From an uncultured Chitinophaga sp. (GTDB lineage Bacteria > Bacteroidota > Bacteroidia > Cytophagales > Cyclobacteriaceae), in assembly GCA_902168205.1 (NCBI GenBank), contig CABHOK010000003.1, positions 1,488,001-1,552,000 of the forward strand: 64,000 nucleotides of DNA, in the 5' to 3' direction. Position 1 is the stretch's first letter; every line of letters begins with the position of its first letter. Position numbers and translations under genes: made by a program. Positions 1 through 64,000 of this stretch are shown piece after piece. Below the pieces are notes generated by a model that did not search any database, was not told where the DNA came from, and was given only the letters and a program-made list of their open reading frames with translations.

Positions 1-2
1 CA

Positions 3-74
3 CAGGCTGTTGACGAACTGGTGAACCTGATTCGTGAGCATGGCGACTGGATTGAACTTGAGACAATGAACTGA
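3..74 (+). CDS. C-terminal end of an unidentified protein (partial)
   Basis: The reading frame is open from the first bases to a TGA at 72-74 and encodes a short acidic C-terminus ending in ELETMN. The 5' part lies outside the window. I do not recognise the family from 23 residues. It reads in the same direction as the small membrane protein that starts 25 bases later, so the two may share a transcript. Confidence 0.45.
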   Translation, partial: QAVDELVNLIREHGDWIELETMN

Positions 75-99
75 TGTTGCTCTAAAACAACGACACAAC

Positions 100-339
100 A
101 TGGAAGAGATTAAAAACAGCGCAGCACCTGCGCATGAAAATAAGCCGAAGAAATCAGGATGGAAAGAATTCTTTAGCCTGGGAGAAGTTGGAAATTATTT
201 CTTCCGCAAAAAAGATCAAACACGCCCCAATAACATCAACATACGCATGATGCACGGTGTGAATAAAATTTCCATTCTCATTTTTTTAATCGGTGTGCTA
301 TATCTTATCTTCAAGCTGGTCATTAAACCACGCTTGTAA
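100..339 (+). CDS. Small single-pass membrane protein (DUF6728-like)
   Basis: This 79-residue protein has a charged, lysine-rich N-terminal half containing WKEFFSLGEVGNYFFRKK and one C-terminal hydrophobic segment (about residues 56-74). It should be anchored in the inner membrane with the N-terminus in the cytoplasm. The wording of the N-terminal half resembles the short Cytophagales family I know as DUF6728; that assignment is from memory and the function is unknown. Its stop codon directly abuts the GTG start of the next gene, so the two are probably translationally coupled. Confidence 0.7.
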   Translation: MEEIKNSAAPAHENKPKKSGWKEFFSLGEVGNYFFRKKDQTRPNNINIRMMHGVNKISILIFLIGVLYLIFKLVIKPRL

Positions 340-696
340 GTGAACATTGAAAATTATCGCGCATACTGCATAGGAAAGAAAGGAGTAACCGAAGAATTTC
401 CGTTCGGTGAAAACACACTGGTGTATAAAGTGATGGGGAAGATGTTTGCCCTTACGGATGTAGAGTTTTTTGAAAGTGTAAATCTGAAAGTAGATCCTGA
501 GAAAGGTGCTGAACTGCGCGAAGAGTACCCATCGGTGCAGCCGGGCTATCACATGAATAAAAAACATTGGATCACCGTATTGATGGATGGTTCTATACCC
601 GATAAACTGGTGAAGCAGTGGATCGATGATTCGTATCAGTTGGTTGTTTCCGGCCTCACAAAAAAACAGCAGGCTGAATTGATGTCATTAAAGTAA
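340..696 (+). CDS. MmcQ/YjbR family protein
   Basis: The 118-residue product matches the MmcQ/YjbR fold: an N-terminal helix (MNIENYRAYCIGKKGV), the core TEEFPFGENTLVYKVMGKMF, and the Y-MNKKHWITV segment typical of the family. Members are small cytoplasmic proteins with a CyaY-like fold; DNA binding has been proposed for some, but the physiological role is not established. The start is a GTG placed immediately after the preceding TAA with no gap, which points to coupled translation. The length is normal for the family. Confidence 0.85.
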   Translation: MNIENYRAYCIGKKGVTEEFPFGENTLVYKVMGKMFALTDVEFFESVNLKVDPEKGAELREEYPSVQPGYHMNKKHWITVLMDGSIPDKLVKQWIDDSYQLVVSGLTKKQQAELMSLK

Positions 697-794
697 AACG
701 CGGTCTTTTGCGTTCGCAGGTAACGGAAAATTTCAGTCTAACCGCATCGTTAAATTTTCGTATTATTAGTACTTCAATTGAGACAACCATCATC

Positions 795-2894
795 ATGCTG
801 CTCCGCCTCTTATACTTCATTGTTTGTATTGGTGTAACTATACCAGTCTATGCACAACAGGAACTGGTACGCGAAGATTTCAACAACAACGCTAACTTGT
901 GGGGACTTGAGGAAAACAGCTCGCGAAATATATATATGGCTAACGGCAAACTGGTGCTCGATAACAGGAGTAGCGAGAGCGCCTTTGTGAGTCACGATTA
1001 CCCGGTCGATCCTGATAAAGATTTCTACATCGAAACACAGATTAAGAAGAACGCAGGCGGCAATATTACCTACGGGCTATATTTCGCGGATACACGTAAA
1101 ACGAAAAACAATAAATGGTATTATTACCTTATTGCTCCGGACGGTCGCCTTATCTTTTGTGAAAACAGCAGTGAGAAAACCGATTATCTATACTATCAGA
1201 ATGAATCGCCTGTAGTGGCACCATCACCGACCGGGAACACATTGGCTGTAGAAAAGAAAAGTGGTGTTACCAATTTTTACTTCAACGGTCAGAAGATGTT
1301 TACACTTTCCAATGTACGCTTCTGGGGAAACTTTGTAGGCTATGCCTTGTACGACCAGGGAGCAATTGAAGCTGACTATATAGTAGTAAAACAGAATTTC
1401 AAACTGAACCTCGTGCCGAATGCTTCGGTCAATTATACCAAAGATAATTTAGGACCGGCTGTTAATACAAAAGATGATGATATTATGCCGATCATCAGTG
1501 CCGATGGAAAAACACTATACTATGCTGTTGAGAACGATCCGTCTAATGCAGGCGGTACCGAAAATTCTGATATATGGTATACCACACGCAAGGCGGATGG
1601 TACTTGGAATCCGCGAAAAAATATAGGGACACCCTTAAATACGCGTGAAGCAGACTTCGTGGTGAACGCTATGCCCGACAACAACTCGCTTCTTATCAAT
1701 GGCGACTATGTGAGCAGCAACGGAACGATAAACAAATACGAAGGCTTATCCATGACGCATCGTACGCGCACGGGTTGGAGCCTGCCGGAGAAACTTGTGA
1801 TCGATAATTTCTATAATTACTCTACCGAAGTTTCATTTGCACTTTCGCCCGATCAGCAGGTGTTGATCTCATCCATCGAACGGGACATTACATACGGCAG
1901 TACCGATCTGTATGTATCGTTCCTGCAATCGGACGGTACGTGGACAGCGCCTGAAAATATGGGATCGGTTCTCAATACCTATGGTAAAGATATAACACCG
2001 ACCATCGCTGCCGATGGTAAAACATTATACTATTCAACCAACGGAAAGCCCGGGTATGGCAGTAATGATATATTTGTTACCAGGCGGTTGGACGATTCAT
2101 GGAAGAACTGGTCAGAGCCGCAGAACCTCGGTCCATCCGTTAACACCATGAACTGGGATGCATACTATAGCGTGCCGGCATCCGGAGATATAGCGTATAT
2201 AGTATCGAACGACAAGAGCCAGGGCGGTGCTGATATTTATAGTATACGCGTGGTGAAGGAAGCGCAACCGGAGCCCGTGGTAATTGTGCACGGTAAAGTA
2301 TATAATAAAACGACCAGCCAGCCGATAGGGGCCACGATTACGTATCATGATTTGACCAACGGTAAAGATATAGGGAGCGCAGAATCCAACCCTGTAGATG
2401 GCAGCTATAAAATGGTGTTGCCCTATACCAAAGCCTATGGTTTTCTGGCGGAGAAGGAACAGTTTTTATCCGAGAGCAGTAACCTGGATCTGAGCGAAGT
2501 AAAAGCCTATCAAGAAGTGCAGCGCGATTTATACCTCACACCCCTGGAGGTTGGAAAAACGGTTACGTTGAACAACGTGTTCTTTGTACGCAGCAAAGCT
2601 GACCTGCTTCCGGAAAGTTATCCGGAGATTGAGCGACTGGTAAAAGTGTTGAATGATAATCCTGCGATCAGGATTGAATTAACCGGTCATACGGATAACA
2701 TCGGTAATCCTGCGTTGAATAAAGAGCTGTCAGAAAAGCGCGTGGAGACCATCAAGAATTACCTGGTAAGTAAAGGTATCGCAGCCGATCGCATTACCGG
2801 TAAAGGATTGGGCGGAACTAAACCGGTTGCCAGCAATGCTACCGAAGACACACGCAAGCTGAACAGGCGAGTGGAGTTTACGATTGTGAAGTAA
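795..2894 (+). CDS. Secreted PD40-repeat/OmpA-domain protein (PorE-like layout)
   Basis: The ATG at 795 is chosen because it begins a clean signal peptide (MLLRLLYFIVCIGVTIPVYA, then QQ); an upstream TTG at 708 would put 29 odd residues before it. The mature protein has a laminin/concanavalin-like N-terminal domain (about residues 25-215), PD40-type beta-propeller repeats (about 220-480, with repeated SADGKTLYY-type strands), a carboxypeptidase-regulatory-like beta-sandwich (about 490-580), and a C-terminal OmpA peptidoglycan-binding domain with the GHTDNIGN and LSEKRVETIKNYL motifs. PD40, sandwich and OmpA in this order recall PorE of the type IX secretion system, but the TPR region and lipobox of PorE are absent. 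It likely sits in the periplasm or outer membrane bound to peptidoglycan. Confidence 0.85.
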   Translation: MLLRLLYFIVCIGVTIPVYAQQELVREDFNNNANLWGLEENSSRNIYMANGKLVLDNRSSESAFVSHDYPVDPDKDFYIETQIKKNAGGNITYGLYFADTRKTKNNKWYYYLIAPDGRLIFCENSSEKTDYLYYQNESPVVAPSPTGNTLAVEKKSGVTNFYFNGQKMFTLSNVRFWGNFVGYALYDQGAIEADYIVVKQNFKLNLVPNASVNYTKDNLGPAVNTKDDDIMPIISADGKTLYYAVENDPSNAGGTENSDIWYTTRKADGTWNPRKNIGTPLNTREADFVVNAMPDNNSLLINGDYVSSNGTINKYEGLSMTHRTRTGWSLPEKLVIDNFYNYSTEVSFALSPDQQVLISSIERDITYGSTDLYVSFLQSDGTWTAPENMGSVLNTYGKDITPTIAADGKTLYYSTNGKPGYGSNDIFVTRRLDDSWKNWSEPQNLGPSVNTMNWDAYYSVPASGDIAYIVSNDKSQGGADIYSIRVVKEAQPEPVVIVHGKVYNKTTSQPIGATITYHDLTNGKDIGSAESNPVDGSYKMVLPYTKAYGFLAEKEQFLSESSNLDLSEVKAYQEVQRDLYLTPLEVGKTVTLNNVFFVRSKADLLPESYPEIERLVKVLNDNPAIRIELTGHTDNIGNPALNKELSEKRVETIKNYLVSKGIAADRITGKGLGGTKPVASNATEDTRKLNRRVEFTIVK

Positions 2895-2929
2895 TCTGTA
2901 GTATACCTCTATAGCATAAACCTGTTTTT

Positions 2930-3520
2930 ATGATGAAGCGCAGTTTGTTCATTGCACTTTTAATTCTGGTAGCAGGAGCGGGGGTATATTTTGCCTGCTA
3001 TTGGATCAACACACAACCGGTACAAATTCTGAATGCCGGTGAAGTAAGCGATGTTGAGAATATACCCGTGCGCAATAAACAGATTCTTGAGTTGGTAAAT
3101 GCAGAAGGAAGAACGCTGGCTCCGGATTACAAGCAGGTAGTGTGCACAGAGTTTGTTATTAAAGTCATTGAGAAGTTTACTCCGTTAACAACAGCTGAGG
3201 AGAACAAGATCCGGATTATTACCCGTGAAGATATACCGTTGTTATTAATACAGCAGTCACCGGTTATAAAGGGAGTCCATACATCATTAGTTGAAGCACG
3301 TAAAGGCGAAGAAGTTCTGAAGGCAGAAGATGTACGTCCCGGAGATTTTGTGCAATTCTGGAATACGTATTTAGGTATACCATACGGACATTGTGGGGTA
3401 GTTTTTGATGTTGAACCGCATAAGAGTATAACTATATTTTCATCGCACCCGATAACCGGTGGGTACGGCAAGCAGAAATACCTGTGGCCCGACCAGGTAT
3501 TTTTCGTTCGACTCAAGTGA
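2930..3520 (+). CDS. Exported cysteine-peptidase-like protein (NlpC/P60-like fold suspected)
   Basis: This 196-residue protein starts with an uncleaved-looking hydrophobic segment (residues 5-24), then a globular domain. A VVCTEFV motif near residue 71 and GHCGVVFD near residue 155, plus the linking GDFVQFW strand, have the spacing and wording of papain-like NlpC/P60 or related amidase domains, where Cys and His form the active site. The substrate could be peptidoglycan but nothing here proves it. The gene follows the OmpA-domain gene after 35 bases on the same strand, so both may act at the cell wall. Confidence 0.55.
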   Translation: MMKRSLFIALLILVAGAGVYFACYWINTQPVQILNAGEVSDVENIPVRNKQILELVNAEGRTLAPDYKQVVCTEFVIKVIEKFTPLTTAEENKIRIITREDIPLLLIQQSPVIKGVHTSLVEARKGEEVLKAEDVRPGDFVQFWNTYLGIPYGHCGVVFDVEPHKSITIFSSHPITGGYGKQKYLWPDQVFFVRLK

Positions 3521-3752
3521 GATCAGGTTATGAAAATGTTCTCACGTTCCGTTGGTATAGTCCGCTTCTTTCTGCATTCATCTATACACCGGCTTTGTTA
3601 GTTATTTTTTCGGCATGATCTCTTCCACGGGAAAGGTATATGCATGATTTATATACCAATTGAATACGTTTCATACCCCCCCTGAACATCTTATACCCTA
3701 TAAGTTAACTTTTTGATACGGTGGCAGGCGGTGATTTTCCCTAGGTTTACGC

Positions 3753-3781
3753 AAACGATTTAGTGAATCATTAAAACGATT
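3753..3781 (+). promoter_or_regulatory. Direct repeat AAACGATT upstream of the GH74 gene
   Basis: The intergenic stretch 3521-3820 holds no gene that I can support. Within it the 8-mer AAACGATT occurs at 3753-3760 and 3774-3781, a 21-base period that places both copies on the same DNA face. They lie 40-68 bases before the GH74 start. Direct repeats with this period are typical of AraC-family operators, but the repeat is short, and I found no clear TAnnTTTG box nearby. Confidence 0.3.
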
Positions 3782-3820
3782 GCTACTCGTGAGATATCTC
3801 AAAATTAACCAGTAAACCTT

Positions 3821-6800
3821 ATGAAGAGTTATTTTACAACAGAACCCGGCCGGCTTCGAATCTTCCCGCAGGGAAGGCAACGGTGGCTGTGCATCATGAT
3901 GATTGGCCTGTTACTCGCAGGCGTTTCAACAACAGATCTGAAAGCTCAGACAACGTACAACTGGGGTAACGTTGCTATTGGTGGAGGGGGCTTTGTATCT
4001 GCAGTGGTAACGAGCAGAAATCAGCAGAACCTTATGTATGCACGAACCGATGTTGGCGGGGCCTACCGGTGGGATGCAGCCAGCAGCAAGTGGATACCCT
4101 TACTTGACTGGGCTGCCGAAAATGAAAAAGGATATCTCGGAGTGGAATCACTGGCGATCGATCCGCAGGCACCTGCCAAACTATATATGCTTGTCGGTAT
4201 ATCGTATTTCGACAATGGTAAAACCGCTATACTTCGCTCTACTGATTATGGTAAAACATTTTCTATTACCGATGTTACTTCACAATTCAAGGCACATGGT
4301 AATGGCATGGGAAGACAAACCGGGGAGAAGCTGATCGTAGATCCTAACAATGGAAATATACTCTTTTGTGGTACGCGCTGGAACGGATTGTTCAAGAGTA
4401 CCAATGCCGGTGTAAGCTGGAGTCGCGTAACATCGCTGGATGTAACTACTACACCCAATGAAAACGGGATCAGCTTTGTGGTGATGGATAAATCCAGCAG
4501 CACCTCTGGCACAGCAACCAAGACTATATATGTAGGTGTATCGCGTTCCGGAAGCACCAATCTATACCGCAGTACGGATGGCGGAACTACATTCTCGGCA
4601 GTAGGTGGTGCACCCACAACCTATATGCCACACCGTGCCGTATTGGCCAGCGATGGTAATCTATATATCACGTATGGAAACGGAGCGGGACCCCATGGAC
4701 ACTGGTCTGTTCCTGAACCGATGGATAACGGACAAATATGGAAGTATAACACGTCAACCGGTGCGTGGACCAATGTATCTCCATCCGGTATAAATCGTGC
4801 CTTCGGGGGTATATCTGTTGATCCAAACAATGCCAGTCGCCTCGTAGCAACTACCATCAATACCTACCTTCCGCAAGGCGGCCCGTATGGTGACAGAATA
4901 TTTCTGAGTACCAATGGCGGTGCCAGCTGGACAGACGTGATCGCACGCGGATTCAGTCTTGATTCAAACGGTATATCCTGGATAGCAGGACACGCCATCC
5001 ACTGGGCAGGTTCTGTAGAGTTCGATCCGTACAATACCAAGAAGGTATGGGTAACATCCGGTAACGGTATATTTTCTACAGACGATATTGATGCTACTCC
5101 CTGCGTATGGAAGTTTCGTGTACAAGGATTGGAAGAGACGGTACCACTGGATATCGTAAGTATACCGAGTAACGGTCCGTTGGTTTCCGTGATTGGTGAC
5201 TACGATGGATTCAGACATACCAACATTACACAATATACATCGATGCATTCACCGAGCACCGGTACAACTACCGGGCTGGCATGTGCATCACAGAATACAA
5301 ATGTACTCCTGCGCGTTGGTAACAATATGTATTACTCTACCAACATGGGTGTATCATGGACCGAGTGTACCAAGAATGGCAACAAAGGTAAAGTCGCTAT
5401 ATCTGCTGATGGAAATACATTTCTGCATTGCCCCGAGACTTCAACTACAACCTATCGATCAACCAACCGCGGCACTTCGTGGACTTCCGTAAGCGGACTA
5501 AGTATAAATGAAGCTCGTCCGGTAGCTGATCCTGTAAATTCAAACAAGTTCTATGCGTATGATCCGGGCAGCGGTTCCATGTATATCAGTACGAATGGAG
5601 GCTCTTCATTCGCAGCAACCGGAGCTCCCGGTAGCGGAGGAGGGAGAGTGATTCGTACAACACCGGGTGTAGAAGGTCATTTGTGGGTGCCGTTGTTTAA
5701 CGGAGGTTTGTCGCGATCAACAAACTCAGGACAGTCGTTTACCAAACTCTCCAGCGTAACGTACTGCGGAGCAGTCGGCTTAGGAAAAGAAGCTCCCGGT
5801 AAAACATACCCGACACTCTATATCTGGGGAACCGTAAGCGGTGTACTCGGTATACATCGTTCAATTGATGAAGGTGCTACCTGGACACGCGTCAACGATA
5901 ACGATCATGAGTATGGCGGACCAGGCAATGGTGAATTTGTTATAGGAGACATAAATGTATACGGACGAGTATATATGAGTACAGCAGGTCGTGGTATAGT
6001 ATATGGAGAACTTGCCAGTTGCACACAGACTGCCATAGTACCCTATATACAGATAAACGGAGGTAGCTGGCAACAAACAGCGTCTGCTTCATTAGCAGCA
6101 GGAGGATCGGTAAAGTTCGGTCCGCAGCCCACAACGGGTGGCTCCTGGAGTTGGACAGGTCCGAATAACTTTACGGCAACAACACGCGAGATTACTATAT
6201 CCAATATACAATCAGCACAAGCCGGTACCTATACCGCCCGCTATACCAACAGCAGCGGCTGCGTGAGTACACAGGCTTTCACCATTACTGTTACAGGAAA
6301 CAGTGCCATTGTTGTGCGGGCTCGTGGTGTGGCAGGTGGCGAGACCATTGATCTCCGCGTGAACAACACAACTGTAGCTACCTGGACACTTACAACAGCG
6401 TATCAGAATTTTTCATCGTCAGGAAACGGTACGGTTACTGTTCATTTTACTAACGATGCAGGATCACGCGATGTACAGATCGACTATGTAACGATTGGTG
6501 GTGTAACCTATCAGGCAGAGAACCAGGCAACCAACACAGGAGTGTGGATGAACAATACCTGTGGCGGCTCGAACAGCGAATGGCTGAATTGCAATGGCTA
6601 TATCAGTTTTACTACCAGTAGTGCGCGCTTGGCTGCACCTGAAGTTGCTGAAGTACCGGCAGAGTCAGACTTTATTCAGGCATATCCGAACCCAGTTCAG
6701 GATAAGGTAACGGTTCGCTTCACCAAAGAAATGGCGGGCGGTAATGTTTTATTTACCGATGTAACCGGCAAAGTTCAGCTGACCAGCAAGGTTGAATCAA

Positions 6801-6901
6801 CAGAGCAGACATTCGATCTGACGCAGTTACCTACTGGAATATATATGGTACAGGTGGCGGGTGAGAAGACCCGGTTTGTTGTGAAGATTGTAAAACAATA
6901 G
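3821..6901 (+). CDS. Secreted GH74 xyloglucanase with Ig-like, CBM60-like and type IX sorting domains
   Basis: The 1026-residue protein begins with a long-n-region signal peptide ending near residue 43 (LKAQ). The next 720 or so residues form the double beta-propeller of glycoside hydrolase family 74, recognisable from NWGNVAIGGGGFVSAVV, the catalytic-loop motif YARTDVGGAYRWD and repeated STNGG/STDGG BNR-like strands; the second catalytic Asp is probably in GDYDGFRH. An Ig-like domain follows (about 735-825), then a CBM60-type calcium-dependent module (about 828-930; RARGVAGGETIDLRVNN, QAENQATNTGVW, SEWLNCNGYI), then a type A type IX sorting domain (AYPNPVQDKVTV). It should hydrolyse xyloglucan outside the cell. 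It stands alone, followed by a terminator, with no SusC/SusD pair in view. Confidence 0.9.
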   Translation: MKSYFTTEPGRLRIFPQGRQRWLCIMMIGLLLAGVSTTDLKAQTTYNWGNVAIGGGGFVSAVVTSRNQQNLMYARTDVGGAYRWDAASSKWIPLLDWAAENEKGYLGVESLAIDPQAPAKLYMLVGISYFDNGKTAILRSTDYGKTFSITDVTSQFKAHGNGMGRQTGEKLIVDPNNGNILFCGTRWNGLFKSTNAGVSWSRVTSLDVTTTPNENGISFVVMDKSSSTSGTATKTIYVGVSRSGSTNLYRSTDGGTTFSAVGGAPTTYMPHRAVLASDGNLYITYGNGAGPHGHWSVPEPMDNGQIWKYNTSTGAWTNVSPSGINRAFGGISVDPNNASRLVATTINTYLPQGGPYGDRIFLSTNGGASWTDVIARGFSLDSNGISWIAGHAIHWAGSVEFDPYNTKKVWVTSGNGIFSTDDIDATPCVWKFRVQGLEETVPLDIVSIPSNGPLVSVIGDYDGFRHTNITQYTSMHSPSTGTTTGLACASQNTNVLLRVGNNMYYSTNMGVSWTECTKNGNKGKVAISADGNTFLHCPETSTTTYRSTNRGTSWTSVSGLSINEARPVADPVNSNKFYAYDPGSGSMYISTNGGSSFAATGAPGSGGGRVIRTTPGVEGHLWVPLFNGGLSRSTNSGQSFTKLSSVTYCGAVGLGKEAPGKTYPTLYIWGTVSGVLGIHRSIDEGATWTRVNDNDHEYGGPGNGEFVIGDINVYGRVYMSTAGRGIVYGELASCTQTAIVPYIQINGGSWQQTASASLAAGGSVKFGPQPTTGGSWSWTGPNNFTATTREITISNIQSAQAGTYTARYTNSSGCVSTQAFTITVTGNSAIVVRARGVAGGETIDLRVNNTTVATWTLTTAYQNFSSSGNGTVTVHFTNDAGSRDVQIDYVTIGGVTYQAENQATNTGVWMNNTCGGSNSEWLNCNGYISFTTSSARLAAPEVAEVPAESDFIQAYPNPVQDKVTVRFTKEMAGGNVLFTDVTGKVQLTSKVESTEQTFDLTQLPTGIYMVQVAGEKTRFVVKIVKQ

Positions 6902-6913
6902 CGTATGTTAATA

Positions 6914-6942
6914 AAAACTCCCCGAGGCAATCGGGGAGTTTT
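6914..6942 (+). terminator. Intrinsic terminator after the GH74 gene
   Basis: Two perfect 12-base arms (6914-6925 and 6931-6942, core CTCCCCGA/TCGGGGAG) enclose a 5-base loop, and the right arm continues into a T-rich tract. It lies 13 bases after the GH74 stop codon. The run of A at the left arm means it could work in both directions. Confidence 0.9.
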
Positions 6943-7187
6943 CGTTGTTTTAAGATCATATACCCCTCTTTCTTTATTGCCAACGTTTTTGTCCCTGCTT
7001 ATTTCCGCAAGCAACGCACACAATAAGGTTATTTTTAGCAAAGCTTTCAGTTTAATGACTATACCGTTTTATCTGGTAGAATTTGGTCAGAGGAATTTCT
7101 CTTTCGGTCTTATCAATAGAAGTATAACGTGTAAATTCATAAAAATGACGATTCGGAAGGCAACCCTTTTTTTTAACCCTGCGTCTG

Positions 7188-7775
7188 GTGGAAGATTCTA
7201 GAAAAAACTTGGAGGACCCAAAGCAGATAAAAGTGCTGCTTCAAGACTGTCGCAAAGGCAGTCGTGAAGCACAGAAGCGTCTTTATGAGCACTTCTATGG
7301 GTATGCTATGAGTGTTTGTCTGCGCTATTCAAAAACAAAAGAAGAAGCAAAAGAGATCATGAACGATGGTTTTATGAAGTTTTTTACGCACATACATCAG
7401 CATGATGAAGGAGCTTCTGTAAAATCATGGTTGAGAAGAATAATGATCAATACCGCTATTGATCATTATCGCAAACACAACAAACATTATCACCACCAGG
7501 ATATAGAGGATAGAACGGTTCAGAATATGGCCGACAACACACAGGGCAATGAGACAATTTCGTATGAGGAATTGATCAAGATGGTGCAAAAATTACCAGA
7601 CGCGTATCGCGCGGTTTTTAACCTGTATGTTATCGATGGTTATACTCACGAAGAGATTGCCGAACAACTGGGAATTGTAGTAGGCACCTCGAAGTCGAAT
7701 CTGTTCAAGGCGCGCGAGCACCTGAAGAATCAATTACGGAAGATAAATATTAATAACTATGCGCAATATTTCTGA
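7188..7775 (+). CDS. ECF-family RNA polymerase sigma factor
   Basis: The 195-residue product has a sigma-70 region 2 (residues 20-95, with SVCLRYSKTKEEAKEIMNDG and the region 2.4 segment SWLRRIMINTAIDHYRK) and a region 4 helix-turn-helix (residues 125-185, YVIDGYTHEEIAEQLGIVVG then TSKSNLFKAREHLKNQL). It would direct RNA polymerase to a dedicated set of promoters. The start is a GTG; no nearer ATG keeps region 2 intact. Its last 17 bases overlap the start of the next gene, which encodes its probable anti-sigma factor. The 245 bases upstream (6943-7187) hold no other gene and presumably its promoter. Confidence 0.92.
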   Translation: MEDSRKNLEDPKQIKVLLQDCRKGSREAQKRLYEHFYGYAMSVCLRYSKTKEEAKEIMNDGFMKFFTHIHQHDEGASVKSWLRRIMINTAIDHYRKHNKHYHHQDIEDRTVQNMADNTQGNETISYEELIKMVQKLPDAYRAVFNLYVIDGYTHEEIAEQLGIVVGTSKSNLFKAREHLKNQLRKININNYAQYF

Positions 7776-10389
7776 TAACGAACTGGACAAGTTGTTCCAG
7801 GATGCTGCGCAGCGGATCGAGCCTGAGTTCGATCCGGGAGACTGGGATAAATTATCAAAGCGCATTGACCGCAGTGATCGGATCAATCTCTTCAAACGAA
7901 TTGCTATATACCTTTCGCTGGCGTTGCTGCTCATATTCTCTACATGGTTAGGTATTAACTACTATCGGGGACAATCGGACAGCAAAAACAATGCAGTCAA
8001 CAACAGCGATGCGGGTATAGAGAAAGAAATACCAGATTACGCAGCTGCTGGCGAAACACGAAATAGTACGGATACAAATGCATCCGCAGAATATGCAGGT
8101 ATAGATGCCGGTGATGATAACGGTACGCCTGCCGGTTCTTCGTCAGAAGGTGCAACTGCTGTATCGCGTGACTCTCAGAATGGACAGACTTCTTCTGCAG
8201 GGGATCAGGCTTCATTATCTGCCGGAAACAATACCGATACACAAAAAACGAAAGATATAGCAGCGGCAGATCAAAATCGTGCGATAGCATCAACATCAGC
8301 TACGCAGTCGGCTGTGCAAAATACAGCGGAGCGTAAAAATACCAGCAGTAAATCAACTTCGACTGCGGAGAACAATTCAACAGCAGCGGGTACAAAAGAT
8401 CAGAACGGTAATGCTATTATACATAAATCGGCTGAGCGTACAGCCACAGACAACGATCAGCAAAGGATACAGAAGCAGAAGCGAGCCGTTGCAGGAGAGA
8501 AGATGCGTGATGAGGGTTCGCTTTCTGCTTCCGGTAATTCAGAAAATAACGGTAGTCAAAAAGATCTGGCACTGACTTCTGAAAGTCAACAGAAAACATC
8601 TGCTATAGAAAAAGATGCGAAATCGTCATTAACATCTGTGCAGGCTGAAAAATCTTCTAAACAGGCGGGTAACACAGCTTCAAGCAATGAGACAACAACT
8701 GGTAATAATCAGAAGAATGAAAATATAGCTTCTGACACACAGCGTTTATCGTCCGCGTCTATCACTACAACTTCCGGTGAGAAACAAAACGCAGCCAATA
8801 CGAAAAGCAATGCGTTAACCGGAACGAGTACCGGTGCTGATGTAATGAATAATTCAGCAATACAGAATGATGGGACTGCAGCAGTTGCTACCAATCAATC
8901 AAATACATCTGATCAGGCGAAGGCAAACAGCAATACTCTTTCATCTCAACTGAAAAATAAGGAAGCATCTGCTTCCGGTACTTCGGATACTTTGGCTTCA
9001 ACGGATACCCGTGCGAAATCGAAGAATAGTGCGATGCTGAACGATCATAATGCTACATCCGGCAATACAACCGCCAATCAAGCCGGTAATGCAAATCAAA
9101 ATATAGCGGGTGCCGATAGTCTTTCAACGGTGACACCTGTGTTGAAATCAAACGACAATATTTCGTCTGTTGCAAAAGGCGTTGTTGAAAAATCAACAGA
9201 CCGGGAAAATGTGACTGGTGTGGTTGCGAATGATCGTCCTGTGGAGAAATCAACTTCAAAAGAAGATTCATTGCAAGGCAGCGCGCCTGCGCTTGCAAAT
9301 GTATACAATGAAAATAAAGGTATATCTGCTGCTGACTCTACCGTTGCAAATCGTAATCGTACGAATGAAGGAAATCGCGACACAAGAAAAACGGCAACTG
9401 GCGGAATTGAGAATGCCAGTACTCAACCTGCAAGCGAAATTGATCGCGCTTCGGCATCCGACAGTCTTTCTCGCAATGAAGCTGATTCCAAACCAAAAGT
9501 GATAGATAGCGCTGCTCCTGCTAAAGATGGTAACACTGCTAAAGGAGATGAAGCGTTCGCTAAATTAACAGACGATAATGCTGGTAGAGAAAAACAGACT
9601 ATATCATCCAGCACAGGTACATCTATCGATTCATTGAGCAATCACCCCGAGTCTGCAATTGGGAAGGCACGCGAAACATCAAACGCAGTTACTGTAAACG
9701 ACAGCACGCTGGCCAAGCCGATCACAAAAGCTGATTCACTGAATCATGCTGCAGAGAATAAGAATGCAGCGGAGGATAAGCGTGAAGAAGAGAAAAAATC
9801 AAACGAGTCAAACTGGTATGTAAAATTGCTGGTGTCGCCCGACTTCAGTTCTATTGGTTATAACAAGCCTGGTAAGACCGGTTTCAATTTTGGCTTAACC
9901 GTTGAGTATTCGCCTGCTAAACACTGGGGTTTTAGCACTGGTGCTATATGGTCTAAAAAATTGTACGATAAAAATAATCCAGGTAAGTCATATTCATACG
10001 GTGGCACATCGTTTGAAGCAGATTACCTCGATGGTGATTGCAGGGTGTTGGATATACCCATCAACATAACATACTATATATTGCCGGAAGCCCGTCTTAA
10101 CTTCTATGCAACAGTAGGAGTGTCGTCCTACATTATGTTGAAGGAGGATTATGTATACACGGTTACCGAGAATAATAACAATTACTATTACTACGAAGAT
10201 TATAAAAACGAAAATCGTCATTGGTTCGCTATGCTGAATATTTCATTCGGGTTGCAGTATAGAATCAGTCCGAGATTACAACTTCAGGCCGAGCCATTCT
10301 TAAAAGCACCGATGTCGGGTGTTGGTCAGGGTAAAATTGATCTGGTAAGTGCCGGGTCGTTCTTTACGCTGAAGTATAAATTGAAATAG
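7759..10389 (+). CDS. Dual-membrane-spanning anti-sigma factor with C-terminal outer-membrane beta-barrel (Dma-like)
   Basis: This 876-residue protein has a short, acidic, helical N-terminus (residues 1-45, ISDNELDKLFQDAAQRI) suited to holding the sigma factor, one inner-membrane helix (about 47-68), a very long low-complexity periplasmic linker rich in Ser, Thr, Asn, Ala, Asp and Lys (about 70-680), and a C-terminal porin-like beta-barrel (about 684-876, aromatic alternating strands, ending FFTLKYKLK). No signal peptide is needed: the chain could run from cytoplasm through both membranes. That layout matches what I recall as dual membrane-spanning anti-sigma factors (Dma) in Bacteroides. It overlaps the sigma gene by 17 bases. 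The four downstream genes are close enough to be co-transcribed or part of its regulon. Confidence 0.8.
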   Translation: MRNISDNELDKLFQDAAQRIEPEFDPGDWDKLSKRIDRSDRINLFKRIAIYLSLALLLIFSTWLGINYYRGQSDSKNNAVNNSDAGIEKEIPDYAAAGETRNSTDTNASAEYAGIDAGDDNGTPAGSSSEGATAVSRDSQNGQTSSAGDQASLSAGNNTDTQKTKDIAAADQNRAIASTSATQSAVQNTAERKNTSSKSTSTAENNSTAAGTKDQNGNAIIHKSAERTATDNDQQRIQKQKRAVAGEKMRDEGSLSASGNSENNGSQKDLALTSESQQKTSAIEKDAKSSLTSVQAEKSSKQAGNTASSNETTTGNNQKNENIASDTQRLSSASITTTSGEKQNAANTKSNALTGTSTGADVMNNSAIQNDGTAAVATNQSNTSDQAKANSNTLSSQLKNKEASASGTSDTLASTDTRAKSKNSAMLNDHNATSGNTTANQAGNANQNIAGADSLSTVTPVLKSNDNISSVAKGVVEKSTDRENVTGVVANDRPVEKSTSKEDSLQGSAPALANVYNENKGISAADSTVANRNRTNEGNRDTRKTATGGIENASTQPASEIDRASASDSLSRNEADSKPKVIDSAAPAKDGNTAKGDEAFAKLTDDNAGREKQTISSSTGTSIDSLSNHPESAIGKARETSNAVTVNDSTLAKPITKADSLNHAAENKNAAEDKREEEKKSNESNWYVKLLVSPDFSSIGYNKPGKTGFNFGLTVEYSPAKHWGFSTGAIWSKKLYDKNNPGKSYSYGGTSFEADYLDGDCRVLDIPINITYYILPEARLNFYATVGVSSYIMLKEDYVYTVTENNNNYYYYEDYKNENRHWFAMLNISFGLQYRISPRLQLQAEPFLKAPMSGVGQGKIDLVSAGSFFTLKYKLK

Positions 10390-10405
10390 GTATAAATGTA
10401 TATAT

Positions 10406-11221
10406 ATGTCGAGCAGGTTAAAGTTTGTTAACGTAGTTGTTTTATTGATTGTCCTCGTGCGCTGTACAAACCACGTTGAAACCGAAGTGGTGGATTGTGA
10501 AGCGAATAAGCCTTCGGTTACGGTAGAGAGTACAACGGACCCAACCACCTGCGATAGCAATGATGGCTCTATTGTTGTAGCAGGTACCGGAGGAAGTGAA
10601 TCGTATCAATATAGTCTCAACGGTGGTACATATCAGTCATCAACAACTTTTGCCGGACTGGGTGGTGGTACCTATACTATTACTGTGCGCGATTCTAAAG
10701 GTTGTGAAAATGTAGTGCAAGGGACACTTGTTATCAAGTCAACAGACCTGGCAGCTACCTATGAAATAACCGAAGACAGCGAGTGTTTAACAAACAACGG
10801 AACCATTACGGTGAACGCTACCGGTACAAATACACCGTTCGAGTTCAGCATTGGGTCGGGTAGTTTCAGTTCAACCAATACCTTCACTGATTTGCACTAT
10901 GGTGCCTATACTGTTCGGGTGAGAGACTCTCAAGGTTGTACTATATCGCTGAGTATTTCTGTTGTGCGCGGACAAACCGGAGTAAGCTGGACGGGCGATA
11001 TTAAACCGATCATCGATGCAAACTGTGCTATATCTGGTTGTCACGTAAGTGGTAATCAGATTCCGGACTGGTCTAACCTGACCAATGTTCAGAATAATGC
11101 TACTAATATCAAGACACGGACCAGCAATGGTTCAATGCCTCCGGCCAGTCAGCCGCGACTTACGCAGGAGCAGATCACCAAGATCGCCTGCTGGGTAGAC
11201 GATGGTGCAAAGAGTGACTAG
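10406..11221 (+). CDS. Exported protein with two SprB-type repeats and a C-terminal cytochrome-c-like domain
   Basis: The N-terminus is hydrophobic and ends in LVRC, a poor lipobox because Arg precedes the Cys; lipidation is possible but unsure. Two beta-sandwich repeats of SprB type follow (about residues 35-110 and 115-190; SNDGSIVVAGTGGSESYQYS, GTYTITVRDSKGC). The last 80 residues resemble small c-type cytochrome domains (IKPIIDANC-AISGCH, later GSMPPASQPRLTQEQ and WVDDGA); the heme motif is CX4CH rather than CXXCH, and the distal ligand could be the Met of SMPP. It starts 16 bases after the barrel gene and precedes YceI and DUF5777, a combination suggesting an envelope redox or isoprenoid-linked role. 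Confidence 0.7.
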   Translation: MSSRLKFVNVVVLLIVLVRCTNHVETEVVDCEANKPSVTVESTTDPTTCDSNDGSIVVAGTGGSESYQYSLNGGTYQSSTTFAGLGGGTYTITVRDSKGCENVVQGTLVIKSTDLAATYEITEDSECLTNNGTITVNATGTNTPFEFSIGSGSFSSTNTFTDLHYGAYTVRVRDSQGCTISLSISVVRGQTGVSWTGDIKPIIDANCAISGCHVSGNQIPDWSNLTNVQNNATNIKTRTSNGSMPPASQPRLTQEQITKIACWVDDGAKSD

Positions 11222-11267
11222 AAATCAAACAGGGATTCTGAATCGAATAAAGTAAAAATTAAACATT

Positions 11268-11801
11268 ATGAATATGAAAATCCGCTTAGCAGTGATGTTC
11301 GCATGTATCGCGATAGGAGCCAATGCGCAGAAGTATACCTCTGAGAAAAGTACTGTTACGTTCTTTTCGAGTGCAGCACTCGAAGATATAAAGGCAGATA
11401 ATGCTAAGGCATCGAGTGTGTTTGATGCGTCTAATGGAAATATAGCGTTCGTAGTGCCGATCAATGAATTTCAATTCAAGAAGTCGTTGATGCAGGAGCA
11501 CTTCAATGAAAAGTATATGGAAACTGAAAAATATCCGAAGTCTACCTTTCAGGGAAAGATCGTAGGGTTTGATGCAAACGCGGCTACGCAGAACGTAAAG
11601 GCCCAGGGTAAATTAACAATCCACGGAGTTACAAAAGATGTGGAGATTCCCGGAACGATTGAAAAGCAAGGCGACAAACTGGTAATGAAGTCGGTATTCA
11701 TTGTAAAGCTGGAAGACTATAAAGTTGATATCCCGAAACTGATGTGGCAGAATATAGCGGAGCAGGTAGAAGTAACCGTAAATTTTACATACAAACATTA
11801 A
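11268..11801 (+). CDS. YceI family periplasmic protein
   Basis: The 177-residue product has a signal peptide (to about residue 21, ANAQ) and a complete YceI domain: YTSEKSTVTFFSSAALEDI at the start, EHFNEKYMETEKYPKSTFQG in the middle, and a C-terminal strand VEVTVNFTYKH. YceI proteins are lipocalin-like barrels that bind polyisoprenoids such as quinones in the periplasm. It sits between a cytochrome-like protein and a DUF5777 barrel, a grouping that supports an electron-transfer-related function, although this is inference. Confidence 0.9.
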   Translation: MNMKIRLAVMFACIAIGANAQKYTSEKSTVTFFSSAALEDIKADNAKASSVFDASNGNIAFVVPINEFQFKKSLMQEHFNEKYMETEKYPKSTFQGKIVGFDANAATQNVKAQGKLTIHGVTKDVEIPGTIEKQGDKLVMKSVFIVKLEDYKVDIPKLMWQNIAEQVEVTVNFTYKH

Positions 11802-11808
11802 GAGATAC

Positions 11809-12705
11809 ATGCAGTCGATCAAGAGAAATATAGTCGCTTTAAAAACCATTTTTGTTTTCTTCTGTACATCGCAGGCTTTTGCACAAGACGATCTGTTGAA
11901 GGAGCTTGAGTCAAGTTCGGAGAAGGAACCATCGTATACTGCACAAACTTTTAAAGGTACACGGTTAATAAATGGTCACTCCGTTGAAACCATTGGTGAA
12001 GGAACGCTGGAGTTTATCTTCTCGCACCGTTTCGGTCGCCTCAATGGTGGCTTGTATGAAATGTACGGCCTTGATGATGCGTATGTGCGTCTCGGGTTGG
12101 AGTACGGTGTTACCGATAATTTTGGTATTGGTATCGGTCGCAACTCGGTCGATAAAACAGTTGACGGTTACCTGAAGTATAAATTGGTGAAGCAGTCGAG
12201 AGAAGGATCGCCTGTTACAGTCACTGCGTTCGGAAGCACCGGGTATAAAACATCTCCTAAAGATGCTGACGTACCGGATGGTTTTCAGCGTACCGATCGT
12301 TTATCATACACAGCTCAGCTTTTGATTGCCAGAAAATTTACATCCGCTTTATCTCTTCAGTTGATGCCTACGCTGGTGCATAAAAACTGGGTAGCGCTTG
12401 ATGAAGGTGATAACAATCAGGTTGCAGTTGGCGTTGGCGGTCGCATAAAAATGACCCCCAGTGTTTCGGTTAATCTCGAATATTATTACCGGGTTAACCC
12501 GAGTGCCGCAGCTTCTTATAATGATGCCATTGGTATAGCAGTAGACATAGAAACCGGTGGTCACGTATTTCAGATCATCTTGACGAATACCCGCGGTATG
12601 ATTGAGCGTTCGTTCATTACGGAGACTGATGGAGACTTCTTTGATGGCGACATACACTTGGGCTTTAACGTTACCCGGGCATTCCAACTGAAAGGCAAGC
12701 GCTAG
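11809..12705 (+). CDS. DUF5777 family beta-barrel protein
   Basis: The 298-residue protein has a signal peptide (to about residue 25, SQAFA) and then alternating aromatic strands typical of an outer-membrane barrel. The GTRLINGHSVETIGEGTLEF and HRFGRLNGG segments are those of the DUF5777 family of Bacteroidota. The function of the family is unknown; it is often beside YceI and cytochrome genes, as here. It begins 7 bases after the YceI stop codon and is followed by a terminator, so it ends this transcript. Confidence 0.8.
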   Translation: MQSIKRNIVALKTIFVFFCTSQAFAQDDLLKELESSSEKEPSYTAQTFKGTRLINGHSVETIGEGTLEFIFSHRFGRLNGGLYEMYGLDDAYVRLGLEYGVTDNFGIGIGRNSVDKTVDGYLKYKLVKQSREGSPVTVTAFGSTGYKTSPKDADVPDGFQRTDRLSYTAQLLIARKFTSALSLQLMPTLVHKNWVALDEGDNNQVAVGVGGRIKMTPSVSVNLEYYYRVNPSAAASYNDAIGIAVDIETGGHVFQIILTNTRGMIERSFITETDGDFFDGDIHLGFNVTRAFQLKGKR

Positions 12706-12727
12706 TTTTTACAAATTCGCATGTAAT

Positions 12728-12788
12728 GCCTACCCCATTGGTAGGCTGACTCAGGGCCCCGGATTCTCCTGAAAGAGAGTCGGGGCCT
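12728..12788 (+). terminator. Double hairpin terminator after DUF5777
   Basis: Two stem-loops stand in series after the stop at 12705. The first has 7-base arms GCCTACC/GGTAGGC (12728-12734 and 12740-12746). The second pairs AGGGCCCCGGATTCTC (12753-12768) with GAGAGTCGGGGCCTT (12774-12788) with minor mismatch and runs into a T-rich stretch. Confidence 0.75.
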
Positions 12789-13176
12789 TGTTCATTTTGT
12801 AACAACACCTACAACATTCTAAGTAAAAATTACATGCTGGACGTACGGGTGGACATTACTTTTTGGATTAGAAACGGTATGAATGGTCGTTACGTCAGGA
12901 GGAACGGTAAGAAGTGGGTGAAGGCATATTTAACAAAAGGTACCCATTCCGGAGCGATCTGATAACGTGGAGGACCAAAGTACACCTTTTTGTCATGGTG
13001 CAATTTGCGTGATATCGTAAAGGGGTTTACATATTTGTTCAAACGTCAGGGGATCAATCCGAATATGTTGTTACCCTTGTTCGCTTTAAGCATCTAAGGT
13101 ACACGGCTACTTACTTACGGTCGGTTGGAGCCTTGAACCCGACAAAAATTGACAGAAAAGAAAACTCAATAACTAT
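12789..13176. other. Intergenic region before the response regulator, no supported gene
   Basis: About 390 bases separate the terminator from the regulator gene. A 42-codon frame at 12834-12962 (plus strand, basic product) is the only ATG-started frame of note, but it has no promoter box, ribosome site or family resemblance that I recognise. I saw no exact TAnnTTTG box; TACATATTTG near 13028-13037 is the closest. Confidence 0.4.
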
Positions 13177-13806
13177 ATGGTAAAACTAATTGTAATTGAT
13201 GATCACGCGCTATTCAGAATCGGTCTTGTATCAATCCTGAAAAAAGATCCCCGATTTAACGTTGTGGGCGAGTACAATAGCTTTACAGCTGTAAAGCCTC
13301 ACGTTCAGGATCTGAATGCGCACCTTGTGTTGATTGATATTTCGTTGGATAAGGAGAGTGGGTTGGATGTTGCAAAGTACTTCAAAGAGAAAAAACCTGG
13401 TATAAAAGTAGTTATACTCAGCTCGCACAAAGAAGAGTTCTATATCGTGAACGCGATGGAAGCCGGCATAGACGGCTATATCCATAAAGATGTAGAGTCG
13501 GAAGAACTCATCCTGGGGCTGCACAAAGTATTGCAGGGTGAAAAGTTTTATTCCCTGGAGATATCAAACCTGCTGGTGAGCAGCCTTTACAAGAAATCCT
13601 ACCGAGGCCTTCCATTCCTTACCAGCAAAGAAAAAGAAGTTGTGAAATACCTGATCGAAGGATGTTCCAGCAAAGAAATTGCTGCGCGTATGGAAGTGAG
13701 TCCAAGAACAATTGAGACACACCGCGCCAACGTGTTGGGTAAATTCGATTTGAAAAACACCACAGAGCTGGTCGCTAAAATAGCCGAACAGAAAATACGG
13801 TTCTAA
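13177..13806 (+). CDS. NarL/FixJ-family response regulator
   Basis: The 209-residue protein has an N-terminal receiver domain (residues 1-120) with the acidic pair in VIDDHAL, the phosphoacceptor Asp in VLIDISLD, and the switch residues SSHK and HKD, followed by a LuxR-type helix-turn-helix (about 145-205; LTSKEKEVVKYLIEGCSSKE, ARMEVSPRTIETHRANVLGK). It would bind DNA as a dimer when phosphorylated. The giant hybrid kinase starts within 90 bases downstream and is its likely partner. It is the only DNA-binding response regulator in the window, so it is a candidate reader of the inverted repeats at 34-43 kb. Confidence 0.93.
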   Translation: MVKLIVIDDHALFRIGLVSILKKDPRFNVVGEYNSFTAVKPHVQDLNAHLVLIDISLDKESGLDVAKYFKEKKPGIKVVILSSHKEEFYIVNAMEAGIDGYIHKDVESEELILGLHKVLQGEKFYSLEISNLLVSSLYKKSYRGLPFLTSKEKEVVKYLIEGCSSKEIAARMEVSPRTIETHRANVLGKFDLKNTTELVAKIAEQKIRF

Positions 13807-13895
13807 AAGGTATATATCCGGCAAGCCTGTATATGAACACGTAAAGTTGTGGCCAGCAGGTCATGCAGAGAAGCGCGTCATTAAATCCGCATGTC

Positions 13896-16800
13896 ATGAA
13901 GGGGAGCATAATTTTCTGTTTGGTATTGGGGAGTTTACTTGGCAATCATGCCACGCTCGCCCAGAACAAAAAGATTGATAGTTTAAAGACTGTGCTGAAA
14001 GTTCTTCGGCAAGATACCAACCGCGTGAAGACACTTGTGCTTTTATGCGATGCACAGTCTTATGTAGATTACGATGCTATTCCTGAAACAGCGAACCAGA
14101 TCTTGACGCTGTCTGAAAAAATAGATTATCCCCAGGGCACTGCGAAGGCCTATACATTTCTGGGGGTATATAACGATCGAACCGGAAAATCATATCTTGG
14201 AATAGACTACTTCCTGAAAGCACTTCGCATTTATGAACAACTTCAGAATAAAAGACTCATCGCTGCCTGTTATAATAATATAGGCGTCATTTACCTCACG
14301 CAGGAGGATAACCGGGAAGCCTATAACTATTTTGATAAAGCGCTCGATGTCTGGACTGCATTAAACTATAAAAGCGGAATTGCCCGTGCGCTCAATAATA
14401 TAGCAATAGTTTCTGAGAGGGAAGGGAGAGATTCGCTGGCACTTGAATATTACAGTCGTGCCCTGAAGTTAAATGAAGAACTGGGAATTAAATCTTCCGT
14501 AAGCGTAGTCCTGAATTCCATAGGTAAAATATACTTTCGAAGACATCAGTTAGCGGATGCATTTACGTATCAGCAACGTGCGTTGCAGGAAGCAAAGGTA
14601 GCCGGGGCTACTACCCGTTATGCCGTTATATATTTAGCCATCAGCGAAATTTACCTGGAGCAACACAAATATAAAGAGACTTTGGAGGCTGCTCAACGCG
14701 CATTGCAGTTCGCCCGCCAGGTAAATTCAAAAGAAGAAATTGCCAATAGTTATAAACTCATCTCAAAGGCATACGAAACCAATAATGATTTCAGAAAAGC
14801 GTATGCCTATCAAAAGCTATACATGTCATTGAATGATAGCTTGCAGCGATCCGAGAACAAGAGTGCCATCGAGCGATTTCGCAATAACTATGAAATGGAG
14901 AAGCAGCAAAAAGAGATCTCCGTTCTTTCGCATCAACACCAGATCGAAGTACATAGAAGAAATAGTATACTCATCACCCTGGGCGGTCTTGTCTGCGTGT
15001 TCTTTTTGATCTTGAGCCGCCAGCGACTGTCAGCAAAAAAGAAACTGGAGGTAGAACGCAAGAGCCTGGAACTCCTGAAAGAACAAGCACTTCGCCTGGA
15101 GAGTGAAGTGAAGTATAAAACGCTTATTGAAAGTACATTGCTCGGCGTATCTATAGCGCGAAACCAGCAGATCATCTATGCTAACAAGACACTGCTCCGG
15201 ATTTTTGGCTATAACAATATCGAAGAGTATTTCCAGAAAGGTGTTGTGGGCGTTACCACGCACGCCACTACGGAAACACGGGAGTTGATAGAGTCAATCA
15301 TTCGTAGTTACAACGAGGGTAACGAAACACCTCAATCGTTTATAGGTCACTTTTACGATAAGGATAATAACATCCGTTCATTCGAAGTACAGGCCGGAGA
15401 TATAGTGTTGGAGAACGAGCGCTGCCGCATGTATGTACTCATCGAGATAACGGACAGGCTGGCGGCTGAAAAGGCATCGGAGGAGATGGAGAAGCTTTTC
15501 CGTTTATCGCAGCACTACTCAGATATAGGCAGCTGGCGCTGGAGTTTTAATACAAGTGGTTTACTCTGGTCGAAGACAACCTATAAAGTTTATGGTGTTG
15601 ATACTTCAGAAGAAGTTAATGCCGAGCGATTCTTTCAATGTGTACACCCTGAAGATCGGGACAAGATTGCGCTTGCCGCGACTGTAAGCATCGAACGCCA
15701 TGAACCTTTTGAAGTTGAACACCGGACAGCTCCTGAAGAAGGAAAGCCGGTTCGTTGGGTAAAACTTAAAGGAGATGTATTTCGAAATGAAGATGGCGAT
15801 CCGGTTGAGATCTTTGGTGTAGCGTGGGATGTAACGGAAGCAAAACAGATTGCAGAAGAGTTAAGACTTAGCAAAGAGAAATATAGAATACTGGCCGAGT
15901 CGGGGCATGAAGTACTGGGGCTATACGATTTGAATGGTATCGTACAGTATATTTCGCCAGCGGTTGTACGTATGTTCGGATATTCACCCAACGATATAGT
16001 AGGACAGAAGTTAACGGGAGATCGCGCACATCCGATGGACAAACGTCAGCTTCTCACCAACTTCCGGCTCGCACTCAGTCAGCCGGACGAGTCTGTTATG
16101 ATGAAAGTCCGTATGAAACGTAAGGACAATACCTATATCTGGTGTCAGAAAAGTTTTCGGGCAATTAAAGATCAGGATGGTACTGTAACAGGTATACGTT
16201 GTCTCACGCGGGATATAGGATATGAAATTGCCTATGAAGAAAAGCTGAATCGTTCGAATGCGCGTCTTACCAATTCCGTGCGGGAGTATAAAACATTAAA
16301 TCGTAAGCTTAACTATTTGTTGAAAGAGTTGGGTAAACGATCACGGCAGATTGAAAGCACCAATCACAAGCTTACCATATCACAGCGGGTATTGAAGCAT
16401 ACCTACGAACAATTAAAACTGAAGACAGATGCGCTGAATGAAATCGCCATCATCGTTTTGTGCGACCGTTATGGAAAAATCTCGGATGTAAACGAAATGT
16501 TTGAAAGCGTTATGGGCTATGATCGCTCCGAAATCATCGGCAATACATACAACGAACTGAAACATACGCTATACAATTCGGGCATGCACACCGATGATTT
16601 CTTCAGAGATATCTGGATCGATGTGATGGAAGGTCGCGGCTGGCATGGTGAAATTTGCTATCGCGCTAAATCCGGGAACCTGGTGTGGTGTCTCAAACAC
16701 ATGGTGCCCGTTACTGAAAACGGTGAGTTTGCCGGGTACTTCTCTTTCAGCTATGATATCACACTGGATAAGAAGCGTGAAGCAGAGCTCATGGAAGCGA

Positions 16801-18299
16801 AACGTTTGGCGGAAGTAGCGTCTGCAGAGAAAGAAGACTTTCTTTCGGTGATGAGCCACGAGATACGTACTCCGCTCAATTCGGTTATCGGTTTGTCTAA
16901 TCTGCTGTTGAAGAAACAACCGCGTGAAGACCAGTTGCCAATCATGAAGACACTGAAGTATTCGAGCGACAATCTGCTTCATCTTGTAAATGATATACTT
17001 GATTTTAACAAGATACAAGCCGGCAAGATCGAGCTGGAAGATATAACATTTAATACCATTGAGTTCCTGCAGCAGTTCCAGGCAGCGTATCAACCTATAG
17101 CATCCGAGAAAGGACTTGATTTCCGGGTAACAGCCGATGCAACTATACCTACTATACTAAGCGGAGACTCGATGCGACTTAACCAGATCCTGAACAATCT
17201 TGTTAACAACGCCTTGAAATTTACCCAGCATGGTCAGGTAAAAGTAAAAGTGTCGTTAGTCACGAAGAATGAAAATCAGTGCAAGTTGTTATTTGAAGTG
17301 CATGATACCGGTATCGGTATTTCAGAAGATAAACTGCCTCATATATTTCAGCCGTTCCATCAATCTGAAAAATATATATCGCGTAAATTCGGTGGTACCG
17401 GTTTAGGACTCTCGATTGTAAAAAGTCTGGTGTCCGTGTTGAAGGGTGAAATCTCCGTGAAGAGTAAAGCGGGAGAGGGCTCTGTATTCTCCGTGGTAGT
17501 TCCGTTTAATATCTGTTCCGTTGCTATACCACAGCATGTAGGTATAAAAGAACGGAATGAAAGTGCATTGATAGCATCGTTCAAAGGCTATCGGATTTTG
17601 TATGTGGAAGATGTAGAGTCTAACCGCATGGTAGTGGAAAGTTATCTGAAAGACTGCGGAGTAGAATGTACGTTGGCTGCGGATGGCGAGATCGCGTTGA
17701 AGCACACAGCCAATAAAACATTCGATGTTATCCTCATGGATCTGCAGATGCCCGGTCTGAATGGTTATGAAGTTACCGAGGCGCTGCGTTTACAACCGGG
17801 CGGACGTAACAATCATACTCCGGTTATTGCTTTTACAGCCGAAGCGTTGTCGGAAAATCTCAAGACACGCACGGCCATGTATCACATCCAGGATATCATT
17901 ACAAAACCTTTCCAGCTTGACATGCTCATTCGTAAAATCGTAAAAGTGTGTCCGAAGCGAAGAGAGGAAGAAGACTTCCTGTCGTTCCAGTTTTATGAAG
18001 ATGTATTCAACTATAATCCGGAAGAGATGGAGAAAATTAAAACTATCCTGATAAATGATTTCCGGTTAATGGAAGAAAACATAACACGATACGTGGAAGA
18101 GCAGAACATGGATGGTATACGCGCAGAAATTCATAAACTTTCTCCGATCGTAAAGAACCTGCGTTGCAACGCCCTGATACGTTCGTTTGAAGAGTTCAGA
18201 AAATACCACGAGTATTCACCGATTATCAAAGATTTACATATCGAACTATGCAGGCATAACACCATGCTTTATAGCTATGTAGAGAACTTGCAGTATTGA
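13896..18299 (+). CDS. TPR-PAS hybrid sensor histidine kinase with receiver and HPt-like domain
   Basis: The ATG at 13896 starts a signal peptide (MKGSIIFCLVLGSLLGN to LAQ); an ATG at 13863 is also in frame. A periplasmic block of TPR repeats (about residues 30-330) is followed by a membrane helix (about 353-375), four PAS domains (about 405-540, 540-650, 660-780, 850-960), a HisKA domain with the phosphoacceptor in SVMSHEIRTPLN (His near 987), an HATPase domain (NNLVNNALKF, DTGIGIS, GGTGLGLSI), a receiver (Asp of ILMDLQMPG, near 1281) and a C-terminal helical segment with EIHKLSPIVKNL that looks like an HPt domain. This makes a full phosphorelay in one chain, probably ending on the response regulator just upstream. 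TPR domains outside and PAS inside imply that both extracytoplasmic and cytoplasmic cues are read. Confidence 0.92.
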   Translation: MKGSIIFCLVLGSLLGNHATLAQNKKIDSLKTVLKVLRQDTNRVKTLVLLCDAQSYVDYDAIPETANQILTLSEKIDYPQGTAKAYTFLGVYNDRTGKSYLGIDYFLKALRIYEQLQNKRLIAACYNNIGVIYLTQEDNREAYNYFDKALDVWTALNYKSGIARALNNIAIVSEREGRDSLALEYYSRALKLNEELGIKSSVSVVLNSIGKIYFRRHQLADAFTYQQRALQEAKVAGATTRYAVIYLAISEIYLEQHKYKETLEAAQRALQFARQVNSKEEIANSYKLISKAYETNNDFRKAYAYQKLYMSLNDSLQRSENKSAIERFRNNYEMEKQQKEISVLSHQHQIEVHRRNSILITLGGLVCVFFLILSRQRLSAKKKLEVERKSLELLKEQALRLESEVKYKTLIESTLLGVSIARNQQIIYANKTLLRIFGYNNIEEYFQKGVVGVTTHATTETRELIESIIRSYNEGNETPQSFIGHFYDKDNNIRSFEVQAGDIVLENERCRMYVLIEITDRLAAEKASEEMEKLFRLSQHYSDIGSWRWSFNTSGLLWSKTTYKVYGVDTSEEVNAERFFQCVHPEDRDKIALAATVSIERHEPFEVEHRTAPEEGKPVRWVKLKGDVFRNEDGDPVEIFGVAWDVTEAKQIAEELRLSKEKYRILAESGHEVLGLYDLNGIVQYISPAVVRMFGYSPNDIVGQKLTGDRAHPMDKRQLLTNFRLALSQPDESVMMKVRMKRKDNTYIWCQKSFRAIKDQDGTVTGIRCLTRDIGYEIAYEEKLNRSNARLTNSVREYKTLNRKLNYLLKELGKRSRQIESTNHKLTISQRVLKHTYEQLKLKTDALNEIAIIVLCDRYGKISDVNEMFESVMGYDRSEIIGNTYNELKHTLYNSGMHTDDFFRDIWIDVMEGRGWHGEICYRAKSGNLVWCLKHMVPVTENGEFAGYFSFSYDITLDKKREAELMEAKRLAEVASAEKEDFLSVMSHEIRTPLNSVIGLSNLLLKKQPREDQLPIMKTLKYSSDNLLHLVNDILDFNKIQAGKIELEDITFNTIEFLQQFQAAYQPIASEKGLDFRVTADATIPTILSGDSMRLNQILNNLVNNALKFTQHGQVKVKVSLVTKNENQCKLLFEVHDTGIGISEDKLPHIFQPFHQSEKYISRKFGGTGLGLSIVKSLVSVLKGEISVKSKAGEGSVFSVVVPFNICSVAIPQHVGIKERNESALIASFKGYRILYVEDVESNRMVVESYLKDCGVECTLAADGEIALKHTANKTFDVILMDLQMPGLNGYEVTEALRLQPGGRNNHTPVIAFTAEALSENLKTRTAMYHIQDIITKPFQLDMLIRKIVKVCPKRREEEDFLSFQFYEDVFNYNPEEMEKIKTILINDFRLMEENITRYVEEQNMDGIRAEIHKLSPIVKNLRCNALIRSFEEFRKYHEYSPIIKDLHIELCRHNTMLYSYVENLQY

Positions 18300-18404
18300 C
18301 GAGGGAAGGGCTCGCATTGTTCGTTGCAACAAAAGAGACGGGGCTGTCGTTGAGTACAATCAAAAAATCAGATAGATTAGTGTCTCAAAAAGCCCTTTAC
18401 CCCT

Positions 18405-18797
18405 ATGTCCCTTGTAAAAATCAGCGACAACAAGTATTACATCATTTCGATATCTCCTGAAAAGAACAGAGCCTACCTGAAGATTTTGGGCTTCTGGAGG
18501 AACCCTGAAGCCGTGCCAGATTATCTCAAACACTGGACCGCTGCAGTGTCCAGGTTGAAAAGAGGTTTTACGCTTTTAACAGATGCCTCTGAGATGAAAA
18601 CACATCCCAAAGAAGTAGTAAAGCTGCACGAACAGGCACAGGCAATCTTGCTGAAAGCCGGTGTTGTGAAAGTAGCAGAAATACTACGGGATGATGACCT
18701 GGCCGAGATGCAACTCAATGCCGTGGCTAAAACCACACAATTTCCCAAGCAGAATTTTAAATCCGTGGAAGAAGCGGAAGCCTGGCTCGACCAATAG
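18405..18797 (+). CDS. STAS/SpoIIAA-like small cytoplasmic protein
   Basis: This 130-residue protein has no signal peptide or membrane helix. Its alternation of strands and helices (YLKILGFWRNPEAVPDYLKH, FTLLTDASEM, KVAEILRDDD) resembles the SpoIIAA-like/STAS proteins common in Bacteroidota, but no catalytic or phosphorylatable motif is clear. It lies 105 bases after the hybrid kinase and 66 bases before the GH89 gene; either could share its transcript. The function is unknown. Confidence 0.55.
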   Translation: MSLVKISDNKYYIISISPEKNRAYLKILGFWRNPEAVPDYLKHWTAAVSRLKRGFTLLTDASEMKTHPKEVVKLHEQAQAILLKAGVVKVAEILRDDDLAEMQLNAVAKTTQFPKQNFKSVEEAEAWLDQ

Positions 18798-18828
18798 GTA
18801 AATATAGTCTGTTCGATGTTTGTATTTA

Positions 18829-18863
18829 GTGCTATATTTATGGTATATCCATAACTATAGCAC
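18829..18863 (+). repeat. 35-bp inverted repeat abutting the GH89 start codon
   Basis: Arms 18829-18843 (GTGCTATATTTATGG) and 18849-18863 (CCATAACTATAGCAC) are complementary with one mismatch, around a 5-base loop TATAT. The last base of the right arm touches the ATG at 18864. It could be a repressor operator overlapping the transcription start, or a hairpin in the mRNA leader that hides the start codon. There is no T tract, so it is not a terminator. Confidence 0.8.
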
Positions 18864-21116
18864 ATGCCAGACACCTCTTTTGTAAGCCTCCGTCAATCCT
18901 TTCAGAAAGTAATCTATAGCAGCGGTACATATACCGGTTGCCTGTTATTCTGTTTTATACTTTTGATTTCCTGCCGAACCGGTCGGGAAATCCGTGAGTA
19001 CAATGCGAATGTTATGCCCGCTTATAATGCCCTGGAAAGATTGATTGGTCCACGAGCAAATGAATTTGTACTGCGATTAACAAACCATGCCACCGACCAG
19101 GTAACGATCAGCACAGCACGGGGTGAAGTAATTATTGAAGGCAGTTCAATCCCGGCTATATGCTATGGTGCCTATACGTACCTGCGAAAGATCGGAGCTG
19201 TTCATATAAGTTGGGAAGGTAATCGTGTGAGTCTTCCAGCACAGTGGCCCGATCAGTCTTTGCAAACATTGCAATCACCTTTTGTTTACCGGCAATATCT
19301 CAACGTGTGTGCCTTTGGCTATACTACGGTTTGGTGGGATTGGGAACGCTGGGAAAAGGAAATCGACTGGATGGCTATACGCGGCATCAACATGCCTTCT
19401 GCGATGGAAGGGCAGGAGGCGGTATATCTCCGTCTCTGGAAAGAAATGGGGCTTACGGAAGCAGATATACTCCAGCATTTCAGTGGTGCGGCATTTTTAC
19501 CGTGGCATCGTATGGGAAATATAAATGGCTATGGTGGTCCGCTGCCCATGAGCTTCTTCAAAAAGAAAGAAGTATTGCAGAAGCAGATACTCGAACGAAT
19601 GCGATCGCTGGGTATGCAACCTGTTGTACCTGCCTTCAGCGGCTATGTTCCTGCAAAACTGAAGGATAAATTTCAATCGGCACAGATACGACAACTTGAA
19701 CCGTGGGAGAAAGGATTTGAAGGCACCTATATGCTCGATCCGAAAGATCCGTTGTTCCTCACTATAGGCAAACGATTCATTGAGCTATACCAGGAGATGT
19801 ATGGAGATGCATCGTTCTATCTTGCAGATTCATTCAACGAAATGAAGCCTCCGGTTACTCCGGCAAACAAACAAAGCCTGCTGGCAGAATATGGTGAAGC
19901 GGTATATAAATCCATTCAACAAGGCGATTCTTCAGCAACGTGGGTCATGCAGGGATGGCTCTTCGGCAATGATTCTGTTTTTTGGGACACTACATCCATT
20001 CAATCTTTTCTGAGTAAAGTGCCGCCATCGAAAATGATCATTCAGGATTTTGGTAATGATCGCTATCCCGGTATATGGAAACGTACCAAAGCGTATGGTG
20101 GCAAACAATGGACGTACGGCTATGTACACAACTATGGAGGCTCAAACCCGGTATACGGTGACTTTGATTTCTATAATGAAGAAGTTACTGGCCTGCTGAA
20201 TAATACGGATAAACGTAACCTTGTTGGCTATGGTGTTTTGCCTGAAGGACTAAACAACAACTCAGTGGTATATGAGTATATATATGATTTGTCATGGTCG
20301 CCAGAAGGTATAGCATGGAAAGACTGGATCAGACAATATAGTATGGATCGATACGGGTATATATCGGATAATATACTCACCTCATGGGATCTGCTCAAAG
20401 AATCTGTTTTTCAGACACGCTATTGGACACCACGCTGGTGGAATGGGGGAGGAGCTTACCTGTTGTTCAAGCGGCCTACGGCTAACATTGTTGATTTTAA
20501 AGGATACCCGGGCGATAATCAGAAACTCCGAAATGCTGTGCAACGCTTGCTGAAAGACACCGGGCACAACAAACCTGGTACGTTGCTCATATATGACCTT
20601 GTTGAATTTACGCGTCACTATATGAGCATGCATATCGATTCATTATTAATCGATGCTACGAAAGCTTACAAGGCCGGTAATCTCTCGCAGGGTGATGCAT
20701 TGGCTGATAAATCATTTTTTATAGCAGAGAAACTGGATACGCTTATCGGTGTACAGGAATTTAATGTGTTGGACTATTGGCTTGAAGGAGCATCGCGTTA
20801 TGGCGACAATAAGCAGGAGTCTGCACTATATGTGCAGAATGCCCGAACACAGATTACAATATGGGGAGGTGATAACCTGAAAGACTATGCTTCCAAATCA
20901 TGGCAGGGTATGTATAGGGGTTTTTATGTTCCGCGCTGGAAAATGTTTTTTGAAGAGATGAAGAAAGCGCATGCAGCCGGAAAGAAATTCGATGAAGAAG
21001 CGACCCGGTTAAAGATACTGCAATGGGAAGAGGAATGGGTGAAAAAGAGTGATATATTCATGCATATCTATCCGGAAGATGCACCGGAGCGTGTAGCAGA
21101 ACTGCTGAAGCTTTGA
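18864..21116 (+). CDS. GH89 alpha-N-acetylglucosaminidase, lipoprotein
   Basis: The 750-residue product has an N-terminal hydrophobic run ending in the lipobox LISC (Cys near residue 37), so it is probably a lipoprotein at the outer membrane. It covers the NAGLU/GH89 family: an N-terminal alpha/beta domain (ICYGAYTYLRKIGAVHISW), the TIM-barrel core (VYRQYLNVCAFGYTTVWWDW, GINMPSAMEGQEAVY, WHRMGNINGYGGPLP), the acid/base region ADSFNEMKPP and the nucleophile region GYGVLPEGLNNN, and a helical C-terminal domain. It removes terminal alpha-linked N-acetylglucosamine from glycans. A long inverted repeat directly before its ATG suggests tight control. It ends 6 bases from the convergent FG-GAP gene. 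Confidence 0.92.
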   Translation: MPDTSFVSLRQSFQKVIYSSGTYTGCLLFCFILLISCRTGREIREYNANVMPAYNALERLIGPRANEFVLRLTNHATDQVTISTARGEVIIEGSSIPAICYGAYTYLRKIGAVHISWEGNRVSLPAQWPDQSLQTLQSPFVYRQYLNVCAFGYTTVWWDWERWEKEIDWMAIRGINMPSAMEGQEAVYLRLWKEMGLTEADILQHFSGAAFLPWHRMGNINGYGGPLPMSFFKKKEVLQKQILERMRSLGMQPVVPAFSGYVPAKLKDKFQSAQIRQLEPWEKGFEGTYMLDPKDPLFLTIGKRFIELYQEMYGDASFYLADSFNEMKPPVTPANKQSLLAEYGEAVYKSIQQGDSSATWVMQGWLFGNDSVFWDTTSIQSFLSKVPPSKMIIQDFGNDRYPGIWKRTKAYGGKQWTYGYVHNYGGSNPVYGDFDFYNEEVTGLLNNTDKRNLVGYGVLPEGLNNNSVVYEYIYDLSWSPEGIAWKDWIRQYSMDRYGYISDNILTSWDLLKESVFQTRYWTPRWWNGGGAYLLFKRPTANIVDFKGYPGDNQKLRNAVQRLLKDTGHNKPGTLLIYDLVEFTRHYMSMHIDSLLIDATKAYKAGNLSQGDALADKSFFIAEKLDTLIGVQEFNVLDYWLEGASRYGDNKQESALYVQNARTQITIWGGDNLKDYASKSWQGMYRGFYVPRWKMFFEEMKKAHAAGKKFDEEATRLKILQWEEEWVKKSDIFMHIYPEDAPERVAELLKL

Positions 21117-21122
21117 TATATA

Positions 21123-24100
21123 CTAGCGAAGCAGTGTGATGCTCCCGGTCCGGGGATTTTTCTCCTGGCCATCGCAGCGAATAACGAAATAGTAAACACC
21201 ATCGGGCAGTGCTCTGCCATTCATCGTTCCATCCCAATTGTTCAGGTAGGGCTTGGCTTCGTATACCTTGACACCTTTGTCATCAAAGATGGTGACGCTG
21301 CATTGCGGATAGTCCAGTATATTTTCAACCGTCCAGTATGGATTGATGGCATCGGTATTCGGTGAGAAGAAGAGACTCGGCTTGAGCTTGGTTGATGCTG
21401 TTGCGTTTTGTATGCGCACTTCCACAGTTGTTTCTCCGGAACATCCGTGGTCATCTTTTCCCTGTACAGTATAGAGGGTAGATACGGTTGGTCGCGCCAC
21501 CGGGTTGGGTATATCTGCCTGCGATAAAGATATAGCAGGTTCCCAGCTATAGGTCGCCAATCCGGAGGCTTCCAATTGTGTACTTTCACCTTCATTAATA
21601 GTTGCCGGGTGTGCCGTAGCAACTACGTTGGGAGGAGGCAGCGCGGTTACGTTGCCTGTAATGGTGAAGATACAACCATCGCTGCCGGTAACTTCTGCCG
21701 TATAGGCACCGGGTTGTGTTGCTGTTATAGATGGCTCGGTAGATCCTGTGCTCCATTGATAACTATTGAACGAACCCGAGAGTGATAGTATGAGCGATTG
21801 CCCTTCACACATTTCATATACACCTGTGCTGCTGTTCATAACCGGAGGAACGGCCGCTGTAATGCTGATGGATTTTGTTGCCGTTCGCATACAGGCTCCA
21901 CTCTGATAAGAGGCACTAAGGGTAACGGAGTAGGAGGGATTCGCTGAAGTATATATATGGACAGGCTCACGCTCATTGGATGTTTGAGAATCTCCAAAAC
22001 TCCAGGTATAAAATACTTCTGCGGATCCGGAGGTGGTGGTGTTGTTCCTGAACGTTATCTCTGTTCCCTGGCATGCGGATGCCGGAGCATCGAATGCCGG
22101 AGCAGGAGGATCGGCAACAATAAGCGTTGCTGGTGATGAGGTTGCTACGTGACAATTCGGATTAGTGGAAGTTGCCGTGTAATAATACTCTCCGGATGTT
22201 CCCCGTACAATTGACTTACCTGATGAAAGTGCACCTGCTGTTCGTTCATACCATTGATAGGTAAAATCAGTACTATATTGAAATACCGATAGCGTTGAGA
22301 GCTGACCGCCACAGATTACTTCGGGAGTCGAGCGTTGAATGGAGAAGTCTGGTATAGCCGTAACCTGCGCGGTTGTAGTGGCTGTCCGGGCGAGGCAACC
22401 GGTAGCTGCATCACCTGCGTATACATTTACTGAATATATACCGGCATCTTCGACTTTTACATTGTTGATCTGAACCGTTGCATCAGTGCCGATAACTTTT
22501 CCGGAAGCATCCGTCCATTGATAACTGAAGCCTGAACCGAGATTATTATTTAACGAAAGGATAAGTGTTTTACCCTGACACACCGGTCCGTTGTTTGCGG
22601 GCTGCGGATCGGAAGCTGCGCCTGCTGCTATGGTAACTTTCACACTGTTTGATACGGGCACGCAAGATCCATTTTCAGCAGTAGCCTTCACGTTGTATTC
22701 GCCGGATACGGCAGGCGTATAGGTATTTGTGCCGGATGATGTTGTGTTGGTGGAAAGGTTTGTCCATTCATATACTATACCACCGCCTTGTGTCGCGGTA
22801 AGCGCAACGGAATTGCTGCTGCAAATATTCAGCGGTCCGGCCGGTGTTACTTCCGGAATCATGCAAGTCTTATTGCGGAAGATCGAGACTTTTGATGCTG
22901 CTATATTTTGCAACGGATCATCGATACTGGTAAACGCTATATCAGGTTTGCCATCACTGTCCACATCCCCGATGGTTACGTGGCGGTTGAGGTACGTGGT
23001 AGATTTCGTTGTAGCTTGAAAAGATATATTTCCCGATGTACTGGTGTTGTTGAGGATGGTCAGTGATTTCTTTTTCACGGAGGCTGCTACGAGGTCCGCT
23101 TTTCCATCGCCATCCAGGTCACCGAAGGCAAGCCCCCAGGGATCACTGTCAGTCGTAAAAGTTTTGAGTGCACCAAAAGATATACCCGATGCACCGGACT
23201 GATTTACCAACACACCCACGGAAGCTGATGATTGCGTAAATGCTATATCCGCCTTGCCATCACCATCTATATCTCCCGCGCGAATGGTATTGATCGCTGT
23301 TCCTGCCGTAAATTTCTGCGCATTTTCAAATGAAAGAGAACCGGGAATGGAGCTGTTCCTTGCTATCCATATATCTCCGGAAGTTTGATAGGGTGCAGTT
23401 ATTATATCGGGCAGACGATCGCCATCTATATCGGCAAAAGCCAAGGCATCGGTACCCGATATACCCGGAATGGAGATCGTTACCGGAGTTGGTGCAAATA
23501 TGATGGACGTACGCGTGCTTTTATTTTGCAACACCAATACTGCGTTGCTTGCCTGTGATGTAACGAGCAATTCAGGTTTACCATCCAGGTCCATATCGGC
23601 TACTTCTATATGCCGGGGGGTAATGTTGGTGAGCCTGATAGATTGTGATGTAAAAGAAAGTGTACCCGGTCCCGGACTATTATTCTCCAGTATAAATATT
23701 TTGTTGGTTGATCCTTTCTCCGTAGCAATGAGATCCGTTTTTCCATCTCCATTCAAATCGCCACACTTGATTTGAAGCGTGCGCGAAAAAAGATTTATAG
23801 CCGTATTGCTGTTGAACGCTACATTACCGGGACCAGTGCCGGTATTCCGGTATATATTGATCTTGGCAAAATTATCGCTGGCTGTAGCGAGGTCACTCTT
23901 CCGATCACCATCAAGATCGCAGAGACATAAATCATATAGCCCTTCTTCTTTGGCAGCACCTCCGGGAAAATTAAACTGCCCTTCAAGATTATTAGGATTG
24001 AACGGCTGTGCATCATCACCATGGAAGCTCAGGAGAAAAGGATTCTGCGTATAGCCTGTCAGGTTGGAAGTTAAATTCGTAACGGCAATGTTGTCGTATG

Positions 24101-24383
24101 TAGTAAGTGCGGGAATCTTTACCGTGAGCACCTGGTCACTTACCGATACTATATCTGCTCTGGCAGCACCGAACATCACGAGCACTTTGGTTGCATCGGT
24201 ACCAAAGCCACTGCCTTTCATCGTTACGATCTGTTCCATGCTTCCGCTTGTTTTACTCACATATTGGATCACGGGCGTTTGCGCATAGGAAGTTGTTATA
24301 CAATAACTCCATACGAGTAACAAACCGATAAGCTTCAGTAGCAGTAAGTGCTTTCGGTTAGGATCAATTATTGTGAGTATCAT
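21123..24383 (-). CDS. Secreted FG-GAP repeat protein with Ig-like/PKD domains and type B type IX sorting domain
   Basis: The 1086-residue protein has a signal peptide (to about residue 35, TSYAQ), an IPT/TIG domain (residues 37-115, GSMEQIVTMKGSGFG), a seven-bladed FG-GAP/VCBS propeller with calcium-binding GDLDGDGKADL-type loops (about 130-495), a series of Ig-like domains (about 500-890), a PKD domain (FTYTW-type SFGDSQTSNEREPVHIY, about 745-830) and a C-terminal gliding-associated type B sorting domain (SLFFSPNTDAINPYW, ending GSITLLR). It should be exported by the type IX system and held on the cell surface. It is the last gene of the minus-strand operon with PorP/SprF (31-base gap) and the giant adhesin. 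Confidence 0.88.
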   Translation of the reverse strand: MILTIIDPNRKHLLLLKLIGLLLVWSYCITTSYAQTPVIQYVSKTSGSMEQIVTMKGSGFGTDATKVLVMFGAARADIVSVSDQVLTVKIPALTTYDNIAVTNLTSNLTGYTQNPFLLSFHGDDAQPFNPNNLEGQFNFPGGAAKEEGLYDLCLCDLDGDRKSDLATASDNFAKINIYRNTGTGPGNVAFNSNTAINLFSRTLQIKCGDLNGDGKTDLIATEKGSTNKIFILENNSPGPGTLSFTSQSIRLTNITPRHIEVADMDLDGKPELLVTSQASNAVLVLQNKSTRTSIIFAPTPVTISIPGISGTDALAFADIDGDRLPDIITAPYQTSGDIWIARNSSIPGSLSFENAQKFTAGTAINTIRAGDIDGDGKADIAFTQSSASVGVLVNQSGASGISFGALKTFTTDSDPWGLAFGDLDGDGKADLVAASVKKKSLTILNNTSTSGNISFQATTKSTTYLNRHVTIGDVDSDGKPDIAFTSIDDPLQNIAASKVSIFRNKTCMIPEVTPAGPLNICSSNSVALTATQGGGIVYEWTNLSTNTTSSGTNTYTPAVSGEYNVKATAENGSCVPVSNSVKVTIAAGAASDPQPANNGPVCQGKTLILSLNNNLGSGFSYQWTDASGKVIGTDATVQINNVKVEDAGIYSVNVYAGDAATGCLARTATTTAQVTAIPDFSIQRSTPEVICGGQLSTLSVFQYSTDFTYQWYERTAGALSSGKSIVRGTSGEYYYTATSTNPNCHVATSSPATLIVADPPAPAFDAPASACQGTEITFRNNTTTSGSAEVFYTWSFGDSQTSNEREPVHIYTSANPSYSVTLSASYQSGACMRTATKSISITAAVPPVMNSSTGVYEMCEGQSLILSLSGSFNSYQWSTGSTEPSITATQPGAYTAEVTGSDGCIFTITGNVTALPPPNVVATAHPATINEGESTQLEASGLATYSWEPAISLSQADIPNPVARPTVSTLYTVQGKDDHGCSGETTVEVRIQNATASTKLKPSLFFSPNTDAINPYWTVENILDYPQCSVTIFDDKGVKVYEAKPYLNNWDGTMNGRALPDGVYYFVIRCDGQEKNPRTGSITLLR

Positions 24384-24414
24384 GAGCGCGGGTATTTTTT
24401 ATGAGACAGCATGG

Positions 24415-25431
24415 CTAATTCCAGAAGCCTTCCTTGCTATTGAAAGAAGGGCAGGGAATAAGCTTGTATTTCTTTTTCTTCTTGTCCGAGTTACGTGCCG
24501 CGAATTCGTAAACAAGGGACACCTCATGTGCTCCGCCCGAGGCAGACTGCAGTTTGGAGATGGTAAAGTCGTAACTATACCCGATGTTGAAATTCTTGAA
24601 ATATAGTCCGAGAAAAATGATGAAGGCGTCCTGCTCAACCGTGTTGTTCACACCTTTCTGGAACGGCTTCCCCCGATACCAGAGTCCAAGTGATACCGGG
24701 TCGATGTGATAATTTAAACCCAGATCAAGTTGTGAGAATGAAGCGCCTTGCATCTGATAAATGAAAGAGGGCGTGAGGTACGATGGTCGTGCTGTCCGCG
24801 AGCCTTGCAGCGGAATCTTTACACCACCGTGTATCGAAGTCTTCATCGGCAATCGGCTGCTTTCTCCCAACACTGAAAGATCAGGTTGATTGATGTGGGC
24901 GAAAGAAGCTCCGAGCCATATCTCTTTTGAGTATAAAACAAAGCCCGATCCGAAGTCGAGGTAATTTTCATTGCCGATCCTGCTCAATTCCGGATCGAGG
25001 GAAGTGCCGTTATACTCAAGTCCATCGCCCATGCGTAACTTGGTGCGGTCAATTCCATTCATACCATAACCAAAAGATATACCAGGTGAAAAAACAAGTT
25101 TGCTGGTAAGTTTTATCTTGTAAGAATATAGCAGGCTGGCTGTTGTGGTGCGCCAGCCGGCCGAGCCGATTTTATCCGTTGTAAAAAGTATACCAAAACC
25201 ACTGCGCAGTTCATTTACAAAAATATCGTAAGAGGCTGCGTATGTGGAGAACGCCTGTGGCAGACTAGGCCACTGTATACGGTGGTTCACCACGAGGCGT
25301 TGCTGGGGTGTTATACCGGTAAAGCCCGGGTTGAGATATAGTGGTGCCTGGTAATATTGTGAGAAGTGCGGGTCCTGACCAGTTGCCACAAATCCTGCAC
25401 ACAGAAAAATGAATACTATATATTTTTTCAT
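24415..25431 (-). CDS. PorP/SprF family type IX secretion outer-membrane protein
   Basis: The 338-residue protein has a signal peptide (to about residue 18, ATGQ) and the family signature directly after it: DPHFSQYYQAPLYLNPGFTG. The rest is an outer-membrane barrel with aromatic alternating strands. SprF-type proteins are needed for export and surface attachment of their partner type B-sorted adhesins. It lies 29 bases after the giant adhesin gene and 31 bases before the FG-GAP gene, so it probably serves both. Confidence 0.93.
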   Translation of the reverse strand: MKKYIVFIFLCAGFVATGQDPHFSQYYQAPLYLNPGFTGITPQQRLVVNHRIQWPSLPQAFSTYAASYDIFVNELRSGFGILFTTDKIGSAGWRTTTASLLYSYKIKLTSKLVFSPGISFGYGMNGIDRTKLRMGDGLEYNGTSLDPELSRIGNENYLDFGSGFVLYSKEIWLGASFAHINQPDLSVLGESSRLPMKTSIHGGVKIPLQGSRTARPSYLTPSFIYQMQGASFSQLDLGLNYHIDPVSLGLWYRGKPFQKGVNNTVEQDAFIIFLGLYFKNFNIGYSYDFTISKLQSASGGAHEVSLVYEFAARNSDKKKKKYKLIPCPSFNSKEGFWN

Positions 25432-25460
25432 CGCTTCGTTCTATTTGACGATATATACAT

Positions 25461-28400
25461 TTACCGGATCAGGGTGATGTCGCCAACTTTGGTGGTGCGC
25501 TGGCCGTTACTCAACCGGATCACCATCTTGTATACATATACACCTGCCGGCATCAGTTTGCCATTCCGGTCATATCCATCCCAACCCTGATTTTTATCTA
25601 CCGTTTCATAGATCATATTTCCCCAGCGGTCATAGATCTGCATGGTATATTCTTCAGCGCCTTTTACAATCGGCATGAACACATCGTTGAATGTTCCGCT
25701 GCCCGGAACCCCGTTGCCATGTGTGGACCCGTTTACGTTTGGTGTAAATGCATTCGGTACTTTTAACGATCCACCCTGTATAGCTACAACTTGGTGTTGC
25801 GCGGTGTCATAGCATACTATATTTCCATCCAGGGTTCCGTCACCGTTAACATCCTTGCTGCCGTTGTCGAAGCCAGCTACGAGTGTAATGGTATATTTAC
25901 CTTCCAGCGTATAGAGATGCTTGGGCTCTGTCTCATCGGAAATTGTGCCATCATCAAAATTCCAGCTATACTGGTTGGCTCCGGTGGAGAAATTGAAAGT
26001 TTGCGTTTCCATATCGGGTATATATACTATGGACGGACGCAACTCGAAGTTGGCAGTAGGCACATCAAATACTTCAATACCACGAATACTTGTACTATCG
26101 CTTTGTCCGGTAGAGCGGAACTCAGCCTTCAGTGCTATACTATATTTACCGGGCTTGGATACCCTGAACACCGGGTTGCGCAGCGATGAACTGTCAGCCA
26201 GTGTACTGCCGTTGTAAAGTGTCCAATGGAAAGCATCGGCTCCCGGAGACAGATTGGTTACTTCAATATTGGCTGGAAAGCATGCTGCCAGCGGTGTAGC
26301 GGTGAACGCAGCCTTTACAGCCGGTAACAGAATGGTGATCTTCTCCATCTTTGTACTCGAGCATGTTTCGCCTGCATTGCGCGCAGCGATGTTGGTAACG
26401 GTTAAGCGAACTTCCTTGGTACCCGCAGCATGATACTCTACGGTATAAGGACCTGCACCATTTGCAGTAGGAGGTGTGGCTTTTATATCATCGAAGTCCC
26501 ATATATACTCGAAGTCATTTGTATTAATAGTGGACGATGTGTTGGTAAACGTAATGGTTGACAAACCCGCAGTTAGCGGAGGTACATTGTCGTAAGTAAA
26601 GTCTGCCGTAGCACTGTGGTATACTACGACTTCTTTTTTATACTCACCGGTACAACCTTCTGCGTTGGCGGCCTGGTATACTACTTCGTATATAATAGGT
26701 TCCTGCGAAGATGTATTCGTCATTACATACGATACTTCTGCGGCCGGAGCTGGTTTTTCCTCCAGCCTGTCCGTTGTGCCTGGTACATGGTAGTACCATG
26801 TGCCGTGATCGATACCAAGAGACTGATCCTGGAACGTTATGGTCTGGCCACTGCAGAGCGAAGTATCGCCCGGCAACACATTGAGCGCGATGAGCGGGTA
26901 TATGGTGATCTCACGTGTGGTCGGATCTGGTGTACACAGGAAGTTCGATGCCTTCAGCTTCACGTTATATACGGTGGAGTTGTTCGGTGAACCGGCAGCG
27001 AAGCCATGTCTGATGGTATGCTCGCCAGCTGCAAGTGAATCTTCACGAATTACGGTTGAGCTGTCGCGCGACCAAACCCATTCGTATTTCACATCAGGCT
27101 CTACATTCCATTTGAATTCAAAGTCATTACCTGGACATTGCGCGTCTGATCCTACAATAGAAAAGTCGGTAGAAACATTTACAACGCTGATGCTTGCTTC
27201 CTGGTCATCGCCTTTACAGCCGTTGCCATCCACTATATCATAGAATTTATACGTTTTGTCTTCTGTAATCTCCGGCAGAACTACAACGCTGGTTTTTCCG
27301 CCTTCTTCATTCAATACGGTATTGGTGCCATCGGTATAACTATAGGTAATCGGTATAGCACCGGATTCTACAATGAGCTTGATCTGTCCCGGTTTGCCAT
27401 AGCACAAATTTGAAGGTGCATCGAGACGGACTACCGGTGGCTGGTTTACAGTGATCTTTACCATCTCGCGTTCGTCTGTTCCTTTTACTTCGCAATATTT
27501 ACCGGTACGAGTCGAGACACTCCATACAAGTCTTCTGAAGTATGTAGTCTGACTTAACACTTCCGGAGTATATTCATTGGAATTTCCATTCGCGGATGCT
27601 GGTATATCAATCCAGTTATCCGTTGTCGGTGCTTCTCCGTCAGGAGGTTGTTGCTGTTGCCATTGGTAACGGTAATTCTCCACACCACCAAAAGGAGGCG
27701 AGAGCTCTGTGATCTTTTCTGCCGGTGTGTTGAGACAAACCGATTGATCAACACCTATAGAACCTCCGTTCAACGCAGGTGGATTCAGAATCGTAGCGGC
27801 TGAAGGACGTGATGCACAGTTGTTGCCATCTTTGATCACGATGGTATAGGTTCCTTTACCAAGGTCCTTGAAGCGTACGCTGTCCGTTCCTTGTAATGTG
27901 GCAGAGGTAGTGGCATCGTTTACTTTGGACAGTACTGCGGTATAGCCGGAGGCAGCAGGTGTACCTCCGGTGAAGGTTACTTTTACTTCGCCATCCGTAG
28001 CATCTTTACAGGTCAGGTTATAGCCATCATCATCGGTAGCGACTGATACCGTGTTGATCTCGACTGGTGTAGGCTGATCCATAGTGAGCATTTCCGAAGT
28101 AGCAAAGCAGCCATTAGTATCTTTCACGCGTACGTTATAGCTTCCTACACCGAGGTTTTGAAATATACCATCGTTGTCTGCATCGAGCTCGTTGCTTTGC
28201 ACGATCCGATATTCCGTATAAGGCGCGGTTCCCCCGGTAACAATGGTTTCTATTTCACCGTCTTTAGCCTGGAAGCAACTGATTGCTTTCTTTAATTTAA
28301 CATCTGCTACCAGGGCGGTAGGTTCGAACAGTGATACAACGGATGTTGCACGGCATCCTTTCAGGTCTTCTACTACAATGGTATAATTACCACCCGACAG

Positions 28401-31400
28401 TGAAGTAAAGGTATAATTGTCCGAAGGTGCAGTAACAGGTATGGCGTTGTTGATCTTGTAGGAATAGGTGGGTGTACCGTTTTTAACAACGATACTGATC
28501 TCTCCGTTGCTGAGACCGTTGCAGAGTAAGCTTCGTGGTGTTGCTTCAAAGGATACAGACGGATTAACGGTATACTCAACCGTAACAACGTTGGTACAGC
28601 CTGTGGGTATATATTCTACTTTTACATAGAGTGGTATCTGGTTCTCTACGGTATACTTTTTCAAATCTGCATCCGGAATAATATCGGCACTATTCAGCGT
28701 CTGACTTTTATACCAGGTGAGTCTTGTATCTGCTTTACCGGCATTCGGTGTTATCGATGATTCGAGTGCCTTCAGGTCTGCGGTATAAGTGTTTCCTCCC
28801 GGAACATCAGAACAAACCGTCTTTTCAATTTTTGTCGCCTCGGGAGAAGGATGCACCGTTACAGTAAAGGTAATGGCAGATCCTGAACAGTTTCCTTCCG
28901 TTGCCGGGTTTGTACCGATCACTTCAAATGTTACAGTGCCATCAATAGTTTTTGAATTTTGTACCAGCAGATTATCAATATCACCCTGACCTGAGTTTGA
29001 ACCGGTGGAGATATAAGCATCAGCATTCTTTACAGTCCATGTAAAGGTTGCGTCAGTATTGTTCGTGGATTCAAAAGGTACGTGTAACAGATCGTTGTTA
29101 CAGGCCGCAAAGTCAGTTACAGGCTTGATGATTGTGTTCGGATGAACGGTAACTTTTACCTGGCGCGGTGCTCCGGCACAATTCAGTTGTGTGCTGTACG
29201 GACGAATGGTATATATTACTGTACTGTCGGCACCGTTGTTGTTTTCCCACTTATGGTTTTTAATGGCGTCCGAATTATACTGTGTAGTGGCATCGGGTGT
29301 TTGTATAGCCGAAATAGCCTTTACACCAGCTGGTACATATATACTTTCGATGATGAACTTGTCAGCCGGGAACGTGTTGGATGCGGATGACAGAATGATT
29401 CCTGTCTCAATATCGCTACATAATTCTTTGTCGAGTGTAGGGTGAAGCTGCGGTTCCGGTTTGATCGTGAGCGTAATGATCTCGGCATCTCCCGGACACT
29501 CTTTGCCGGTGGCTCCTATATTTACCGGGATCACCGTATAGTTCACCGGTAACGGAACTGCTTTCAGGTTTTGGAACTGATCGTTCACGATAGCATCATC
29601 GGCAACACCATTGCCTTTGGTCGGGCCAACGATCGGTATGATCTCGGTGGCGAAGCTCGCATTGGTGATGTTATATTTGTTGATCGGAACCGGGCTTGAT
29701 GGATCAGCCTGGAATTTTACTCCGGTCGCGTAATCACTGCAGACGTCTGCATCACCATTCAACATGATCGGTCGCTTGTTTACCCGTATCGTATCTTTCG
29801 CCAGCGGACTAACGCATATCGAATTACTTTCCTGTACACTGATCACAACATCTTCCGTAAGGAAATTTACCAGGATCTTGTTTGTTGCCTGACCATCGGA
29901 GATGAATGCTCCGCCCTGTGAGTTGTCGGACAACTTACGTACTTCCCAGCTATAGGATGAAGCCGGGTAGTTGTTAGGGGTTACGTTGTAACTGATGCCT
30001 TCATCATTTTCGCAGACCACCGAGTCGCCATGTATAGTGGGTTTGCCGGGAGTAGGAGAGACGAGTATCGCTTTCTTGGTAACAGGCGCGCTACATCCGT
30101 TCAGTTCAACCTGAACACTGATGGTATCGGCTATACCGTTAACACTGGCTGTAGGAAATTGCAGCAGTACAAAGAAATCGCTGTCCGTTCCGCCACCAAA
30201 AACTTTATAGGACGAAGTCGGTATATTCCAACGATACTTAACACCCTTTATAGGAGTGATCTGGTATATTTCAACGGCATCGCCCTGGCAAACAGATTCT
30301 CTTCCGAAGATCTCGCTGCTTGCAGGAATATTTTTTATTGTCAGTGTAAGCTCAGCATAGTCTGCGCAGGATGGTTTGTCTTTGAATGTTATCCGTGCAT
30401 AATATTTAGCGCTACCGTTTACCTCGACCGGAGACGTTATCTCGAAGGTATTGTTTTGTGCATCGAACAAGGAGGGATACCAGGCAACAGCGACATTATT
30501 GGCACCACCGGTTACTTCATTTACATACGTTGCATCATTCAGATCTATATTCGATACTTTGTTGCTGCCGGGAGAATCTTCACAAAATGCAACGGTGGCA
30601 TCTTTCGCTACCGGCAACGCGCGCACGTCTACCGTAACCATAGCATCGTTGGTACAATTGGAGGATATATCGCGAATGCGGGCCAGGTATATTTGTCCCG
30701 AAGTAATATTGGTTTCCTGTATCGTTGGATCGGTAACCTGCGTCCCCGCAGGAGGTGTCCCATTTCTATACCAGGTTATACTTCGATCTGCTGCAGGTAA
30801 TGTAGTAACAGAATCCTCATAGTTTGTTAAGAGTATATTACCGGTAACCGGTGCACCGGCTGGAGGCTCTTCGCATATACGTGTGGTAAATGATTTGGCA
30901 TCCGGAAGTTTTGCACGTGTAAGTGTAATCGATGAAGGATCGGATACACATCGGCCGCTTGCGCTGGTGAGCGTCCAGGTAACGAGTACACTGCTGGGGG
31001 CAGCGGTTAATCCACGCACGGTTGTTTGTGGATTTGTTTTATCATCAAACGTAACGCCTGCCACGCTTGTTGTCCATGCACCCGTGGCGTTGTAGGTTGC
31101 CGGATCTGCATTTAACTGAACAAAGCTCTCGCAGATGTTGGGTATATCAATGCCTGCGTTGGCAACAGGTTTGCGGTCTATATTTATCTTTACTTCTTCC
31201 TCTACAGATGAACATGAACTCGTAGCGGCTGGCGTAGCAACCAGTTTTATCCGGATCGGTACACCGGCATCATAGTCTTCCTGCGTTGGTGTATAGGTTG
31301 CTTCAATGGTGATCGGTCCGCTGCCGCTTTGTGTGCTGGCAGATATAGTTCCGTTACCGGATATATTCTCCCAATGACCACCGGTAGCACCAGCTGAAAC

Positions 31401-33938
31401 TATACCAGATACTTTTATCGGCGTGAAGTTTTTTGGATCGAGACAAACACTGTCAATATCCGGAGCGCTAGTAATTTCAGCGGGCTCATCAAATGTAATA
31501 ACAACATCGTCTGTTTTCTCGAAGCATGAAGCACCACCACTGGTGATCGTCCAGCGAAGGGTATAGGCACCATATATATATGGTGAACCTTGCAGATTTA
31601 CAGGTGATTTTGCCGCGCCTGTATTATCTATCTTGATAGAACATGCAGCACCGGAACAACTGCCCGGACCACTTACTACACTCCATTTACCCGTTCCGAT
31701 CGAAGGTGTATTTCCTTCCAGCACGGTAGACGGGCCACATACCTGTTTATCAGCACCGGCAGTCGGATCGGTAGGGTCCGTTCCAAAGTCGATGACAACA
31801 TCATCGTAACTGGAACATGAACCACTGCTTACCGTCCAGCGGAGGGTATAGGCGCCAGCGTTCGCAGATGGAACCGATATGTAGGCATTGCGATCGGTTT
31901 TGTCGGTGCTAAACGTTGGCTCCGGTAATCCGGAAGGTACACTTCCTATATAAGACCATTTGCCTGTGCCCGGTGATGGATCGCTTGCCGCAAGGGGATT
32001 GGAATTCAGCGTTGCCCCGGTAAGCTGACATACAAACTGATCGGGACCTGCATTGGCCGGTAGCCCGGGGTTCGTAGATACTTCAACCTGCTCTTCCGAA
32101 CTGACTGCTTCGTTGCAGGGGCCGTTATCTACTACAGCACGGAATTTATATACACCTGGTGAAAGTACACCGGGCGATATGGTAGTACCTTTTCCAAGCG
32201 ATGCGTCTTCAGTAAAAGCACCGCCGTTTACGGATACTTCCCAGCGCAATACATCGCCTATATTTCCGGAGAGTGTAATGTTACCGACTGGTGATGTCTG
32301 GCATACATCCGGTGCAGATGACAGTGTTCCGCCAACCGATGGATTGTATACGCGTATAGTATATGATTTTTCTTTAAAGCAGGAAGGCGAGCTTGCATAT
32401 TGTTTGCGTACCGCTATAGTCCTGTCAACAAATCTTTGTCCTGATGAGAAATTTACGTTGAACTTGAACGTGGCGGTTACATCCGTGCTCGAAGCCAGTG
32501 TAACTCCCGATGAACCCGTCCATGCATATTGTGTGGCTCCGCCTACCGGTTCCGTTGTAAGCGGTGGCATGGTAATGGTAACCGTGGTTGTACTGGTGGA
32601 TGTACTGTTACATACTTCAGTTGGTATGGTGCTTACCGGGTCTGGCAGCATTATATCTTCGCGTATCGTTCGCTTCACCAGTACCTTCGGACTTTCACAA
32701 TTCAACCCGTTGGCTACGTTGGGCTGATAGCTGGCCCACACTTTATATACACCCGGAGTTTTTTTATTTACCCAATCCGGATGCGAAGTAATCGGCAATG
32801 ATGTAGATGTGCCCGAAGTAATTAACGCCCCGGGGGAGTCAGTTGCTCCCGGCACATTTTTATACCAGTTAACAATATACGTGGGCGGTACACCGGATAT
32901 AGCAAAAGCATTCGGTGTGTTGTTGTAGCAAACAGTTTGATCAGCCGCAGGTGTTGGCGGAGGCGGAGCGCTGACGATACGTACGGTAGCAGTTTTCTCC
33001 ACGGGAGGGTTATCTCCGTTTACAAAGTCTCCGTTAACCGGCACGAGTGGTGATAACGGGTTATTGGAGTATGGATTACAGAAGTTCCAGTAACGAACTT
33101 TCAGTTCGATCACATCACCAACCTGAGGATAGCCCGCACCAAATCCTCCGGGTGCTGTAATCTCGAGCGAAGGTCTTTTATTATTGGCAATCACGGCAGA
33201 GCTGCTCATGTAGTTAACTCCGCGTGTATCCTGGTAGTTGGTGAGTATATCTGCGCCACCGGCACCGGTAACGGGTATACCATCTACTTTCAGGTTTGGT
33301 ATCTTCGGCACAGCAGTGCCGGTGTTGTAAACAATCTGCTGCCAGCGGTTCGCTATATTCGGACTCTCCACTGCATCAGGTCCGGGAGGGTGTATGTAGT
33401 TTGGATTACAGTTCCAGTTGGTTGCATCCTGAAACACCACTGATATATCAACACCTGCGCAGACCTGGTGTTCATTGGTTCCGGTAACGGGTGAGATTAG
33501 CTGTACCTTACCTCCGTTATATTCATCGGTTCGCCAAGAGGCAATGCGTTGTACCTGGCGTGTTATAGGGCATAGTGATCCTTTATACCGTAAGGTCATC
33601 ACAACGACAAACTCGCAGTCGCTGTCTACAGGAAAGGTATGTGTAACATCAGCACTATAGGAAGTTTGCCCTTGTGCCTGTGGTAGTATTGAATTTTTTC
33701 CATCGCCCCAGTCAATGTATATATCTACAGCACCTGCAGGTACAGGTGTTAAGAACCCTACATTGTATGTAACGCGCGCGCTTACCGGTGAGCAGAAACC
33801 TGCCGGAAACTTATTACTACCCAGTGATGAAACAGTGGGGAGTCCTACGCATTGTGCTAGAGCGTCATGATTTACAACGGTAGGGATAAGCGCTGAGGTA
33901 ACTAGAAACAAAAAAATCGATCGTACAGATTTAAGCAT
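25461..33938 (-). CDS. Giant SprB-like surface adhesin with type B type IX sorting domain
   Basis: The frame is open from 34001, but a TACCTTTG promoter box at 33999-34006 argues for the ATG at 33938, which starts a signal peptide (MLKSVRSIFLFLVTSALIPT to ALAQ). The 2825-residue protein is made of many Ig-like and PKD-like beta-sandwich repeats, with several near-identical modules of the pattern KW-x-GSG and YTLRWT-SGG around residues 650-850, SprB-type repeats (about 1810-2060; KDATDGEVKVTFTGG), PKD domains (about 2410-2680; YSWNFDDGTISDETEPKHLY) and a C-terminal type B sorting domain (VPNAFTPNVNG, IYDRWGNMIYE, GDITLIR). Such proteins are moved along the surface during gliding or act in adhesion. 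It begins the operon with PorP/SprF. Confidence 0.9.
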   Translation of the reverse strand: MLKSVRSIFLFLVTSALIPTVVNHDALAQCVGLPTVSSLGSNKFPAGFCSPVSARVTYNVGFLTPVPAGAVDIYIDWGDGKNSILPQAQGQTSYSADVTHTFPVDSDCEFVVVMTLRYKGSLCPITRQVQRIASWRTDEYNGGKVQLISPVTGTNEHQVCAGVDISVVFQDATNWNCNPNYIHPPGPDAVESPNIANRWQQIVYNTGTAVPKIPNLKVDGIPVTGAGGADILTNYQDTRGVNYMSSSAVIANNKRPSLEITAPGGFGAGYPQVGDVIELKVRYWNFCNPYSNNPLSPLVPVNGDFVNGDNPPVEKTATVRIVSAPPPPTPAADQTVCYNNTPNAFAISGVPPTYIVNWYKNVPGATDSPGALITSGTSTSLPITSHPDWVNKKTPGVYKVWASYQPNVANGLNCESPKVLVKRTIREDIMLPDPVSTIPTEVCNSTSTSTTTVTITMPPLTTEPVGGATQYAWTGSSGVTLASSTDVTATFKFNVNFSSGQRFVDRTIAVRKQYASSPSCFKEKSYTIRVYNPSVGGTLSSAPDVCQTSPVGNITLSGNIGDVLRWEVSVNGGAFTEDASLGKGTTISPGVLSPGVYKFRAVVDNGPCNEAVSSEEQVEVSTNPGLPANAGPDQFVCQLTGATLNSNPLAASDPSPGTGKWSYIGSVPSGLPEPTFSTDKTDRNAYISVPSANAGAYTLRWTVSSGSCSSYDDVVIDFGTDPTDPTAGADKQVCGPSTVLEGNTPSIGTGKWSVVSGPGSCSGAACSIKIDNTGAAKSPVNLQGSPYIYGAYTLRWTITSGGASCFEKTDDVVITFDEPAEITSAPDIDSVCLDPKNFTPIKVSGIVSAGATGGHWENISGNGTISASTQSGSGPITIEATYTPTQEDYDAGVPIRIKLVATPAATSSCSSVEEEVKINIDRKPVANAGIDIPNICESFVQLNADPATYNATGAWTTSVAGVTFDDKTNPQTTVRGLTAAPSSVLVTWTLTSASGRCVSDPSSITLTRAKLPDAKSFTTRICEEPPAGAPVTGNILLTNYEDSVTTLPAADRSITWYRNGTPPAGTQVTDPTIQETNITSGQIYLARIRDISSNCTNDAMVTVDVRALPVAKDATVAFCEDSPGSNKVSNIDLNDATYVNEVTGGANNVAVAWYPSLFDAQNNTFEITSPVEVNGSAKYYARITFKDKPSCADYAELTLTIKNIPASSEIFGRESVCQGDAVEIYQITPIKGVKYRWNIPTSSYKVFGGGTDSDFFVLLQFPTASVNGIADTISVQVELNGCSAPVTKKAILVSPTPGKPTIHGDSVVCENDEGISYNVTPNNYPASSYSWEVRKLSDNSQGGAFISDGQATNKILVNFLTEDVVISVQESNSICVSPLAKDTIRVNKRPIMLNGDADVCSDYATGVKFQADPSSPVPINKYNITNASFATEIIPIVGPTKGNGVADDAIVNDQFQNLKAVPLPVNYTVIPVNIGATGKECPGDAEIITLTIKPEPQLHPTLDKELCSDIETGIILSSASNTFPADKFIIESIYVPAGVKAISAIQTPDATTQYNSDAIKNHKWENNNGADSTVIYTIRPYSTQLNCAGAPRQVKVTVHPNTIIKPVTDFAACNNDLLHVPFESTNNTDATFTWTVKNADAYISTGSNSGQGDIDNLLVQNSKTIDGTVTFEVIGTNPATEGNCSGSAITFTVTVHPSPEATKIEKTVCSDVPGGNTYTADLKALESSITPNAGKADTRLTWYKSQTLNSADIIPDADLKKYTVENQIPLYVKVEYIPTGCTNVVTVEYTVNPSVSFEATPRSLLCNGLSNGEISIVVKNGTPTYSYKINNAIPVTAPSDNYTFTSLSGGNYTIVVEDLKGCRATSVVSLFEPTALVADVKLKKAISCFQAKDGEIETIVTGGTAPYTEYRIVQSNELDADNDGIFQNLGVGSYNVRVKDTNGCFATSEMLTMDQPTPVEINTVSVATDDDGYNLTCKDATDGEVKVTFTGGTPAASGYTAVLSKVNDATTSATLQGTDSVRFKDLGKGTYTIVIKDGNNCASRPSAATILNPPALNGGSIGVDQSVCLNTPAEKITELSPPFGGVENYRYQWQQQQPPDGEAPTTDNWIDIPASANGNSNEYTPEVLSQTTYFRRLVWSVSTRTGKYCEVKGTDEREMVKITVNQPPVVRLDAPSNLCYGKPGQIKLIVESGAIPITYSYTDGTNTVLNEEGGKTSVVVLPEITEDKTYKFYDIVDGNGCKGDDQEASISVVNVSTDFSIVGSDAQCPGNDFEFKWNVEPDVKYEWVWSRDSSTVIREDSLAAGEHTIRHGFAAGSPNNSTVYNVKLKASNFLCTPDPTTREITIYPLIALNVLPGDTSLCSGQTITFQDQSLGIDHGTWYYHVPGTTDRLEEKPAPAAEVSYVMTNTSSQEPIIYEVVYQAANAEGCTGEYKKEVVVYHSATADFTYDNVPPLTAGLSTITFTNTSSTINTNDFEYIWDFDDIKATPPTANGAGPYTVEYHAAGTKEVRLTVTNIAARNAGETCSSTKMEKITILLPAVKAAFTATPLAACFPANIEVTNLSPGADAFHWTLYNGSTLADSSSLRNPVFRVSKPGKYSIALKAEFRSTGQSDSTSIRGIEVFDVPTANFELRPSIVYIPDMETQTFNFSTGANQYSWNFDDGTISDETEPKHLYTLEGKYTITLVAGFDNGSKDVNGDGTLDGNIVCYDTAQHQVVAIQGGSLKVPNAFTPNVNGSTHGNGVPGSGTFNDVFMPIVKGAEEYTMQIYDRWGNMIYETVDKNQGWDGYDRNGKLMPAGVYVYKMVIRLSNGQRTTKVGDITLIR

Positions 33939-33998
33939 AACTTTCGCTGTATTTAAAAAGTATATATAGGGCCTTACCTGATACAGAGACCATTTTGG

Positions 33999-34006
33999 CA
34001 AAGGTA
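33999..34006 (-). promoter_or_regulatory. TAnnTTTG promoter box for the adhesin operon
   Basis: On the minus strand this reads TACCTTTG, a perfect Bacteroidota -7 box. Transcription would begin near 33992, about 55 bases before the ATG at 33938. It is flanked by short arms CCTTACC (33972-33978) and GGTAAGG (34003-34009) that could form a hairpin or an operator. Confidence 0.55.
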
Positions 34007-34050
34007 AGGTGAGATGCTATACACGAATTCCGTACTACACAGATGTATAT

Positions 34051-34144
34051 ATCAGTATAATTACGGATCGGTTAAGTAAGATGTGCGGATATATTTGAGA
34101 ATATCAGGAAGTTGACGTTGGTATATTTTTGTCGAAATATTTTG
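34051..34144 (+). promoter_or_regulatory. Regulon site 1: inverted repeat plus TTTG box at 73 bases
   Basis: The inverted repeat at 34051-34068 reads ATCAGTA-TAAT-TACGGAT (one arm mismatch). A TTTG begins 73 bases after its last base (34141-34144). Perfect TAnnTTTG boxes also occur at 34090-34097 and 34124-34131 in this AT-rich stretch, so the promoter position is less certain here than at sites 2 and 3. The site also lies 45 bases upstream of the minus-strand adhesin box and could serve either direction. Only tiny frames follow on the plus strand. Confidence 0.5.
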
Positions 34145-34295
34145 GTAATGATGAAAAAAGATCGTGAAGATGTGAATTTTTAGAACCGTCAGCGATGCAA
34201 TAACCGATGTAAGATAAATTGCCATCGTGGATGATGCACCGATTGTGCCATGTAGCCGTATTCGGGTTTGTTGGAACTTGTGCACGGATTTAACT

Positions 34296-34390
34296 CTCTG
34301 TATTTCTACGGATATAGCTCAGCGTAAAAATTGTGTTCTGCTTTAGGTAAAGAAGCTTATCGTGAGACGTTTGCTTCCGGTCTATCTTTG
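34296..34390 (+). promoter_or_regulatory. Regulon site 2: inverted repeat plus perfect TATCTTTG box at 74 bases
   Basis: The arms are CTCTGTA (34296-34302) and TACGGAT (34307-34313) with spacer TTTC; the left arm departs from the consensus at two positions. The perfect box TATCTTTG is at 34383-34390, its TTTG starting 74 bases after the repeat. Transcription near 34397 would precede the 34-residue membrane peptide at 34463. Confidence 0.55.
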
Positions 34391-34462
34391 TGGCTGTGTA
34401 TCTTTTATTTAGGAAGATATACAACGAGGTTGAATCGATAAAAAAAACAAACGAATAACAAT

Positions 34463-34567
34463 ATGCAGTCAAACGGTAACATGAACAGAGGCGATAGAGA
34501 GGTGATCTCGATCATGTTTGGTGTAGGTGTTCTTTTTTTGATTTTTCTTTTGATGGTTTTTTCCTGA
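34463..34567 (+). CDS. Candidate 34-residue single-pass membrane peptide
   Basis: An ATG-started frame of 35 codons encodes a hydrophilic N-terminus (MQSNGNMNRGDREVIS) and one strongly hydrophobic helix (about residues 17-33, GVGVLFLIFLLMVF). It starts about 65 bases downstream of a perfect promoter box controlled by site 2, and it ends before site 3, so promoter, frame and next control site fit together. I do not recognise it. Hydrophobic peptides of this size often modulate a membrane complex. It could also be a chance frame in a regulatory RNA. Confidence 0.4.
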   Translation: MQSNGNMNRGDREVISIMFGVGVLFLIFLLMVFS

Positions 34568-34593
34568 TGCGGGGAGTGATGTAACGATGGTAT

Positions 34594-34687
34594 ATCCGTA
34601 AAAATACGGATATCGATTCGCGTAAAATCCGGTTGTTACCTGCTGGAAAATCCTGACACTGCCCCTGTCGCCTTCAGGGTAATTTTG
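34594..34687 (+). promoter_or_regulatory. Regulon site 3: perfect inverted repeat plus perfect TAATTTTG box at 73 bases
   Basis: The repeat is perfect: ATCCGTA (34594-34600), AAAA, TACGGAT (34605-34611), and symmetry extends two more bases each side. The box TAATTTTG at 34680-34687 is a perfect -7 element whose TTTG starts 73 bases after the repeat. It overlaps the TTG at 34685, showing that the downstream small gene must start later, at the GTG at 34754. Confidence 0.65.
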
Positions 34688-34753
34688 TTTATAGCTCTGC
34701 TGCGATTCCAGCCGGATGAGAGTATATACAGAAATCTGAAGGAGATAAGTATT

Positions 34754-34948
34754 GTGGGAAATAATTCAGTGACCGATATGCCAGTAAAAGGGAAACCAGA
34801 TAAGCCTCCGCGGGTTGTTGTTGTCAGGAAGATAACCGAGTATGAAGCGAAACTTCTTTTTTCAGTCTATAAGAAGCACGCTGAAATTGTTGAGCAGATC
34901 GATCATGGTAAAACGTGGAAACGGACTGATGTAGTAGGAGAGGAGTGA
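34754..34948 (+). CDS. Small basic cytoplasmic protein of unknown function
   Basis: The frame is open from 34685, but the -7 box at 34680-34687 excludes that TTG. The GTG at 34754 is preceded at 9 bases by AAGGAG, a rare strong ribosome site for this phylum, and gives a 64-residue product; an ATG at 34778 would give 56. The product has a flexible start with VKGKPDKPPRVVVVRK and a helical part (TEYEAKLLFSVYKKHAEIVEQ), no signal peptide and no cysteine. I do not recognise it. It lies 74 bases before the SPOR-OmpA gene and may be co-transcribed with it. Confidence 0.5.
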   Translation: MGNNSVTDMPVKGKPDKPPRVVVVRKITEYEAKLLFSVYKKHAEIVEQIDHGKTWKRTDVVGEE

Positions 34949-35022
34949 GGCGTGCATGAAAAGCAGGAAGCGAAATGTAAAATCCCAATCAGTATAATTT
35001 TAGTATAGGAAGTTCTTTGAGT

Positions 35023-36243
35023 ATGAAATTTTTTAAGTCCGTACTACTCATGGCAATGAGTGTGATGATACACTTCAGTGTACAATCGCAGAATAATACA
35101 GAGCCTGATGTTATTGCCAGTAATCAATACTATGTTGTTATAGGTGCTTTTGCCGTTCATGATAACGCGACCAATTTTGTTAAGCATGCTTCTTCCCTGC
35201 AGTTACCTGCATCCTATGCCTTGAATACCGATAAAAATTTATACTACGTTTATGTACTTCGCACCGATGATCGCGAGAAGGCTGTTGAACAGGCGCAGCA
35301 AGTACGCCTGGAAGCTAACCTGACCGATACATGGGTTTATCATGGAGAGATATTGGATGCTCATGTTCTCACCGATGATAACGAAGATAAAATAACCATG
35401 ACCTCCGGTCCCTTAACAAATACAGCAACAGAAAAGAAACTGGAATCCTCAATTGTGAGTGTCGTTGCTACACCTGAACGCAAACCGGAAGCTGTTGTTG
35501 ATCGCGAGCCTGTTCGCGAATCTGCCAGTATTGATGAAGGTGAAGGAAAGCGTTTCTTGTTTCATGTATTCCGGGCGAATGATGGTGAAGCTGTCGAAGG
35601 AGATGTTGATGCGATTGATGTAGTTCGTTCGAGAAAGATCGGCAGCTATAAATCAAATATGCCGGTGCGCGTTGCTGAGCGCAGTGATCTCACCGATGTA
35701 TCGTTTATATGCGAAGTGTTTGGATACAGACGCGCACAGAATACCATTAACTTTCAGGATCCCCTGGCGATGGATGGTGTCTCACAAGATTCCAGTCAGA
35801 ATATAGTTGTTCCATTTGAATTGGTACGATTGAAGAAAGGTGATATCGCGGTGATGTACCACGTTTACTTTTTTAAAGATGCCGCGATCATGCGACCAGA
35901 GTCTAACTACGAAGTAAACAGCCTTGTGGAAATGCTGAAGGAAAATCCGAAGTATAAAATAAAAATTCACGGCCATACCAATGGAAGTGCTTACGGCAAG
36001 ATCGTCTACATGGGTAAATCTGATAATTTCTTTTCATTGTCCAATACACGCGAAGGCTTCGGTTCCGCCAAAGAACTTTCCGAAGAGAGAGCTCGTGTTA
36101 TCCGTAATTTCCTCATCAGTACCGGTATCGAAAAAGAACGAATGGCAATCAAGGCGTGGGGCGGTAAAAGACCTGTTCATAATAAGAACAGTGCCAAAGC
36201 GCAGGAAAACGTTCGCGTGGAAATTGAAATACTGGAGGACTAG
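35023..36243 (+). CDS. SPOR and OmpA-domain envelope protein
   Basis: The ATG at 35023 begins a signal peptide (MKFFKSVLLMAMSVMIHFS to VQSQ). A SPOR-like domain follows (about residues 35-110; QYYVVIGAFAVHDNATNF, YYVYVLRTDDREKAVEQA), then a variable middle and a C-terminal OmpA domain (about 280-405; HVYFFKDAAIMRPESNYEVN, IKIHGHTNGS, LSEERARVIRNFLISTGI). Both SPOR and OmpA domains bind peptidoglycan, so the protein should anchor envelope machinery to the wall. Within the OmpA domain an insertion of about 18 residues (around YGKIVYMGKSDNFFSLSNT) separates the usual motifs. Proximity to the adhesin operon suggests a link to type IX or gliding functions. Confidence 0.85.
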   Translation: MKFFKSVLLMAMSVMIHFSVQSQNNTEPDVIASNQYYVVIGAFAVHDNATNFVKHASSLQLPASYALNTDKNLYYVYVLRTDDREKAVEQAQQVRLEANLTDTWVYHGEILDAHVLTDDNEDKITMTSGPLTNTATEKKLESSIVSVVATPERKPEAVVDREPVRESASIDEGEGKRFLFHVFRANDGEAVEGDVDAIDVVRSRKIGSYKSNMPVRVAERSDLTDVSFICEVFGYRRAQNTINFQDPLAMDGVSQDSSQNIVVPFELVRLKKGDIAVMYHVYFFKDAAIMRPESNYEVNSLVEMLKENPKYKIKIHGHTNGSAYGKIVYMGKSDNFFSLSNTREGFGSAKELSEERARVIRNFLISTGIEKERMAIKAWGGKRPVHNKNSAKAQENVRVEIEILED

Positions 36244-36277
36244 TCTTCTTTTATTCTTCTCATCTTTTTACTATACT

Positions 36278-36372
36278 ATACGTGTTTTTACGGAGTGGTA
36301 TCTAGGTGTACATAGTACACAACTCTGTTTATAAATACCGTGAGAGAAGCGTCTGGCTTTTAACGTTTTTTG
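36278..36372 (+). promoter_or_regulatory. Regulon site 4: degenerate inverted repeat with TTTG at 74 bases
   Basis: The arms are ATACGTG (36278-36284) and TACGGAG (36289-36295) around TTTT. TTTG at 36369-36372 begins 74 bases after the repeat; the full box (GTTTTTTG) lacks the TA. The thioredoxin-like gene starts at 36399, 26 bases later, consistent with a short leader. Confidence 0.5.
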
Positions 36373-36398
36373 TGGCGTCTATTTTTTACTAAATCACC

Positions 36399-37652
36399 AT
36401 GAAACAAAAAATTGTAACAGTCATTGCTTTAATCACTTGTCTGTTCGTTGCTGGTGCAGCAACAGCAGGCTCAACTAAATCTACCATCAAATCCGGGGTA
36501 TGGAGAGGCGTATTGGAAATGCAGGGTCTGGAGTTACCCTTCAACTTTAAAGTAACAACCGATGCAGCCGGTGGATACGATATCCAGATCATGAACGGAG
36601 AAGAGCGTTTACGTCTCGATGAAGTACGTATCACAGGCGATTCTATCAATATAGCGCTTCATATTTTTGATGCTAACATCAAAGCCAAAATATTCGGACA
36701 AGGCGATTCGCTTAGCGGAGTATTCATTAAGAATTATGAACAACATTATCAAGTTCCTTTTCATGCAGCTCACGGAAAAGGTTATCGCTTTGCAAAAGTT
36801 AATTTCAATGCGAACGAACCTGACTATAGCGGTAAATATGCTGTGAAGTTTATTCACGAAACCGATACATCCGATGCTATTGGTATTTTCAAACAACAGG
36901 GTAACCACATAACCGGTACATTTCTGACTACAACAGGTGACTATCGTTACCTGGAGGGAAGTGTAGTCAATGGTATGATGAGTCTCAGTGCATTTGATGG
37001 CAACCACGCGTATCTGTTTACTGCCAACAAAGATGGAGAAGGAAAATTACTTGGTGAGTTTTTCTCGGGCCTTACCTGGACAGAATTCTGGACAGCGGAG
37101 AAAGATGAAAACGCGAGTCTGCCAGATCCGGAGTCACTTACGTACCTGAAACCTGGCTATGAAAAAATTGAATTCTCTTTTCCTGACATCGCTGGGAAGA
37201 AAGTAACATTTCCGGATGTTAAATATACCGGTAAAGTTGTCGTGCTGCAGATCTTTGGTACCTGGTGCCCAAACTGTATGGACGAAACAGTTTTCTTAAG
37301 CCATTGGTATAATGTAAATAAAGGCAGAGGTGTTGAAATTATAGGTCTTGCTTACGAACGTAAAAGTGATTTCTCGTATGCCAGCGGTCGTGTTCGCAAG
37401 ATGATTGACGTGTTGAAAGTGCCGTATGCATTTGTAATAGCAGGAACCAACGATAAAGAGAAAGCATCGCAGACATTACCCATGCTGAACAAGGTAATGG
37501 CATTTCCGACAACGATCATCATCGGTAAAGATGGTAAAGTAAGAAAGATACACACTGGTTTCTCCGGACCTGGTACTGGTCTTTATTACGATCAATATAT
37601 CGAGCGATTCAACGAGACTGTTAATGCCTTGCTGAAAGAAAGTGTAAATTAG
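36399..37652 (+). CDS. TlpA-like periplasmic thiol-disulfide oxidoreductase
   Basis: The 417-residue protein has a signal peptide (to about residue 23), an N-terminal beta-rich domain (about 28-240) common in Bacteroidota TlpA proteins, and a C-terminal thioredoxin fold (about 265-415). The active site is CPNC in QIFGTWCPNCMDET, followed by AFPTTIIIGKDGKV with the cis-Pro. It should reduce or isomerise disulfides, or deliver reductant to cytochrome maturation, in the periplasm. It is preceded by site 4 of the proposed regulon and followed by a bidirectional terminator. Confidence 0.88.
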   Translation: MKQKIVTVIALITCLFVAGAATAGSTKSTIKSGVWRGVLEMQGLELPFNFKVTTDAAGGYDIQIMNGEERLRLDEVRITGDSINIALHIFDANIKAKIFGQGDSLSGVFIKNYEQHYQVPFHAAHGKGYRFAKVNFNANEPDYSGKYAVKFIHETDTSDAIGIFKQQGNHITGTFLTTTGDYRYLEGSVVNGMMSLSAFDGNHAYLFTANKDGEGKLLGEFFSGLTWTEFWTAEKDENASLPDPESLTYLKPGYEKIEFSFPDIAGKKVTFPDVKYTGKVVVLQIFGTWCPNCMDETVFLSHWYNVNKGRGVEIIGLAYERKSDFSYASGRVRKMIDVLKVPYAFVIAGTNDKEKASQTLPMLNKVMAFPTTIIIGKDGKVRKIHTGFSGPGTGLYYDQYIERFNETVNALLKESVN

Positions 37653-37682
37653 GATAGCAGAATACTGTATAACTCATTAACT

Positions 37683-37723
37683 AAAAAGCCTCGTTCCGGG
37701 TATATTTCGGAACGAGGCTTTTT
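37683..37723. terminator. Bidirectional intrinsic terminator
   Basis: Sixteen-base perfect arms (37683-37698 and 37708-37723, core GCCTCGTTCCG) with a 9-base loop are flanked by A5 and T runs, so both the TlpA-like gene on the plus strand and the Gly-rich gene on the minus strand can end here. Confidence 0.93.
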
Positions 37724-37755
37724 TTAGTTTAGGTATATAGCAATATATAAATTGA

Positions 37756-38559
37756 TCAGGAGCCAGTCTTGTTGTATATAAAATTACCTTCCTGTCCGTT
37801 CTTGCCTCGCTCACCATGCTTGCCATTGGTGCCGCGCTTTGAAGTTTGCATAGCTCCAGTTCCGATAGCGCCTCCGCGCCCCCCTTCACCACCATAGCCA
37901 GAGTATCCACCGTGCAGGTTAAATTTGATTACTTCGCTGGAGAGCAAATTAGCAGGGCATTGTGCGCATCGAAATGTAAATGTACCACCGGCACCACCAT
38001 CGCCACCATTTCCGCCATTGCCACCATTTCCTCCGTTGCAATCGCAGTGGATCGTGCTCTTGCTTCCATTGCCGCCACTCCCACCGCTTCCGCCATCACC
38101 ACCGTTTCCTCCATTCAGTCGTAACAGTAAAGGATACATGTTCGATTCAAGCTGTGTTACTTCAAGTGTAAGATTCTTTCCTCGTTCACCATTCGCACCA
38201 TTTTTTCCATCAGCACCGGGTTTACCATGGTTACACGGACCTTCTGATATATCTGCATCTTTAGAAGGCCTTGAGCTTGTGCCGTGCGTGCCACTGCCAA
38301 TAATCCAGCATTGCTTACCGATCTTTAGCTTGTTTATTTTGATATAGGATGCCGAAGTACCGTGTTTCAGAACCAGGTAGGAGGAATCATGCATGATAAG
38401 CTCATCGAGAATCAGCGTGTCTCCCTTTAATTCGTACGAACTCTTTTTCTGAATTTCAAGATGCCGGTTTTGCGCCATCAGATCTTGGCAGACCGTAACG
38501 ATCATGAACAACAGGATATAGCGCAGCAATCCTGATCGCTTTAGGTAATTGAATCGCAT
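37756..38559 (-). CDS. Secreted glycine-rich, collagen-like protein
   Basis: The 267-residue product has a signal peptide (to about residue 30, DLMAQ), a short beta-rich part resembling the start of secreted plug or pectin-lyase-like domains, and two Gly-rich regions. One has collagen-type G-X-Y triplets (about 110-125, GKPGADGKNGANGERGKN); the other is a tandem GGNGGDGGSGG-type block (about 145-185), interrupted by a CDC motif, with another Gly stretch near the C-terminus. Two CxxC-like pairs (HCDC, CAQC) may form disulfides or bind metal. The function is unknown; a surface or matrix role is plausible. Site 5 lies about 140 bases upstream but its best promoter faces away. Confidence 0.65.
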   Translation of the reverse strand: MRFNYLKRSGLLRYILLFMIVTVCQDLMAQNRHLEIQKKSSYELKGDTLILDELIMHDSSYLVLKHGTSASYIKINKLKIGKQCWIIGSGTHGTSSRPSKDADISEGPCNHGKPGADGKNGANGERGKNLTLEVTQLESNMYPLLLRLNGGNGGDGGSGGSGGNGSKSTIHCDCNGGNGGNGGNGGDGGAGGTFTFRCAQCPANLLSSEVIKFNLHGGYSGYGGEGGRGGAIGTGAMQTSKRGTNGKHGERGKNGQEGNFIYNKTGS

Positions 38560-38695
38560 AAGTAAATTTTGTTAGGATTTAGTAAAGGTAGCCAGCGATT
38601 GTTGTTCCGCTTGTAGGGGAATATACCTACGTGGTTGTATGATAAATACAGATGTAGATAGGTTCTTAGATATAACTATTCCCAATCATTTTTAT

Positions 38696-38790
38696 ATCCG
38701 TATAAATACGGACATGTATTTAGTAATAAAATCGGTGGCCCTACCATTATTAATACAGAGAACAGATGATTTAGAAGATGCTTTACTTTG
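38696..38790 (+). promoter_or_regulatory. Regulon site 5: inverted repeat with TTTG at 74 bases
   Basis: The arms are ATCCGTA (38696-38702) and TACGGAC (38707-38713) around TAAA, with one arm mismatch. TTTG at 38787-38790 begins 74 bases after the repeat; the box reads TTACTTTG, with TA one base closer than usual. Transcription would start near 38797 and run to the hairpin at 38884, with no protein gene between. Confidence 0.55.
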
Positions 38791-38796
38791 TGCTAT

Positions 38797-38916
38797 AGAA
38801 TAATAGATAGTGTGATAGTAAATGTTGTTGTGTTACAATGATTGAAGATTTCTCCGCTTATTTCGATAGTGGGGTTTGGGTCGGGGGCGCACAGATATGT
38901 GTGCCCCTTTTTTTTG
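38797..38916 (+). ncRNA. Candidate small RNA (about 120 nt)
   Basis: The region 38560-39002 lies between two minus-strand genes, yet holds a plus-strand intrinsic terminator and, 100 bases before it, a promoter-like box at the fixed distance from site 5. The implied transcript is about 120 nt. A 38-codon frame at 38838-38954 runs through the terminator, so it is unlikely to be the product. The 5' end is inferred from the box position. Confidence 0.4.
38884..38916 (+). terminator. Plus-strand intrinsic terminator without a known gene
   Basis: Arms GGGGCGCACA (38884-38893) and TGTGTGCCCC (38898-38907), one G-T wobble, enclose GATA and are followed by nine T residues (38908-38916). The T tract fixes the direction as plus, opposite to both flanking genes. 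Confidence 0.85.
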
Positions 38917-39002
38917 ACCAAAAAAATGATCGCCTGGATAACAATAGGCGTTAATTGATCATATACTACTGGGCTAAATGCGCTGATCGACTGCCGAGAA
39001 GC

Positions 39003-42000
39003 TTATGCCGATATAGGAATGGTGAAAGAGAATTTGCTTCCCTTGGTAAGTTCGCTCTCGATGTATAACTGACCGGAGTTCTTTTCAATAAACTCCTGGC
39101 AAAGACTTAATCCTAGACCAACACCGCGTTCACCTTGCGTTCCTGTGGTGGAGAACGTTTCTTTCTGCAGAATTTTTGAAACGTCTTCTTTTCGGATTCC
39201 TTTGCCTGTATCGGTGATGTATACCATAATATATTTCTCTTTTATATGCGCACCCATCTCCACGCGGCCCGTGGTGTCGGTAAATTTTATGGCATTGTTC
39301 ACCAGGTTACGGATTACCAGTTTGATCATGTCTTTGTCAGCGTAAACATCGGCATGATTTTCAAATGTATTGGTGAGTACTATATTTTTACGGGTTGCCA
39401 GCGGTCTGAACAGGCGGAAGTTTTCCTCAATGATTTCATGAATATCAAATGCTGAAGGTTTAACTTTCACACCTTCCATCTGGTTGCGGGCCCAATGTAG
39501 CAGGTTGTCAGTAAGGCTTACGGTATAGCGTACGCTTTCCTTGAGGTCAGGCAAAACACTTTTGAAATCACCTTCCGTTATAAAGGTATATTCCAGCAGG
39601 TTGAGCATTTGTTGTACCTGGTGAATGGGACCGCGCAGGTCGTGCGATATTATGGAGAATATTTTGTCCTTGGTAAGATTCAGGTTTTCGAGCGATTCAG
39701 CCTGCATTGAAATCTCTTCGTTTTTATTCAGAATTTCCTGGTTTTTGGCGATAAGATCTTTTGTCTTTTCATTAACCAAGCGTTGAAGTAATTTCTTCTG
39801 TAAACGTATCTGTTGCGTATAGTAATATATAATTGTCCAGATGATAACCGTTAATAAAATAAAGTATAGTACGTAGGCCCACCATTTCTGGTACCACGGA
39901 AATTGAATCGTAAACGTGAACACCGCGGGTGCGCTGATAACGTCATATATATTTTTAGAACGGACTAAAAACGTATAGGTACCTCCAGGTATATTTGTAT
40001 ATGCAGCCTCACGACTGCTCGACCAGTCAGACCATTCATTTTCAAAACCTTCAAGTTTATGCTGGTATACTGTCTTTTCAGCATCTTCATAGAATGAACT
40101 TGAAAAGTCGAACTTCAGGCTATTGTTTCTATAAGCAATTGCCGGCTGATGTGAATTCTGGTTACCCGTATAGATCAGCGAATCTTTTGCCCAAACGTTA
40201 TGGATCGAAGTATAAACAGGATCGTCATAAAATGTTTTTTGACTTGGATTATAGTGAAGCAACCTCAGTTCGTTACCGATAAAAACATCTTCCGGGCCGG
40301 TTATTAAAATGGGGGCGCGTACACCAATGCGCAAGTCGCGAATAGGGATAGCAACTTTGTTGAATGGAGTGAAGTATACCTTATAGGTTCCATCGTGTTG
40401 ACTTTTAAATACTCCTGCTGTTTCTTGCTGGCCGGGCTTTGCTCCCCAGAAATAAATATCTCCTTCTGCACTTTCGGCCACACTATATATACAGAAATTG
40501 TCAAGTAACGTATGTGTTTTGGAGTCTGGTTCGAACCGGTCTTTAGCCTTGTTATACCTGTATAGCCCATCGGTTGTGGTTACTACAACGCTGCTGTTTA
40601 ACTGATAAATGCGATTGTTCAGATTTGATGGAAGACCATGACGCTTGTCATAAAATGATACCGATATGACTTCATCCATCTCTTCGTTTAACAGAATCTT
40701 GTAAATTCCTTTTTGTCGATGACTGCTCCACAGGTATCCGTCCTCATCTTCCGCCAGAAAAAATCCTATGTCGTCAAAACCTTTAATCTGATTTTTTTTC
40801 CATACTTCCTTTTCTTTCCTTAGAAGAAAGAGCCCGTCTACTGCCCCCATGATCATCCGGTCGGTATGATTTCGAATCTTAGACAGAACGTATGCTTCTG
40901 TATGGCTAACGATCTGTATAGCCTTTGAGCCCTTCAGTTCGTAAACACCGGTATTGTGCGCAGCATACAGATGCTCACCGATGTTTAGAAAATTTGAGCA
41001 GCCTCCTTTCTGAATAGGTATAAATGTGTCGGGAGTATTTTTATAATAAAGATCGCTGGCGGTACCAACATATAGATCCGAACCAGATTTTCCCAATGAT
41101 ACAATTTGGTTTTGTAAACCGTTTCGCTTGTCGTAAAAGGTGAGTGGCGAACTGGCAATAATCTGGATAAGAGCATTATTGGAAGAGATCCATAAATTGC
41201 GTTGCATGTCCTTAAACAAAATGCCGGGCGTTACAAAATCGCCCAACGCAGTAACATCCAGTGTAGATGTTATATTGCCGTCTCCGTTCATGAAGACAAT
41301 CTCCTCGTCAGATGAGATTGCGATCATACCGTTATCAAGAGCCCTGAGTACCGTAAAATCCTGTCCCCGTGCATGAGACTTTAATTCATTTGGGAATAAT
41401 TTTAGTTTGCCATTTGCACCCGGTGTGATGTCAAGGGTCCATAGCTGCTGCTGTTGATCAAGGATAATAAGTGAGCTTATACCATAGGCATCAATCCAGC
41501 GTATTGATATTTTATTGAGCTCATCACTAAAATCTTCGTGTTCAAATTTTCCTTCTTTGTAAAGCAACATTTCATTATGCCTTACCAGGTAAAGCCGGCT
41601 TTGAACTTTCACGAGCCCCTGGTTAGAAATATCTATAGGATAGAATTTTTTATCCTCATAGCGGAGTATAAAATCATCGGTTTGGAAAAAAATGGCATTT
41701 TTGTAAACTGCAATAAGATATATACTTGAATTATTGTAGGGGGCAGGAACCTGATCCAGAAGCGAGTGGTATTTATATTGTCCCGTTGAATCTTTGCGGA
41801 AATATCCCAGATCCGAATTGGTTCCTACATATATATTACCGAGTGTATCCGGAGCCATAGACATGATAATATCTTTGTTGGGAAGTGCGAACATATCCCA
41901 TTTGGTACCGTCATATTTTAATACGCCTTCGTTGTTGGCAATGAAAATATTGTCCTGAAAGTCGGGTTTGATATACCAGTTTTGAAGTGAAGCTGCTTTA

Positions 42001-42098
42001 TATACATCGGATGTATGATACTGCACAAAGGGCTGTTGTGCATGAGCAGTTATGCCCATGAAAAGAGACAGGTATAGGATTAAAAAAATACGCTTCAT
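39003..42098 (-). CDS. Two-component propeller sensor histidine kinase
   Basis: The 1031-residue protein has a signal peptide (to about residue 20, AHAQ), an extracytoplasmic double beta-propeller of Reg_prop repeats (about 25-650), a Y_Y_Y domain (about 655-725; YQHKLEGFENEWSDWSSSRE, YTNIPGGTYTF), one membrane helix (about 735-757), a coiled coil, a HisKA domain (IFSIISHDLRGPIHQVQQML, His near 818) and an HATPase (RNLVNNAIKF, DTGKGI, GVGLGLSL). Unlike classical hybrid two-component systems it lacks the receiver and AraC output domain, so the signal must leave through another protein. The receiver gene 36 bases upstream is the obvious candidate. Confidence 0.92.
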   Translation of the reverse strand: MKRIFLILYLSLFMGITAHAQQPFVQYHTSDVYKAASLQNWYIKPDFQDNIFIANNEGVLKYDGTKWDMFALPNKDIIMSMAPDTLGNIYVGTNSDLGYFRKDSTGQYKYHSLLDQVPAPYNNSSIYLIAVYKNAIFFQTDDFILRYEDKKFYPIDISNQGLVKVQSRLYLVRHNEMLLYKEGKFEHEDFSDELNKISIRWIDAYGISSLIILDQQQQLWTLDITPGANGKLKLFPNELKSHARGQDFTVLRALDNGMIAISSDEEIVFMNGDGNITSTLDVTALGDFVTPGILFKDMQRNLWISSNNALIQIIASSPLTFYDKRNGLQNQIVSLGKSGSDLYVGTASDLYYKNTPDTFIPIQKGGCSNFLNIGEHLYAAHNTGVYELKGSKAIQIVSHTEAYVLSKIRNHTDRMIMGAVDGLFLLRKEKEVWKKNQIKGFDDIGFFLAEDEDGYLWSSHRQKGIYKILLNEEMDEVISVSFYDKRHGLPSNLNNRIYQLNSSVVVTTTDGLYRYNKAKDRFEPDSKTHTLLDNFCIYSVAESAEGDIYFWGAKPGQQETAGVFKSQHDGTYKVYFTPFNKVAIPIRDLRIGVRAPILITGPEDVFIGNELRLLHYNPSQKTFYDDPVYTSIHNVWAKDSLIYTGNQNSHQPAIAYRNNSLKFDFSSSFYEDAEKTVYQHKLEGFENEWSDWSSSREAAYTNIPGGTYTFLVRSKNIYDVISAPAVFTFTIQFPWYQKWWAYVLYFILLTVIIWTIIYYYTQQIRLQKKLLQRLVNEKTKDLIAKNQEILNKNEEISMQAESLENLNLTKDKIFSIISHDLRGPIHQVQQMLNLLEYTFITEGDFKSVLPDLKESVRYTVSLTDNLLHWARNQMEGVKVKPSAFDIHEIIEENFRLFRPLATRKNIVLTNTFENHADVYADKDMIKLVIRNLVNNAIKFTDTTGRVEMGAHIKEKYIMVYITDTGKGIRKEDVSKILQKETFSTTGTQGERGVGLGLSLCQEFIEKNSGQLYIESELTKGSKFSFTIPISA

Positions 42099-42134
42099 AG
42101 AGGCGTGTCTCTCTTGTTCAGGTTTGTAATGCTC

Positions 42135-42935
42135 TTACTGCAGGATGTTCGTAAGCTGCATACCTACCTGGGCGGTGTTAGCTTTGTATAGGTACTTGCA
42201 AAGAATCCTGAAGAGCTCAGCACTGTTAACAGGCTTCAGCAAACAACTGCTGGCACCTGCACTCAGGGCATCTGCTATATTTTCTTTCAGCACCGGGGCT
42301 GTAAGACAGCTGATAATTGGTATATATTTGTCGAACTCCCGGATTTTTGCTGTCGCTATATTTCCATCTTCGCCAAGAATCAGGTCATCCATCAACACTA
42401 GGTCAACGTGTTGCTCCGATACCAGGGCCACGGTGTCCTCTCCATTTTCTGCCAGCAGCGTTGTGCATCCCCAGCCTTCCAACATGGATTGAAATAGCAT
42501 CGCGTTGATTTTACTGTCTTCCACCACTAATACTTTTTTACCTTCAAACGGGCGCTTGGTATTTTCGGTAGGTGCATTGATGAGGCGGAACGGAAATGTA
42601 ATTTTCTTCTCGTTGCCTTTGCTGAGATCGATCTTCATATTCTCGCGGTCGTACCCGGTAATGTCGATAACGATCATCGTTACATTGTCGAATTGATCTT
42701 TTCGCGTGATCTCAATAAAGACTTCGTTGATGTCAAAGGATTTAGCTAAAAACAGGCAGCCATGCTTGATAGCGCCCACCAGGCGATCGTGGTTGCCCAA
42801 ATAGACATCGTCTAACTGAACGTCTATGTTCAGCTTCAGCAATACCGTACGATACCGGTTTAGTTTATTGGCCAGTTTATAGCAGGATTCACGTAGGCTA
42901 AATTCTTCCATAGGCAGATTGTGCTTTTGCTGCAT
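42135..42935 (-). CDS. Receiver protein with degenerate kinase ATPase domain
   Basis: The ATG at 42935 is preferred to a TTG at 42959. The first half (about residues 8-130) reads like the ATP-binding half of a histidine kinase (FSLRESCYKLANKL, NHDRLVGAIKHGCLFLA, TMIVIDITGYD) but lacks the Asn of the N box and the GXG motifs, so it should not bind ATP as a kinase. The second half is a receiver (KKVLVVEDSKINAMLF, phosphoacceptor in LVLMDD, SCLTAP, LLKPV); the loop after the Asp is altered (DDLILGEDGN in place of LQMP). There is no DNA-binding domain. It lies 36 bases before the propeller kinase and probably takes part in its signalling. Confidence 0.8.
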   Translation of the reverse strand: MQQKHNLPMEEFSLRESCYKLANKLNRYRTVLLKLNIDVQLDDVYLGNHDRLVGAIKHGCLFLAKSFDINEVFIEITRKDQFDNVTMIVIDITGYDRENMKIDLSKGNEKKITFPFRLINAPTENTKRPFEGKKVLVVEDSKINAMLFQSMLEGWGCTTLLAENGEDTVALVSEQHVDLVLMDDLILGEDGNIATAKIREFDKYIPIISCLTAPVLKENIADALSAGASSCLLKPVNSAELFRILCKYLYKANTAQVGMQLTNILQ

Positions 42936-43008
42936 TCTCCTTGAATCAAATCTCTGCAAGTATAGGGGCTTATTTCAAATGATACATCCGTGATGAATTG
43001 AGCGTTAT

Positions 43009-43026
43009 ATCAGTAAAAATACTGAT
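43009..43026 (-). promoter_or_regulatory. Regulon site 6: perfect inverted repeat ATCAGTA-AAAA-TACTGAT
   Basis: The arms at 43009-43015 and 43020-43026 are perfect, with the AAAA spacer of site 3 and one base changed in each arm. It stands about 75 bases upstream of the receiver gene. No TTTG occurs at 73-74 bases in either direction; the nearest minus-strand box is TATCATTTG at 42976-42984. It could regulate the receiver/kinase pair differently from the other sites. Confidence 0.5.
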
Positions 43027-43144
43027 TCCTCGTAAGGTTACTTTATTACTATATTCTTCAAGCCTCTTGCGAAAGATGTCTTTACAGCGTTTAAATGAAC
43101 TTTTTAGCAGTTGCGGTGTAACTTTTCCGGCATCGCAATAAAGT

Positions 43145-44830
43145 TCAGGCAGTGCGCATGGTGAAATTTTCAGGCGGCCGTTTGCGTAAATATATTCTGA
43201 ATGTAGTGCCCTGATTTATCTTGCTCTCTACTTCTATCTTGCCTCCCATGGCTACTACTTGTGTTTTTACCAGGTATAGCCCCATGCCTTTACCTTCTAC
43301 ATGGAAGTGAAAGCGTTTATATAGTGTGAACAGATTTTGCTTGTGTGTTTCGGTGTTAAAGCCGAGTCCGTTGTCGCTTACCGAGATACAGATATACTCA
43401 TTGATCGGGTATGATTTTACTTCGATAACAAGTTTGTGATCGGGATGTCTATATTTGATAGCATTACTCACCAGGTTGAAAAGTATGCTGTCGATATAGG
43501 GTTTTACGCATACTATTACCGGGGCGTTTTCGAAATTTACGCGTATGTCGGCATGCGTTCCCTGTATTTCCCGTTCCAGGTTTGACATGACCAGGGCAAG
43601 CTCTTCGTTGAGATTTACCGGTGTGAGAAAACTTGTTCCATTACCTTTTATTTCAAGAATAACATTCAGGTCTTTAATAACCGTGTCCAATTCATGTGTT
43701 GAGCTGATCAGTTTGTCGATGATCAGTTTTTCTTCATTGGTATCACTGGCATAGTCTAACACCTTACCCAGGCCGAGAATGCGTGCGGCCGGTGCGCGTA
43801 AATTGTGAGCCGCTATAAATGCGAACTGTTGCAGCTGTTGGTTGTATTCGATAAGCTCTTTTGTACGGTCGCGAATCTCTTCCTCCAGTGAATCATTCTT
43901 GGCAATGATCTTCTTGTTTTGCATCAATATAGTTTGCTGTGCCTCACTCAGTTTTTTATTCTGACTCTCCAGTAAATCTTTCTGTTTCGAGATTTCTTCC
44001 TGCTGTGCTTTCAGTTCTTCATTCTGCGCGGTGATCTCTTCCTGTTTACTTTGCAGCATCCTGTTTTGTGCCTGTATCTCGCGGGTACGTTCTGCTACCT
44101 GTCGCTCAAGTATTTCGTTCTGCCGTGAAAGTATAACGGCTTTCTCTGCTTCTGATTCACGAAGCTTTACCTGTATAGCAAATTTTTTGTGTGTTTGAAA
44201 GGCCGTGAAAAGTAATGTCGGTACACAGGTGAGGAAGAGAAATATCTGCACCAGGTAATTATTGCGAAGGGCTGTATGGTATTTTGTAAATGCCTGGCTA
44301 TTTATATCGTCTTCAAAGCGGTTTATCTTGGTAGAAACTTTTTCGTATTGCAGCCATAATTTATAGCCTTTATCCTGGTTCGATAGTCGTTTGAATTCAT
44401 CCATGTTGCCGTCATCGATCAGTTTTTTCATTTGTACACACAAGTCGGCATAGGCATCGGTGGAGTCCTGCAACTGGTAGAACTCATCCAGCGGATAACC
44501 TTGCTGCTCTAGTAAATTACCAACGGACAGGAAGAGTGAATCTTTATCGCGTAAAGCAAAATGCATCGGATATAGAAACTTGTCGTGGTTGAATAACGCA
44601 TACCCGCGAATACCCAGGTCGAGGTTGTGTATAATGATGATGGCGAATTGTGAGACCGTAACTTTTATCTCTTCCGCCTGCCGTTGCAGCAAACGGTTTT
44701 CTTCCATGATCCGGTTATTGTTAAGCGTAATAATAACGTTGAGGATGATCAATACAATAGTGAGTGATACAGCAAAATTGATCCAGCTTTTATGCGTAAG
44801 TTGTTTCACTTTTTTTGGATGGGGTAACAC
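43145..44830 (-). CDS. Membrane sensor histidine kinase with CHASE3-like domain
   Basis: The GTG at 44830 starts a 561-residue product. Two membrane helices (about residues 17-35 and 187-207) flank an extracytoplasmic helical domain of CHASE3 type (GIRGYALFNHDKFLYP). A long glutamine- and glutamate-rich coiled coil (about 220-325) leads to a HisKA domain whose H box reads AFIAAHNLRAPAARILGLG, and an HATPase (LFNLVSNAIKYRH, DNGLGFN, GKGMGLYLV). No receiver is attached. The partner is not obvious; the receiver protein 210 bases downstream on the same strand is possible. Confidence 0.9.
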   Translation of the reverse strand: MLPHPKKVKQLTHKSWINFAVSLTIVLIILNVIITLNNNRIMEENRLLQRQAEEIKVTVSQFAIIIIHNLDLGIRGYALFNHDKFLYPMHFALRDKDSLFLSVGNLLEQQGYPLDEFYQLQDSTDAYADLCVQMKKLIDDGNMDEFKRLSNQDKGYKLWLQYEKVSTKINRFEDDINSQAFTKYHTALRNNYLVQIFLFLTCVPTLLFTAFQTHKKFAIQVKLRESEAEKAVILSRQNEILERQVAERTREIQAQNRMLQSKQEEITAQNEELKAQQEEISKQKDLLESQNKKLSEAQQTILMQNKKIIAKNDSLEEEIRDRTKELIEYNQQLQQFAFIAAHNLRAPAARILGLGKVLDYASDTNEEKLIIDKLISSTHELDTVIKDLNVILEIKGNGTSFLTPVNLNEELALVMSNLEREIQGTHADIRVNFENAPVIVCVKPYIDSILFNLVSNAIKYRHPDHKLVIEVKSYPINEYICISVSDNGLGFNTETHKQNLFTLYKRFHFHVEGKGMGLYLVKTQVVAMGGKIEVESKINQGTTFRIYLRKRPPENFTMRTA

Positions 44831-44986
44831 CCCGGATAGAGTTGTTTAATGTAAGTAGATTTTATGATTTCCGCTGCATTAAATGTTCCTAAAACTGTAC
44901 GGTATATTCTACAAACGTATTGTTTAAAAGCTATATTCATGTTTTTTGTGATGGGAATGGATTTATATAGAATGCATGATTTAAAA

Positions 44987-45646
44987 ATGAAAGAGATTTA
45001 CCTGGTAAGCGGGCTCGGGGCAGACGAGCGCGTATTTGAATATTTAGACTTGCAGCCGTATAAGAGAACGTGTCTCCAATGGATCCGTGCAAATGAAGAT
45101 GAAACGTTGGAGCAGTATGCGGCCAGACTTTGTGAACAGATCAAGGTTGAAAATCCGGTACTGATTGGTGTCTCATTTGGCGGTATGATTGCGGTTGAAA
45201 TCGGAAAGCTGATCAAAACCGAAAAGATCATACTTATATCTTCTGTAAAAACGAAGGAAGATATACCCTTACACTATCGTGTGATGGGCGCTGTTAATTT
45301 TAACAAGCTTATGCCGATGGGCCGCATGAAAGATTTATATGGAATCATTGCATGGCTCTTTGGTGTATCCAGTAAGGAAGAGCGCCAATTACTGGAAGAT
45401 ATTTTGAATTCTACCGATGAACGCTTTGTACACTGGGCCATCGATCATATTATCAACTGGGAGAATAAAATCTTGTTGCCCAATGCTGTGCTTATTCATG
45501 GTACAAGCGACAGGCTCTTAAGCGGCAGCACTCCGGACTATAGCATAAAAGACGGAGGACATTTTATGATTGTGAATCGCTGCGAAGAAATCAGCGCGAT
45601 TATAAAAGGTATACTCGCCAGTGTGGAGCAAAACACACTCGTCTAA
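44987..45646 (+). CDS. Alpha/beta-hydrolase fold protein
   Basis: The ATG at 44987 (MKEIYLVSGLGADERVF) is chosen because the 41 residues before it, from 44864, have no family resemblance. The 219-residue protein has the oxyanion region SGLGADERVF, nucleophile elbow GVSFGGM, Asp in HGTSDRLL and His in DGGHFMI, so the triad is complete. No signal peptide is present, so it acts in the cytoplasm. Substrate unknown; an esterase is most likely. It is divergent from the kinase at 44830. Confidence 0.8.
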   Translation: MKEIYLVSGLGADERVFEYLDLQPYKRTCLQWIRANEDETLEQYAARLCEQIKVENPVLIGVSFGGMIAVEIGKLIKTEKIILISSVKTKEDIPLHYRVMGAVNFNKLMPMGRMKDLYGIIAWLFGVSSKEERQLLEDILNSTDERFVHWAIDHIINWENKILLPNAVLIHGTSDRLLSGSTPDYSIKDGGHFMIVNRCEEISAIIKGILASVEQNTLV

Positions 45647-45670
45647 GGTCGATGCGCATGATATTAAAAA

Positions 45671-45709
45671 CTGAACTCATCACCATTTAACCTGAATTCG
45701 TCACCATTT
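45671..45709 (+). promoter_or_regulatory. Tandem 18-bp direct repeat upstream of the SDR gene
   Basis: CTGAACTCATCACCATTT (45671-45688) is repeated as CTGAATTCGTCACCATTT (45692-45709), two mismatches, with a 21-base period. This is the geometry of AraC-type half-sites. It ends 52 bases before the SDR start codon. Confidence 0.65.
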
Positions 45710-45730
45710 TTTGCAGCACATGGTGCGGAA

Positions 45731-45760
45731 GTTTGTATTGTTAAATCAAACAATACAAAC
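45731..45760 (+). repeat. Perfect hairpin just before the SDR start codon
   Basis: Twelve-base perfect arms GTTTGTATTGTT (45731-45742) and AACAATACAAAC (45749-45760) enclose a 6-base loop; the ATG is at 45762. It could be a TetR-type operator or an mRNA hairpin next to the start codon. Confidence 0.75.
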
Positions 45761-45761
45761 T

Positions 45762-46524
45762 ATGCAAACATCAGGTAAAGTAGCTCTTATCACGGGCGGT
45801 AGTCGGGGTCTCGGAAAAAATGCGGCGTTGCGTATGGCGCGCAAAGGTATTGATGTGATCATTACCTATAATAATCGTAAGGAAGATGCAGATGCTGTTG
45901 TGGCAGCGATTAAAAATACCGGTAGGGCAGCCGTTGCGCTGCAGTTGAATACCAGTGTGGTAAAATCATTTGATGCATTTTCGCAGCAGCTCGTGGTCGC
46001 GTTAAAAGAAAACTGGAATCGCGATACGTTCGATTTCCTGGTTAATAATGCCGGCACAGAATATGCCGCACCCATTGCAACAACAGCCGAAGAACAGTTT
46101 GATATACTCTGCAACGTACATTTCAAGGGAGTATTTTCTTACACAAAAACTATTGCCCATGCTGGCCTATAACGGAAGTATCATTAATGTGTCCACCGGA
46201 TTGGCGCGTTTCTCTTTCCCGGGATATAGTGCGTATGCTTCTATGAAAGGAGCGATCGAAGTGTTTACGAAGTATCTCGCGAAAGAATTAGGATCGCGTG
46301 GTATACGTGCAAATGTTGTGGCTCCCGGTGCTATTCATACCGACTTCACGAAAAGTACTTTTGAGGCGCATCCGGAAGTAACAACCGCCATTACATCGGT
46401 TACAGCACTGGGGCGTGTGGGCGAGCCGGATGATATAGGTGGAGTTATCGCGTTTCTATGTACCGAAGATGCCCGCTGGGTAAATGCGCAGCGCATAGAA
46501 GCTTCAGGTGGTATGATGCTGTAA
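45762..46524 (+). pseudogene. SDR-family oxidoreductase, interrupted by a frameshift
   Basis: The first frame (MQTSGKVALITGGSRGLG, cofactor-binding GxxxGxG; FLVNNAGTEYAAP) is normal SDR up to HFKGVF near 46133, then runs to a stop at 46172. The remainder continues in another frame from about 46130 (FLTQKLLPMLAYNGSIINVS, catalytic YASMK, SRGIRANVVAPGAI, C-terminal ASGGMML). The switch falls at the short T run in GTATTTTCTTAC; one base too many or two too few would explain it. Together the pieces cover a full SDR of about 253 residues. The gene is either recently broken or carries a sequencing error. It is preceded by a direct repeat and a hairpin. Confidence 0.85.
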
Positions 46525-46588
46525 TCGATTTGTTTTAGATAGAAAGGAGTATATATCAACCGGAAGCATCTGTTGAAAGAAGAGGCTG

Positions 46589-46596
46589 TATATTTG
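46589..46596 (+). promoter_or_regulatory. TATATTTG promoter box for dinB
   Basis: A perfect -7 box overlaps the upstream GTG at 46596 and so supports the ATG at 46617 as the true start; the leader would be about 14 bases. Confidence 0.6.
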
Positions 46597-46616
46597 TGCA
46601 GGCAACGGTAAGCTTC

Positions 46617-47723
46617 ATGGAAAATCAACCGGCAGTAAGGCTCCGCAAGATCATTCATATTGATATGGATGCCTTCTACGCGTCTATCGAGCAACGGGAC
46701 AATCCGGAGTATAAAGGAAAGGCCATTGCGGTCGGTGGTTCACCAGAGGGTAGGGGTGGCGTTGTGGCTACAGCCAGTTATGAAGCGCGCAAGTTTGGTG
46801 TTCGTTCAGCGATGCCTTCCAAAACAGCTTTGCAACTGTGTCCGGATATAATCTTTGTGCGGCCACGCTTTGAAGTTTATAAAGAAGTGTCCGGAAAAAT
46901 ACGTGAGATCTTTCATCGGTATACCGATATCATTGAGCCTTTGTCGCTGGACGAAGCCTTTCTCGATGTTACGGAAGATAAACAGAATATAGGCTCTGCC
47001 ATCGAGATTGCTACGCTGATCAAGCAGGCTATAAAAGATGAACTTGATCTCACCGCTTCCGCTGGTGTATCGGTTAGTAAATTTGTTGCCAAGATAGCGT
47101 CTGATGTGCAGAAGCCGGATGGACTCACGTTCATTGGTCCTTCGCGTATCCAGTCGTTCATGGAGTCGCTTCCGGTGGAGAAGTTCTTCGGTGTAGGGAA
47201 AGTAACAGCAACCAAGATGAAAGCGATGGGCTTGCACACCGGGGCTGATCTTAAGAAATTATCCGAAGATGAACTCGTAAAACACTTTGGTAAAACAGGA
47301 CGCTTCTTTTACAAGATTGTACGCGGACAGGATGATCGTGAAGTGCAGCCGCACCGCGAAACAAAATCAGTAGGAGCGGAAGATACCTTTGCGTACGATC
47401 TTACTACCCTGGAAGAAATGTATACCGAGCTCGATAAGCTCGCTGTAACGGTGAGCAAACGCTTGAATCACTATACACTCAAAGGACGAACGATCACCGT
47501 CAAAGTAAAATATAGCGACTTCAAGATTATTACCCGGAGTCAATCGTTTCTTCATGGTGTTAATGATAAAGATACGATTGTCATGACTGCTCAACAGCTT
47601 CTGGCGGCAGCCGATATGAACAACAAGAAAGTACGGTTGCTGGGTATATCGCTTTCTAATTTTGGAGAGGTGATCGCGCGTGAAAAGCGAGACCCGGTAC
47701 AAGATCAATTGAAGCTGTTCTGA
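46617..47723 (+). CDS. dinB: DNA polymerase IV (Y family)
   Basis: The 368-residue protein begins with the palm motif IIHIDMDAFYASIEQRDN, has YKGKAIAVGG, the catalytic LSLDEAFLDVT, the helix-hairpin-helix region FGVGKVTATKMKAMGLHTGA and the little-finger domain (about 240-350), ending in the clamp-binding peptide QDQLKLF. It performs error-prone translesion synthesis. The length is normal and catalytic acidic residues are present. Its last codons form one arm of a long inverted repeat. Confidence 0.95.
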   Translation: MENQPAVRLRKIIHIDMDAFYASIEQRDNPEYKGKAIAVGGSPEGRGGVVATASYEARKFGVRSAMPSKTALQLCPDIIFVRPRFEVYKEVSGKIREIFHRYTDIIEPLSLDEAFLDVTEDKQNIGSAIEIATLIKQAIKDELDLTASAGVSVSKFVAKIASDVQKPDGLTFIGPSRIQSFMESLPVEKFFGVGKVTATKMKAMGLHTGADLKKLSEDELVKHFGKTGRFFYKIVRGQDDREVQPHRETKSVGAEDTFAYDLTTLEEMYTELDKLAVTVSKRLNHYTLKGRTITVKVKYSDFKIITRSQSFLHGVNDKDTIVMTAQQLLAAADMNNKKVRLLGISLSNFGEVIAREKRDPVQDQLKLF

Positions 47724-47761
47724 GGTATATAGTATAAATATACTTTGAACAGCTTCAATTG
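47706..47761. repeat. 56-bp nested inverted repeat spanning the dinB stop codon
   Basis: Perfect 15-base arms CAATTGAAGCTGTTC (47706-47720, the last codons of dinB) and GAACAGCTTCAATTG (47747-47761) enclose a second inverted repeat AGTATA-AA-TATACT (47731-47744). It lies between convergent genes and may block transcription readthrough, although no T tract follows. Confidence 0.85.
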
Positions 47762-47799
47762 CTTATATATACATGTTGTTGATTGAGAATATACGCTCC

Positions 47800-48345
47800 T
47801 TAGTATTGGGTTTCAGGGGCCAGGAATAAACCAGCTAGCACCAGTATCCAGAATATACCACCGATAACCAGCACAGCAATCTGCCGACCATTAAAACCCG
47901 ATATGGTAGTTGCTTTATACTGTTCTGAATTGGCGATAGCAAAATTCAGGGCGTTAGCAGGAGCCAGTAGAAAGAAAGATGATACAATGGATATCAGCCA
48001 GTACGGTTCAGGCAATCGCGAAGCAATACTGAAAATGATCTGGCCAGCAAAAAGCGCCCAACTGGAGTAGCTTTTCTGATACCCGTTAGACTTAGCGTAG
48101 TGCTGTATGTTTTCAAATAAAGAGTAAAGAAAAAAGATAGAGAATATAGCGCGTGCGACCGGCATAATGTCAAGGCCATCTTTCTCTTTGAAGAAACGCC
48201 ACGATTTATAGATCCACCAGATGCCGTACAGGCCAAAGGAAACTAAAGAGAGAATGAGCACTTTCATGCCATCAACGATTTCAATTTCTACTTTACTGTT
48301 ACTTTCATCAGTAATGTTGAGGTCAAGGATCTGATTTGATTCCAT
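47800..48345 (-). CDS. Multi-pass membrane protein (DUF4234-like)
   Basis: The 181-residue product has an acidic N-terminus (MESNQILDLNITDESNSKVE) and about four hydrophobic segments (near residues 28-46, 64-80, 95-135, 153-172). The motif LILSLVSFGLYGIWWIYKSW recalls DUF4234-type membrane proteins; the function is unknown. A truncated copy of its 5' end and upstream region lies about 250 bases upstream. Confidence 0.65.
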   Translation of the reverse strand: MESNQILDLNITDESNSKVEIEIVDGMKVLILSLVSFGLYGIWWIYKSWRFFKEKDGLDIMPVARAIFSIFFLYSLFENIQHYAKSNGYQKSYSSWALFAGQIIFSIASRLPEPYWLISIVSSFFLLAPANALNFAIANSEQYKATTISGFNGRQIAVLVIGGIFWILVLAGLFLAPETQY

Positions 48346-48591
48346 GGTTGGTCAGGATTAGGTTATTACCAAAGATTGCAAAGAGCACCTTGATAAGCCC
48401 TAACTTTTCGATTGCTTCTGTACAGATGTACCGAATCGACCTCAGTTGATAATATTTAACAATATTGGGAACGCCTGGTTTTATTTGAGGCAGCTATAGT
48501 CTGTCCCTATATGCCTTGCGGTTTGGCAAGGACAAAGCCAGACTGAAGAATAAAACAGAACTGTAGAAGTTTCTTTACGAATGTGTCGTGT

Positions 48592-48741
48592 TCACATCCA
48601 CTGCATTTTCCACCAGATGCTATAAAGCCCGAAGGAAAGAATGGAAAGGATGAGCACTTTGGTAACATCACCAAGGTCAATGTCTGTTTTACTGTTGCTT
48701 TCGTCTGTGATTTCCAGGACGAGGGTTTGATTTGATTCCAT
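48592..48741 (-). pseudogene. Truncated duplicate of the adjacent membrane-protein gene
   Basis: On the minus strand an ATG at 48741 opens a 49-codon frame starting MESNQTLVLEITDESNSK and continuing KVLILSILSFGLYSIWW, clearly paralogous to the start of the gene at 48345, then diverging and stopping after KMQWM. The upstream bases also match (GATTAGGTTATTA and CCAAAG in both copies, TACAGATGTA in both at 48421 and 48833). The duplication therefore included the control region and the copy lost its 3' part. The rest of the gap 48346-48990 shows no other gene. Confidence 0.8.
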
Positions 48742-48965
48742 ACGTTAGGAAGATTAGGTTATTAACCAAAGTTTGGAAAGTGTGAACAAACAAGCTGCGA
48801 TTTTTGACAGACTTTCGTACAGATGTAGAGATTTTGGTGAAAAAACGAGTGCTTTTTCCGTGGCTCATCCCACTAAAAACAACCTTCTGGCGTTATAACT
48901 GCAGGAATAACTTTCAAAAACGTGATAATTCATGCGCACTAAGAACCAGTTCACACTAAAATCCT

Positions 48966-48973
48966 TATTTTTG
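48966..48973 (+). promoter_or_regulatory. TATTTTTG promoter box
   Basis: A perfect -7 box stands 17 bases before the ATG of the lysine-rich lipoprotein gene, implying a leader of about 10 bases. Confidence 0.6.
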
Positions 48974-48990
48974 TTTGAATTACCCTGTTC

Positions 48991-50001
48991 ATGCTGAGGG
49001 CATTTTTTGTATTTGTTTGTGCTTGCCTGCTTTTAAGTGCCTGTACCCAGCGCATGATATGCCCTGCGTACCAGAGCGCCTTTATTTACGATAAGAATGA
49101 ACTTCGTAAGAAGTTTAGCTATTTCCAAGAAGACTCAACTCCTAAAGTATTCACGGCCAGTAAAAATAAGTATCTCATTGCCGAGCCAACCTCGTATCGT
49201 AAAAAGATACGGAGCATGCAGACGGTAGAGATGAAACCGGTGTATGTTACGCTGCCGGATTCACTCAACCCGGAAGCTGGTATGGATGGTGAAGATGGCG
49301 TAGTGCCGGGCGCAGAACTTGATCTGGCGGCCCGTTCGGTTATCGATAGTATTTACATCGAAGATGTAGAGCGCGATACATCGGCCGTTGAAGAAGATAG
49401 TGTATACATGATCAGTAAAGACAAGGAAGTTCGCGTACTGAAATATGACTTCCCGGATAGTCTTATCTACGACCCTACTACGGGTAAATATGTGCCGAAA
49501 ACACCGCGGTATATTGTAACTGAAATTACCTTTAACGTAGAGCAGGACAACTATATGTGGTACCTGCGCGATTACCTCGTGCTGCCGGATGTGCATCTTG
49601 CCAAACAAGGACAAGCTGAGCAGAAAAAGCAAGCTGCCAAAGCGAAGAAGAAAGGTTTCTTCGGATTCTTCAAGAACCTGTTCAAGAAGAAAAAGAAAGA
49701 ACAGCCTGCTGATTCCACTGCGCAGCAAGTTGTACCGGAGCCTAAAGCTGATGACTTCGATTATGTTGATGAGGATGAACAGCAGAAACCTGTTGTAACG
49801 GAAGAAGCACAGCCTGAGAAGAAAGGTCTGTTCCGCAGAAAGAAAAAGAAATCAACCGAAGAGCCGGCTAACAACGATTCCGCTACGGAAGAAAAACCTG
49901 CCAAGAAGAAAAAGGAAAAGAAATCCAAAAAGAAGAAGGATGAGGCTGCACAGGAAGAACCTGCTGAAGAAGAAAAGAAAGACGATGATGATGGATTCTA
50001 G
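48991..50001 (+). CDS. Lipoprotein with long Lys/Glu-rich tail
   Basis: The signal peptide ends in the lipobox LLSAC (Cys near residue 18), followed by TQRMICPAYQSAFIYDKNEL. The middle (about 60-215) is globular and of unknown family. From about residue 215 to the end (336) the sequence is low-complexity, with KKKGFFGFFKNLFKKKKKE and later KKK/EEP blocks, very basic then mixed. It would be anchored in a membrane with a charged flexible tail in the periplasm. The stop is 2 bases from the stop of the convergent gene. The function is unknown; the CxQxxxCPxY start is shared with the short lipoprotein at 58961. Confidence 0.7.
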   Translation: MLRAFFVFVCACLLLSACTQRMICPAYQSAFIYDKNELRKKFSYFQEDSTPKVFTASKNKYLIAEPTSYRKKIRSMQTVEMKPVYVTLPDSLNPEAGMDGEDGVVPGAELDLAARSVIDSIYIEDVERDTSAVEEDSVYMISKDKEVRVLKYDFPDSLIYDPTTGKYVPKTPRYIVTEITFNVEQDNYMWYLRDYLVLPDVHLAKQGQAEQKKQAAKAKKKGFFGFFKNLFKKKKKEQPADSTAQQVVPEPKADDFDYVDEDEQQKPVVTEEAQPEKKGLFRRKKKKSTEEPANNDSATEEKPAKKKKEKKSKKKKDEAAQEEPAEEEKKDDDDGF

Positions 50002-50003
50002 GA

Positions 50004-50702
50004 TCAGTCAAAGAGCGTCAGATTTCCGAATTGATCAGCAGCAGGTGCAGGTATAATCAGGGAAGGTACATCTGCTTTCACATCGCTGATGCGTGGCGAT
50101 ACGGAGTATAGATTCATTCGCTCACCTGCGTACGCGTTCAACACAAACGCCAGATCCTCCTCCGTGCTTTCTTTATTTAACCATACACTTTCTTCTTTTT
50201 TATTCAGTATTACCGGCATGCGGTCATATATAGACGCAACCATGGTGTTGGCGCGCGTAGTAACGATGGTAAAGGTGTGAAACTCGTTGCCATCGGTGTC
50301 TTCATACTCTTCCCACAAACCTGCGAATGAAAAAATCTCCTGGTCAGTACAAATGAATCGATAGGGTATAAATGTTTTCTTCCCTGCTTTCTTCCACGCG
50401 TAGAATCCATCGGCCGGAATAATGCAGCGTGTTTTCATCATGGCTCGTTTTATAGCAGGCTTCTCGGCTATATATTCAACCGGTGTGTTGATGATCTTTT
50501 CACTCAACGATTTGTTCTTTGCCCACTCCGGTGATGTACCCCAGTAAAACGTAGAAATACCCTGAGGTGATGCGGAGGTGATTACCGGCATTAGTTGTGT
50601 AGGGCATGCGTTGTAGCGAGGCTTGAACAACTCCGGTATATCTATCGAAAACCTTTCGCTGATCTTTTCGGGTGTAGCGGTGAGGCTGTATCGTTCGATC
50701 AT
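50004..50702 (-). CDS. SRAP-domain (YedK/HMCES-like) protein lacking catalytic residues
   Basis: The 232-residue product aligns along its whole length with SOS-response-associated peptidases: RYSLTATPEKI, YNACPTQLMPVI, YWGTSPEWAK, INTPVEYIAEKP, RCIIPADGFYAWKK, FAGLWEEY, IVTTRANTMV and RMPVIL. The residues that form the DNA-protein crosslink site are replaced: position 2 is Ile rather than Cys, the Glu of GFYEW is Ala (102), and the His of the IHDRMP motif is Tyr (159); Asn72 is kept. It should thus not crosslink to abasic sites in the usual way, though it may still bind DNA. The start ATG is firm because the family begins at residue 1. Confidence 0.85.
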   Translation of the reverse strand: MIERYSLTATPEKISERFSIDIPELFKPRYNACPTQLMPVITSASPQGISTFYWGTSPEWAKNKSLSEKIINTPVEYIAEKPAIKRAMMKTRCIIPADGFYAWKKAGKKTFIPYRFICTDQEIFSFAGLWEEYEDTDGNEFHTFTIVTTRANTMVASIYDRMPVILNKKEESVWLNKESTEEDLAFVLNAYAGERMNLYSVSPRISDVKADVPSLIIPAPAADQFGNLTLFD

Positions 50703-50769
50703 AAATATAGGGGCTTTGAAAGGTGATGCATACAGTTAATGACTTGCCGGAGTAAGTACCGTCAGCAAG

Positions 50770-51705
50770 TTAAGCGTTTATAAATTCCATCGCACGCTCT
50801 TCACTCCAATATAATCCATTTTTATTGAATTGGGCGAAGCCCACGTGGCCTCCGTATGCAGGACTTTCGAACTTGGCAAAAGGATGATCGTGAAGTGCTG
50901 CTGCCGGGTAACAGTCTTTACTCAGAAACGGATCGTTCTGTGCATTGATGATAAGGGTGGGAATCGTAATGCGCGTAAGAAACTGCAGCGAACTGCTTTG
51001 AGTATAGTAATCAACAGCATTCTTAAAGCCGTGGATAGGAGCCGTGAATTGATCGTCAAACTCAATAAGCGAGGCAATGGCATCTATACCTTTTATATCA
51101 AGCTCCTTGCGAAAGGCAGCCTTGGTAATAATTTTCTTCTTCAAACTTTTCAGAAAGCGTTCGGAGTATATGCGGTTGGAAGGACGAGATATCTGAATGC
51201 AGCTTGAGTGCAGATCGAGCGGTACGGAAAACGCTACAGCCTTCTTTACTTCTTTCGGAGGTTGTTGCTCACCTATATATTTCAGTGTGAGATTGCCACC
51301 GAGACTGAAACCGATGAGCGTAATGTTGGTATAGCCGCAGGCGATGGCATGGTTAACCACTACACCTACATCATCTGTAGCACCACTATGGTAGAAGCGA
51401 AGCTCGCGGTTCATCTCTTCGCTGCAGCCGCGGTAATTCCAGGTAAGTACATCAAAGTTATTGGCAAGGCACATTCGGGCCATACCTTTGATATAGCTTC
51501 GTTGAGAATTACCTTCCAGACCGTGCGAAATGATCACCAGTCGGCCAGCATCTTGTTTTACCCAGTCGAGATCAAGAAAATCCTGATCGGGTGTAGCAAT
51601 GCGTTCGCGAGTATACGCCTGCAACGGCACCCGCCTTAGCAAGGCCGGATATATAGTTTCGAGGTGAGCGTTAAAAAGGAAGAATGGTGGTTGATAACTC
51701 GACAA
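50770..51705 (-). CDS. YheT-family alpha/beta hydrolase
   Basis: The 311-residue protein has the family's N-terminus (FLFNAHLETIYPALLRR), HGLEGNSQRSYIKGMA, WNYRGCSEEMNRELRFYHSG and the nucleophile elbow GFSLGGN; the Asp is in NAQNDPFL and the His in GGHVGF. Members are cytoplasmic esterases of ill-defined substrate. It starts 7 bases after the YfiT-like gene, in an operon with it and TerC. Confidence 0.9.
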   Translation of the reverse strand: MSSYQPPFFLFNAHLETIYPALLRRVPLQAYTRERIATPDQDFLDLDWVKQDAGRLVIISHGLEGNSQRSYIKGMARMCLANNFDVLTWNYRGCSEEMNRELRFYHSGATDDVGVVVNHAIACGYTNITLIGFSLGGNLTLKYIGEQQPPKEVKKAVAFSVPLDLHSSCIQISRPSNRIYSERFLKSLKKKIITKAAFRKELDIKGIDAIASLIEFDDQFTAPIHGFKNAVDYYTQSSSLQFLTRITIPTLIINAQNDPFLSKDCYPAAALHDHPFAKFESPAYGGHVGFAQFNKNGLYWSEERAMEFINA

Positions 51706-51712
51706 GGTATTG

Positions 51713-52237
51713 TTATTTGCCGGCTACAATTTTCAGGTGCCCCAGGTGATGTTCTCCATGCCACGCATAGCTGGCAATAGCCTGATCGATCCGTACGTGT
51801 TTTTTGGAATCAGGATGATAGAACTGTCTTCCCAGTTGTTCTTGTGTAATGCCGTTTAGCAATACAGTCCACTTAGCATGAAGTGCTTTTAATAAAGCTA
51901 TAGAGATAGCAGGATCTGCTTTCGTTTCGAAAGTATCTGCCCACAACTTCTCATCGTATGCTTTTATGGTAGGAGTCTCTTCCGTCAATGTCCACTTAAT
52001 GCGGATATAGGCATTCATGTGACTATCCGATACATGATGCAATACTTGTCTGGCAGTCCAGCCGCCTTCACGATACGGAGTGTTCAGTTGTTTTGCAGTA
52101 AGCTTGGAAGACAGTGCTTCAATGCTTGCCGGCACAGCTTCTATGCGTTTAATGTTGGCCTTTACATCTTCTAGTGTATAGGAGTCATTGGCTGTAAATC
52201 TGCCAATGGGATAACGCAGTTGTTCGTCATTATTCAT
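51713..52237 (-). CDS. YfiT/DinB-fold metal-dependent hydrolase or transferase
   Basis: The 174-residue protein has the four-helix DinB fold, beginning LRYPIGRF, and the metal-binding histidines in QVLHHVSDSHMN and the C-terminal YAWHGEHHLGHL. YfiT and BstA (bacillithiol transferase) share this layout. The exact reaction here is not shown. Its start overlaps the end of TerC by 8 bases. Confidence 0.88.
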   Translation of the reverse strand: MNNDEQLRYPIGRFTANDSYTLEDVKANIKRIEAVPASIEALSSKLTAKQLNTPYREGGWTARQVLHHVSDSHMNAYIRIKWTLTEETPTIKAYDEKLWADTFETKADPAISIALLKALHAKWTVLLNGITQEQLGRQFYHPDSKKHVRIDQAIASYAWHGEHHLGHLKIVAGK

Positions 52238-53006
52238 GGAATTCCTCTTTTGCTTTTTTGCGATTGTTACGCACCCGTATATTCACCATCTCGATCAGCA
52301 ACGAGAACGCCACAGCAAAGTATATATAGCCTTTTGGTATTTCGTACTCAAGTCCTTCCAGGAACAACATGAAACCGATCAGGATTAAAAATCCTAATGC
52401 AAGCACTTCCATGGAAGGGTGACGGTTAATAAAATCACTGATGGCTCCGGAGAATATCATCATAATGCCGATGGATATAATTACGGCAGTAATCATAATG
52501 ATTACGTGGTTGGTAAGACCCACCGCAGTAAGAATCGAGTCGAATGAAAAGATGATATCGAGCAGAATGATCTGCACAATTATACCTGTAACGTTGACTT
52601 TACCTTTTGTTTCCTGATCAAGTTCGTCTTCACCTTCCATTTCATGGTTGATCTCGCGTGTACTCTTGGCGATGAGGAACAGACCACCAAACATCAAGAT
52701 CAGGTCACGACCGCTGAACGGATGATCGTGATCGCTGAACAGGTGTACCAGCTTGGTTCCGATAATATCAGAAAGATGGAACAAAGGTTCTTTGAACGAT
52801 ATAACCCAGGTGATACCAAGCAAGAGAATGATACGCACTATGAGTGCGAGGATCAAACCTAAGTTACGGGTACGGGCCCGGATTTCCACCGGAAGGCGAT
52901 TGGCAACAATGGAAATAAAGATGATGTTATCAATACCTAATACGACTTCAAAAAACGTAAGCGTCAACAAGGCGAGCCATGTTTCCGGGTGGGCGAATAT
53001 TTCCAT
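52230..53006 (-). CDS. TerC family integral membrane protein
   Basis: The 258-residue product has seven or so membrane helices and both family motifs: FFEVVLGIDNIIFISIVANR near the N-terminus and IFSFDSILTAVGL in the second half, each with a conserved Asp in the membrane. TerC proteins have been linked to metal (manganese) export and tellurite resistance. A cytoplasmic acidic loop (GEDELDQETKG) separates the halves. First gene of the TerC-YfiT-YheT operon. Confidence 0.93.
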   Translation of the reverse strand: MEIFAHPETWLALLTLTFFEVVLGIDNIIFISIVANRLPVEIRARTRNLGLILALIVRIILLLGITWVISFKEPLFHLSDIIGTKLVHLFSDHDHPFSGRDLILMFGGLFLIAKSTREINHEMEGEDELDQETKGKVNVTGIIVQIILLDIIFSFDSILTAVGLTNHVIIMITAVIISIGIMMIFSGAISDFINRHPSMEVLALGFLILIGFMLFLEGLEYEIPKGYIYFAVAFSLLIEMVNIRVRNNRKKAKEEFHE

Positions 53007-53123
53007 GCCGAGTAGTTCGGAGTTTATTTGGCGCTAAAAATAGAATAAGAAACGCGATAGTCCAAGTGAGGGTTACTTCAGAAAGTACTTTAAGTTATCA
53101 ACAAGTTAACGCGTTTTAAAACA

Positions 53124-53156
53124 AAAGCCGCAGGTATTTCGTAGACCTGCGGCTTT
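53124..53156 (-). terminator. Intrinsic terminator after alanine dehydrogenase
   Basis: Perfect 12-base arms (53124-53135 and 53145-53156, core GCCGCAGGT) with a 9-base loop are followed on the minus strand by a T-rich tract. It lies 23 bases past the stop of the dehydrogenase gene. Confidence 0.9.
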
Positions 53157-53178
53157 ATATTCAACAGGCTATGCCTGA

Positions 53179-54291
53179 CTATAAAAACTTCTTAACATCT
53201 GTATACGGCAGGCTAAAGGCATCGGCTACCGCTTTATATACTACTTCACCCTGAATAACATTTAACCCAAGACGTAGTTCCAGGTTGTCCTGACAAGCTT
53301 TCTTCCAGCCCTGACCAGCTAACCGTATGGCATACGGAAGGGTAGCATTAGTCAACGCCAGCGTTGACGTATAAGGCACTGCACCCGGCATGTTGGCAAC
53401 GCAGTAATGTACTACATCATCAATGATGAATGTAGGATCTTCGTGTGTAGTAGGGCGGCATGTTTCAATACATCCTCCCTGGTCAACCGCTACATCTACC
53501 AGTACAGTACCAGGACGCATAGACTTTAGCATATCGCGTGTGATCAGCTTCGGAGCTTTTGCACCTGGCACCAATACACCACCGATAATGAGATCAGAAT
53601 CTTTGATGAGCTCACGAATGGTATATTCGTTTGATACCATAGTATGAACATTCTTCGGCATCACGTCATCCAGGTAACGAAGGCGCGTCAGGTTAAGATC
53701 CAGAATGGTTACATCTGCACCCATACCAGCAGCGATCTTGGCTGCATTGGTTCCAACCACACCACCACCCAGTACTAATACTTTGGCAGGCTTAACACCC
53801 GGAACACCGCCTAACAATATACCTCTTCCTTTCAGGGGCTTCTCCAAATACTTGGCACCTTCCTGTATCGACATTCGTCCGGCTACTTCAGACATCGGGA
53901 TAAGCAGCGGTAAACTTCCGTCATTGCGTTCAACCGTTTCGTACGCGAGACATGTTGCACCACTTTCGATCATGGCTTTTGTAAGCGGTTCGTAGGATGC
54001 AAAGTGGAAGTATGTAAAAACAAGCTGATCCTTCTTAATGAGTTTATATTCCTGCTCGATCGGTTCTTTTACTTTCATGATCATCTCAGCGTTGTGGAAT
54101 ATCTCGGCAGCATTGTCTATCAATGTTGCGCCAGCCTTTTGATAATCTTCATCAAGAAAGCCGCTTCCGTTTCCTGCTGATTTCTGAACCTGCACAGAGT
54201 GTCCGCGCTTTACCAGCTCCTGCGTTCCTGCAGGGGTGAGGGCTACGCGGTTTTCATTGTTCTTGATTTCCTTCGGTACGCCAATGATCAT
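53179..54291 (-). CDS. ald: Alanine dehydrogenase
   Basis: The 370-residue protein starts [20 protein letters not shown], carries the substrate-binding Lys in MIMKVKEP and catalytic His in TYFHFASY, the NAD-binding Rossmann motif [20 protein letters not shown], and [13 protein letters not shown]. It interconverts L-alanine and pyruvate with NAD and releases ammonia. The length is normal. A TATATTTG box on the minus strand precedes it. Confidence 0.95.
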
Positions 54292-54321
54292 AATTATTTA
54301 TAAGATTGTTAATGAGAGCTG

Positions 54322-54329
54322 CAAATATA
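54322..54329 (-). promoter_or_regulatory. TATATTTG promoter box for alanine dehydrogenase
   Basis: The plus strand reads CAAATATA, a perfect -7 box in the minus direction, 30 bases before the ATG at 54291. The -33 element is not clear. Confidence 0.6.
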
Positions 54330-54494
54330 CAGTTGCATCAAGTATGAAAAAGGAGAGAATGAAAGATGATTTTTATTCGAAATAATTTGTTGTAAAGCGA
54401 GCAATCATTCATGTAAAATTCCGATGAATGAGTTTTCCCGAAATAAAATTTGTAAGCCGTGTTTGTAAAATGAAGCACTGCAATCGTTGGTGCT

Positions 54495-54524
54495 TTTGAA
54501 AGGTAAAACTATTCCCTATTTTTG
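54495..54524 (+). promoter_or_regulatory. Promoter of the fused E1 gene
   Basis: A TTTG at 54495-54498 and a perfect TATTTTTG at 54517-54524 are separated by 18 bases, the textbook Bacteroidota spacing. Transcription near 54531 would leave a 27-base leader before the TTG start. Confidence 0.75.
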
Positions 54525-54557
54525 GACTCAACAGGTTTCACCTAATCCCGGATTATT

Positions 54558-56969
54558 TTGAGCGCATTAAAAGAAGCAAAGACAAAATTCTCGCAGACGA
54601 AAGTGAAAGATATACTTTCAGACTATCGTCTCGCAGTAGAAAGCAGGGAAGCCAGTATCATCGGCCGCAAAGAAGTGTTCATGGGTAAAGCCAAGTTCGG
54701 TATCTTCGGTGATGGTAAGGAAGTGGCGCAGATTGCTATGGCGAAAGTTTTTCGCAACGGAGATTTTCGTTCAGGTTACTATCGTGACCAGACATTTATG
54801 TTCGCGATTGGTGAACTTACCGTGCAGCAATTTTTTGCTCAGCTCTATGCGCATACTGATCTCGAAGCAGATCCTTCTACAGCCGGCCGTTTAATGACCG
54901 GTCACTTCGGTACACGCACACTCGATGAGCATGGTAAATTTAAAAATCTGAGCGAGCTCAAGAACAGCAGCGCAGATATATCGCCAACAGCAGGGCAGAT
55001 GCCCCGACTGCTCGGTCTTGCCTATGCATCGAAGCTATATCGTAACAACCCGGCACTGAAAGATTATACTAATTTTTCAGTGAATGGTAATGAAATTGCG
55101 TTCGGTACCATTGGCAATGCATCTACATCAGAAGGTATGTTCTTCGAAGCGATCAATGCTGCCGGTGTATTGCAAGTGCCGATGCTTACTTCGGTGTGGG
55201 ACGATGGCTATGGTATATCTGTACCGGCTGAGTTTCATACTACCAAAGCAAGTATATCAAAAGCACTGGCAGGTTTACAGCGCACGGCTACTGAAAAAGG
55301 TTTTGAAATTATACTCGCCAAAGGATGGGACTACCCCGGCCTGTTGGAAGCCTATCAGAAAGCAGAGAAGATATGCCGCGAAGAACATGTACCGGTACTG
55401 CTACACGTTGAAGAGCTGACACAACCTCAGGGGCACTCTACATCGGGATCGCACGAGCGCTATAAATCGAAAGAACGACTTGCGTGGGAAGCAGAACATG
55501 ATTGCATTCGCAAGATGCGCGAGTGGATTATTAATGATGTAATGGTATTGCCGGAAGAAGTAGATGCCATTGAGAAAGAAGCGAAACTGTCTGCTAAACA
55601 GGCGAAAGATCGTGCCTGGAAAGCATTTACAGAAGACGTACGCAAAGACCAGAACATCGTTGACGCAATATTGGAAAAAGCAGAAAAGCTGAGCAGTCGC
55701 GGTGAAGATATAGAGGCACTTCGTAATGAATTAAACACTACGATTAACGCCACACGCCTCGATACCATGAAGGCTGCACGCAAGGCGCTTCGCTATTTCC
55801 GCGATGAAGATCACGAAGCAAAAACGGAATTGATCGAGTGGGTGCGCGCTGCCGAGAGCGATAACTATAATCGCTATAGTTCACATTTATATAGTACATC
55901 GGATGAAGCTGCCCTCAAGGTGGAAATTATACCGCCTCAGTATAGCGATAACTCTTCAATTGTAGATGGAAGAGAAGTATTACAGGCTTGTTTCGATGAC
56001 GCGCTTACACGCGATCCGCTGGTGATAGCCTTCGGTGAAGATGTAGGGAAGATCGGAGATGTGAACCAGGGCTTTGCCGGTTTACAAGCCAAACATGGCG
56101 AGCTGCGTGTAACCGATACCGGTATTCGCGAATGTACCATCATCGGGCAAGGTATAGGAGCAGCCTTGCGCGGCTTGCGACCTATAGCCGAGATGCAGTA
56201 TCTCGATTATCTCATTTATGCATTACCTACACTGTCAGATGATCTGGCGTGTTTGCAGTATAGAACGAAGGGCGGACAGAAAGCTCCGTTGATCATTCGT
56301 ACGCGCGGTCACCGCCTGGAAGGTGTATGGCACGCCGGTTCACAGATCGGTATGATGCTGCAAAGCTTACGCGGTATATATATACTTACTCCGCGCAACA
56401 TGACACAGGCTGCCGGTTTCTATAATACTATGTTAAAGTCTGATGACGCTGCCATCATCGTGGAGTGTCTCAACGGATATCGTCTGAAAGAAAGAATACC
56501 GGATAATATAGGAACGTTTAATGTTCCGCTCGGTGTACCGGAAGTTTTGAAGGAAGGTTCTGACGTAACCATTGTTACCTATGGCTCGATGTGCCGCGTG
56601 GTAATGGAAGCTGCAGAAGACCTGGAGCAATTCGGAATATCATGCGAGGTGATCGATGTGCAGACGTTGCTGCCATTTGATATACATCACCGTATAGTCG
56701 AATCAATTAAGAAGACGAATCGGGTTATTTTTGCTGATGAAGATGTACCCGGTGGTGCCACCAGCTATATGATGCAGCAGGTGCTTGAAGTACAGAATGC
56801 GTATCAGTATCTCGACTCCAAGCCTGTAACCATTACAGCAAAAGAGCATCGTCCGGCGTACGCATCTGATGGCGATTACTTTACGAAACCTAATCCGGAA
56901 GATGTGTTTGAGACGGTATATACCCTCATGCACGAAGTAGATCCGGATACATTTCCGTCTTTATATTAA
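54558..56969 (+). CDS. Fused alpha/beta E1 component of a 2-oxoacid (branched-chain type) dehydrogenase
   Basis: The 803-residue chain joins E1-alpha (about residues 10-420) and E1-beta (about 470-800). Alpha motifs: FGIFGDGKEVAQ, the thiamin diphosphate region FGTIGNASTSEG then DDGYGISVP, and the phosphorylation-loop-like HSTSGSHERYKSKER. Beta motifs: VIAFGEDVG, DTGIRECTIIGQGIGAALRG, LIIRTRGHRLEGVWHAG, and the C-terminal TYGSMCRVVMEA domain. It decarboxylates 2-oxoacids and acylates lipoyl E2, which is not in the window. The TTG start is supported by a good promoter and by homologous sequence preceding the next Met at residue 41. The metal Asp of GDG is Asn here, as I recall for this fused family. 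Confidence 0.9.
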   Translation: MSALKEAKTKFSQTKVKDILSDYRLAVESREASIIGRKEVFMGKAKFGIFGDGKEVAQIAMAKVFRNGDFRSGYYRDQTFMFAIGELTVQQFFAQLYAHTDLEADPSTAGRLMTGHFGTRTLDEHGKFKNLSELKNSSADISPTAGQMPRLLGLAYASKLYRNNPALKDYTNFSVNGNEIAFGTIGNASTSEGMFFEAINAAGVLQVPMLTSVWDDGYGISVPAEFHTTKASISKALAGLQRTATEKGFEIILAKGWDYPGLLEAYQKAEKICREEHVPVLLHVEELTQPQGHSTSGSHERYKSKERLAWEAEHDCIRKMREWIINDVMVLPEEVDAIEKEAKLSAKQAKDRAWKAFTEDVRKDQNIVDAILEKAEKLSSRGEDIEALRNELNTTINATRLDTMKAARKALRYFRDEDHEAKTELIEWVRAAESDNYNRYSSHLYSTSDEAALKVEIIPPQYSDNSSIVDGREVLQACFDDALTRDPLVIAFGEDVGKIGDVNQGFAGLQAKHGELRVTDTGIRECTIIGQGIGAALRGLRPIAEMQYLDYLIYALPTLSDDLACLQYRTKGGQKAPLIIRTRGHRLEGVWHAGSQIGMMLQSLRGIYILTPRNMTQAAGFYNTMLKSDDAAIIVECLNGYRLKERIPDNIGTFNVPLGVPEVLKEGSDVTIVTYGSMCRVVMEAAEDLEQFGISCEVIDVQTLLPFDIHHRIVESIKKTNRVIFADEDVPGGATSYMMQQVLEVQNAYQYLDSKPVTITAKEHRPAYASDGDYFTKPNPEDVFETVYTLMHEVDPDTFPSLY

Positions 56970-57007
56970 ATATTAAGAATACTGCCGGGAGAGGAGAGAC
57001 TGATTTT

Positions 57008-57865
57008 TTATTTCTTGATTCCTTCAAGAGTAACAAAGTCAGTCTCTATTGTATTGCTGGAATTCAAACCGCGATCTTTAATCGTAACGCGCAGCTTGAA
57101 CGACTGTGATCCCAACACAATAGCAAGACCTTCCGATTTCATACTATAACGAAGTGTACCTTCCAGCGGGCCATTCTCATCCGAGAGTCGTGGAAATCTT
57201 CCATCGAAAGACGGACCGCATTCTGTTCCGGTAATGGTTTCCCAATCCAGCTCCGTACCGTTGCTCAAAATGAAATCAACCGTGATATTATCATAGTTCG
57301 GATTCTTCTGTGTATAGAATATCTCTTTGATCTCGTACAGATCCGGGTTCTCCGGATTAGAGCTTCGCAGTGTATCGGTGATGTTATAGGTAGCATCAAA
57401 GGTGGATTGATCACCACGTTCTACATATAGCGTATCAAATATATAGGTGTTGCAGGTATAGGGATAAATATACTCCGGCATCTTGCTCGCATACTCCGGC
57501 TTGTCCAGTGTACGGTTGGTTGCAAGCTTTCCGGTCTGACCGGCATTTATCAAAAGAATGGGAGGGATGTTGGTATACTTGGTAATGGTTGGAACAGCAA
57601 TGAGGTTGCCGTTGTTTTCCAGGTAGTAGTTCTTCGGGTGAAACGGGTAGGAGATGTCTTCCAGTGAACTTGAAAGACCGAGGTCACCATCGCCATCCTT
57701 GAAGTTGATAGAAAGAACAAGCGAGTCGATAGCATCAGCTTCCTGATAAAACTCCAGTCCTGCTAAATTGATACTGGGGGTATTCGGATACTCGGGCGGA
57801 TCGAAACATGAACTTGCCGCCACTGCTAAAACACCAAACACCAATAGACCCTTTGTAATTTTCAT
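57008..57865 (-). CDS. Lipoprotein of unknown function
   Basis: The 285-residue product has a signal peptide ending in the lipobox AASSC (Cys near residue 20), followed by FDPPEYPNTPSI. The mature part is beta-rich with an acidic, calcium-like loop (NFKDGDGDLGLSSSLED). This type of small exported lipoprotein is common in Bacteroidota, but no function is known. Its ATG is 9 bases from the TTG of the divergent LuxE-like gene. Confidence 0.75.
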   Translation of the reverse strand: MKITKGLLVFGVLAVAASSCFDPPEYPNTPSINLAGLEFYQEADAIDSLVLSINFKDGDGDLGLSSSLEDISYPFHPKNYYLENNGNLIAVPTITKYTNIPPILLINAGQTGKLATNRTLDKPEYASKMPEYIYPYTCNTYIFDTLYVERGDQSTFDATYNITDTLRSSNPENPDLYEIKEIFYTQKNPNYDNITVDFILSNGTELDWETITGTECGPSFDGRFPRLSDENGPLEGTLRYSMKSEGLAIVLGSQSFKLRVTIKDRGLNSSNTIETDFVTLEGIKK

Positions 57866-57869
57866 TCTG

Positions 57870-57877
57870 TATTTTTG
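57870..57877 (+). promoter_or_regulatory. TATTTTTG promoter box overlapping the LuxE-like start
   Basis: A perfect -7 box ends on the TTG usually taken as the start (57875-57877). Transcription would begin near 57884, which would place the real start at the in-frame TTG at 57902 unless the box is not used. Confidence 0.5.
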
Positions 57878-58894
57878 AACCCTGTTAAGTTACGTAAACG
57901 CTTGGATACTTTTAAAAGTTTTGAATCTACATTATACTCCGTTAACGATCAAACCTTTGCTCATATTGCTTTAGAGGTGTTTCGTTTTCAGGCCGTTAAC
58001 AATCCGGTATATCGCGCTTTTATTCAAAACCTGTCGGTAGATCCGGCCGCTATAGCACGGGTTGAGGATATCCCTTTTCTGCCAATCTCATTCTTTAAAA
58101 CCCATGCGTTGCAAAGCGGTAACTGGCAACCCGAAGTAACCTTTACCAGCAGCGGCACCACGGGAGCAACTACCAGTAAACATGCCGTAGCCGATCTCGA
58201 ATTTTACCAGCGGCATTCACAACGATGCTTCGAGTATTTTTTCGGACCGCTTACAGACTATCACTTCCTGGCTTTGCTGCCATCTTACCTCGAACGGCAG
58301 GGATCGTCTCTCATTGCCATGATGGATCATTTTATCAGGCATAGTAACTCTTCATATTCATCATATTATCTTTTTCAGATCGATAAACTTCTGGAAGACC
58401 TCGCTAAACTCCGAAGCGATACATCGCGGAAAGTTATACTCTGGGGGGTATCCTTTGCCTTGCTGGACCTGGCCGAAAAATTCGAGATCGACCTGAGTCA
58501 CTGCCTGATATTCGAGACCGGAGGCATGAAAGGCAGACGAAAGGAAATTACCCGCGCTGAACTTCATGGTATACTCCATGAGAGGCTAATGGCATCGCAT
58601 ATTTACTCGGAATATGGTATGACGGAACTGCTATCGCAAGCCTATACGGCAGACGAATTTCGGTTTAAATGCCCTCCGTGGATGAAAATTATCGGGAGAG
58701 ACATCACCGACCCCCTCAGCAAGGGGTTACTTCGCGAAACAGCCGGGATTAATGTCATCGATCTGGCTAACATTCAAACGGTATCATTTATAGAAACCGA
58801 GGATTTAGGCAAGGTTTACCCGGATGGGACCTTTGAAGTTCTGGGAAGAATGGATAATAGTGACGTGCGCGGGTGCAATCTGATGATCGGTTAA
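57875..58894 (+). CDS. LuxE/PaaK-like acyl-protein synthetase or acyltransferase
   Basis: The 339-residue protein has the LuxE-type N-terminus with PVYRAFIQNL and FLPISFFKTHAL, the phosphate-binding loop FTSSGTTGATTSKH, LPSYLERQGSSLIAMMDHF, the acceptor region LIFETGGMKGRRKEITR and YSEYGMTELLSQAY, ending GRMDNSDVRGCNLMIG. Members activate carboxylic acids as adenylates and transfer the acyl group to a protein or carrier; the substrate is unknown. The TTG start is uncertain because a promoter box overlaps it. Confidence 0.85.
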   Translation: MNPVKLRKRLDTFKSFESTLYSVNDQTFAHIALEVFRFQAVNNPVYRAFIQNLSVDPAAIARVEDIPFLPISFFKTHALQSGNWQPEVTFTSSGTTGATTSKHAVADLEFYQRHSQRCFEYFFGPLTDYHFLALLPSYLERQGSSLIAMMDHFIRHSNSSYSSYYLFQIDKLLEDLAKLRSDTSRKVILWGVSFALLDLAEKFEIDLSHCLIFETGGMKGRRKEITRAELHGILHERLMASHIYSEYGMTELLSQAYTADEFRFKCPPWMKIIGRDITDPLSKGLLRETAGINVIDLANIQTVSFIETEDLGKVYPDGTFEVLGRMDNSDVRGCNLMIG

Positions 58895-58908
58895 GATTTA
58901 CCCTGATA

Positions 58909-58939
58909 TTTGTTTTGTTCTTAAAGAATTATATTTTTG
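58909..58939 (+). promoter_or_regulatory. Promoter of the short lipoprotein gene
   Basis: TTTG at 58909-58912 and a perfect TATTTTTG at 58932-58939 are separated by 19 bases, a full Bacteroidota promoter 21 bases before the ATG at 58961. Confidence 0.75.
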
Positions 58940-58960
58940 CTTGTAATCAATCCCATTGAA

Positions 58961-59086
58961 ATGAAAAAGATTGTAGTATTCGTTCTATTGGCAGCTTTTG
59001 TGTCAGCTTGCAGCCAATATACATGCCCTACCTATACCAAGAAAGAGGCTCCGAAACAGGCTAAAGATTCTTCTCAGCGTATTTAA
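58961..59086 (+). CDS. 41-residue lipoprotein
   Basis: The frame encodes a signal peptide MKKIVVFVLLAAFVSAC with a perfect lipobox (VSAC, Cys17), then SQYTCPTYTKKEAPKQ and a Ser/Gln/Lys tail. The mature lipopeptide is only about 25 residues long. It has its own full promoter. The CSQYTCPTY start resembles the CTQRMICPAY of the larger lipoprotein at 48991. The function is unknown. Confidence 0.75.
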   Translation: MKKIVVFVLLAAFVSACSQYTCPTYTKKEAPKQAKDSSQRI

Positions 59087-59291
59087 ACTATATTTATAGC
59101 GCTTCCATAGTTAGAGGGTTGCTCTTCTGACTAAAAAGATATTTGCTAAAGGAAATCGTTATCGCGGTTTCCTTTTTTGATTTATACCTCCTCCAGTTAA
59201 AAATCCACCCGGAGGTCTGGTGCCTGACATTTTACAGGCACCCGTCACCATACTTTTACAGCAACTAAGAACCCTATTAACATTTTGCTGT

Positions 59292-59696
59292 ATGAAGACA
59301 TTTACATGGGCCTGCTGGGCCGCCAGAATTATAGCGGCCGCTATTATGGCGCAAACACTGTATTTTAAATTCACGGGTGCAGAAGAATCGGTATATATTT
59401 TCTCAACAGTAGGTATGGAGCCAGTGGGCCGCATCGCAGTAGGTATACTTGAACTTGTTGCTTCTGTATTACTGATCATAAATGCCACGGCATGGTTGGG
59501 CGCATTGCTGGGTGCCGGGTTGATGGCGGGTGCACTTGGTATGCATGCAACGCTGCTGGGTATAGAAGTGAAGGGAGATGGCGGCTATCTTTTTTGTCTC
59601 GCGCTTATCGTATTGATCTGTTGCTGCTGGGTAATATTCTTCAACAGGCAAAAGATCAATACAATACTTTCAAGGTTTAGAAAGAGCCGCGTGTGA
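59292..59696 (+). CDS. DoxX-like membrane protein
   Basis: The ATG at 59292 (MKTFTWACWAARI) is preferred to an upstream GTG at 59220. The 134-residue product has four membrane helices and DoxX-family features: an N-terminal helix with ARIIAAAIMAQTLYFKFTGA, GRIAVGILELVASVLL, and LGALLGAGLMAGALGMHATLLG. The role is unknown, perhaps redox-related. Its stop codon directly abuts the stop of the convergent SIMPL gene. Confidence 0.82.
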   Translation: MKTFTWACWAARIIAAAIMAQTLYFKFTGAEESVYIFSTVGMEPVGRIAVGILELVASVLLIINATAWLGALLGAGLMAGALGMHATLLGIEVKGDGGYLFCLALIVLICCCWVIFFNRQKINTILSRFRKSRV

Positions 59697-60437
59697 TTAT
59701 GGTTTATTGTTGATGAGCCACGAGATTATCACTTCATCTGATACCTCTATATCCTGCACGGTAAGATCACTGAACCCGGTGTCACTGTTGGAAGCAGACA
59801 AGGGTATAGGTGCATAATCACGGTAGCGTAGTCGTTTACGTAGTGAGTAATCTTCATTATATCCGTATCCGTACTGTATAGATTGAATGTTACCCAATGC
59901 TAATTTGGATTGGCGTGCAATGATGGCGGCACGTTCTTTTGCGTTTTGAATACTGAGTTCAATAAGTTTACCGCGGACCTCCGCCAGTTTTTCTTCCGAT
60001 AAAATGAAACTGAATTGAAAATTAAGATCGAGCGTTGTCTCCATAAAAGCATCTACCAGTTTGGTAACGCGTTGTTGGTCATATTTAAATTCAAGAATGA
60101 CAGACTGTGATGCTATATATCCGCTATCGACTATTACATCGTTTCTGTAAAATGAATTCTTTCCGGCATTAAAGCTGTTGCTTTTGATTTCAGTGTTTTT
60201 AAAACCAAGCTTTTCGAGTTGCTTCAGTAACGATGCGTTTTTTTCGTTTACACTTTTTACAGCCTTATTAAAAGCCAATTCAACGGAATTGAATGAGATG
60301 CTGATCACGGCCAGGTCCGGAGGTACCTGCATGCTTGCGTTACCTCGAACCTCTACAAGCGGAGGCTTCTGGTTCTGGGCGAAAACATGAATGATCAACA
60401 AGAGATAAAGCGAAGTGAAATATAGCTTCTTCATCAC
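59697..60437 (-). CDS. SIMPL (DUF541) domain periplasmic protein
   Basis: The 246-residue protein has a signal peptide (to about residue 20, HVFAQ) and a SIMPL domain: PPLVEVRGNASMQVPPDLAV at the start, NFNAGKNSFYRND-type middle strands and NAKERAAIIARQSKLALGNI near the end. Members are exported proteins, some involved in oxidative-stress or outer-membrane functions; the role here is unknown. An odd basic stretch SLRKRLRYRDY lies near residue 205. Confidence 0.88.
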   Translation of the reverse strand: MMKKLYFTSLYLLLIIHVFAQNQKPPLVEVRGNASMQVPPDLAVISISFNSVELAFNKAVKSVNEKNASLLKQLEKLGFKNTEIKSNSFNAGKNSFYRNDVIVDSGYIASQSVILEFKYDQQRVTKLVDAFMETTLDLNFQFSFILSEEKLAEVRGKLIELSIQNAKERAAIIARQSKLALGNIQSIQYGYGYNEDYSLRKRLRYRDYAPIPLSASNSDTGFSDLTVQDIEVSDEVIISWLINNKP

Positions 60438-60485
60438 GTATAAGGTTTAGTAGAATGTATGAGTAACGAAAAATGCTTCCGAAAG

Positions 60486-61259
60486 TCACTTCACCTTCAC
60501 GCCTTTATATAAAATCTCTCCCTTAACCAATCCGAATTTCTGGCGCGTTGCTTCGGGTAACGTATTTACGAAGTCGTCTTCAATAGCTTGCAGGCCGGCT
60601 TGCTCAATGCGTTTAGGGTAATCATGACCGTATTTACGAACGTGATCGTCCTGGCCGAAGATCCGCTCGCGTTCGCGCGGATCAGTAATTGTATTGTCTT
60701 CAAAGGTAGTGTCGGGCACCGGATTGAAAAACGGAACCTGCAGTATAGCAAAGCCCCCGGGTTTTAACACACGATTTATCTCGCGCATCGCCTGTATATC
60801 ATCGCGTACATGTTCCAGTACGTGGTTGCAGAGCACGGCATCAAATGTATTTTCAGCAAACGGAATCTCATGTATATCCATCTTTACTTTGGCCAATGGA
60901 GATTCAATGTCAGCGGTGATATAGTTATCACCATGAACTTTCTCAAAGCGCTTGATGAAACAAGCCTCGGGCGCGATGTGCAATACATGAAGTTTTGATC
61001 CGAAGAAATTCGTTTTCTCTTTCAGATAAAGCCAGATGAGTCGGTGACGTTCCAGCGAAAGGCAATTTGGACACAATGCATTCGGTCTTGGATTAATCCG
61101 TCCGTACGGCAGCAAGGTGCGGTAACTCGTTTCACACACCGGGCAGGTAACAGCGCTGCCGCGGTAGAAAAGTCCGATAACGCGAACACCAAAACCACCA
61201 ACACGTTGCAGATACTTGCGTGGTACAAAACGGATAAGCCAGGAAATGATTTTTTTCAT
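60486..61259 (-). CDS. SAM-dependent methyltransferase with zinc-ribbon-like N-terminus
   Basis: The 257-residue product has a basic amphipathic N-terminus, a four-cysteine cluster CPVC and CPNC (about residues 39-66) likely to bind zinc, and a class I methyltransferase core (VLHIAPEACFIKRF, the acidic ITADIES, FDAVLCNHVLEHVRDD, LKPGGFAILQVPF). The acceptor is unknown. A perfect -7 box lies 7 bases before the ATG, so the mRNA may have almost no leader. Confidence 0.88.
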   Translation of the reverse strand: MKKIISWLIRFVPRKYLQRVGGFGVRVIGLFYRGSAVTCPVCETSYRTLLPYGRINPRPNALCPNCLSLERHRLIWLYLKEKTNFFGSKLHVLHIAPEACFIKRFEKVHGDNYITADIESPLAKVKMDIHEIPFAENTFDAVLCNHVLEHVRDDIQAMREINRVLKPGGFAILQVPFFNPVPDTTFEDNTITDPRERERIFGQDDHVRKYGHDYPKRIEQAGLQAIEDDFVNTLPEATRQKFGLVKGEILYKGVKVK

Positions 61260-61266
61260 GCGGGCG

Positions 61267-61274
61267 CAAAGATA
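61267..61274 (-). promoter_or_regulatory. TATCTTTG promoter box close to a start codon
   Basis: The minus strand reads TATCTTTG, a perfect -7 box, only 7 bases upstream of the methyltransferase ATG at 61259; transcription would begin at or next to the start codon. Confidence 0.5.
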
Positions 61275-61373
61275 AACGTTAATCGTTATCGGTTAATAGT
61301 TAATTGGCGGGTAATCATCAGGTACTTGCTTGCCGGCAGGCGAAAGAATATAAATTACCAGCTAAGAAAGTTT

Positions 61374-61753
61374 ATGTCTATAGGAGTGGAGTTTATCGCG
61401 CTATTTCCAAGGGACGACTTCAATGCTGCCACGGTTTTGCCATCAGGCCATTCGCCAGGTTTTACCCGGTGAACAGAATAAAATGGAGATTGTATTTTGA
61501 ATCCGGTGGAGGTCTTGTTTATACGTTGACTGAATTTCCTGAGCCCACCGATCGGGACAATCGACTCGGACTTCAGTTAAATGGAATAACAAAGTATGGC
61601 ATAGGTTATGACATCAACATTTCAAGGAGTACTTCGATTATCGTCAGCGTCCGACATCTTCACATCTCCAATGGAAACACCAAAGGTGCAGCGCGGAATC
61701 CCTCTCACGACAGCAACGGGTTTTCTATAGGACTAGCGCACCGATTGAAATAG
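61374..61753 (+). pseudogene. Decayed PagL-like acyloxyacyl hydrolase gene
   Basis: One frame reads MSIGVEFIALFPRDDFNAAT from 61374; a different frame reads FARFYPVNRIKWRLYFESGG from about 61450 and on to VSVRHLHISNGNTKGAARNP and FSIGLAHRLK at 61753. The second part carries the His and Ser signature of lipid A deacylase/acyloxyacyl hydrolase barrels. The frames should be one protein, and a signal peptide is missing, so the gene is frameshifted and 5'-truncated. An alternative is that only the C-terminal piece was ever captured here. Confidence 0.6.
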
Positions 61754-61891
61754 GTTGTAGATTGTGTGACGGTTATTGTCAATGAGACCTTTCCTCAAAA
61801 TTCTTTCACAATCATAAAACTTTTCAAGCCCACTTATCATCTTTATATCAGAAAACGGCAGTAATGCCTAAATCCTTCGAAATTAGACCTC

Positions 61892-62521
61892 ATGGCCGAG
61901 ACCTTACTCGACATCGCGATGATGCATTCTGAAACCGTAATTGCCCGGGCGAAACAAGGCGACCAGAATGCTCAAGGTAAACTGGTGCAGTTGTGGTACA
62001 AACGTATCTACAACTTCAGCTACAAGTTTTTTATGGATCATGACCTGGCCATGGAAGTATCGCAGAAAACCTTTATCTCGATGTGCCGGAACCTGGCTGG
62101 CCTGCAGGACATTGCCCGGTTCAAGTCATGGCTCTATAAAATTGCTGTAAACTATTGCCGCGAGGAAGCCCGCAGAAAGAAAGGGAGCCGGTCGTTATCA
62201 TTCGATGTGGTATGGAACCGTGAAGCTGAAGATTCGCCCAAGTGGGAGTCGTCATCACAGCGGTATGCGAACCCGGAAAGCCAATACCAGCAAGCCGAAC
62301 TCTCCGACATTCTGCAGCAGGCGCTCTTTGAGCTGAGTGATGAACAACGCGAAGTGGTGATCATGAAGGAATACGAAGGATTGAAGTTTCGTGAGATCGC
62401 GGAAGTGCTGAATATATCAGAGAACACAGTGAAGTCGAGGATGTATTACGGTCTTGATGGATTGAAGAAAATTCTGGAACGAAAAAATATTACTAAAGAT
62501 ACAATTGGCTATGAGCTATAA
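61892..62521 (+). CDS. ECF-family RNA polymerase sigma factor
   Basis: The 209-residue product has region 2 (about 20-95; WYKRIYNFSYKFFMDHDLAM, FKSWLYKIAVNYCREEARRK), a Ser- and Glu-rich linker, and region 4 (about 145-200; ELSDEQREVVIMKEYEGLKF, EIAEVLNISENTVKSRMYYG). It overlaps the next gene by 17 bases, the same overlap as the other sigma/anti-sigma pair in the window. No clear promoter is seen in the 138 bases before it. Confidence 0.92.
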   Translation: MAETLLDIAMMHSETVIARAKQGDQNAQGKLVQLWYKRIYNFSYKFFMDHDLAMEVSQKTFISMCRNLAGLQDIARFKSWLYKIAVNYCREEARRKKGSRSLSFDVVWNREAEDSPKWESSSQRYANPESQYQQAELSDILQQALFELSDEQREVVIMKEYEGLKFREIAEVLNISENTVKSRMYYGLDGLKKILERKNITKDTIGYEL

Positions 62522-63359
62522 ACCTGATCAACACGATTGGATGGCTTACCTCTATGGCGAACTGGAGGGTGCTGAAAAAGAAAAGATGGAGCAGTATCTT
62601 TTATCGGATCCGCATGCACGCAAAGAACTGGAGCAATACCAGCAATTGCGCAAAATGATGGGCGCCGTAGAAGATAAAGAAGTAATTGCTCCGCCCATCG
62701 TAGTGGGCGATAATCGCCAGCGCTTTATCTGGAATACACCGGCCGTGCGCATGGTGGCCAGCATTGCGGCTTCTCTTCTTATCATCATCCTGGTGGGTAA
62801 ACTTACCGGTACGCAAATAAGTATGTCGGGCAACGAGTTCAGGTTGAGTTTTGGTGATGCGCCTAAGCGTGAAGTGATACAGCCTGCAACGCAGGGGCTA
62901 TCCGCCAACGAAGTGCAGAACATGATCAACGAGTCGCTTAACCAGAACAATATAGCGATGCAGGCAAGCTGGAAAGAAACACAGCAAAAGCTCGATGCTT
63001 CTATTCGCAGTAACCTCGCATCCAATTCCGGTAAGATCGACAAGCTGGTGAAAGAAGCTTCCAATGCTTCACAGGAACAGATCCGTCAGTTTGTATCAAC
63101 GCTGCAGAACGACAATGCAGAAGTAGTAAAGAATTACTTTCAGCTTTCTTCAACCGAGCAGAAAAAATATATTGAGGGACTACTCGTAGATTTTGCAAAA
63201 TACCTGCAGCAACAACGCAACGATGACCTGCAACTGGTGCAAACACAGCTGAAAGCGCTGGAGCAGAACACCGACATTTTCAAGCAGGAAACCGAACAGA
63301 TACTAACCAGTATCATTACCACGGTGAATGGTGCTGAAGTAAAAGAAACGAAGTATTGA
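62505..63359 (+). CDS. Transmembrane anti-sigma factor with coiled-coil periplasmic part
   Basis: The 284-residue protein starts with a zinc-finger-type anti-sigma-like helical region without His-Cys motif (residues 1-60; HDWMAYLYGELEGAEKEKME, typical of DUF anti-sigma proteins), one membrane helix (about 84-101, MVASIAASLLIIILVG), and a long helical, glutamine-rich periplasmic part (about 125-280) predicted to be coiled coil. It likely holds the preceding sigma factor at the inner membrane until a periplasmic signal is sensed. An ATG 6 bases later is an equally good start. Confidence 0.82.
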   Translation: MAMSYKPDQHDWMAYLYGELEGAEKEKMEQYLLSDPHARKELEQYQQLRKMMGAVEDKEVIAPPIVVGDNRQRFIWNTPAVRMVASIAASLLIIILVGKLTGTQISMSGNEFRLSFGDAPKREVIQPATQGLSANEVQNMINESLNQNNIAMQASWKETQQKLDASIRSNLASNSGKIDKLVKEASNASQEQIRQFVSTLQNDNAEVVKNYFQLSSTEQKKYIEGLLVDFAKYLQQQRNDDLQLVQTQLKALEQNTDIFKQETEQILTSIITTVNGAEVKETKY

Positions 63360-63363
63360 TGAT

Positions 63364-63379
63364 TCGGTATATATACCGA
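63364..63379. repeat. 16-bp perfect palindrome between anti-sigma gene and next gene
   Basis: TCGGTATATATACCGA lies 4 bases after the anti-sigma stop and 10 bases before the next ATG. It could be an operator or a small hairpin that separates the two coding regions. Confidence 0.6.
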
Positions 63380-63389
63380 TAAAGAAAAA

Positions 63390-64000
63390 ATGAACAGACA
63401 ATTAGATAATTCAAGGAATATGAAATCGATTATTCAAGTATGGATGAGCAGTGTGTTGGTGCTGGTGATCGGGGCTCACGTTGCAACCGCGCAGAAGATT
63501 GATGACGAGCGCATGAGACGGGATATAAGCGTAGCTGAAAATGTGCTGGGTACATTGATCAAACAACAATTCAGCAATCAGCGTACATTCTTTCAGTTAG
63601 AGATAAAAGGAAATTACCAGCAGGGATACGGTGTGACTTTTTCACTGCCTGCGGATTATACTACTCCGATAGCCTTCACGCTCGGCTCTGGCAATGGTGT
63701 GGTGGTATATAGCGATGAGTTTGAAGAGCCCGCTACTATTGATATACGCGGTAGCGAAGATGGCAGTGACGACCGCGCAGTGGTGAACGGCAGAAACACC
63801 TATAAGCTGAAAGAGAAAACAAAGGGCAGAACCCGTGGTGTTGACATGGACAGCATCCGCGATGCATACAACCTGAAAGTGATTGAAGCTGCAAAAGAAT
63901 TTATACTCGATTACAGTGACATGATCTCACAGCTTGGTCCTCAGGAAAGAATCGTAGTAACGAACCAGGGCAACCAGCCGCGCGCATGGGTAGGTCAGTA
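63390..64000 (+). CDS. Exported protein, partial at the window end
   Basis: The frame opens with ATG at 63390 (or 63420, which starts directly with MKSIIQVWMSS) and carries a signal peptide ending at ATAQ. The first 200 residues contain RRDISVAENVLGTLIKQQF, a beta-rich domain and an acidic, Gly-Arg stretch; I recognise no family. It is the third gene of the sigma/anti-sigma operon and could be its exported target or a signal protein. The 3' end is outside the window. Confidence 0.7.
   Translation, partial: MNRQLDNSRNMKSIIQVWMSSVLVLVIGAHVATAQKIDDERMRRDISVAENVLGTLIKQQFSNQRTFFQLEIKGNYQQGYGVTFSLPADYTTPIAFTLGSGNGVVVYSDEFEEPATIDIRGSEDGSDDRAVVNGRNTYKLKEKTKGRTRGVDMDSIRDAYNLKVIEAAKEFILDYSDMISQLGPQERIVVTNQGNQPRAWVGQ

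Follow-up and report, generated by a model that had tools for sequence, protein, structure and literature searches.

Phased inverted repeats as probable operators of an autoregulated LuxR-type response regulator in an Ohtaekwangia-related lineage

An inverted repeat, ATCCGTA-N4-TACGGAT, recurs at set distances before promoter boxes in a 64,000-nucleotide stretch of DNA from an uncultured Chitinophaga sp. (contig CABHOK010000003.1; hereafter the window), elsewhere in the same genome (G000), and in three relatives. That these sites form a promoter family is near certain. Judging from sequence comparison, we consider that the repeats are probably (at roughly 0.64) operators of one lineage-specific, autoregulated regulon with a ComA-like geometry, whose regulator would be a LuxR-type response regulator that we call RR1.

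An earlier note on the window had drawn attention to five repeats, at 34051, 34296, 34594, 36278, and 38696, which differ from the pattern by 1, 2, 0, 3, and 1 mismatches, respectively. TTTG starts 73, 74, 73, 74, and 74 bases after these repeats, as had been claimed, and a perfect TAnnTTTG is found at two of the five (34296 and 34594). At ≤3 mismatches, the window holds 14 sites, while shuffled sequences gave 2.56 on average and 14 was reached in 0/100 shuffles. TTTG at 73/74 was present in 5 of 28 site-orientations (0.38 expected, P about 5e-5), and was absent on both strands from the remaining 9 of 14 sites. The spacing observation is thereby confirmed, having been understated. The idea of one promoter design survives in that the 73/74 layout recurs, but there is also a second class at 49/50; we refer to palindromes 73/74 bases before a -7 box as class B and to those 49/50 bases before it as class A. 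The sites and their surroundings, with counterparts in compared genomes (G001 to G006), are as follows.

25461..33938, minus strand: giant gene with SprB repeats, PKD domains, and a CHU_C T9SS signal; 2825 aa from ATG 33938 (ORF listed 25461-34001)
33999..34006, minus strand: -7 box TACCTTTG, class A promoter of the giant gene, 49 bases from palindrome 34051
34051..34068, no single strand: palindrome ATCAGTATAATTACGGAT, bidirectional, class A toward the giant minus-strand gene and weaker class B toward the plus strand
34141..34144, plus strand: TTTG at 73 from site 34051, without TA; doubtful promoter
34296..34313, plus strand: class B palindrome CTCTGTATTTCTACGGAT; G001 counterpart L323:8925, spacing 74
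34383..34390, plus strand: -7 box TATCTTTG, downstream of palindrome 34296
34463..34567, plus strand: 34-aa peptide (MQSNGN...), conserved in G001, G004, and G005; by eye, probably a membrane peptide
34594..34611, plus strand: perfect class B palindrome ATCCGTAAAAATACGGAT; G001 counterpart L323:9220, spacing 73
34680..34687, plus strand: -7 box TAATTTTG, downstream of palindrome 34594
34754..34948, plus strand: conserved small protein, 64 aa, without a Pfam match, followed by an OmpA+SPOR gene (35017-36243)
36278..36295, plus strand: weak class B palindrome ATACGTGTTTTTACGGAG; TTTG at 36369-36372, without TA; upstream of a TlpA-like gene (36399-37652)
38696..38713, plus strand: class B palindrome ATCCGTATAAATACGGAC; TTTG at 38787-38790, without TA; before the predicted small RNA
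38797..38915, plus strand: predicted small RNA of about 119 nt, 3' end a GC-rich hairpin plus T run
42135..42959, minus strand: receiver-domain protein, 274 aa, followed by a Reg_prop/Y_Y_Y histidine kinase (39003-42098)
42957-42964, minus strand: TATACTTG box of class A site 43009, with CTTG instead of TTTG
43009..43026, minus strand: class A palindrome ATCAGTATTTTTACTGAT, conserved in G001 at L323:17937

Site 34051 bears out the original description only in part, since the plus-strand TTTG at 73 is present but is the weakest plus-strand case, the minus-strand arrangement being more convincing. At its counterpart in G004 and G005, only the minus-strand, 49-base arrangement is kept, and it is this layout that O. 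koreensis retains; both G004 and G005 have a counterpart of the giant gene with the conserved site. The palindrome at 36278 is identical to that of G001 in all 18 letters, as is its spacing of 74; no site at ≤3 mismatches was found at the counterpart position in G004 or G005.

A genome scan had been named in advance as a possible refutation; it showed instead that the repeat is enriched and that 73/74 is a preferred distance. At ≤2 mismatches, 62 palindromes were found in G000, against 14 for the reversed pattern. Among the 50 of these 62 sites listed, scanned in both orientations over offsets 1-297, the mean number of TTTG per offset was 0.57, and the commonest offsets were 73, 74, and 50 (4 each), followed by 49, 57, 199, and 254 (3 each). 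Within the same 50, the full TAnnTTTG accompanied 6 of the 7 site-orientations at 49/50, and for 37 palindromes TTTG was absent from both strands at 49-51 and at 72-75. Some palindromes lie in long ORFs or have G/C-rich spacers (e.g., L008, L013, L014, L194, L197, and L200), and these resemble chance matches. The -7 box is fixed in position and partly in letters, being exact by eye in 8 of 16 class B rows, and TAnnTTTG at a fixed position is the form taken by Bacteroidota sigma-A promoters. According to PMC9723704, the Bacteroidota -7 box lies at -12 to -5, which puts the center of the repeat near -90, in agreement with the earlier estimate. A sigma-54 promoter was also considered and dropped, as no -24/-12 pattern was seen by eye.

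The same spacing is found in relatives. For G001-G005, 27 sites were listed at ≤1 mismatch, and we examined 20 of them, chosen by eye from the palindrome list with the spacing not yet seen. Of these 20, 11 had TTTG at 49/50/72/73/74 (1.6 expected); the P of about 9e-8 is optimistic, since it was these data that led us to include offset 72. L196, among the 11, is without TA. The other 9 had no such spacing, and at least four of these are inside long ORFs. We also built a profile from 16 class B promoters of G000, excluding the 34051 plus-strand row because its TTTG aligned badly, and scored 150 candidates per genome, counting matches at E≤10. Class B matches numbered 51, 56, 51, and 58 in G000, G001, G004, and G005 vs. 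5, 7, and 4 in G002, G003, and G006, and matches to a class A profile numbered 46, 46, 47, and 51 vs. 4, 3, and 4, the G000 and G001 counts of both classes being not independent of the training set. The best class B E-values, which are rough, were 7e-9 (G004) and 4e-10 (G005) vs. 0.17 (G002), 0.06 (G003), and 0.48 (G006). CheA of G001, G004, and G005 is 89, 72, and 71% identical to that of G000, compared with 57-58% in G003 and G006, and by such comparisons G000, G001, G004, and G005 look like one clade. Upstream of the CheA homologs of G003 and G006 there was no site at ≤3 mismatches, a negative that is soft because the Che site of G005 was itself missed at this threshold and found solely by profile. 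Outside the genus, most genomes searched had palindrome counts (≤1 mismatch) on a level with the control, with the exceptions (palindrome/control) of G010 (4/1), G030 (4/1), G031 (3/1), G032 (3/0), and G051 (5/0). In G040 (11 vs. 3), 8 of the 11 matches were copies of a single sequence, ATCCGTATCAGTATGGAT, on one strand or the other, which we read as an unrelated repeat.

Taken as a set, class B promoters also have weaker copies resembling the palindrome, at +24 and +47 from the main repeat, giving candidate operators near -90, -66, and -43. Across 22 class B promoters, the signal was 8.9 sd at +24 and 7.7 sd at +47, both exceeding the 99% level of the shuffled maximum. Five of these promoters had originally been found via the class B profile; when they were excluded (n=17), the signals were 7.4 and 8.3 sd. 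The +24 copy is also present in 8 class A promoters.

The regulated genes had been described as mainly small ones, which did not hold genome-wide, where the genes behind sites are largely signaling and chemosensory: a Che operon, CheW/MCPs, Reg_prop kinases, GAF proteins, and SpoIIAA-like proteins. Surface proteins, the candidate small RNA, and RR1 also lie behind sites, and behind some (34051 in the plus direction, L136, and L146) there is no clear ORF. The putative small RNA combines conserved noncoding sequence, a promoter, and a predicted intrinsic terminator. Positions 38700-38917 are 83% identical to O. koreensis, where nearby long coding matches reach 72-73%, and the 3' part of the predicted RNA is almost invariant across four genomes. 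Its fold z is -3.86 with the terminator hairpin counted in, a two-sided change occurs in 1 of 30 pairs, and an Rfam search of 33900-39300 gave no match.

The arms had been likened to heptamers bound by NarL/FixJ-type regulators, and the best candidate is indeed such a protein. RR1 (214 aa; G000:C17:65735-66376, minus strand) lies behind a class B site and has a receiver domain (PF00072, 1.7e-15) and a GerE-type HTH (PF00196, 2e-18), its best solved-structure matches being VraR and NarL. Orthologs that are 99, 97, and 97% identical occur in G001, G004, and G005, which have the promoter family, while RR1 was not found in G006, G002, and G003, which lack it (best matches 43-44%). In the species collection, it appears at 97% or more in three records (UBA5867, nbed49b3, and O. 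koreensis), the next best being 44%. Its own site and the spacing of 74 are identical, letter for letter, in all four orthologs; the other 26 homologous loci fetched had no site at ≤3 mismatches within 450 bases upstream. A PAS kinase and two DUF4154 genes adjoin RR1 in G004, in the same order in G001 and G005. The high conservation of RR1 is not special, because a 43% paralog is equally conserved (97.6-100% across the four genomes, 93-95% in G006 and G003). From its own site and its co-occurrence with the promoters, RR1 likely binds the palindrome, though this remains indirect because all four genomes seem to belong to one clade, and the co-occurrence may for the same reason reflect a single event.

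A close parallel is the ComA regulon of Bacillus subtilis. According to PMC4797271, ComA is a response regulator with a tetrahelical HTH that binds an inverted repeat with a 4-base spacer, and weaker, degenerate half-sites downstream of it matter in vivo; the 4-base gap and the comparison with ComA made earlier thus hold up against that text. Both systems share a response regulator with such an HTH (here the candidate RR1), the inverted repeat, the 4-base spacer, a location upstream of the polymerase site, and weaker copies downstream of the main repeat. They differ in the half-site (TTGCGG in ComA, ATCCGTA here), apparently in the downstream unit (a direct repeat with a 5-base spacer, RE3/RE4, against palindrome-like copies at +24 and +47), and in phylum, -7 box, and size (9 transcription units against about 20 or more promoters). 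Searches of the open-licence literature turned up no operator or regulon described for a LuxR-type response regulator in this order, nor anything relevant on the motif, Ohtaekwangia regulators, or related topics. NarL of Escherichia coli binds 7-2-7 sites, well upstream of the start, whose heptamers contain TAC/GTA, with TAC outside and a 2-base gap. The present half-sites are likewise heptamers with TAC/GTA, but with GTA/TAC inside and a 4-base gap. Within the Bacteroidota, PorX is not known to be a LuxR-type protein. Its system, PorXY-SigP, is a two-component control of T9SS (PMC4800418, PMC5005315) and resembles the present case in touching T9SS-related output in the same phylum, but PMC4800418 names an ECF sigma factor, whereas the promoters here carry a sigma-A type box.

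In the mechanism that we propose, a dimeric, NarL/FixJ-type RR1 most likely binds ATCCGTA-N4-TACGGAT. In class B, the strong site would be centered near -90, and the weaker copies, at about -66 and -43, would probably be filled cooperatively; in class A, the strong site itself would sit near -66. Bound RR1 would recruit sigma-A RNA polymerase to the TAnnTTTG-like -7 box, its targets being chemosensory proteins, sensor kinases, SpoIIAA-like proteins, surface proteins including the SprB-like T9SS protein, and the candidate small RNA. RR1 may also activate its own gene, giving positive feedback, and its input probably comes from the adjoining PAS histidine kinase together with the neighboring YfiR-like proteins.

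The same architecture could serve another regulator of the clade, perhaps a protein that our searches did not bring up, which we regard as unlikely, though a real contender. RR1 is not the sole regulator-like gene near a class B site, because G004 has a cyclic-nucleotide-binding-domain gene, possibly Crp-like, about 400 bases behind one. A second LuxR response regulator (the 45% group, L208-L211) occurs in the same four genomes, several recognition helices look alike, so that their comparison did not tell RR1 from its paralogs, and co-occurrence across one clade is weak proof for RR1. Against the 45% group, however, no site at ≤3 mismatches was found within 450 bases upstream, and its conservation is 83-94% vs. 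97-99% for RR1. As to the cyclic-nucleotide-binding protein, the ORFs that we read behind L146, a site of G000 that may correspond to the G004 one, include no such gene, and RR1 alone has a DNA-binding output domain among the domain-tested genes behind sites of its own genome. Repressor operators, with the fixed spacing reflecting promoter descent, are improbable. Autoregulation is common among repressors, but the strong palindromes lie at -90 or -66, distant from the core promoter, and are phased to the -7 box within 1-2 bases across unrelated genes. By eye, many of the promoters also have a poor -33 region, which is typical of activator-dependent promoters, and we infer activation rather than repression. 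A dispersed repeat or mobile element carrying palindrome and promoter would explain why several blocks are common to many copies over about 100 bases; we rejected it as very improbable, since copies vary freely between blocks, orthologous copies retain their own spacers, upstream of the small RNA it is mainly operator-like blocks and the -7 region that are conserved, and the profile and spacing results speak against it; nor was an element gene common to the copies noticed at the loci read. Chance coincidence within one window, suggested by the looseness of the arms (as many as 3 mismatches) and by the presence of 14 sites of this quality, is rejected as the least credible reading by the genome scan, the relatives' spacing, and the class A and class B profile searches.

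RR1 and its many candidate sites share one narrow phylogenetic range, the Ohtaekwangia-related group. We hold tentatively, at somewhat short of even odds, the fuller picture of a clade-specific regulator that drives much of the chemosensory and sensor-kinase repertoire and the SprB-like protein via up to three graded, in-phase copies (-90, -66, and -43), the strong one occupying one of two positions; this positive-feedback module would co-switch sensor genes and the small RNA, and regulator and promoter set would have arisen within one genus branch. If true, this would yield, for bacteria of the gliding kind, a set of chemosensory, kinase, and surface genes under common control, together with a candidate for their master regulator, its kinase, and a candidate small RNA that is conserved. 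It would also supply a promoter design, with as many as three phased operators of graded strength, whose logic simple mutations could probe.

We found the palindrome ATCCGTA-N4-TACGGAT at all five coordinates reported in the earlier note (34051, 34296, 34594, 36278 and 38696; bare coordinates are window positions), and the intervals from its last base to the start of TTTG were, as claimed there, 73, 74, 73, 74 and 74, with two perfect TAnnTTTG boxes, at sites 34296 and 34594. At up to three mismatches, the window contained 14 palindrome sites compared to a shuffle mean of 2.56, and TTTG began at 73/74 in 5 of 28 site-orientations (0.38 expected). The note's proposal of one promoter design was borne out in the 7.3-Mb assembly containing the window, where 62 palindromes were detected at up to two mismatches, compared to 14 for the backwards pattern. 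When TTTG was required after a fixed spacer, again at up to three mismatches, the genome gave 28 matches (15 + 13) for 74 bases versus 6 (3 + 3) for the backwards pattern, and 30 (14 + 16) for 73 bases versus 4 (2 + 2), the two match lists having sites in common. Fifty of the 62 palindromes were examined irrespective of spacing: TTTG counts averaged 0.57 per offset and stood at 4 each for offsets 73, 74 and 50, and at 3 for offset 49, likewise for 57, 199 and 254. A full TAnnTTTG was present in 6/7 site-orientations with TTTG at 49/50. No TTTG was seen at 49–51 or 72–75 in 37 of the 50; part of these lie within ORFs or have GC-rich spacers, and four (loci L009, L010 and L086, and a sixth window palindrome at 43009 on the minus strand) are family promoters with CTTG, TTTA or ATTG boxes.

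The promoters adopt two layouts, with TTTG 73/74 bases after the palindrome in class B (72 in three sites of the relatives G001 and G005) and 49/50 bases after it in class A. Class B promoters also carry a weaker copy behind the palindrome (GTA at +11 to +13) and a third block at about +36 to +39. When a score matrix of the strong site was slid along 22 class B promoters, disregarding peaks at shifts below 18, which overlap that site, peaks appeared at +24 (8.9 sd) and +47 (7.7 sd), both above the 99% point of the maximum in shuffles that preserved base composition only. The +24 shift likewise exceeded this point in eight class A promoters, and with five profile-found promoters removed +47 (8.3 sd) and +24 (7.4 sd) remained the top shifts outside the strong site. 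The clearest array is the second promoter of a CheW-MCP operon (L140, G000:C3:537333), where the third copy is a full palindrome. Because middle and proximal copies taken singly are mostly poor matches, the array characterizes the promoter set rather than each of its members. Since the Flavobacterium TAnnTTTG box occupies -12 to -5, according to PMC9723704, the operator copies would lie near -90, -66 and -43.

The nearest known design is that of ComA of Bacillus subtilis, for which PMC4797271 describes an inverted repeat with a four-base spacer and weaker downstream half-sites needed in vivo. The family has such a repeat and weaker downstream copies, but its half-site is unlike and the arrangement of those copies, to the extent tested, is different. 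The family promoters are therefore not ComA promoters; the two probably work alike. No earlier report of the motif or regulon was found in the open-licence literature. In G040, from another family, ATCCGTATCAGTATGGAT or its reverse complement occurs in eight copies in one genome, probably as an unrelated dispersed repeat.

Genes and candidate transcripts behind the sites (L numbers are fetched loci)
L132: CheY-CheA-CheW-MCP-CheR-CheD operon
L140: CheW-MCP; also L376 of G001, judged by sequence
L139: MCP
L112, L133, L141, L145; relatives L361, L375: Reg_prop/Y_Y_Y proteins, mostly with a kinase ATPase domain
39003–42959: receiver protein, then Reg_prop/Y_Y_Y kinase
L112, L134, L138; relative L360: GAF proteins, some with HAMP or CHASE3
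L112, L113, L137, L142, L369 (five own loci) and relatives: small SpoIIAA-like family, about 130–165 aa, second gene in two
L368 (O. koreensis, Pfam); own counterpart L372 (by eye): YfiR-like (DUF4154) gene and TonB-type receptor, behind a class B site
25461–33938 (-): giant protein with SprB repeats, PKD domains and CHU_C type IX signal, behind bidirectional site 34051
L362 (with T9SS sorting domain); L370, likely own counterpart (by eye): surface-type proteins
34463–34567 (+): 34-aa peptide, probably membrane, own class B promoter, conserved in O. koreensis
34754–34948 (+): 64-aa protein, own class B promoter, conserved in O. koreensis
Also behind window sites: OmpA+SPOR protein and TlpA-like protein
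38797–38915 (+): conserved noncoding RNA candidate with terminator

At L007, L136, L146 and the plus side of 34051, either a gene without assigned function or no clear ORF follows the site.

Comparison with related genomes extended the family. G001 has counterparts for all six window palindromes, with the TTTG offsets retained at the five sites of the earlier note and the opposite-strand spacing of 49 also retained at 34051. At the junction of the giant and OmpA genes, G004 (Ohtaekwangia koreensis) and G005 preserve one site of each class, with spacings of 49 (class A) and 74 (class B); their 34051 counterpart retains the minus-strand arrangement alone, and no counterpart of 36278 was found there at up to three mismatches. 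Among 20 of 27 listed relatives' sites (G001, G002, G004, G005), chosen by eye before their spacing was known, 11 had TTTG at 49, 50, 72, 73 or 74 versus 1.6 expected, offset 72 having been included only afterwards. A sequence-only class B profile, built from 16 promoters of the window's own genome (G000) and run on seven genus members, gave 51, 56, 51 and 58 matches at E ≤ 10 in G000, G001, G004 and G005, versus 5, 7 and 4 in G002, G003 and G006, with 150 candidates scored per genome. Best E-values, which are rough, were 7e-9 in G004 and 4e-10 in G005, neither of which was in the training set, and 0.17, 0.06 and 0.48 in G002, G003 and G006. The class A profile (8 promoters) likewise gave 46, 46, 47 and 51 matches versus 4, 3 and 4.

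At the small RNA candidate, 38700–38917 is 83% identical to O. koreensis, compared to 72–73% for nearby long coding matches. Conservation falls in blocks: the operator copies, the -7 region and a 3' segment that hardly differs among four genomes and closes with the terminator; in G004 and G005 the palindrome proper is degenerate. The fold scores better than shuffles (z -3.86), with the terminator contributing part of the advantage. Given how little the 3' segment varies, covariation is minimal, and there was no Rfam match. In G004 a small protein without assigned function (L324:12973–13560) lies just upstream of the RNA counterpart, behind a site of class B type with TTTG 73 bases on. Separately, the class B promoter of L136 (-) (G000:C3:1286169–1286186, site 7170–7187) precedes no clear ORF, and a hairpin with a T-rich stretch, recognized by eye about 100–300 bases on, is possibly a second small RNA of the regulon.

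RR1, which is by its domains (receiver and LuxR-type HTH, 214 aa) a NarL/FixJ family member, has a class B site in front and is the likely regulator, at somewhat under two in three. Near-identical orthologs occur in G001 (99%), G004 (97%) and G005 (97%), compared to paralogs only (43–44%) in G002, G003 and G006; in a species-level collection three records, O. koreensis DSM 25262 among them, were at least 97% identical, the next reaching 44% among the best 80 of 305. The RR1 promoter site is identical in 4/4 orthologs, with TTTG at 74, and none of the 26 other homologous loci fetched had a site at up to three mismatches in 450 bases upstream. CheA homologs of G003 and G006 likewise had no upstream site at that threshold; G005 was negative too, yet the profile found one there. 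The RR1 locus carries, ahead of RR1 itself,

L327:3841–7321 (G004): two YfiR-like/DUF4154 genes and a PAS histidine kinase

with counterparts at L326 and L232 and an order common to G001 and G005; the stretch fetched from the own genome reaches back over the kinase and one YfiR-like gene before it ends. That another regulator binds these promoters in place of RR1 appears less likely, but several points count against RR1. The four promoter-bearing genomes look like one clade by CheA identities, and a second LuxR regulator group turned up in the same four. Another paralog is conserved as well as RR1 (97.6–100% across the four), the recognition helices of RR1 and paralogs are alike, and in G004 a cyclic-nucleotide-binding-domain protein (L192:3036–3611, minus strand), a possible second regulator, is encoded about 400 bases past a class B profile match. 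On these points, RR1 is graded likely rather than firm.

If RR1 is the regulator, the most likely course would be that a signal acts through the PAS kinase to phosphorylate RR1, which dimerizes, occupies the strong palindrome and aids further dimers onto the weak copies promoter-ward, until the proximal dimer touches sigma-A polymerase, at promoters whose -33 region is poor. Operator position and phasing argue for activation, not repression, and RR1 would also increase its own level. Among the products, the SpoIIAA-like proteins are a distant match (PF11964, E about 2e-4 to 3e-4, under the Pfam cut-off, in two members, the rest joined by BLASTP), and their presence behind these promoters suggests partner-switch-like signalling.
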